DNA of 21,608 bases from a virus. The notes under the pieces are model-generated. The model was not told the DNA's origin, did not search any database, and saw only the letters and a list, made by a program, of their open reading frames with translations. Positions 1 through 21,608 of the stretch are shown one piece after another (the stretch's first letter is position 1; every line of letters begins with the position of its first letter). The position numbers and the translations under genes were made by a program. The stretch covers positions 1 to 21,608 of IMG/VR virus record IMGVR_UViG_3300010430_000510; one strand, 5' to 3'.

Positions 1-140
1 AACGCATAGCACCCATCGAGCGCACGCTGCACCACGGCAAGCAGCTCCACGGACTCCGTGGCGATGGTGCCGGGGTTGTTCTGCGTCGAGCGCGAGTATG
101 CTGCGTCGAGGATCTGCTGTACCGTCGTTGTAACTGCCAT
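1..140 (-). CDS. Hypothetical head/neck-region protein, partial (3' end beyond window)
   Basis: Leftward reading frame opening with ATG at 140-138 and still open at the window edge. The product begins MAVTTTVQQILDAAYSRST, with 46 complete codons visible. A GGAG Shine-Dalgarno element lies about nine bases upstream of the ATG, inside the end of the preceding gene, and the start is one base past that gene's stop. The visible part is a mixed, probably helical N-terminus with no membrane segment. It is the last gene seen in the leftward head-gene run, so a virion structural or neck role is likely by position only. The family is not recognised. Confidence 0.7.
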   Translation of the reverse strand, partial: MAVTTTVQQILDAAYSRSTQNNPGTIATESVELLAVVQRALDGCYA

Positions 141-141
141 T

Positions 142-792
142 TTACCACTCCGCTCTGACGTAGGTGGCCTCGGCGCGACTGTGCTGCGCTATCTCGATAA
201 GCCACTCCTCCTCGGCTGACTTCCAGTCCTCACCGAACTGCTGTGTCGGCACCGGCTGACCCTCGTACTGCCCCTGCCTGCGGGCCATGAACCACGCCAG
301 GTGGCACGAGCACGCCCACTCTGCACCGTCCGGTAGTGGCACATCGTTCGCTGCTGCGGCCGGCAGGGTCGGCTCCGGCGCGTAGTTGAAGTCGATACTC
401 TCCGCGCCCGTCCAATCCGCCGCATCACCGCAGAGGTATAGGGTGTTCTCTACGATGAACCCTGCGCTGTGCATATTCGGCATGTAGCGGTTGGCCCAGG
501 GCACGATGTTGAACGGCTCCGACCGGGCATAGTTACCCGTCGTGTGCAGGGTTCCGCCCTGGTAGTAGACGAAATCCGGCAGGGCTTGGCCCACATCGAA
601 GTCGGTCAACGGCAGCGGGATGTTCAAGGTGGTCGAGAACAGCGTGCTATTCCGCTCGACAGCCCGATAGTAGAGCTGACGGACGTAGCGGTTGAGCTGA
701 CGGAGCAGCGTTGCGTCCGTGGTCCTACGCGGATCAAAGGACGGGTGCTGGTCCCTCGCACCGTCCATCGCTTGCTGCGCCGTGAACGCCAT
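142..792 (-). CDS. Hypothetical structural protein, possible head-tail connector/adaptor
   Basis: A 216-residue protein on the leftward strand. Its ATG overlaps the stop of the preceding gene (TAATG), a sign of translational coupling. The N-terminal third is helical and rich in Arg and Tyr (LNRYVRQLYYRAVER, about residues 33-47). The middle is beta-rich and the C-terminal part is helical again, with one CSC pair near residue 160. There is no signal peptide or membrane segment. Position four to five genes after the major capsid gene is typical of adaptor or head-completion proteins, and the helical N-terminus followed by a beta-rich body would suit an adaptor. That is inference from context; no family is recognised with certainty. 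Confidence 0.75.
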   Translation of the reverse strand: MAFTAQQAMDGARDQHPSFDPRRTTDATLLRQLNRYVRQLYYRAVERNSTLFSTTLNIPLPLTDFDVGQALPDFVYYQGGTLHTTGNYARSEPFNIVPWANRYMPNMHSAGFIVENTLYLCGDAADWTGAESIDFNYAPEPTLPAAAANDVPLPDGAEWACSCHLAWFMARRQGQYEGQPVPTQQFGEDWKSAEEEWLIEIAQHSRAEATYVRAEW

Positions 793-1190
793 TACTCAAG
801 CTCCTTGATCGCATCCTTGAGCATGTCCACGACCTCGGCGCGGGGCTTCTCCCGGCGCTTCTCGGCACGCAGACATTCGGTCAGAGCTGACTTCCGGGGA
901 CCTTCCGGCCGGAACATCTCCGCCTTGACGTAGCGGTCGATCACCGTAGGCACCGGCTCGTCTGCCAGGGCGTCACGCACGGCCTTGACGCTGAACGATT
1001 CGCCCTTCTCGTCCACGACTTTCGCCGCTGCGGTGGCCGGTACGCCGCCCACGAGCGGGCCCGGTATGTTCGCGCCGACCGGGTGGCCGTCTGTGATAAG
1101 CGGGCCGAATACGTCCTTGCCGCTCTCGCTTTCGGCCTTCTCCTTGTCGAACTGCTTTTGCCCGATAACGGCGGGTCCGAAGTAGGTCAT
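792..1190 (-). CDS. Hypothetical virion-region protein (132 aa)
   Basis: A 132-residue protein with ATG at 1190 overlapping the upstream gene's TGA (ATGA). The first half is Gly/Pro-rich and probably extended (for example PLVGGVPATAAAKVV near residues 45-60). The C-terminal third is charged and helical, ending in a Lys/Arg/Glu-rich stretch (RAEKRREKPRAEVVDMLKDA). This split resembles small virion or tail-assembly proteins in general terms, but no family is recognised. The tight overlaps on both sides place it in the same transcript as the capsid genes. Confidence 0.75.
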   Translation of the reverse strand: MTYFGPAVIGQKQFDKEKAESESGKDVFGPLITDGHPVGANIPGPLVGGVPATAAAKVVDEKGESFSVKAVRDALADEPVPTVIDRYVKAEMFRPEGPRKSALTECLRAEKRREKPRAEVVDMLKDAIKELE

Positions 1191-1678
1191 TGGATTCTCC
1201 CCTGGTCAAACGACTTCGCATTACGGAACAGTTGCGGTGCCACGTTCCGCTCGCGGTAGGCCATCTCCTCGAAGTAGCTGTCCTCCAGTCCTGGTCGGAG
1301 ATCGGAGCTGTCGAGGGTGTTCTCGAAGTGTGCGTCCCTGCCCTGCCGGTGGTTGAACTCTCGCAGCCGAATGTCGTTCACGAGCTCGCCGGTCGGTTCG
1401 CCCTGGAACTGGTAGAAGGCCACCACCCCGAGGCCGAGCTCGCAGAGCACGACCAACCGATAGCGCGACGTCTGCCGCGCCAGGCCAGGGCTGACGGCCA
1501 TATTCTGTTTGATGTTCCGAGCGATCCGCGTGCGTTCAGCATTGAGCACCACGCGACCCACGACCCAACGGCCTTTGGTCAGATAGTGCAGGTCGTACAC
1601 TGGATCCAGCTCACGGAGCTCCCGAAGGATCCCCTCCGGGGGCTCACGCAAGCTGGACACCCGAATGTGATTCGGCAT
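1187..1678 (-). CDS. Hypothetical virion-region protein (163 aa)
   Basis: A 163-residue protein starting MPNHIRVSSLREPPEG at 1678. The frame is open further upstream to 1939, but that extension is Ser/Arg-rich shadow sequence over the next gene. The ATG at 1678 lies one base past the upstream stop, matching the packing of this operon. The protein is mixed alpha/beta with a compact aromatic core (DLHYLTKGRWVVGRVV) and an Arg-rich middle. There are no membrane segments and no cysteine clusters. Position in the post-capsid run suggests a head-completion or neck component; function is not recognised. Confidence 0.75.
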   Translation of the reverse strand: MPNHIRVSSLREPPEGILRELRELDPVYDLHYLTKGRWVVGRVVLNAERTRIARNIKQNMAVSPGLARQTSRYRLVVLCELGLGVVAFYQFQGEPTGELVNDIRLREFNHRQGRDAHFENTLDSSDLRPGLEDSYFEEMAYRERNVAPQLFRNAKSFDQGRIQ

Positions 1679-1679
1679 C

Positions 1680-1943
1680 TTACGCTGGTGCCTTGAGGTC
1701 GAGGTCCCAGAGGGTCCCCACGACTCCAACCAACAGAGCCCAATCCTCGCCCACCAACGGGCCGATATGCTCGAAACGGACATAGCCGACCTGCCCGACT
1801 GTGCCTTTCTCGAGGATGATGTGGTGGTTGTCCGGCACGTTGGCATCGCCCGAACCGGGAACCCCGCCGATGTCCGTGCCCGGAGACTGTGTGTTCTTGA
1901 CGACCGCGACATCCTCGAAAAGATAGCTCGTAATCGCAACCAT
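1680..1943 (-). CDS. Hypothetical small virion-region protein (87 aa)
   Basis: An 87-residue protein from ATG at 1943, preceded by a purine-rich AAAGGGG element in a 14-base gap after the upstream gene. Short beta-strand-like segments (VAITSYLFEDVAVVK; GQVGYVRFEHIG) and a hydrophobic C-terminal stretch (WALLVGVVGTLWDLDL) suggest a small beta barrel or sandwich. The hydrophobic stretch is short and interrupted by Gly and Asp, so it is unlikely to span a membrane. The family is not recognised. By position it is a small head or neck protein. Confidence 0.72.
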   Translation of the reverse strand: MVAITSYLFEDVAVVKNTQSPGTDIGGVPGSGDANVPDNHHIILEKGTVGQVGYVRFEHIGPLVGEDWALLVGVVGTLWDLDLKAPA

Positions 1944-1957
1944 GACCTACCCCTTTC

Positions 1958-2359
1958 TTAGAGCTCGCCCGCCATTGGATACGGTCGAATGTGAACGCGG
2001 ACCTTGAGCCCCTCGCCTACGCCGGATCCGTCTGTCGTCACCTGTAGGTTGAGGGCTTCCGCAGCCGTGCCGATGCGGTCGGCACGCGAGCCGGTGATCG
2101 TCACTTCCGCCAGCGTTTCGGCTGTCGGTGCCGTGGCCGCGCAAAGCACGGTGGCTCCGACGAGAACCTGGAACGTCAGCGCAGCGGTGATCGTTTCGAT
2201 GATGCACTCGATACGCTCGACATAGAACCCGAATCCGGGCACCGTCGAGTCGTATACCGTCCCCGTTTGGGAGATCGGTAGGTCGTCACCAACCATCAAG
2301 ACGACTTCCCGTGCGACCCCCGAGGCAGGGCCGATGCTCCTGTCAACTACGGGCGACAC
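1958..2359 (-). CDS. Hypothetical virion protein downstream of the capsid gene (133 aa)
   Basis: A 133-residue protein using a GTG start at 2359. The start is supported by a strong AAAGGAGGC Shine-Dalgarno element four bases upstream, with no nearby ATG in frame. The sequence is almost entirely beta-strand-prone (TITAALTFQVLVGATVLCAAT; AEVTITGSRADRIG) with few charged helices. This is compatible with a small beta-sandwich such as a decoration or head-stabilising protein next to the capsid gene. That role is inferred from position and composition only. An 84-base structured gap separates it from the major capsid gene, so its expression could be tuned independently. Confidence 0.75.
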   Translation of the reverse strand: MSPVVDRSIGPASGVAREVVLMVGDDLPISQTGTVYDSTVPGFGFYVERIECIIETITAALTFQVLVGATVLCAATAPTAETLAEVTITGSRADRIGTAAEALNLQVTTDGSGVGEGLKVRVHIRPYPMAGEL

Positions 2360-2373
2360 TTTGCCTCCTTTGT

Positions 2374-2438
2374 GGAAGTGGGGACGGTTTCGCGGCGAGC
2401 ACCCACTGACCCGTGGACCGCTACTCCCGCCCCACTCC
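2374..2438 (-). promoter_or_regulatory. Structured intercistronic region after the capsid gene
   Basis: The 84-base gap between the capsid stop and the next gene holds nested complementary segments. GGAAGTGGGG (2374-2383) pairs with CCCCACTCC (2430-2438) apart from one bulged A. Inside it GCGG (2392-2395) faces CCGC (2418-2421), and CCAC (2403-2406) faces GTGG around 2413-2416. There is no T-run after it in the leftward direction, so it does not look like a standard intrinsic terminator. An mRNA-stability, processing or attenuation element that keeps capsid message above the distal genes is plausible. Confidence 0.4.
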
Positions 2439-2443
2439 GGTTA

Positions 2444-3877
2444 TCAGACCCCAGCGTCGTCCACGATGCCGGTGATCTTGAAGTTCTTGTGCGGCGCGAT
2501 GTTTCCGGTCTGCATGACCATGTGCCCCACAGCGTAGAACGAGTCCTTGCGGCCCGTCCCGTCCGTCACGCGGTTCCAGATCGAACCCGTGAGGTCGTCC
2601 CACTCCCAACCCGTGTTCCTCCAATGCTTACAGGTATCGCTCTGGATACCGAAGATCAGAGAGGACGGCATCTTGCGAATGACCTTCAACGTGACGCTCC
2701 TGTCACCGAAGATCATCGACAGCTCGGACTTCCCACCCGTGAACGAGCGTGGGTCGTTGAGCCGCTTGTCGTCCTTGAGGTTCCGCCAGAAGTTCCTCGC
2801 GCCGCTCCGCGACATGAGGATCTTGTCGATCTCGCCCTTCGCCCTCACGAACGTCTGGTCATCCGCGAAAGTGAGAAGATCCTCCGTCACCTGGCCGTTG
2901 TACGGAGCTGCGGAACCGTCGAACACCTGGGAACGCCAGGGCCGATAGTCCGCTCGTGCGAGTCCCTGGAATGACGCGAGAACGTCACCGTTGTCGATCA
3001 TACCCAGGAGGCCCATGATCTCCCTGTCCACACCGGCCGCCTGGTACGAAGCACCCGCAGCGTCACCGCCGAAGATGAAGTCGTCGTCAGCGACGTCGGT
3101 GCCCACCACAGCATCCAGCGTGATGCGGTTGGTGTCTGGGTCAACATCCTCGATGATCCTGGAGCCGGTCACGGTGCGAGGGGTCGTGCCAGCAGCCGCA
3201 GCCGCGAACACAACGCTCTCGCCTTCCATGAACTGCAGCCAGGAATCCTCGAGCCCTGCGACACCCATGCAGGCGTCGATGTCGAGATAGACCTTGGCAC
3301 CCGCGTCGGGATCCGCGTCATCCACACGAGCTCGCACGCCTGCCCCATAGCCGAGCAGCATTCGGTCGATCTCATGGTCAATGCGGGTCTTGAGGTCCGG
3401 CAAGTGACGTTGGGCCCAGGTCACGAAAGCGCCTTCACCGCGCTTCACGCGCCTCATCACATCGCCTGACATCTGAACCACACCCTCGATCTTCTTGAGC
3501 CAAATCTGACTGTTCTTGATGACCGGGCCGTTCGGAACGGGGATGTAGTCGCCCTCGAGCTTACGAGCACCCACACCGGCCGGCAGACTGAAATAGTGCG
3601 CCAGCTCGATGTACCTGCCGCCCGTAGTTTCGCTCACGGACACGTTCATGTCCTGCTCAAAGCAATCGAGCAGCTCCGAGTCCTCGACGATGCTATTCGT
3701 GAGGGGTTCCTCGAAGATGATTTTCATCGCCTCGTTGACGTTGTAATCGACACCGGCTGTGGTGCCGACTTCCGCCATCGCAAGGGCGACGCCTGGTCCT
3801 ACCAGCGCAGCCGCGAGCGCGTGCGTTGCGAGCACGGCCGCGAAAGCCAGTAGGATTCCAAAGAGTCTCCTGTGCAT
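2444..3877 (-). CDS. Major capsid protein with signal-peptide-like N-terminus
   Basis: A 477-residue protein directly after the scaffold-like gene and two genes after the portal, the normal place for the major capsid protein. From about residue 34 (MAEVGTTAG) on it has the length (about 440) and mixed alpha/beta, Gly/Asp-rich texture of HK97-fold coat proteins, including a charged helical segment (LPDLKTRIDHEIDRMLLG, about 159-176). The first 33 residues are unusual: MHRR, a long hydrophobic stretch to about residue 26, then VALA before the internal Met. The ATG at 3877 has a good AGGAGA Shine-Dalgarno element five bases upstream, while the internal ATG (residue 34) has only a weak one. The sequence therefore favours the long form. 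The capsid assignment rests on context and texture, not a recognised motif. Confidence 0.82.
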   Translation of the reverse strand: MHRRLFGILLAFAAVLATHALAAALVGPGVALAMAEVGTTAGVDYNVNEAMKIIFEEPLTNSIVEDSELLDCFEQDMNVSVSETTGGRYIELAHYFSLPAGVGARKLEGDYIPVPNGPVIKNSQIWLKKIEGVVQMSGDVMRRVKRGEGAFVTWAQRHLPDLKTRIDHEIDRMLLGYGAGVRARVDDADPDAGAKVYLDIDACMGVAGLEDSWLQFMEGESVVFAAAAAGTTPRTVTGSRIIEDVDPDTNRITLDAVVGTDVADDDFIFGGDAAGASYQAAGVDREIMGLLGMIDNGDVLASFQGLARADYRPWRSQVFDGSAAPYNGQVTEDLLTFADDQTFVRAKGEIDKILMSRSGARNFWRNLKDDKRLNDPRSFTGGKSELSMIFGDRSVTLKVIRKMPSSLIFGIQSDTCKHWRNTGWEWDDLTGSIWNRVTDGTGRKDSFYAVGHMVMQTGNIAPHKNFKITGIVDDAGV

Positions 3878-3903
3878 CTCTTTCTCCTATAGGTTGTGAA
3901 CGC

Positions 3904-5019
3904 CTACCGGCCTGCCTGCCGCGATAGGGTAGACAAGGCATCGCCCAAGCTCATCTCCTTGAACTCTGCCCGTCGCGCCGGACCTGCCCCGGCACCCGTT
4001 GGTGCCGTCGAAGTGACCTGCTTACGCTTGCGAGTCTTGGCCCTAAACTTCTCGCCTGCGTCTTTGACGGGCTTCTTCTCCCCGTCTGGTTCCACCGGGG
4101 CTTCCCCGGCGTTGATCCCAAAGGCGTCGATCTCGTCGGCCAGAACGCGGTTGATGTCCTCTGGGTCGATCCTTTTTATCGGTTTCCCCGCTCGCTCGGC
4201 CTTCTGAACGTGGTCCGTGAGCCGCGAAAGCGCGGCCCGTTCCCACACAAGGCGTCTGCGTTCGGGTAGTGATTGCCCCATCTCTGTGATTTTGTCGCGG
4301 ATCTCCCATGCGTTTTCCCTGCCCACGCGAACCTGGGTCTTGCGATCCTCGATCTGGTTGCGGAACTCGGCGCGGTTGGCACGCCGGCTTTCGGCGGCTA
4401 TGCGCCTCGGCCCGTCGTCCATCCGCCACTCGTCCACTTTGTCGGCCAGCTTCTCCCACACCGCATCGTCCAGGAGCAAGTCCTCGGCAACGGCGGCGCG
4501 GAGCTCGGGTCCGATCTTCTCGGCCAGGAACCCTACCGGGTCCGCACGGAGCTCGTCCTCCATGATGGCGAGCTGGTCCTGGTCGATCTTGTTCTGGCGA
4601 GCACGCTGCTCTACGGACTCTGCCTGGGCCGCGTACTCCTGGGCGCGATCCGCCTCCTGTTGCAGCTCTGCGATCGCTTCGGCTGCGGCCTCGTCCACTT
4701 CGAGCTCGAGCTCGCCAACTGTGATTGTTACTGCTTCTTCTGCTTCCTCAACCTCCTCGGGTTCCTCCTGTTCAACTTCTTCATCTGCTTCTTCGCTCTC
4801 CTCATCTTCGTCGGACACCGCCGCTTCATCTTCGGCCTCCTCTACCGCCCCTTCGTCGGCGGGAGCCATCTGCTCCGCTTCTGGCGTTTCCGGGGCATCG
4901 GGTTCCCCTTCCGCTTCACTCACCGGCTCCACGCCGACTTGGGGCTTCAACGCATCCAGTACGTCCTTCAAAGTGCCTGGTTCGGTCTGCACGATCTCGG
5001 TTTCCTGTCCATCGGCCAT
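3904..5019 (-). CDS. Scaffolding-like protein, acidic with basic C-terminus
   Basis: A 371-residue protein between portal and capsid genes, where scaffolds are normally encoded. Residues 35-115 are extremely acidic and Glu/Ala/Pro-rich. Residues 110-160 are a probable coiled coil, 160-300 are charged and helical, and the C-terminus is Lys/Arg-rich (about 315-335 and 348-371), ending in a short helix. A basic C-terminal helix that binds coat protein is known for P22-type scaffolds, so this architecture fits. No protease domain is visible. The start at 5019 has a Shine-Dalgarno element in TAAGGAGCGCCCACAATG, which includes the portal's stop codon. The assignment is strong by position and composition, weak by sequence identity. 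Confidence 0.78.
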   Translation of the reverse strand: MADGQETEIVQTEPGTLKDVLDALKPQVGVEPVSEAEGEPDAPETPEAEQMAPADEGAVEEAEDEAAVSDEDEESEEADEEVEQEEPEEVEEAEEAVTITVGELELEVDEAAAEAIAELQQEADRAQEYAAQAESVEQRARQNKIDQDQLAIMEDELRADPVGFLAEKIGPELRAAVAEDLLLDDAVWEKLADKVDEWRMDDGPRRIAAESRRANRAEFRNQIEDRKTQVRVGRENAWEIRDKITEMGQSLPERRRLVWERAALSRLTDHVQKAERAGKPIKRIDPEDINRVLADEIDAFGINAGEAPVEPDGEKKPVKDAGEKFRAKTRKRKQVTSTAPTGAGAGPARRAEFKEMSLGDALSTLSRQAGR

Positions 5020-5031
5020 TGTGGGCGCTCC

Positions 5032-7281
5032 TTACCTTGCGAACTCTGGCAAATGCCTGCCCGTTGGCGGGCCCTGTGGCATTTGCTGTGATCCTGGTCC
5101 TATGGGGCTTGCTCCTCCTTCGGGCGTCGGACCCTTCGGCCCGCCACCGTTCTCGCTTGCTCCGCCCTCCTCTGGCGGGGCCATCATCGCGGCCATCTGC
5201 ATCTCGGCCATGAGCTCCTCGCGCTCCACGATCTTGTGCTTGACCCAATGCTCGTGGAACTCCGCCATCACTTCTGGCGGTAGGCGCAGGTACTCCGGCG
5301 AGGCCATGAACTCCTCGTGGATCCAGATATGCACCATGTTGTCGTACCATTCGAGAATCGGGATCTGCTCGGACGGCACACCCTGTACGAGCTTCCCGTT
5401 CTCCTGCTCGGCCGTGCTCCTGTGAACGCCGCCCGGTCGCGTAGCCCGTGCCATGTGCGGGAATCGTGACAGGTCGAAATACGACTTCCTGGCTTCCGGT
5501 GTCCCCGGCATCCCCAGGAGCCCGTCCGCGTACATCCGGTAGATCCTGTTCTGTCGTTCGCCTCGTCCTTCCGGCAGCATGGATTCTACGTCTACCGTGA
5601 CGTTCACATGGCCGTCCTTGAACATCTCGGGCATGACGGTCACGGTGCGCTGCACGCTGTCCTCGCCAGCGTAGGAGATGATCTTCTCCTCGTCCCATAT
5701 AGCCGGGATGAGCTGGATCCAGTCCTCCACCACACGACCCATCGTGATAGCCGCCCTGCGGAGAGTCGGCCCAAGGAATCGGTCGGTGTTGAAGCGGAGC
5801 TCCTTCACGAGCTCGCCGGAAGCGTCACGGGTCGGTGGCGTGCCCTCCGAGCCCTCCAGGTTGCCCAGGAAGTCCATCTCGTCCTGGAGCATCTCCTGTA
5901 CCCGCCACACATCGGCGGAGAGCTGTGGCGGTTCGGCGTACTCGATTGCGGGGATACCTGGCCGGCGGTTCACTTTGAGAATCAGACCCGGCTTGTTGGT
6001 GATCTGCTCCTCCTCGAGCCCCGACTGTTCGTCAATCACCATCGCGGGGTTCGTCACCAGGTTCCGGTGCTCGAGGATCTGTGCGATCCCACGGTTGTAC
6101 GTCCGCTGGATCGGGTTGAGCATTTCCTGTGGTGAGGTGCCGTGCGGTCTGCCGGGGATGTTCACGAAGTCGAAACGGTGGATCGGGCTCGCGCCTTTGA
6201 ACGCTGCGGGTCGTGGACCGTCGTAGAGCACATGCTCCTTCGAGGCCACGAGCAGCCGGCCACCCGGCTTACCGTCGCCGGCCATCATCGCGCCGTCCAG
6301 CAGCCTCGAGGGTGCGTGCCAGAACTCGTCTATCCGTACTAGCTCGCGGGAGTAACCGTGGTCATAGCCACCCACACCCGGCTTGTTACCGGCAGCTCCG
6401 AAGTACCCGGCCCCGAACATGATGCGCTGTAGCTCGCCGGCCCCGTCTGCTTCTTCGCCACTGGTGTCCGGCTCCACTTCAATGCCCCACCTGTCGTAGA
6501 CCTGCTCGACTGTGAGGTAGGTCCGAAGCATGTGCCACCGCTTCTCGTGGAATGGCTTGTTGTTCCACTCACCGCGCACCTCCAGCGGGTTATGAACCGT
6601 GACTTGGATCTGCCCCTCATTGTACCTGTGGGCTTCCCCGGTGGGGTTCATCTGTCCACCGTCAAATGTTGCCTGGGGCTCGCCGGACTCACTGAACGGT
6701 ACGTCTTGGTAAGTTTGCCCTTCGTGGTCGAGCGAGCCCCTATATTCGCGGACGGGTCCTGCATCTGGATTGATCGTTGACCGCAGGTAGGACGCGCCGC
6801 CAGGTATCAGGTTCGACATGAGCAGGTCTACGACCTCGACCATGCCTACCTCGCTCCAGACGGTCTTGAACACGGTGTCCATGACCTCTGCGAGCTGCGC
6901 GTCCATACGGTCGCCTGTGGATGGCTGGAACGTCACCACGGGCGGATTCTCTGTCATACGGGCGTGCGTGAGCATGTACCAGTAGAGTAGCCGGTTAACG
7001 ACGGGGCGCTGTCGCCACCGACGCTCATCCTGGGTCAAGAACCGCGCCACATCGACCCATTTCTGCAACAGATCGGAGAAGATCATCCACTGTTGGCCTG
7101 CCAACATGCGGATGTTTTCCTCTACCTGCCGGTCCCGGTACTGGAGCGCCCAGGTCTGTGAGCTCCATAGACCGTGCAGGAAGCCAAGCCGTTTCCCGTC
7201 GAGTACGTCACGCTCGCCTTCACCGAACGGATCGGCGCGGAACGGCGGCATTTCCTTGATGATATGTGGCTCTTTCGCCAT
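5032..7281 (-). CDS. Portal protein (P22-like family)
   Basis: A 749-residue protein matching the size (about 725) and general layout of P22-type portal proteins, which form the twelve-subunit ring at one capsid vertex through which DNA is packaged. Features seen are an N-terminal region with a Trp/Arg-rich segment (WALQYRDRQVEENIRMLAGQ, about 44-63), then RPVVNRLLYWYMLTHARMTENPP near 92-114, typical of the portal wing. A central region follows (HGTSPQEMLNPIQRTYNRGIAQILEHRN), where portal stem helices normally lie. The C-terminus (about 690-749) is Met/Gly/Pro-rich and probably disordered. A GGAG element lies eight bases before the ATG. The scaffold and capsid genes follow immediately. Confidence 0.88.
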   Translation of the reverse strand: MAKEPHIIKEMPPFRADPFGEGERDVLDGKRLGFLHGLWSSQTWALQYRDRQVEENIRMLAGQQWMIFSDLLQKWVDVARFLTQDERRWRQRPVVNRLLYWYMLTHARMTENPPVVTFQPSTGDRMDAQLAEVMDTVFKTVWSEVGMVEVVDLLMSNLIPGGASYLRSTINPDAGPVREYRGSLDHEGQTYQDVPFSESGEPQATFDGGQMNPTGEAHRYNEGQIQVTVHNPLEVRGEWNNKPFHEKRWHMLRTYLTVEQVYDRWGIEVEPDTSGEEADGAGELQRIMFGAGYFGAAGNKPGVGGYDHGYSRELVRIDEFWHAPSRLLDGAMMAGDGKPGGRLLVASKEHVLYDGPRPAAFKGASPIHRFDFVNIPGRPHGTSPQEMLNPIQRTYNRGIAQILEHRNLVTNPAMVIDEQSGLEEEQITNKPGLILKVNRRPGIPAIEYAEPPQLSADVWRVQEMLQDEMDFLGNLEGSEGTPPTRDASGELVKELRFNTDRFLGPTLRRAAITMGRVVEDWIQLIPAIWDEEKIISYAGEDSVQRTVTVMPEMFKDGHVNVTVDVESMLPEGRGERQNRIYRMYADGLLGMPGTPEARKSYFDLSRFPHMARATRPGGVHRSTAEQENGKLVQGVPSEQIPILEWYDNMVHIWIHEEFMASPEYLRLPPEVMAEFHEHWVKHKIVEREELMAEMQMAAMMAPPEEGGASENGGGPKGPTPEGGASPIGPGSQQMPQGPPTGRHLPEFAR

Positions 7282-7283
7282 GC

Positions 7284-7991
7284 CTATAGCTCCGTGATCG
7301 ACAAGTAAGACGCCTTGTTGTGTGCGCCGACTCGGTTCTGGTAAAGATGAACGTAGCCGGGATCTTCGTAGGTGGCGTCCGTGCCTTCGTAGGTCGGGGT
7401 GTCGGTGTCCTCAACGTCCACCTCCCACACCTTGATAGCATCACCGATGATCTGACAACGGAATCGGTAGGTGTTCGGGAGCTCGTAGGTCGCAACCGAT
7501 GTATATAAGGTGTTACCGGAGCCCGCATCCCACCGACGCAGGAAGAAGTCCCCGTTGCTCCAGCCGAATCCATAGCCCTCGATTTGCGCCAAAATGGACC
7601 GGAAGAAAAGGTAGCATTGTGAGGACGTGTCGTTTGCGAACTTGATGTCGAGGATGATGTCGAGGTCGGCCGACCCGCTCTCGGGCAGGTAGTACGAGGA
7701 TTTCACGCTACCGCCGCCAACCACTGCTACGGTCCCCAGTCCGGCTTCTACTTGTAGGGTTGTCGCTGGGCTGGTCCAGTCCGTGTCAGTGTTGAGGGTC
7801 CAGGGTCCACCGAGATCCGGCGTGTGGCTACTTAAGACGGTAGCTCCAACTTCAACGAAATAGTCCTCGACAACCAGAGCACCGCCACCACCACCCACGG
7901 CATCACGGTCAACGAATCCCGACGCAGACAGTATCGCGCTCTCCTCAGTCACAATCGGTGCCTCAAGCCGGGGTGCGCTCATCAGCGTCAT
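7284..7991 (-). CDS. Beta-rich, concanavalin-like (jelly-roll) virion protein
   Basis: A 235-residue protein between the packaging genes and the portal. After a short Gly-rich segment (GGGGG near residue 34) it is beta-strand-rich. It carries features seen in concanavalin A-like/LamG-like sandwiches: an opening with SSHTPDLGGPWT (about 54-65), a strand SADLDIILDIKF, then FGWSNGDFFLRRW and YRFRCQIIGDAIKVWEVD. Such domains bind sugars or decorate capsids and fibres. The assignment is by fold-like pattern, not catalytic residues. The start could be residue 1 or the Met at residue 4; neither has a strong Shine-Dalgarno element. Its place between terminase and portal is not standard and suggests an added decoration or adhesion gene. 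Confidence 0.7.
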   Translation of the reverse strand: MTLMSAPRLEAPIVTEESAILSASGFVDRDAVGGGGGALVVEDYFVEVGATVLSSHTPDLGGPWTLNTDTDWTSPATTLQVEAGLGTVAVVGGGSVKSSYYLPESGSADLDIILDIKFANDTSSQCYLFFRSILAQIEGYGFGWSNGDFFLRRWDAGSGNTLYTSVATYELPNTYRFRCQIIGDAIKVWEVDVEDTDTPTYEGTDATYEDPGYVHLYQNRVGAHNKASYLSITEL

Positions 7992-7994
7992 GGT

Positions 7995-8354
7995 TTAGAC
8001 CCTATGTCTGCCTGTGACGATTGCGTATGGGTCGCCGCCACCGTCAGTGTCGAACTCGATGAAGATGAACAGTGGGCCGTTCTCGACCACCACGATCCCG
8101 TCAGCCACGATGTCGTCACCGAGCTGGATCGCGTTGCTGATGTCGGCGGGCTTGCTCTCGTTCGTGCCCCACACCTTGATCGTGTCGCTGGACGTATCGT
8201 AGAAGTGGATGCAGACGTCGGTGAGGTGCCCGATATGGATGCGAGAAACGAGTTTCCCGGTGTCCTCGCCAGCGGTGTTATACAGCTTGTGCTCGATGGC
8301 AGCAGCAGATGTCGTGAGCAGGAGATTGAGCCAGGTGCGGCCAGAATCACTCAT
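7995..8354 (-). CDS. Hypothetical beta-rich protein (119 aa)
   Basis: A 119-residue protein with ATG at 8354 behind an AAAGGA element eight bases upstream, ending three bases before the next gene. It is predominantly beta-prone (KLVSRIHIGHLTDVCIHFYD; IVVVENGPLFIFIEFDTDG) and has no membrane segment. It pairs with the downstream jelly-roll-like protein, and both are beta-rich proteins of the kind used in virion decoration or fibres. Co-expression of the two as an accessory virion pair is an inference. The family is not recognised. Confidence 0.7.
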   Translation of the reverse strand: MSDSGRTWLNLLLTTSAAAIEHKLYNTAGEDTGKLVSRIHIGHLTDVCIHFYDTSSDTIKVWGTNESKPADISNAIQLGDDIVADGIVVVENGPLFIFIEFDTDGGGDPYAIVTGRHRV

Positions 8355-8369
8355 GATGCCGGTCCTTTC

Positions 8370-8387
8370 AATCTGAATCTGAATCTA
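8370..8387. repeat. Three tandem AATCTG-type hexamers in a short intergenic gap
   Basis: The 106-base gap between 8355 and 8460 has no gene. Just upstream of the 119-residue gene it contains AATCTG, AATCTG and AATCTA head to tail. The rest of the gap is more AT-rich than its neighbours and could hold a leftward promoter, but no pair of boxes close to consensus was found. Confidence 0.4.
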
Positions 8388-8460
8388 GATAATGGCACTA
8401 TGGTCCCTTACAATCCTACGACTGTCTGCACAAGTCCCTAGCGGCGATATACATAGACGA

Positions 8461-8808
8461 TTATGTGCTCTGGATCTGCCCACCCGACTCGTATTGAGCG
8501 ATCAGTTTGTCCGCTTCCACACGGGCTCGTTCGGGGCTTACGCCGGCCCCTTGCGCCAGGTGGTCGGTCAGGTTGACCCGCGCCGTTTCACCTATGCGGA
8601 CCTCCGCCATTCCTTCAACGGTGGCTGGAGCGTCTTTCACTGTCGCTATCGGCTTCGAGGGTCGGCCGTACTCGAGTAGATGCTTGTACGTCTGGAGCAG
8701 CTCCTTCGCCCCCTGCATCCGCCCGTGCATGTTTCCCAGGAACCACCCCACCGCCAGGCCTATCGCCGCTGCCATCAACATAGTGAACACCCCGGTCATC
8801 ACCGTCAT
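8461..8808 (-). CDS. Small membrane-anchored protein (115 aa)
   Basis: A 115-residue protein with one N-terminal transmembrane segment (about residues 6-25, VFTMLMAAAIGLAVGWFLG) and a soluble, mostly helical tail. The ATG at 8808 follows an excellent GGAGGT element six bases away. The layout (short N-terminus, one helix, charged helix) is shared by inner-membrane spanins and by other phage membrane proteins. No lipobox partner gene or lysis neighbours are visible, so a spanin call is not justified. Its start lies inside the upstream gene, which overlaps it by about 194 bases in another frame. Confidence 0.7.
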   Translation of the reverse strand: MTVMTGVFTMLMAAAIGLAVGWFLGNMHGRMQGAKELLQTYKHLLEYGRPSKPIATVKDAPATVEGMAEVRIGETARVNLTDHLAQGAGVSPERARVEADKLIAQYESGGQIQST

Positions 8809-9007
8809 CCAGCCACCTCCGTAGTCGGTTGTACCACCGTCCGCGTTTCTGCCGGTACTCGTGCAGCCGGATCAGCTTATCGAACACACCCACGAGCTCT
8901 TTACGCCGCACGATGAGGTCTGGGTGTTTGATGTACTCGGACAATGGCTCGTTCGGCCGGATCCCTTCGGGCTTGACGCCGTTCCTGCGCCGCTGCTCGC
9001 GGTTCAT
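8615..9007 (-). CDS. Hypothetical Arg-rich protein overlapping the membrane-protein gene
   Basis: A 130-residue frame whose ATG at 9007 overlaps the large terminase stop (ATGA), with GGAG seven bases upstream. The first 66 residues look like a real protein: MNREQRRRNGVKPEGIRP, then a helical HPDLIVRRKELVGVFDKLIRLHEY and an Arg/Trp-rich segment ending RRWLDDGDD. The remaining 64 residues overlap the membrane-protein gene in another frame and are Gly/Arg/Ser-rich, like shadow sequence. The gene is probably real with a 3' end that reads through its neighbour. A frameshift joining the N-terminal part to the membrane protein is the alternative. Confidence 0.55.
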   Translation of the reverse strand: MNREQRRRNGVKPEGIRPNEPLSEYIKHPDLIVRRKELVGVFDKLIRLHEYRQKRGRWYNRLRRWLDDGDDRGVHYVDGSGDRPGGGVVPGKHARADAGGEGAAPDVQASTRVRPTLEADSDSERRSSHR

Positions 9008-10542
9008 AGTTGAGCTCCGAACTCGGGGTGAAGGACGTTTTTCGTCATGTTCTTGGGCATCCGGCTCTTACGGCTGTTCTCGTACTCTGTCTCGAGTGCC
9101 TCTTTCGACCAGGCACCTGTCTCCTGCTCCATCTCGCGGTTACCGCTCGGGATCTGCCTGGAGGCCACCGCGTACCGTGTCTCGTCGTAGTGGTCGTCAC
9201 CGCCATTACCGAACTCGTCCGCGTTCTGCTTCAAGGCGTCCTCGGGGTTATCCGGGTCAGACGGCATACCCTCGAGCTGCTCAAAGCACTTCTGGTTGCC
9301 TTCGTTGTCGAACATGACGAGCCAGGGCGCTTCGTCCTCGTTATCGAACGACAGGAACCGACGCAGGTTGTTGAGGCCGGCTACCCGGCTGATGTTCGCC
9401 TGGATGAAGGTGAACCCTTCGCGCAGGAACTCCTCGGCCAGAGTCGGTACGTTCTCCTGCCGCGCCTTGTGGTCATGCCAGCAATCGTGACCGGCATAGA
9501 CATGACGCATTCGCCGCCAGTCGATGTCGTGGAGCTCACACCGGGCTTTGACCATCTGTGCGATTTCGGGCGGTCGCTGGTGCCGGTAGGTGACGGTATC
9601 GACCTTGAAGTGTCGGCCGTCCTCGTTCACAGCGTAGATCCCGAAGCTGTACGGGTGTGCGTAGCCCCAGTCGAAAGAGCCGTAGACCTTCCAATGTTCC
9701 GGTATCGGGAACGGCTTGATGAGGTGGATGTCGGGGTCCATCATGGTCAGCGCCAGGCCGAGCCCTGCGTTCCAGTCACCGTCACGCAGCCAGCTCCGGT
9801 ACGGTTCCGGCAGGGTCGAGAGCTCGTCAACGTAGCCCGGATCCCGTTCCATCAAGACATAGTTGTCCGGCACCTTGGCCTGCACGAAGGCGTACATCTC
9901 CGGGCTTTCACGGTACTTCGAGTAGTAGCGCCGGACGATGAATAGCCGCTTGTACCAATGGTGGCCCACGTTGCCTGGGTTGGACGGATAGAGGACGAAC
10001 GGACGGGCACCAGGTACGGTGGCACGCAGCCGGTTACCTGTCAGCCAGCGCACGAGGTCCCAGGTATAGTGGGTCGCCTCCTCGAAGATCATGAAGTCGA
10101 ACTCGATGCCCTGGTAGCGTCTGAGGTCGTCCTGGTCCTTGAGGAACCCGAAGTACAGCCGGCTCTTGTTGAAGAACTCGGCGCACATATCCTCGCCGTT
10201 GTAGGAGTACACCTGGTCGCCGCCTTTACGACTCGGCCAGCGATCCGGCACCTCGAACTTGAACTTGACCAGATGGTTCGCCTTCACCTCGGCTTTCGTT
10301 GACCGGAAGATGATCCCGGTACAACCGGGCCACCTCATGCACGCCGCGGTGCCGACAGCTCGAGCGAGATGTGACTTGCCACCACCGGCAGCTCCACCGT
10401 ACCCGATATGCCTGGAGTACGGTTCGTCCGCTTCCTTCGCCAGCGGTGTGTGGTTGAACGCCTCCATCTGCTTCGGTTGGAGTGCGTAGATGACCTGGCG
10501 CTCCGAGCCGTCCGGTTTCTGTAAGACGACTACCGGCTCCAT
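9004..10542 (-). CDS. terL: Terminase large subunit (ATPase/nuclease)
   Basis: A 512-residue DNA-packaging motor. The N-terminal ATPase has a Walker A-like GGAAGGGKS at 49-57, a Walker B with catalytic glutamate in FDFMIFEEAT (D149, E154/E155) and an SNPG motif at 187-190 in the motif III position. The C-terminal nuclease has the RNase H-fold acid pattern: FDWGYAHP (D291), AGHD (D353) and GGDDHYDETRYA (D449-D453). The length is normal for a complete protein. The frame extends 14 codons further upstream, but the ATG at 10542 is chosen because it follows the upstream stop by one base. No Shine-Dalgarno element is seen there, so coupling to the upstream gene is likely. The small subunit is six genes away rather than adjacent. 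Confidence 0.95.
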   Translation of the reverse strand: MEPVVVLQKPDGSERQVIYALQPKQMEAFNHTPLAKEADEPYSRHIGYGGAAGGGKSHLARAVGTAACMRWPGCTGIIFRSTKAEVKANHLVKFKFEVPDRWPSRKGGDQVYSYNGEDMCAEFFNKSRLYFGFLKDQDDLRRYQGIEFDFMIFEEATHYTWDLVRWLTGNRLRATVPGARPFVLYPSNPGNVGHHWYKRLFIVRRYYSKYRESPEMYAFVQAKVPDNYVLMERDPGYVDELSTLPEPYRSWLRDGDWNAGLGLALTMMDPDIHLIKPFPIPEHWKVYGSFDWGYAHPYSFGIYAVNEDGRHFKVDTVTYRHQRPPEIAQMVKARCELHDIDWRRMRHVYAGHDCWHDHKARQENVPTLAEEFLREGFTFIQANISRVAGLNNLRRFLSFDNEDEAPWLVMFDNEGNQKCFEQLEGMPSDPDNPEDALKQNADEFGNGGDDHYDETRYAVASRQIPSGNREMEQETGAWSKEALETEYENSRKSRMPKNMTKNVLHPEFGAQL

Positions 10543-10543
10543 C

Positions 10544-10789
10544 TTAGCCAAGTGGCACCTCGATCTCACCGAACGCGATACCATCCAGGTCGGGGTCCAC
10601 GACCACCGGAATCCCGAACATGGTGAAGATCACGCCGCGGAGCGTGTCCGCGTGTGTGTAGTAGCGCCGGCCGGTCCACGCGAGCAGCTCACGGGCCTGG
10701 CGCGGCCCCATGCGGATCTCTTTGGTCGTCGGGTCCAGCACGTTCATGGCGAGCTCGACCCGTTCGGCCGTCAGCGTGATAGTCGTCAT
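10544..10789 (-). CDS. Hypothetical protein upstream of terL (81 aa)
   Basis: An 81-residue protein whose ATG at 10789 overlaps the upstream stop (ATGA). It opens with a beta/helix segment (MTTITLTAERVELAMNVLD), has a basic helical middle (QARELLAWTGRRYYTHADTLRG) and ends beta-rich and acidic (IPVVVDPDLDGIAFGEIEV). It has no cysteine cluster or membrane segment. Small proteins in this place are often packaging accessories, but nothing in the sequence proves that. Confidence 0.7.
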   Translation of the reverse strand: MTTITLTAERVELAMNVLDPTTKEIRMGPRQARELLAWTGRRYYTHADTLRGVIFTMFGIPVVVDPDLDGIAFGEIEVPLG

Positions 10790-11061
10790 TTGGTGGGTTT
10801 CGGTGGCGGGTAGACCGGCTTACTACCGCTCGGACCCACTCGTGGGTTGTGGCCGGACCCAGGCATCTCGTTCCGCCGGACGCCCTTTTTCCAGTTTTTG
10901 ATCGACTTGATGGCGTCGTCGAGCTTCGTCTTACGGATGGCCTTTGTTTCTGCCTTACCTTCGGCGTAATCGGCCGCCCGTGACCGTTTCTTCGTTCGCT
11001 TGACCATCTTCTTCTTGCCCTGCTTCTTCTTCCTGGCGAACGACTTTTTCTCCTGGGGCAT
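10786..11061 (-). CDS. Small, highly basic protein (91 aa)
   Basis: A 91-residue protein with an extremely Lys/Arg-rich first half (repeated KKK and RKKK runs in residues 5-28, then KTKLDDAIKSIKNWKKG). The C-terminus is Pro/Gly-rich, unstructured and ends PPKPTK. A GGAGGAATA Shine-Dalgarno element precedes the ATG, which overlaps the upstream stop. The composition suggests nucleic-acid or acidic-protein binding, perhaps with DNA in packaging, but no fold is recognised. Confidence 0.72.
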   Translation of the reverse strand: MPQEKKSFARKKKQGKKKMVKRTKKRSRAADYAEGKAETKAIRKTKLDDAIKSIKNWKKGVRRNEMPGSGHNPRVGPSGSKPVYPPPKPTK

Positions 11062-11300
11062 TATTCCTCCTCTGAATGCGGACCTGGACAGTCACAGTCC
11101 GCGTAGTGGTCGTTGCATTCCACGCACCACGGCTCGCCACACTCCTCGCACGCCGGACAGTCAGATGCGAACTTAACGGGCCTGGAGAAGTCGATGAAGT
11201 TGGTACGGATGGTGTCGCCAACGGGCGTGAACGAGATGGCACCGTCGTGCCCCTTCTCACGGATCGGCCGTAACCGCCGGTCTATATCCCGTTCAGACAC
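11061..11300 (-). CDS. Cys-rich zinc-binding-like protein (79 aa)
   Basis: A 79-residue protein with a C-terminal cysteine cluster (CPAC, ECGEPWCVEC and DCDC within about residues 48-71) and an acidic tail, suggesting one or two zinc sites. Two GTG starts are possible, at 11306 and 11300. The second is preferred because GGGAGGTGATC lies right before it, matching ten to eleven bases of the 16S rRNA anti-Shine-Dalgarno sequence at normal spacing; the first GTG lies too close to that element. It overlaps the upstream gene by eight bases. Function is unknown. It resembles the zinc-ribbon proteins of the rightward cassette in style only. Confidence 0.68.
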   Translation of the reverse strand: MSERDIDRRLRPIREKGHDGAISFTPVGDTIRTNFIDFSRPVKFASDCPACEECGEPWCVECNDHYADCDCPGPHSEEE

Positions 11301-11760
11301 GATCACCTCCCGTTAAACGACGGTACTCCTCCGTTAGCTGCGTGTGTAGGTCGCGCAACGCCACAGCAATCGCTTCCGCCATGACCCGCCTACGTTGACC
11401 GAGCTCGCCGCAACACGGCAACGGGATCTTGACCTCGCCAGCTACCCACTTGTACCGCTCCTCGCCCCCTGACGGACCCGCGGCTACCTTAACTACCGGC
11501 AACGTAAGCTCTTTCGCGTTTCCCTCGCGTGTCCTCGGGCCGACCGTCTGCGCCACCGCGTCCTGTAGGTGCTCGACCTCGCGGGCATACGCATCAAGTG
11601 CGCCCTCTGTGGATGTGAGCTTCTGTTCCAGCGCGGCGACGTCCGGGTCCTCCTGCTCCAGTATCGGCACTCCGAACGACTTGCCCGTTATCGAACGAAG
11701 GACGTCCTCCAACGAACTTAACCGCCTGTCTAGCTCCGCTACCGCGTACTCCATGTCCAT
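11293..11760 (-). CDS. Coiled-coil protein in the packaging region (155 aa)
   Basis: A 155-residue protein with a predicted coiled coil over about residues 1-70 (heptad-like AELDRRLSSLEDVLRS and DVAALEQKLTSTEGALDAY). A shorter middle contains PCCGELG, and a second basic helix ends it (MAEAIAVALRDLHTQLTEEYRRL). The start has the Shine-Dalgarno AAGGAGCGCCCA, identical over 12 bases to the one before the scaffold gene. It lies between the two terminase subunits, so a packaging or head-assembly partner is possible. No family is recognised. Confidence 0.72.
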   Translation of the reverse strand: MDMEYAVAELDRRLSSLEDVLRSITGKSFGVPILEQEDPDVAALEQKLTSTEGALDAYAREVEHLQDAVAQTVGPRTREGNAKELTLPVVKVAAGPSGGEERYKWVAGEVKIPLPCCGELGQRRRVMAEAIAVALRDLHTQLTEEYRRLTGGDRV

Positions 11761-11770
11761 TGGGCGCTCC

Positions 11771-11986
11771 TTAGATCCAGTACCAGATGAATCCAGCTAC
11801 GAATACCAAAACCCGAACGGCTAAGAAGAATTGAAAAAAAATAGCACGAGGGTCCCATAGTAGGGGCCCCCCCGCGGCGCGCGATCCGGGCCTGCCTCGG
11901 ACGCGGTGGCTGCTGCTGCGGGCGGCGTGGTGGCTGCTGCTGCGGCGAGAGAGAGAGCCGAGAGAGAGAGCACCGTCGCGGCTCAT
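11771..11986 (-). CDS. Possible small membrane protein with low-complexity N-terminus (71 aa)
   Basis: A frame of 71 codons beginning with an ATG that overlaps the small terminase stop (ATGA) and ending 10 bases before the next gene, so it fills the gap exactly. Its N-terminal two thirds are Ser/Arg/His/Gly-rich and encoded by simple-sequence DNA. Its last 24 residues form one hydrophobic helix (AIFFQFFLAVRVLVFVAGFI) ending WYWI. The packing and hydrophobic end argue for a real membrane peptide. The repeat-like DNA and the terminator-like hairpin inside it argue for non-coding sequence. Confidence 0.42.
   Translation of the reverse strand: MSRDGALSLGSLSRRSSSHHAARSSSHRVRGRPGSRAAGGPLLWDPRAIFFQFFLAVRVLVFVAGFIWYWI
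11834..11871 (-). terminator. Possible intrinsic terminator (leftward)
   Basis: Read leftward, a GC-rich hairpin (nine-position stem with one C-A mismatch and one G-U pair, loop TACTAT) lies at 11871-11848. It is followed after six bases by eight consecutive T residues (complement of 11834-11841). The gap between stem and T-run is longer than usual. It would stop transcripts shortly after the small terminase. It competes with the reading of this region as the end of a small membrane protein. Confidence 0.35.
11905..11970. repeat. Direct repeat and GA-microsatellite block
   Basis: GGTGGCTGCTGCTGCGG occurs twice (11905-11921 and 11929-11945). Two GA tracts separated by a CC follow (11947-11970). 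The block lies just downstream of the small terminase coding region in the leftward direction. On the leftward strand it reads as CAGCAGCAGCCACC repeats and CTCTCTCT tracts, encoding Ser/His/Arg runs if translated. Confidence 0.75.
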
Positions 11987-12522
11987 GGCTGCAGCTCTCC
12001 AGGCGAGCCGGCGGTTAGCTGTCGCCCTGGAGTCGTGGTCAGCTCCCCGTTGACCTGGCCGCCGATCAGTCCCCGCAGCTCACGAGGCCCAGCTACTAGC
12101 ACACTGAACCCGCCGGTATGCTGCACACTACCGCGGAGCTCCGGGCGGCCTTCACACCTGTCAACGATGTACTGTGCAGCCTTCACCGCTGACCGGATCC
12201 GTTCGTCAGACCACTTGCCCGGCAACGTGCCAGCCGCTGCCCGCTCGAGGGTTGCCTGCGCTTCTGGGGCCAGCTCCCACCACGACCGCAGCTTGTCCCG
12301 TACACCCTGCGCGGCCTCCGCCCGCAGCTCCGCCAGACGCGCCTGAACCCGCTCCCGCTTTAACAGCCGGCAAGCGGACGCACCGGCGGTGACTTTAGAG
12401 CTGCAACGGGGGAAGGCGTGGAGGTATGAGAGCGTGCCGTTCCCTTGCGTCCCATCGGGGCCAGCAACGTAAGCCAGCGCGAAAGCTTCTTCGCCGCTCG
12501 TGAGGTTGGACCGATCACCCAT
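11983..12522 (-). CDS. terS: Terminase small subunit
   Basis: A 179-residue protein. Residues 1-68 have the pattern of the Terminase_2-type small subunit DNA-binding domain: a helix with EEAFALAYVAG, then GNGTLSYLHAFPRCSSKVTAGASACRLL, and KRERVQARLAELRAEAA, the familiar ending of the helix-turn-helix region. A helical oligomerisation region follows (about 75-125), then a Gly/Pro-rich tail. It recognises phage DNA and hands it to the large subunit. The frame is open to 12600, but the upstream part is not protein-like and the family pattern begins at MGDRSN. No Shine-Dalgarno element precedes this ATG; a TATATC element six bases before it raises leaderless translation. Confidence 0.88.
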   Translation of the reverse strand: MGDRSNLTSGEEAFALAYVAGPDGTQGNGTLSYLHAFPRCSSKVTAGASACRLLKRERVQARLAELRAEAAQGVRDKLRSWWELAPEAQATLERAAAGTLPGKWSDERIRSAVKAAQYIVDRCEGRPELRGSVQHTGGFSVLVAGPRELRGLIGGQVNGELTTTPGRQLTAGSPGELQP

Positions 12523-12528
12523 ACCGTT

Positions 12529-12534
12529 GATATA
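12529..12534 (-). promoter_or_regulatory. Possible -10 element for a leaderless terS transcript
   Basis: On the leftward strand TATATC ends six bases before the terS ATG. With no Shine-Dalgarno sequence present, that distance would place the transcription start at or next to the start codon, as in leaderless genes. No convincing -35 box was found upstream. Confidence 0.3.
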
Positions 12535-12624
12535 CGAGGGCAAGGCGAGACGCGAAAGGCAAGGCCAGGCATCCACTAACGACAGGCAACGGAACGACAC
12601 TACGCGCCCCCTACCCCCTCAGAC

Positions 12625-12652
12625 TTGACAAGATATGCCGCAGGCATATACT
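12625..12652 (+). promoter_or_regulatory. Rightward sigma70-type promoter of the small-gene cassette
   Basis: TTGACA (12625-12630, perfect -35) is followed after 16 bases by TATACT (12647-12652, five of six matches to the -10 consensus). The first rightward ATG lies about 38 bases further on. This is the only near-perfect promoter found in the window, and it drives the rightward block away from terS. Confidence 0.82.
12633..12649. promoter_or_regulatory. Palindromic operator candidate between -35 and -10
   Basis: ATATGCC (12633-12639), spacer GCA, GGCATAT (12643-12649): a perfect 7-bp inverted repeat filling the promoter spacer and overlapping the -10 box. A dimeric repressor bound here would block RNA polymerase. 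A related sequence, CAGGCATCCACTA near 12567-12580, resembles CAGGCATATACTA at 12641-12653 and may be a second half-site. Confidence 0.6.
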
Positions 12653-12689
12653 AGTAGGTACACACCACCACTCAAGACCGGGAGGCATC

Positions 12690-12950
12690 ATGTACCGCTG
12701 GCAGGGAGTACCGCAGGACCACCCCCGGGACCGATCGGTCGGACGGGACTACTACGGCCCACCGCTGGCAGACGAGGCCGAGCCCGCTGCGCTGGACGAG
12801 GTGAAGCTGGCCCCGCGTATCGTCCGGCGTCAGATCGCGCACCTGGAGTGTAACGAGTGCGGCCAGACGTTCACGAGGTCCGCCAAGCGGTTGCGGCTCA
12901 GCGGCGAGCGTTGCCCCAAGTGCGGCGGGTATGACACCGAAATCTCATGA
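12690..12950 (+). CDS. Zinc-ribbon protein, first gene of rightward cassette (86 aa)
   Basis: An 86-residue protein with a C-terminal zinc-ribbon pattern, C54-x2-C57 and C75-x2-C78, in HLECNECGQTF...ERCPKCGG. The N-terminal half is Pro/Asp/Arg-rich and probably flexible. It starts behind the CCGGGAGG ribosome-binding cassette and about 38 bases after the promoter, so it is likely the most strongly expressed gene of the block. Zinc ribbons of this size often bind nucleic acid or host proteins. The specific function is not recognised. Confidence 0.8.
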   Translation: MYRWQGVPQDHPRDRSVGRDYYGPPLADEAEPAALDEVKLAPRIVRRQIAHLECNECGQTFTRSAKRLRLSGERCPKCGGYDTEIS

Positions 12951-12960
12951 CCAACCCCAC

Positions 12961-13041
12961 GGGCCCGGATCACCCCACTATGCCGGACGGCCGCCACCTA
13001 CCAAAAAGGGGCGCAACCTATCGGCGGCCGGATCCGGGCCC
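12961..13041. repeat. Nested GC-rich inverted repeat between the first two cassette genes
   Basis: GGGCCCGGATC (12961-12971) is the exact complement of GATCCGGGCCC (13031-13041). CGGCCGCC (12988-12995) is the exact complement of GGCGGCCG (13023-13030). The right arm is one continuous 19-base stretch; the left arm is interrupted by 16 bases, and the loop is 27 bases. The stretch 12951-13072 is best read as non-coding, so this is a large RNA or DNA secondary structure in the operon. No T-run follows it. Confidence 0.7.
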
Positions 13042-13072
13042 AACCCACCTACCACCCAAGCCGGGAGGCATG

Positions 13073-13306
13073 ATGAGCGCAACGACCTACCCTAACTGCC
13101 CCGAGTGCGGGAGCAAGGTCACTGACCCACTAGGCACCCCCACCTGTACTATGTGCGGCGTCGAGGCTTCGGCGTGGAACTATCGCACGGGCACCGTATC
13201 CCGGTGGATTAGCCGGGAAGCAGCCAACGAAGGCCGGCGAGCGTTGCGCCGGATGATGGATCAAGCCGACGAGGACCAGTGGACGAGGTGGGGCGATGCC
13301 TACTAA
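13073..13306 (+). CDS. Zinc-ribbon protein (77 aa)
   Basis: A 77-residue protein with an N-terminal zinc ribbon, C9-x2-C12 and C25-x2-C28 (NCPECGSK, CTMCGVE), followed by an Arg-rich helix (EAANEGRRALRRMMDQ). The frame is open back to an ATG at 12947 that overlaps the previous stop. That extension is Pro/Arg-rich and crosses the inverted repeat. The start at 13073 is preferred because it is four bases behind the CCGGGAGG cassette shared with three other genes; ATG 13070 is adjacent. A longer 119-residue product cannot be excluded. Confidence 0.75.
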   Translation: MSATTYPNCPECGSKVTDPLGTPTCTMCGVEASAWNYRTGTVSRWISREAANEGRRALRRMMDQADEDQWTRWGDAY

Positions 13307-13484
13307 TCGCGCAGCTCCCAAGGTATGGACGCTCGACGGTGAGCCGGTAGACGTTTTCGACTTCATGGAAGCCAACGACCTAAGCTCGACCGAGGTACGC
13401 GACATCCTGACCATGTACCGCGGCGACCGTATGACCTTCGGCGGGGGAGCCGCCGAACGATTCACCCTGGAGCGTGCCGAATGA
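13296..13484 (+). CDS. Hypothetical small protein (62 aa)
   Basis: A 62-residue protein whose ATG lies inside the end of the previous gene, with GGGG-rich sequence just upstream, and which overlaps the next gene by ATGA. It reads as a compact alpha/beta protein (VWTLDGEPVDVFDFMEANDLSS, then EVRDILTMYRGDRMTFGGGA). It has no cysteines or membrane segment. The overlaps on both sides support a translated gene. Function is not recognised. Confidence 0.68.
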   Translation: MPTNRAAPKVWTLDGEPVDVFDFMEANDLSSTEVRDILTMYRGDRMTFGGGAAERFTLERAE

Positions 13485-14023
13485 GTGCATTTCTGGTCAC
13501 ACCCGGCACCATAGGTGCCGTGGCGAGGTATGCCGCAGACGAGCGGTTGAAGATTTACCACCACCGGGAGCCGGGAAGCTGGCCCACCGGGGACCCGATC
13601 GATGCAACGACCGAGGAAGGGCGGCAAGCAATCTGCACGCTACTTGCTGCCGCCAACATACACAGCTTGGCCGTTCGCTATCCCGACACGGCCGGCGAGG
13701 GCGCGGCGGCCTGGACGAGTGCCGCGCTTGATAACCTGGACTACACCGCACTATGCGTCCAGGCGTCCCGGCTACGGCTGGACAAGATCAAGCCCGAACG
13801 CCTCACAGAGTGGACCGCACCGCAGAAGCACATCAACATTTTCAAGCTCTGCGGCTGTATCGACTACCAGTCGTGTGAGTTTGCCGGGTGGGAGGACTCA
13901 CCCGCCCACCGTATCCTGCGGCGGGTGAAGGATCACGCCGCCGTCAAAGCGTTTGAGGCTCTTTACTGGCCCAACGCCAGCGAACGAGGGAGCCGCTACC
14001 AAGCGGCACCGTGGGGCCTCTGA
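13481..14023 (+). CDS. Conserved-type phage hypothetical protein (180 aa)
   Basis: A 180-residue protein beginning MSAFLVTPGTIGAVARYA. The C-terminal half has CIDYQSCEFAGWEDSPAHRI, a Tyr-Gln-Ser-Cys motif before a Trp and a helical region. I recall similar MSAF...YQSCE proteins from phages and plasmids, where they are annotated as hypothetical. It is the largest gene of the rightward cassette, overlaps its neighbours by ATGA and TGATG, and has no membrane segment. The biochemical role is unknown. Confidence 0.78.
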   Translation: MSAFLVTPGTIGAVARYAADERLKIYHHREPGSWPTGDPIDATTEEGRQAICTLLAAANIHSLAVRYPDTAGEGAAAWTSAALDNLDYTALCVQASRLRLDKIKPERLTEWTAPQKHINIFKLCGCIDYQSCEFAGWEDSPAHRILRRVKDHAAVKAFEALYWPNASERGSRYQAAPWGL

Positions 14024-14244
14024 TGCAGTTCGCCGATCACCGCTGCACACGTTGCGGCCGGGTATGGCTCTCGCACCAGACGGTGCGAGGGTCCTGCCCC
14101 CGCTGCGGTGGCACGCTGCAGCCTGACACCAACGGCAAGACACCCAGACAAGAAGCCGAGGACAGCACACGCGCCCTTGGCTGCGCGATGATATACGCCG
14201 CAATCGTGGTACTGCTCATCATCGCGTTTTTTCTGTACCTGTGA
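14023..14244 (+). CDS. Membrane-anchored zinc-ribbon protein (73 aa)
   Basis: A 73-residue protein with an N-terminal zinc ribbon (C8-x2-C11 and C25-x2-C28, in HRCTRCGRVW and GSCPRCGG). A polar linker follows, then one C-terminal transmembrane helix (about 57-73, IYAAIVVLLIIAFFLYL) ending at the stop codon. This tail-anchored layout puts the ribbon on the cytoplasmic side. The ATG overlaps the previous stop (TGATG); an in-frame GTG lies four codons earlier. A job at the host membrane, such as altering envelope or defence functions, is possible but only inferred. Confidence 0.75.
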   Translation: MQFADHRCTRCGRVWLSHQTVRGSCPRCGGTLQPDTNGKTPRQEAEDSTRALGCAMIYAAIVVLLIIAFFLYL

Positions 14245-14256
14245 CCGGGAGGTATG

Positions 14257-14529
14257 ATGGAGTCGATGCAACGCAGGATAATGGACGAGCTTGAGGCCGC
14301 GTTGAAGATGCGCGAGCTGGACGCGGTGACTAGCTACGAATACACCAACCGGGGCACGCTCTACGGCATGAACGAACACCACGAGAGCGAGGTTACCGTG
14401 GACTTCGAGTTCAACCACGGACGCGCAATCTGCGGCGTCCTGGTACTGGGCGAGGACACGCGGGTCTATCGGTTCGTCTACACGGACGGGCCCATGATCC
14501 GCGAGCTGATCGGTGCGGTGCGAGGATGA
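14257..14529 (+). CDS. Hypothetical alpha/beta protein (90 aa)
   Basis: A 90-residue protein with an N-terminal helix (MQRRIMDELEAALKMRELDAV), then beta-strand-rich sequence (EVTVDFEFNHGRAICGVLVLG; RVYRFVYTDG). The CCGGGAGG cassette lies four bases before ATG 14257, the preferred start, with another ATG one codon earlier. It overlaps the next gene by ATGA. The family is not recognised. It resembles a small soluble, perhaps dimeric, protein. Confidence 0.72.
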   Translation: MESMQRRIMDELEAALKMRELDAVTSYEYTNRGTLYGMNEHHESEVTVDFEFNHGRAICGVLVLGEDTRVYRFVYTDGPMIRELIGAVRG

Positions 14530-14867
14530 CCACCACAGACGCGGGGCACGACCTAACGGTGTCGTGCCCCAACTGCGGAAGTGAAAACATCTGGTATCAA
14601 GAGTATATGTATACGCGGCAGCAGGTTGCGTTCCAGAAAACCGCGGAGCCCGAGGTGGAACGGTTCCACATCGAATGGCTCGACAACTACGAAAACTGCT
14701 ACGACGACACGGAACCCTATCAAGACGCAGAGGGCAACCAGACCTGCTACGGGTGCCGCGATTGCTTTGAGGACTGGACCGAGGCGCAGCTCGTGGTGAC
14801 GGATCCGCAGACGGATAACCAGCTCTATGCACAAGCTGACATCGGGGCGAGGTGCAATAATGGCTAA
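14526..14867 (+). CDS. Cys-rich protein with split zinc site (113 aa)
   Basis: A 113-residue protein with C14-x2-C17 (SCPNCGSENIW) and, after about 55 acidic and aromatic residues, C74-x2-C77-x2-C80 (TCYGCRDCFEDW). Together they could bind zinc in a ribbon with a long insert. The insert is rich in Glu, Asp, Tyr and Trp, so the protein is acidic, unlike a typical DNA-binding ribbon. It overlaps the previous gene by ATGA. Protein-protein interaction or nucleic-acid mimicry is speculative. The family is not recognised. Confidence 0.75.
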   Translation: MTTTDAGHDLTVSCPNCGSENIWYQEYMYTRQQVAFQKTAEPEVERFHIEWLDNYENCYDDTEPYQDAEGNQTCYGCRDCFEDWTEAQLVVTDPQTDNQLYAQADIGARCNNG

Positions 14868-15069
14868 TGACCGCAGTTTCATCGCTCGACAAAGCGCATA
14901 CAACCGGCGAGCGGAAAAGAGCAACACGAGATCCGCGCAACGGTGGGCTGACAAGCTGGTGGAGAAGGAGAACGCGAAGGCCAGGGCGACCCGTTCGTGC
15001 GCTGCGTGTGGCAACGGGATGCGGAAAGCCGCCCGGTTCTGTGAATCCTGCGGAGAGGAGGCAGCATGA
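14860..15069 (+). CDS. Basic zinc-ribbon protein (69 aa)
   Basis: A 69-residue protein with a basic helical N-terminus (SFIARQSAYNRRAEKSNTRS, then WADKLVEKENAKARATR) and a C-terminal zinc ribbon (C47-x2-C50, C61-x2-C64). The ending FCESCGEE resembles the terminal double-zinc-ribbon style. The start ATG at 14860 lies six bases after GAGGTG; an earlier in-frame ATG is unsupported. It overlaps the previous stop. The basic helix plus ribbon suggests nucleic-acid binding. Confidence 0.75.
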   Translation: MANDRSFIARQSAYNRRAEKSNTRSAQRWADKLVEKENAKARATRSCAACGNGMRKAARFCESCGEEAA

Positions 15070-15314
15070 CGCACGAGGAAGCCCTGCGGACGGTTATCAC
15101 GTTCGCACAGGTACGCGCCGATCAATGGCGAGCGGTAGCGAACAGCGAGAACCCGGACACGCTCATCGACGAGCTGCACGAGGCAGCAGCCGAGGATGGA
15201 CTGTTCGAGGCAACCCAACTGGCTGAGATGATCGAGGAAGCGATAGAGCTGGTGGCACCGCTCAAGGTACGCACCGAGTCGCTGGCATGGCTCCGAGTCG
15301 AGGGTGAGATATGA
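15066..15314 (+). CDS. Small helical acidic protein (82 aa)
   Basis: An 82-residue protein, almost entirely helical and acidic (DTLIDELHEAAAEDG; AEMIEEAIELVAPLK). Its ATG overlaps the previous stop (ATGA) with GAGGAGG a few bases upstream. It has no cysteines and no membrane segment. The composition would suit a small dimeric inhibitor or an anti-host protein, but the family is not recognised and that is only a possibility. Confidence 0.72.
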   Translation: MTHEEALRTVITFAQVRADQWRAVANSENPDTLIDELHEAAAEDGLFEATQLAEMIEEAIELVAPLKVRTESLAWLRVEGEI

Positions 15315-15544
15315 AACCACAGAAGAATCGGTACTACATCCGCGCCGTCTGGTATCACGACGACCTGCCGGCCGAGGAGCAGTACACCGAATCCTTCCGC
15401 CTGGACGACGGGCAGAGCTGGCCGAGCGAGACACCTGACGCTTGGGGCGTCTACTACACCAACGACGAAGGCCACGACAAGTGGACCGAGGACTGGCCCA
15501 CGCTCGAACGAGCGCAGGAACACGCAAGGAGTGTGAACCCATGA
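15311..15544 (+). CDS. Hypothetical Trp/Tyr-rich protein (77 aa)
   Basis: A 77-residue protein rich in Trp and Tyr (YYIRAVWYHDDLPAEEQY; WGVYYTNDEGHDKWTEDWP), with a helical end (TLERAQEHARSVN). The ATG overlaps the previous stop (ATGA) and the stop overlaps the next start. It is acidic and soluble. It reads like a small alpha/beta sandwich; the family is not recognised. Confidence 0.72.
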   Translation: MKPQKNRYYIRAVWYHDDLPAEEQYTESFRLDDGQSWPSETPDAWGVYYTNDEGHDKWTEDWPTLERAQEHARSVNP

Positions 15545-15810
15545 GGAAGCAGAACGGGGAACTGCCACCGGCAACGCGGCTCTCGATCCGACAGGGGCGC
15601 AACCAAGCCCCCACACTGGAGGAGTGCCAGGACTTCGTGGGTGGCTACATCGAGGTTGTCCACCTACCCAACGGGGACCAGCTTATCGTGAACGAGGAAG
15701 GGCGCATGGAGCACCTGCAGCTCCCTCACAACCCCGCGGCGTCTGTACTGGCGCGGCGCAACATCGTCGGTAACGCCCTGCTGCTGCAGGGTGATGCCCG
15801 ACTCAGCTAA
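15541..15810 (+). CDS. DUF3846-like phage protein (89 aa)
   Basis: An 89-residue protein starting at the ATG that overlaps the previous stop; the longer open frame upstream is shadow sequence. The central pattern GGYIEVVHLPNGDQLIVNEEGR, then a short LQLPHNP segment and NIVGNALLLQG, matches what I know of DUF3846 (small actinobacterial-phage and plasmid proteins of unknown function). Residues 45-89 hold most of this match. There is no catalytic motif that I can name. Confidence 0.72.
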   Translation: MRKQNGELPPATRLSIRQGRNQAPTLEECQDFVGGYIEVVHLPNGDQLIVNEEGRMEHLQLPHNPAASVLARRNIVGNALLLQGDARLS

Positions 15811-15827
15811 TCAGACCGGGAGGTACA

Positions 15828-16349
15828 ATGCTACTCTGGAACGCCGACAACACGCTGCAAATGTGCCGCTGCCGGACACCCGGCTGCCGAGGGTTCGACG
15901 TATTCAACGTCGGAGAGCACGAGGACGATGGATACTTTCGCGGGCATATCCAAAAGCTGGACGAGTGCGGCCACTTCGAGGACGATGACGAGGCGGCCTT
16001 CGCTGCGATGCGGTGGGGCTACGTTCTCGTGTTCGACAATAGCCTGGAACGGTACTTCGTGATCGAGCAACGGGACACCTGGCCGAACGGGATGCGCCTC
16101 AAGGTGGGCTACCACCGTGAGGACGGTCGCCTGGTCGAGCGGTATCAGATCAAGTGTGCGTGCGGCCAGTACGTTCTGTGCGCCGGGTTCACGAACCCAT
16201 GCGATTGCGGCCGTGACTACGGGATGAACGGCTGCAGACTGGCAGACCGATCACAGTGGGGCGCGGAAACGGGCGAGAGTGTGGCTGAGGTGCTCCAGGC
16301 GGACAACGACTACGCTGACTGGGCGTGGAATGAGAGGCACGGTGAGTAG
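15828..16349 (+). CDS. Cys-rich protein with C-terminal zinc-ribbon domain (173 aa)
   Basis: A 173-residue protein. The N-terminal segment has C13, C15 and C20 (MCRCRTPGC) plus C47; a middle beta-rich part (YVLVFDNSLERYFVIEQRD) follows. The C-terminal ribbon has C110, C112, C118, C125, C127 and C136, in KCACGQYVLC and NPCDCGRDYGMNGCRL, then a SQWGAETGE end. That last domain resembles a small zinc-binding unit common in phage and plasmid hypothetical proteins (recollection, not a search). The CCGGGAGG cassette precedes its ATG. It is the largest of the six ribbon-type proteins here. Confidence 0.78.
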   Translation: MLLWNADNTLQMCRCRTPGCRGFDVFNVGEHEDDGYFRGHIQKLDECGHFEDDDEAAFAAMRWGYVLVFDNSLERYFVIEQRDTWPNGMRLKVGYHREDGRLVERYQIKCACGQYVLCAGFTNPCDCGRDYGMNGCRLADRSQWGAETGESVAEVLQADNDYADWAWNERHGE

Positions 16350-16533
16350 ACTGGTGAGGACGAGCGTGTTGCTCGAACCCGGCGTATGGGAGGAGCTGAC
16401 ACGACTCGCACGACTTCGAGGTGTCGAGGAGGAGCGGCGGGTGAGCGCAAGCGAACTCGTGCGGCGCGGCGTCAAGCGCGAACTCGCGCAAGCCCGTAAG
16501 GGCGAGGAGGGCTTTACCTACGTCCTGCCCTAG
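16342..16533 (+). CDS. Ribbon-helix-helix transcriptional regulator (63 aa)
   Basis: A 63-residue protein of the Arc/CopG/MetJ type: a short N-terminal strand with RLVRTSVLLEP, then helix GVWEELTRLARLRG, a turn, and helix SASELVRRGVKREL. Such proteins dimerise and read operator DNA with the strand pair. A GTG start at 16342 is preferred because GAGAGG lies four bases before it, the same spacing as in the other cassette genes; ATG 16330 is the alternative (67 residues). It closes the rightward block and may repress the palindromic promoter at 12625, but that link is inferred. Confidence 0.78.
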   Translation: MSRLVRTSVLLEPGVWEELTRLARLRGVEEERRVSASELVRRGVKRELAQARKGEEGFTYVLP

Positions 16534-16979
16534 CCGATCCCCAACTCTCCGGCCAGGTCGTCGGCCGGAGAGTCCCCACCGAGCGGCAGCTTCCACTTAT
16601 CGACGTACCCCTCACACGCAGGGCTCACCTTGACCGGACCTGCCTTGTGCATCGGGACGCCGGCACGGGCCAGGGCGAAGATCACATCGTCGATTGACCA
16701 GACGGGACACGCATATCTGCCGCCACGGATCTCACGGTTCATCCAAGCCCACTGATCCTTACTCGGCCCGTTCTTCTCCCACTTAACCTCGAGCCACACC
16801 ACGGTGTCGTTCCAGGTGACACGCAGATCCGGGATCCCTTTCGTCTGTTGGGTTCCCGCATAGATGCGCCGGCCGCACGAATGACAGCGACCAGCTCGAC
16901 GCTGTGAGAACTCGTCCACCTCACACGAGTACATCTTGCAGAACTTGACGATCGACCTCTCGAGCTCCTTTTCGCTCAT
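16530..16979 (-). CDS. VRR-NUC nuclease (149 aa)
   Basis: A 149-residue protein of the PD-(D/E)xK VRR-NUC family. The motif TKGIPDLRV (D51), then WLEVKW (E64, K66) and a following SKDQW (Q76), has the catalytic order and spacing of the family. VRR-NUC proteins include structure-specific nucleases and Holliday-junction-type resolvases, fitting a recombination and replication module. Before the motif, CHSCGRR (C32, C35) together with C14 and C19 may form a zinc site. The ATG at 16979 overlaps the previous stop (ATGA). Its stop overlaps that of the convergent regulator gene (CTAG). Confidence 0.85.
   Translation of the reverse strand: MSEKELERSIVKFCKMYSCEVDEFSQRRAGRCHSCGRRIYAGTQQTKGIPDLRVTWNDTVVWLEVKWEKNGPSKDQWAWMNREIRGGRYACPVWSIDDVIFALARAGVPMHKAGPVKVSPACEGYVDKWKLPLGGDSPADDLAGELGIG
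16544..16573. terminator. Bidirectional hairpin between converging operons
   Basis: ACTCTCCGGCC (16544-16554) and GGCCGGAGAGT (16563-16573) are perfect 11-bp complements around an 8-base loop. They lie ten bases after the stop of the rightward regulator and inside the last codons of the leftward nuclease. Neither side has a T-run, so termination would be hairpin-assisted or factor-dependent. Confidence 0.6.
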
Positions 16980-17236
16980 ACTTTCACCCGATAGCACCAC
17001 TGACCGTGCTTGGCGCGGGCCGCCTCCATGACGAACCCGCCGAACTTCTGCTTACGAAGATCCCGAAGCCGAGCCGACACGCTGGCCTCCGGGTCGCCCG
17101 TGATGTACGAAATAGCCCGCAAGGTGCGCCACTCGCCGTCCTTCATGGCGTCAAACACGCGCCCTAGTTGGCCTGTGAGTCGGGTGAAGTCGAGTGACGG
17201 TTGATAGGTGTCCCCATCAAAGTGTACCTGCTTCAT
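16976..17236 (-). CDS. Winged-helix-type DNA-binding protein (86 aa)
   Basis: An 86-residue protein. After a beta-prone start (KQVHFDGDTYQP) it has RVFDAMKDGEWRTLRAISYI, then GDPEASVSARLRDLRKQKFGG and a final strand (QWCYRVKV). This is the order of a winged helix: two helices, a recognition helix with Ser-Ala-Arg-Leu-Arg, and a wing. It may regulate the early leftward genes or take part in replication. ATG 17236 is chosen because it overlaps the previous stop; the upstream 13-codon extension is unsupported. Confidence 0.75.
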   Translation of the reverse strand: MKQVHFDGDTYQPSLDFTRLTGQLGRVFDAMKDGEWRTLRAISYITGDPEASVSARLRDLRKQKFGGFVMEAARAKHGQWCYRVKV

Positions 17237-17676
17237 ATCAGACCCATCTTCTGCTGGCTCATTACGGCCTCCCATTCGTTCGGCTCGAGCACGACCACCA
17301 CGGGTGCGGGGTATCCGTCGCGGCTCACCAGCGGCACCTCCACACCGTCACGGGCCCGGTCGTTCCAGGTGCGTCGGTACTTGGCGTGCGCCGCGGACCC
17401 CTCCTTGACGTATATCTTGACCGGCTCGTAAGGGCTCTGGACCTGCTCCATGCGGTGTACCGGGTCGGCTGGTGGTGCCGCCTCGATGAAATCCACAGGT
17501 CGGGGATAACGTGTTGATTCAGCGAACAGGGTCTTGCTGGCGGAGATGAACTGCGTGTCCGTCAGCTTGAGCTTGAGGAAGGCGTAATACTCGTCCAGGC
17601 CGCCGCCCTTGAGCTTCTTGTCGAAGCGGAGCTCGATACGCTGCATCCCGTCCTTGAACGCCTCTTTGGAGAGCAT
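17233..17676 (-). CDS. Replication-associated protein, possibly helicase-loader-like (147 aa)
   Basis: A 147-residue protein starting MLSKEAFKDGMQRIELRF. Residues 1-66 are helical and end in TRYPRPVDFIEAA, a layout like that of the short N-terminal domain of G39P-type helicase loaders (helices followed by a Pro-containing segment). The C-terminal half is beta-rich (PAPVVVVLEPNEWEAVM). The start overlaps the stop of a small membrane peptide gene (TGATG). Position directly after the initiator-like gene supports a helicase-loading role, but the similarity is general. It could instead be an unrelated replication accessory. Confidence 0.6.
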   Translation of the reverse strand: MLSKEAFKDGMQRIELRFDKKLKGGGLDEYYAFLKLKLTDTQFISASKTLFAESTRYPRPVDFIEAAPPADPVHRMEQVQSPYEPVKIYVKEGSAAHAKYRRTWNDRARDGVEVPLVSRDGYPAPVVVVLEPNEWEAVMSQQKMGLI

Positions 17677-17783
17677 CAGAGCGGCACCATGTCGAGGCCC
17701 CACCCCCATATCCACCTGGGGACCGTGTAGAGTAGGAACATGAGCACCAGGACGATGACCACCACGGTAGCGGCGTGCTTCAC
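17676..17783 (-). CDS. 35-residue membrane peptide
   Basis: A GTG-started frame that fits the gap exactly: GTGA overlaps the stop of the upstream gene and TGATG overlaps the start of the downstream one. AAGGAGG lies four bases before the GTG. The product opens MKHAATVVVVIVLVLMFLLY, one transmembrane helix (about residues 5-20), followed by TVPRWIWGWGLDMVPL. The helix, the strong Shine-Dalgarno element and the exact overlaps argue that it is translated. Function is unknown; very small phage membrane peptides include lysis regulators and host inhibitors. Confidence 0.68.
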   Translation of the reverse strand: MKHAATVVVIVLVLMFLLYTVPRWIWGWGLDMVPL

Positions 17784-18646
17784 TGGTCCTCCTTGTCGAA
17801 GAACGCTTCCCACCGAACGTCCTCATTGAGCTCGGTGCTCGCGTTCTGGTATGCTTTTCCGAAGTGCTTACGAAGGTCGAACATGTCCCACACCTCGCCC
17901 TTGCTGTACGGATAGGTGTGACTCATCCCGTCCCATGCCCGCACGATCTCGAGTGGCTCGTACTCGTTTGCCAGGAGCACGGCGATCCGAAACTGCTTCT
18001 TGATCTGGACCTGCGGTGGCTTGGCGGGACACACGACAGCGATCCACCGGAAGATCATCATGGACGCGATGTCGTTCGGTGTGTAACTCCGTTCGACCGG
18101 CTCAACAAAGGAAATCTGTTCCCCTGTTTCGCCTACTCTTACTGTGGAAGGTACGAGAGAAGGAACGGTAGTTTCTTCTTGAGTACCTGTAACTGTAAGA
18201 GTAGTAACTACCTTTGTTTCCTGCCCGTTCACTGTAGCGGGGGAAGTCCTTGCAGGGAAAGAAGTTTCGCGTTCCCCCCCCTGAACGGGCTCGTTCACGT
18301 TTCCTCCCGTTAGCATTGAGGGTTGATAAGTGTCGTAGTTACAGATAGTAATGACTCCCGGTTCGCGTTTCCCTGCCGGTGGTCGCGTCCAGGTGATACG
18401 ATTCTCGGCCTCGAGCCGTGACAGGAACCCGTAGACCTTTTTCCCGCTCCAGTTCCAACGGGATGAGAGGAAACGAACGGACGCACGGAGCTCGCCCCGG
18501 TGGAGTGACGCGCCGTCTACGGGCCGCGCCCTTCCGATGAGGTCAATCCATGCGAACCCCTTGCAGGCGGCCTCACCCGTTGACGCAGGGTGCAACGGAT
18601 GGGCCGGATCAAGCAGCTCGGCCGATACAGCGACCAAGCGGGGCAC
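17780..18646 (-). CDS. Replication initiator-like winged-helix protein (288 aa)
   Basis: A 288-residue protein. Residues 25-105 look like the N-terminal winged-helix domain of phage replication proteins: KGFAWIDLIGRAR, then LRASVRFLSSRWNWSGKKVYGFLSRLEAENRI and a final strand ending ITICNYDTYQ. A Thr/Val/Pro-rich linker follows (about 125-180). The C-terminal domain (about 190-288) is helical and aromatic (IVRAWDGMSHTYPYSKGEVWDMF), as in DnaD-like or initiator C-terminal domains. It would bind the origin and recruit helicase. The start is GTG overlapping the RecT stop (TAGTG), without a Shine-Dalgarno element, so coupling is likely. Confidence 0.78.
   Translation of the reverse strand: MPRLVAVSAELLDPAHPLHPASTGEAACKGFAWIDLIGRARPVDGASLHRGELRASVRFLSSRWNWSGKKVYGFLSRLEAENRITWTRPPAGKREPGVITICNYDTYQPSMLTGGNVNEPVQGGERETSFPARTSPATVNGQETKVVTTLTVTGTQEETTVPSLVPSTVRVGETGEQISFVEPVERSYTPNDIASMMIFRWIAVVCPAKPPQVQIKKQFRIAVLLANEYEPLEIVRAWDGMSHTYPYSKGEVWDMFDLRKHFGKAYQNASTELNEDVRWEAFFDKEDQ
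18133..18212. other. Dyad-rich segment in the initiator linker, candidate replication origin
   Basis: Interlocking inverted repeats lie in a comparatively AT-rich stretch of the initiator gene: CTACTCTTAC (18133-18142) with GTAAGAGTAG (18195-18204), GGTAC (18150-18154) with GTACC (18183-18187), and GGTAGTT (18167-18173) with AACTACC (18206-18212). They coincide with the low-complexity linker. Lambda-type phages place the origin inside the initiator gene, which makes this a candidate, not more. Confidence 0.35.
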
Positions 18647-20214
18647 TATTCAGCGATCAGTCCACGGAGTAAGAGAACGTCCACGAGCTCTCGCCTACCA
18701 TCTTCGTCCAGGTCGAGCGGCTGGACATGGGCCGCCCCGTCCTTGCGGTACTTGTCGAAGGTGTCCTCGTACTCGACGCTATTGAGTATGTTGATGACTT
18801 CGGTGGTCTTGTGCCCGGAGTCAGCTACCCTCCGGTATATCTCCGCCAGCTTCGGGACCTCAAACGAGGTCGAGGCGGCAGAAGTGGGGGAGGGTGATGG
18901 GTCCGCAGTAGACGCAGGTTCCTTCGGAGTAGGGTCCACGGGCATCTGCCCGTCCATGTCCATCGTGATGTCCACGATGGGGCTCTTGCTGTCCCGGTCG
19001 TTGATGCAAGCGAGGGCCGCATCGTCGTGCGTCGGATACCTGCCGAGCTCGATCTCGCCTGGGGCCTTCGCAACGTGCTGGCCGCCACGGTCCACGAACA
19101 CGAGGTAGTGCTCCGGCACCTCAAGTTGGTTCTCCGGCTTAATGGTGGGCTCCGCGGGTCCGAAGTCCTCCACGAGCGCGTTGTAGCACTCGACCCAGGT
19201 GGGCCCCTCGTGGCCGATTACACCGTCTGGGTCGTACCCAACGAATCGGTGCTCATCGCGCACGACCGCACAACCCTCCGGGAGCTCCTTCTCCATCGCC
19301 TTCTCTGCCCGGTGCTTCCGACCGTGGCCGGCGAGCGACCGCTGGTTGTCGTAGTCGGTGACACAATACTGACAGTGAAACCGCTTCTCCTCGAACGCCT
19401 TGAGAACCTCCGAGTCCTCATCCATAGGGCTCGCAACCGACTCCGCCTTCGCTATCTGCGCCGGGGTAGGGTCCATGCCGGGACCGTCCACCTCGATGAC
19501 CGTGCCGGGTGCGAGCCGTTGGGCGAGCTCCTCCTGGGCCGCAGCGGTGGCTACCTGTGCCGAACGAGCAGCGCCGGCCGACAGGTCCATGCCCTCGGAG
19601 TCCCAGTCGGCCTCTGAATAGAGCCCCTGGCTGGTTTCCGGGCAGACCACGCGAACGGTGGAGCTGATGACGCGGGCTGTGAGCATCTCGGACGGGTTGT
19701 TCCGCCAGTTGGTCTTGTTGAACAGGTGCTTGAAGTCCTCCATCAAGCGCATTTCCATGTGGTCGGCCATGTCGCCCGTCATGTGGGCCACACAGTAGAC
19801 GCCCAGGAGAGCTCCCTGCTTGAGTCCTCCCTTGTGCTCGACGAGGATCTTACCGTCCGCTTCTTTCGTCCACTGGAACTCCTCGCCCTCGTACACATGC
19901 TGGAACTCGAGCGACTCGACCATCGGGTCCCTGGCCGCGATGTCGATGAACCCCTTGTAGTCGATCTGGAAGGTGAGTTGGCCCCGGTCGCCCTTCCACG
20001 CATGGATCTGCGTGAACGGGTTGAGCCCCGACATCTTACCCCGGATCCCAAGCGCGATCACGTTCACCGGATCGTCCTGGAACTCAATGGGCAGCAGGGC
20101 TCGCATGGCAGCGACGTAGGCGGGCTGATAGTCGATACCCACTCCGGCGTTGACGATCTCCGTGAGGGTCTGCTTCTTCTCCTCACGCACAGCTACAGCG
20201 GTACTCTCACTCAT
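18646..20214 (-). CDS. RecT-family single-strand annealing protein with C2H2 zinc finger (522 aa)
   Basis: A 522-residue protein. Residues 15-205 carry the RecT core: helical start (EIVNAGVGIDYQPAYVAAMRALLP), GLNPFTQIHAWKG, LTFQIDYKGFIDIAARDP, GALLGVYCVAHM, and FNKTNWRNNPSEMLTARVISSTVRVVCP. It anneals single-stranded DNA and pairs with the exonuclease two genes upstream. Typical RecT proteins have about 270-370 residues; this one has an extra C-terminal half. It contains C281-x2-C284-x12-H297-x3-H301, a perfect C2H2 spacing, then an acidic/Pro-Ser-Thr-rich linker and a helical end. The start has AAAGGAGCACCCGA before ATG. Confidence 0.85.
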   Translation of the reverse strand: MSESTAVAVREEKKQTLTEIVNAGVGIDYQPAYVAAMRALLPIEFQDDPVNVIALGIRGKMSGLNPFTQIHAWKGDRGQLTFQIDYKGFIDIAARDPMVESLEFQHVYEGEEFQWTKEADGKILVEHKGGLKQGALLGVYCVAHMTGDMADHMEMRLMEDFKHLFNKTNWRNNPSEMLTARVISSTVRVVCPETSQGLYSEADWDSEGMDLSAGAARSAQVATAAAQEELAQRLAPGTVIEVDGPGMDPTPAQIAKAESVASPMDEDSEVLKAFEEKRFHCQYCVTDYDNQRSLAGHGRKHRAEKAMEKELPEGCAVVRDEHRFVGYDPDGVIGHEGPTWVECYNALVEDFGPAEPTIKPENQLEVPEHYLVFVDRGGQHVAKAPGEIELGRYPTHDDAALACINDRDSKSPIVDITMDMDGQMPVDPTPKEPASTADPSPSPTSAASTSFEVPKLAEIYRRVADSGHKTTEVINILNSVEYEDTFDKYRKDGAAHVQPLDLDEDGRRELVDVLLLRGLIAE

Positions 20215-20786
20215 TCGGGTGCTCCTTTTGTTGTGGTAACGACTCCATCTTTTATGCCGGTAACGGACTCAGCTTCGGTGATGATGCCCTTGCGTATCAA
20301 CCAACGCTCGAACTTGGCAGGGTCGTGGTCGATTTCGCTCAACCGTATCTCGTTGGCTAACTGGTGGAGCTCCGCCGCCCTCAGAGCTTGCTGTTTGCCC
20401 ATCTCCATTTGCGCCAGGCGGCGTTGTCGTGCTTTTTCGGTGGCCTTCTGTGCCTCGAGGTATTCCTGTTCACGAGCCAAACGTGAAGCCCTATCTCGGT
20501 CAGCCCGTTCCTTACGGGTCCGTTCGTACTCGGCTTGAGCTCGGTCCACGGACTCCTGGTCAACGACCGACAGTAGGCGACCGCCATCTTTGTGTGAGCG
20601 CTTCACCTTCCGCTCCCAGGCGTAGTCGCCTTCGGTCATTATCCGTTCGGGTCCGCAGACCGTGTGGCCGTACAGGTCCGCGTAGGCGTAGGCGCGGCCC
20701 TGCACATACTTCGGCGCGGGTCGAGCCCAACCTTGATCCCAAGCCGCGCCGAACGGCGTGAACTTCATAAAGCCGTGTCTGCTCAC
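20211..20786 (-). CDS. Hypothetical coiled-coil protein between exonuclease and RecT (191 aa)
   Basis: A 191-residue protein. The N-terminal 55 residues are aromatic and Gly-rich (FTPFGAAWDQGWARPAPKY). About residues 70-150 form a long, highly charged coiled coil rich in Arg, Glu and Gln (for example REQEYLEAQKATEKARQRRL), and the end is short and mixed. The GTG start overlaps the exonuclease stop (GTGA), and the stop overlaps the RecT start (ATGA). The Met at residue 7 is an alternative start. Its position within the recombination pair suggests a partner of one or both, but no family is recognised. Confidence 0.72.
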   Translation of the reverse strand: MSRHGFMKFTPFGAAWDQGWARPAPKYVQGRAYAYADLYGHTVCGPERIMTEGDYAWERKVKRSHKDGGRLLSVVDQESVDRAQAEYERTRKERADRDRASRLAREQEYLEAQKATEKARQRRLAQMEMGKQQALRAAELHQLANEIRLSEIDHDPAKFERWLIRKGIITEAESVTGIKDGVVTTTKGAPE

Positions 20787-21608
20787 TTCGCTTGCTTCGC
20801 CGGGTACGGGACGAACTGCTGGTAGGCGTTGCCTTTCTTCTCAAACTGCTCGAAGTCGAGCCCTGTCTCTGCGAACAGGTCGCGTAGGGTGTCATCGTCC
20901 ATGTCCCACTCGACGGACAGCAGCGCGTACAGCTTGTCGGGGTCGATGGCACCGTAGACCTTGAGCTTCTTGTGGTCGAAGGTGGTCCGGCCGGGTTGCC
21001 AGATGTGATTCATCTTGCCGACGCCGGGGACATGGAGCTTCACGGCCTCGATCCCCTTCATCAGCTTGATGGCCTTCTTCTTCTCCTCCTTGTACCACTC
21101 CTCGCCTTCCTTCTTGGCCTTCCACGCGGCCATGACGCCCTGGGCGAGCTGTACCGCTTCCGCGTTCTCCAGCATGACGGCATCGCCGCTATGCTCCGGG
21201 ACCTCCATCGCTTCGCCCGTGTGCCACATATCGGGGGTCGGCGGGACGCGGGGATCGACATGGGCAAACCAGAACTGCTCGCCGCGCACCATCATCTCGT
21301 TCATCAGATCGTCGTTGCGTTCGACGGGGAAGTGAACGATCGGGCCCGCGCCGTGCTCTAGGTTGACAGCGCAGAACTCGCCCCAGTCGTACCCGGTGAC
21401 GAACAGCGCCCACTGGAGCTGGAGGATGTAGGCGTCCTTCATGCCGTAGGCGATGAGGTCAGAGAACGTGCGGGTCATGGGGCTCTTGATCTCGAGGGCA
21501 CCGGTCCCCTTCCCGTTCCCGGATAGGATCTGCCTGTCCGCGTTCACGATGGCCCACGGGTGGTCCTTGTGTGATCGCTGGCCCACACGCCGGACCTTGT
21601 AGCCGCTG
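20783..21608 (-). CDS. YqaJ-like viral recombinase/exonuclease, partial (5' end beyond window)
   Basis: At least 274 residues, open to the window edge; the GTG at 21586 is internal, because the frame continues upstream with SGYKVRRV. The segment HPWAIVNADRQI followed by GALEIKSP gives the catalytic Asp and Glu-x-Lys of the lambda exonuclease/YqaJ family, and YILQLQWALFVTGYDWG carries the expected Gln. Such enzymes resect double-stranded ends so that an annealing protein can load. The C-terminal 100 residues are charged and less conserved. The stop overlaps the next gene (GTGA). It pairs functionally with the RecT-type protein downstream. Confidence 0.85.
   Translation of the reverse strand, partial: SGYKVRRVGQRSHKDHPWAIVNADRQILSGNGKGTGALEIKSPMTRTFSDLIAYGMKDAYILQLQWALFVTGYDWGEFCAVNLEHGAGPIVHFPVERNDDLMNEMMVRGEQFWFAHVDPRVPPTPDMWHTGEAMEVPEHSGDAVMLENAEAVQLAQGVMAAWKAKKEGEEWYKEEKKKAIKLMKGIEAVKLHVPGVGKMNHIWQPGRTTFDHKKLKVYGAIDPDKLYALLSVEWDMDDDTLRDLFAETGLDFEQFEKKGNAYQQFVPYPAKQAK

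Follow-up and report, generated by a model that had tools for sequence, protein, structure and literature searches.

Here we describe a viral head module in which the major capsid protein begins with a signal-peptide-like leader. The DNA analysed (hereafter the window) is a stretch of 21,608 nucleotides, positions 1 to 21,608 of IMG/VR virus record IMGVR_UViG_3300010430_000510. Its head genes are arranged as in a head module, with the terminase first, then a portal of the P22 type, an acidic scaffold-like protein and the capsid, and the features that concern the leader are the following:

9004–10584, minus strand: terminase large subunit (phrog_979, E = 3.6e-29)
5032–7281, minus strand: portal protein (phrog_156; PF16510, P22_portal)
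3904–5019, minus strand: acidic scaffold-like protein of 371 residues, between portal and capsid, its N-terminal half very acidic
3884–3888, minus strand: Shine-Dalgarno element AGGAG, 6 nt 5' of the leader ATG, as read from the sequence
2444–3877, minus strand: major capsid protein gene, 477 residues encoded
3779–3877, minus strand: signal-peptide-like leader MHRRLFGILLAFAAVLATHALAAALVGPGVALA, codons 1–33; 20 further loci have leaders built alike
3866–3877, minus strand: positively charged n-region MHRR (net charge +1 to +3 before the core in 21 of 21 leaders)
3797–3865, minus strand: hydrophobic core, leader residues 5–27 (predicted helix 2–25)
3779–3796, minus strand: PGVALA, a signal-peptidase-like end in which −6 is Pro and both −3 and −1 are Ala; putative cleavage site
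3776–3778, minus strand: internal ATG, near the aligned start of leaderless relatives and lacking a Shine-Dalgarno element
2444–3778, minus strand: capsid body with the HK97 fold, 444 residues plus stop (phrog_14242, AlphaFold2, Foldseek)

The leader-bearing protein is an HK97-fold major capsid protein, and its assignment as such in an earlier, sequence-only reading of this DNA is borne out by profile, gene order and structure model. It matches the PHROGs profile phrog_14242 ('major head protein') with E = 1.6e-27, as do all 34 aligned relatives, and it occupies the capsid position of the head module. Because a capsid-profile sequence search of solved structures gave no match, a fold search was needed. 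The AlphaFold2 model, built from 34 sequences (pLDDT 80.6, pTM 0.77), displays a leader helix (residues 2–25), a low-confidence linker (residues 29–44) and then the body. Foldseek top matches in the PDB were all phage capsids, including Pa223, SU10 and HK97 (for HK97, E about 1e-7 and target-normalised TM about 0.6), and the closest fold match of all is to the capsid model of Arthrobacter phage Jasmine (TM 0.70/0.82). The adjoining scaffold-like protein has no family match among PHROGs and Pfam profiles. It evolves far faster than its neighbour, with 32% identity to its counterpart in L008 versus about 86% for the capsid body.

The product of 7284–7991 (minus strand) has weak second matches (27–30%) downstream in L010 (10441–10971) and L008 (10371–10943), which suggests that a domain recurs in a second late protein. 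Giant proteins of 2226–2859 residues are shared by three leader-bearing contigs (G001, 39376–47955, L017/L018, where the gene closes the late module; G012, 16289–22969; G015, 10787–18943) and may be virion proteins that are internal or ejected. On the strand opposite the late genes, 14011–14244 (plus strand) encodes a small protein whose two CxxC pairs and hydrophobic C-terminus suggest, by eye, a zinc ribbon with a membrane tail. A RecT-like annealing protein (18646–20214, minus strand) and a YqaJ/RecE-like exonuclease (20783–21586, minus strand) make up a recombination pair.

The leader proceeds from MHRR through a long uncharged hydrophobic stretch to GPGVALA, and the body then opens with MAEVGTTAG; the sequence from the internal ATG at 3778 onward is MAEVGTTAGVDYNVNEAMKIIFEEP. 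The layout given by the sequence-only reading (MHRR, a hydrophobic run and a VALA end) is exact at 3877–3779, with the internal ATG at 3778–3776, and the good Shine-Dalgarno element that it ascribed to the upstream ATG alone is likewise in place: AGGAG stands 6 nt upstream, with nothing similar internally. MAEVGTTAG, which had been called conserved-looking, is the start of the body, but in a version specific to the window's clade. The leader overlaps no gene on its strand, because the upstream gene ends at 3904. It is also the only uncharged hydrophobic N-terminus led by Lys or Arg among the 33 called ORFs of the window, in an ORF-based count that is rough (longer antisense frames mask the G012 and G013 capsid genes). 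This singularity, together with recurrence in relatives, places the leader beyond chance.

About 40 distinct relatives were collected by profile scans of IMG/VR (body scans, one portal-profile scan and two capsid-profile scans); capsid relatives were found neither in two scans of contigs from sequenced prokaryote genomes nor in a scan of plasmids. All three close relatives (83–92% overall identity to the window protein) have a leader, of 32–34 residues, and a Shine-Dalgarno site identical or equivalent to AGGAG is present in L008, L009 and L010. Among these relatives the leaders are only 31–68% identical, and those of close relatives differ in length by whole codons. A relative at 42% identity, from the body scan, lacks the leader, and leaders reappear in 17 further distinct loci with bodies about 34–56% identical. 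Across the window and all 20 other leader loci, the ribosome-binding site is recognisable in most and weak in a few. In total there are 21 leaders: those of the window, L008 (contig of L002), L009 (of L004), L010 (of L003), L041–L043, L047 (near copy L048), L054 (L055), L056, L057, L059 (L060), L062, L068, L103–L105, L109, L123, L128 and L131. Half of the capsids placed in a tree (20 of 40) carry one, and the remainder start directly at the body. Leaderless loci are L011, L031, L044–L046, L049–L053, L058, L061, L063–L067, L110, L111, L120, L122, L124, L125, L127 and L144. In the leaderless relatives the start aligns close to the window's internal Met, and no hydrophobic frame lies 5' of it. 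The pattern that had been named as speaking against the leader, with every relative starting at the internal Met and having no hydrophobic frame upstream, does not hold in the window's own clade, although about half of the wider family starts without a leader. Capsid proteins are not known normally to carry export signals, as the sequence-only reading pointed out. The capsids of the cultured phages Shocker (a Microbacterium phage) and Jasmine and that of MW202554 are all leaderless.

The leader evolves quickly. In close pairs its dN/dS is mostly 0.35–0.9 (extremes 0.2 and 1.7; with about 30 codons, single values are rough), as against 0.06–0.14 for the body. Despite this fast sequence change, its charge, its hydrophobicity and a Pro-x4-Ala/Gly pattern are better preserved than drift would allow: across six pairs, the hydrophobic run was kept as observed in only 0.04–1.9% of neutral-substitution simulations, under a simple null (random substitution at the observed level, without codon bias) and with pairs that are not fully independent, those of the window's clade sharing sequences. 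Such a pattern would be expected of selection on the leader's property rather than on its sequence, as in signal peptides. These results bear on whether the leader could be an annotation artefact, with an unused upstream ATG and an accidental hydrophobic frame. Long chance frames do arise in GC-rich genomes and the leader's amino acids are poorly conserved, but the matched anatomy recurs in 21 loci, length differences between close relatives come in whole codons, the neutral-drift null gives P of 0.0004–0.02 in six pairs, and the region 5' of the start codon in leaderless relatives lacks any such frame; an artefact is very improbable. The AGGAG site, the recurrence in relatives and the hydrophobicity kept beyond neutral drift all favour translation from the upstream ATG, as originally proposed, and the leader is almost certainly real and translated. 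It exists on an HK97-fold capsid protein, is conserved in kind and is under selection.

When 40 capsid bodies, half of them from leader-bearing proteins, were placed in a tree built without the leader itself, the distribution of leaders required at least 4 changes, compared with 13.8 expected if shuffled, and none of 500 shuffles was as low. Three of the changes are forced by well-supported branches, and the leaders of L103–L109 are nested within a leaderless group. As judged from this tree, the leader is an element gained or lost repeatedly. It is not essential to this capsid, because about half of the family, including some closely nested members, do without it. No gene family tracks the leader among the families common to eight leader-bearing and five leaderless contigs. 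A separate small membrane-protein gene in the leader's stead was sought directly upstream of the capsid genes of leaderless relatives, where none was found; one weak hydrophobic candidate gene lies downstream of the capsid at a single locus (L065).

All 21 leaders are composed of a positive n-region and an uncharged hydrophobic core, with a net charge of +1 to +3 before the core and of 0 to −5 over the 20 residues past the putative end. Ala or Gly is found at +5 from the core-ending Pro in 15 of 19 leaders (the next-best offset reaches 9 of 19), and a second Pro at +7 in 9 leaders, counts that are inflated by related rows. Judged by its residues, the combination of Pro at −6 and Ala at −1 looks typical of signal peptidase I substrates. 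Position −3 is Ala in the window and Leu or Met in several leaders, and L042 and L043, with charged residues at the expected cleavage site, do not fit the pattern. In L057, the peptide starting at the predicted cleavage site is APLFVGETTDVSD... As the sequence-only reading had it, the leader has the anatomy of a signal peptide. Many leader-bearing lineages also have a second motif after the leader, consisting of a small residue, Pro, three to four hydrophobic residues and Gly (L041, L047, L054, L057, L059, L062, L068, L103–L105, L109 and L131); it has no counterpart in leaderless relatives.

We scored the leaders with a home-made linear discriminant trained on 52 E. coli K-12 proteins from annotated regions, of which 17 are exported, 18 lie in the inner membrane and 17 are cytosolic (leave-one-out accuracy 46/52). 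All 21 were classed as membrane-directed (P(cytosolic) ≤0.02). The discriminant does not separate a cleaved signal peptide from an uncleaved anchor in these leaders: 12 were called signal peptides and 9 anchors, with the window at 0.50/0.50. Leaderless relatives were mostly called cytosolic (12 of 14), the other two being called anchors from a hydrophobic first body helix. The mean hydrophobicity of the best 12 residues is 2.79 in the leaders and 2.33 in the 17 E. coli signal peptides, which brings the leaders nearer to anchors. By composition, then, a membrane-directed character of the leaders is well supported. In several lineages hydrophobic residues continue past the putative cut (APLFVG, LPFVVG, APILMG), which leaves room for a hairpin or re-entrant insertion in which the body stays cytoplasmic. 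Signal-like N-termini on other head and tail proteins were limited, in a rough count, to occasional lipoprotein-like or spanin-like genes and are thus not a property of the whole virion. Genes of these kinds in relatives (G001, 5089–5871 and 6419–6955; G008, 16728–16913; recognised by eye, without family matches) give a hint of Gram-negative hosts. The tRNA genes, scanned for host clues, came to a single tRNA-Gly in one relative.

The internal start codon raises the prospect of two products by choice of start, the long form having a minor role and the short internal-Met form being the shell subunit. The internal ATG lies near the start of leaderless relatives, and its Met is retained in the window, L002, L003, L004 and L056. 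However, this ATG has no Shine-Dalgarno element, and most leader lineages have no Met there: it is missing from the leader–body junction of L041, L047, L054, L057, L059, L062, L068, L103 and L131, and no Shine-Dalgarno-led start was found at the junction of these Met-lacking loci. A short internal product, which the sequence-only reading had entertained alongside the long one, is therefore not the general explanation, and the leader form is taken as the product because most leader-bearing relatives lack an internal start. At most, the window's clade and L056 could use two starts, and as an account of the shell subunit we find this idea distinctly improbable.

Membrane targeting in the cell is our inference, and the leader probably meets the membrane. 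Our preferred reading, to which we give about an even chance, is that the capsid protein is carried to the inner membrane by its leader, assembles there and later loses or keeps it. Translation from the upstream ATG gives the capsid protein an N-terminal leader directed to the membrane; while still nascent, this hydrophobic segment would most likely be recognised by host SRP/Sec or YidC and would take the capsid protein to the inner membrane; scaffold, portal and capsid protein would form the prohead on its cytoplasmic face; and host signal peptidase or a different protease would then cut off the leader, or it would be retained as a flexible N-terminal tail. That the leader serves assembly at the membrane has, at best, even odds, and assembly there combined with leader removal is a guess. 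More tentative still is the specific version in which host machinery sends the shell subunit to the inner membrane, proheads are built there and removal of the leader, perhaps by signal peptidase, frees the head.

The charge pattern complicates membrane assembly, since it predicts an N-in/C-out orientation. The body would then end up on the far side of the membrane, out of reach of ATP-driven packaging, and the membrane model would require loop insertion or a translocation stop. The same charge bias predicts export of the body and, with the classical signal-peptide anatomy, speaks for true secretion, whereby part of the capsid protein would be Sec-exported to a role in the envelope or periplasm (a decoy or a block to superinfection) and the remainder would build virions; in the window's clade the internal ATG could give the cytosolic form. 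Most leader lineages, without an internal start, would have no such cytosolic form, and a body N-terminus that is hydrophobic past the putative cut in many lineages (such as APLFVG and LPFVVG) would be unusual in a secreted protein. Export of most of the capsid protein would also defeat packaging: plain secretion is not the productive route, because the shell is filled by an ATP-driven motor in the cytoplasm. We consider secretion improbable, if slightly less so than two start-selected products.

A further alternative keeps the leader from the membrane altogether, as a cleavable or buried assembly peptide that packs inside the prohead against the acidic scaffold or other leaders and is lost on maturation, in the manner of the HK97 delta domain. 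The leader is N-terminal, like delta domains, an acidic scaffold gene adjoins the capsid gene, and the model shows a helix followed by a flexible linker. On the other hand, a separate scaffold-like gene is already present, and the leader is short and hydrophobic, with no charged coiled coil, whereas a delta domain is a long hydrophilic N-terminal domain that takes the place of a scaffold. Those late-module proteins of the 50-kb relative G001 that were scanned against Pfam and PHROGs gave no match to a prohead protease. A nascent chain with at least 12 hydrophobic residues is normally taken up for the membrane, and the leaders score as membrane-directed. An assembly peptide of this type is unlikely, although it stands ahead of secretion.

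In the textbook view, assembly of HK97-fold capsids is cytosolic and driven by scaffold and portal. If assembly at the membrane is right, this family would provide a membrane-coupled route of HK97-fold capsid assembly that has been gained or lost several times. A membrane-directed leader on the shell subunit would make the old idea of membrane-associated head assembly, so far linked to the T4 portal, genetically testable, since the family offers a ready-made comparison between closely nested members that have the leader and members that lack it. In practice, start-site calls and export predictors will misread leader-bearing capsid genes. No tailed-phage major capsid protein with a signal-peptide-like leader was found in the open-access papers searched, which is weak evidence of absence.

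Among tailed-phage HK97-fold capsids, those of phrog_14242, including Jasmine gp17 and Shocker gp23, share with the window protein the body fold, the profile and the gene order portal, scaffold-like protein and capsid; unlike the window protein, however, the capsids of Jasmine, Shocker and MW202554 have the body as their first element. With Sec signal peptides processed by signal peptidase I, the leader has in common a positive n-region, an uncharged hydrophobic core and a terminal Pro followed by Ala or Gly, whereas its core is more hydrophobic than in E. coli signal peptides, it sits on a protein that acts in the cytoplasm and its cleavage is putative. M13 pVIII procoat is a viral coat protein with a cleavable leader that is sent to the inner membrane, and in this the window protein would resemble it on our reading; it differs in fold and virus realm, has a second transmembrane helix and leaves the cell by extrusion. 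The HK97 delta domain and the T4 gp23 propeptide are likewise N-terminal capsid extensions, and the leader, too, is possibly removed on maturation, but they are hydrophilic and of greater length, and a phage prohead protease cuts them, whereas the leaders of the window's family are hydrophobic and about 25–42 residues in length. T4 prohead initiation (gp20, gp40, YidC) is a precedent in that capsid assembly takes place at the membrane, as we infer here. Assembly of the T4 prohead begins from the portal gp20 on the inner membrane, and gp20 is crosslinkable to YidC (PMC9958956). In T4 the portal is thus the membrane-bound initiator, whereas in the window's family the shell protein itself carries the element.
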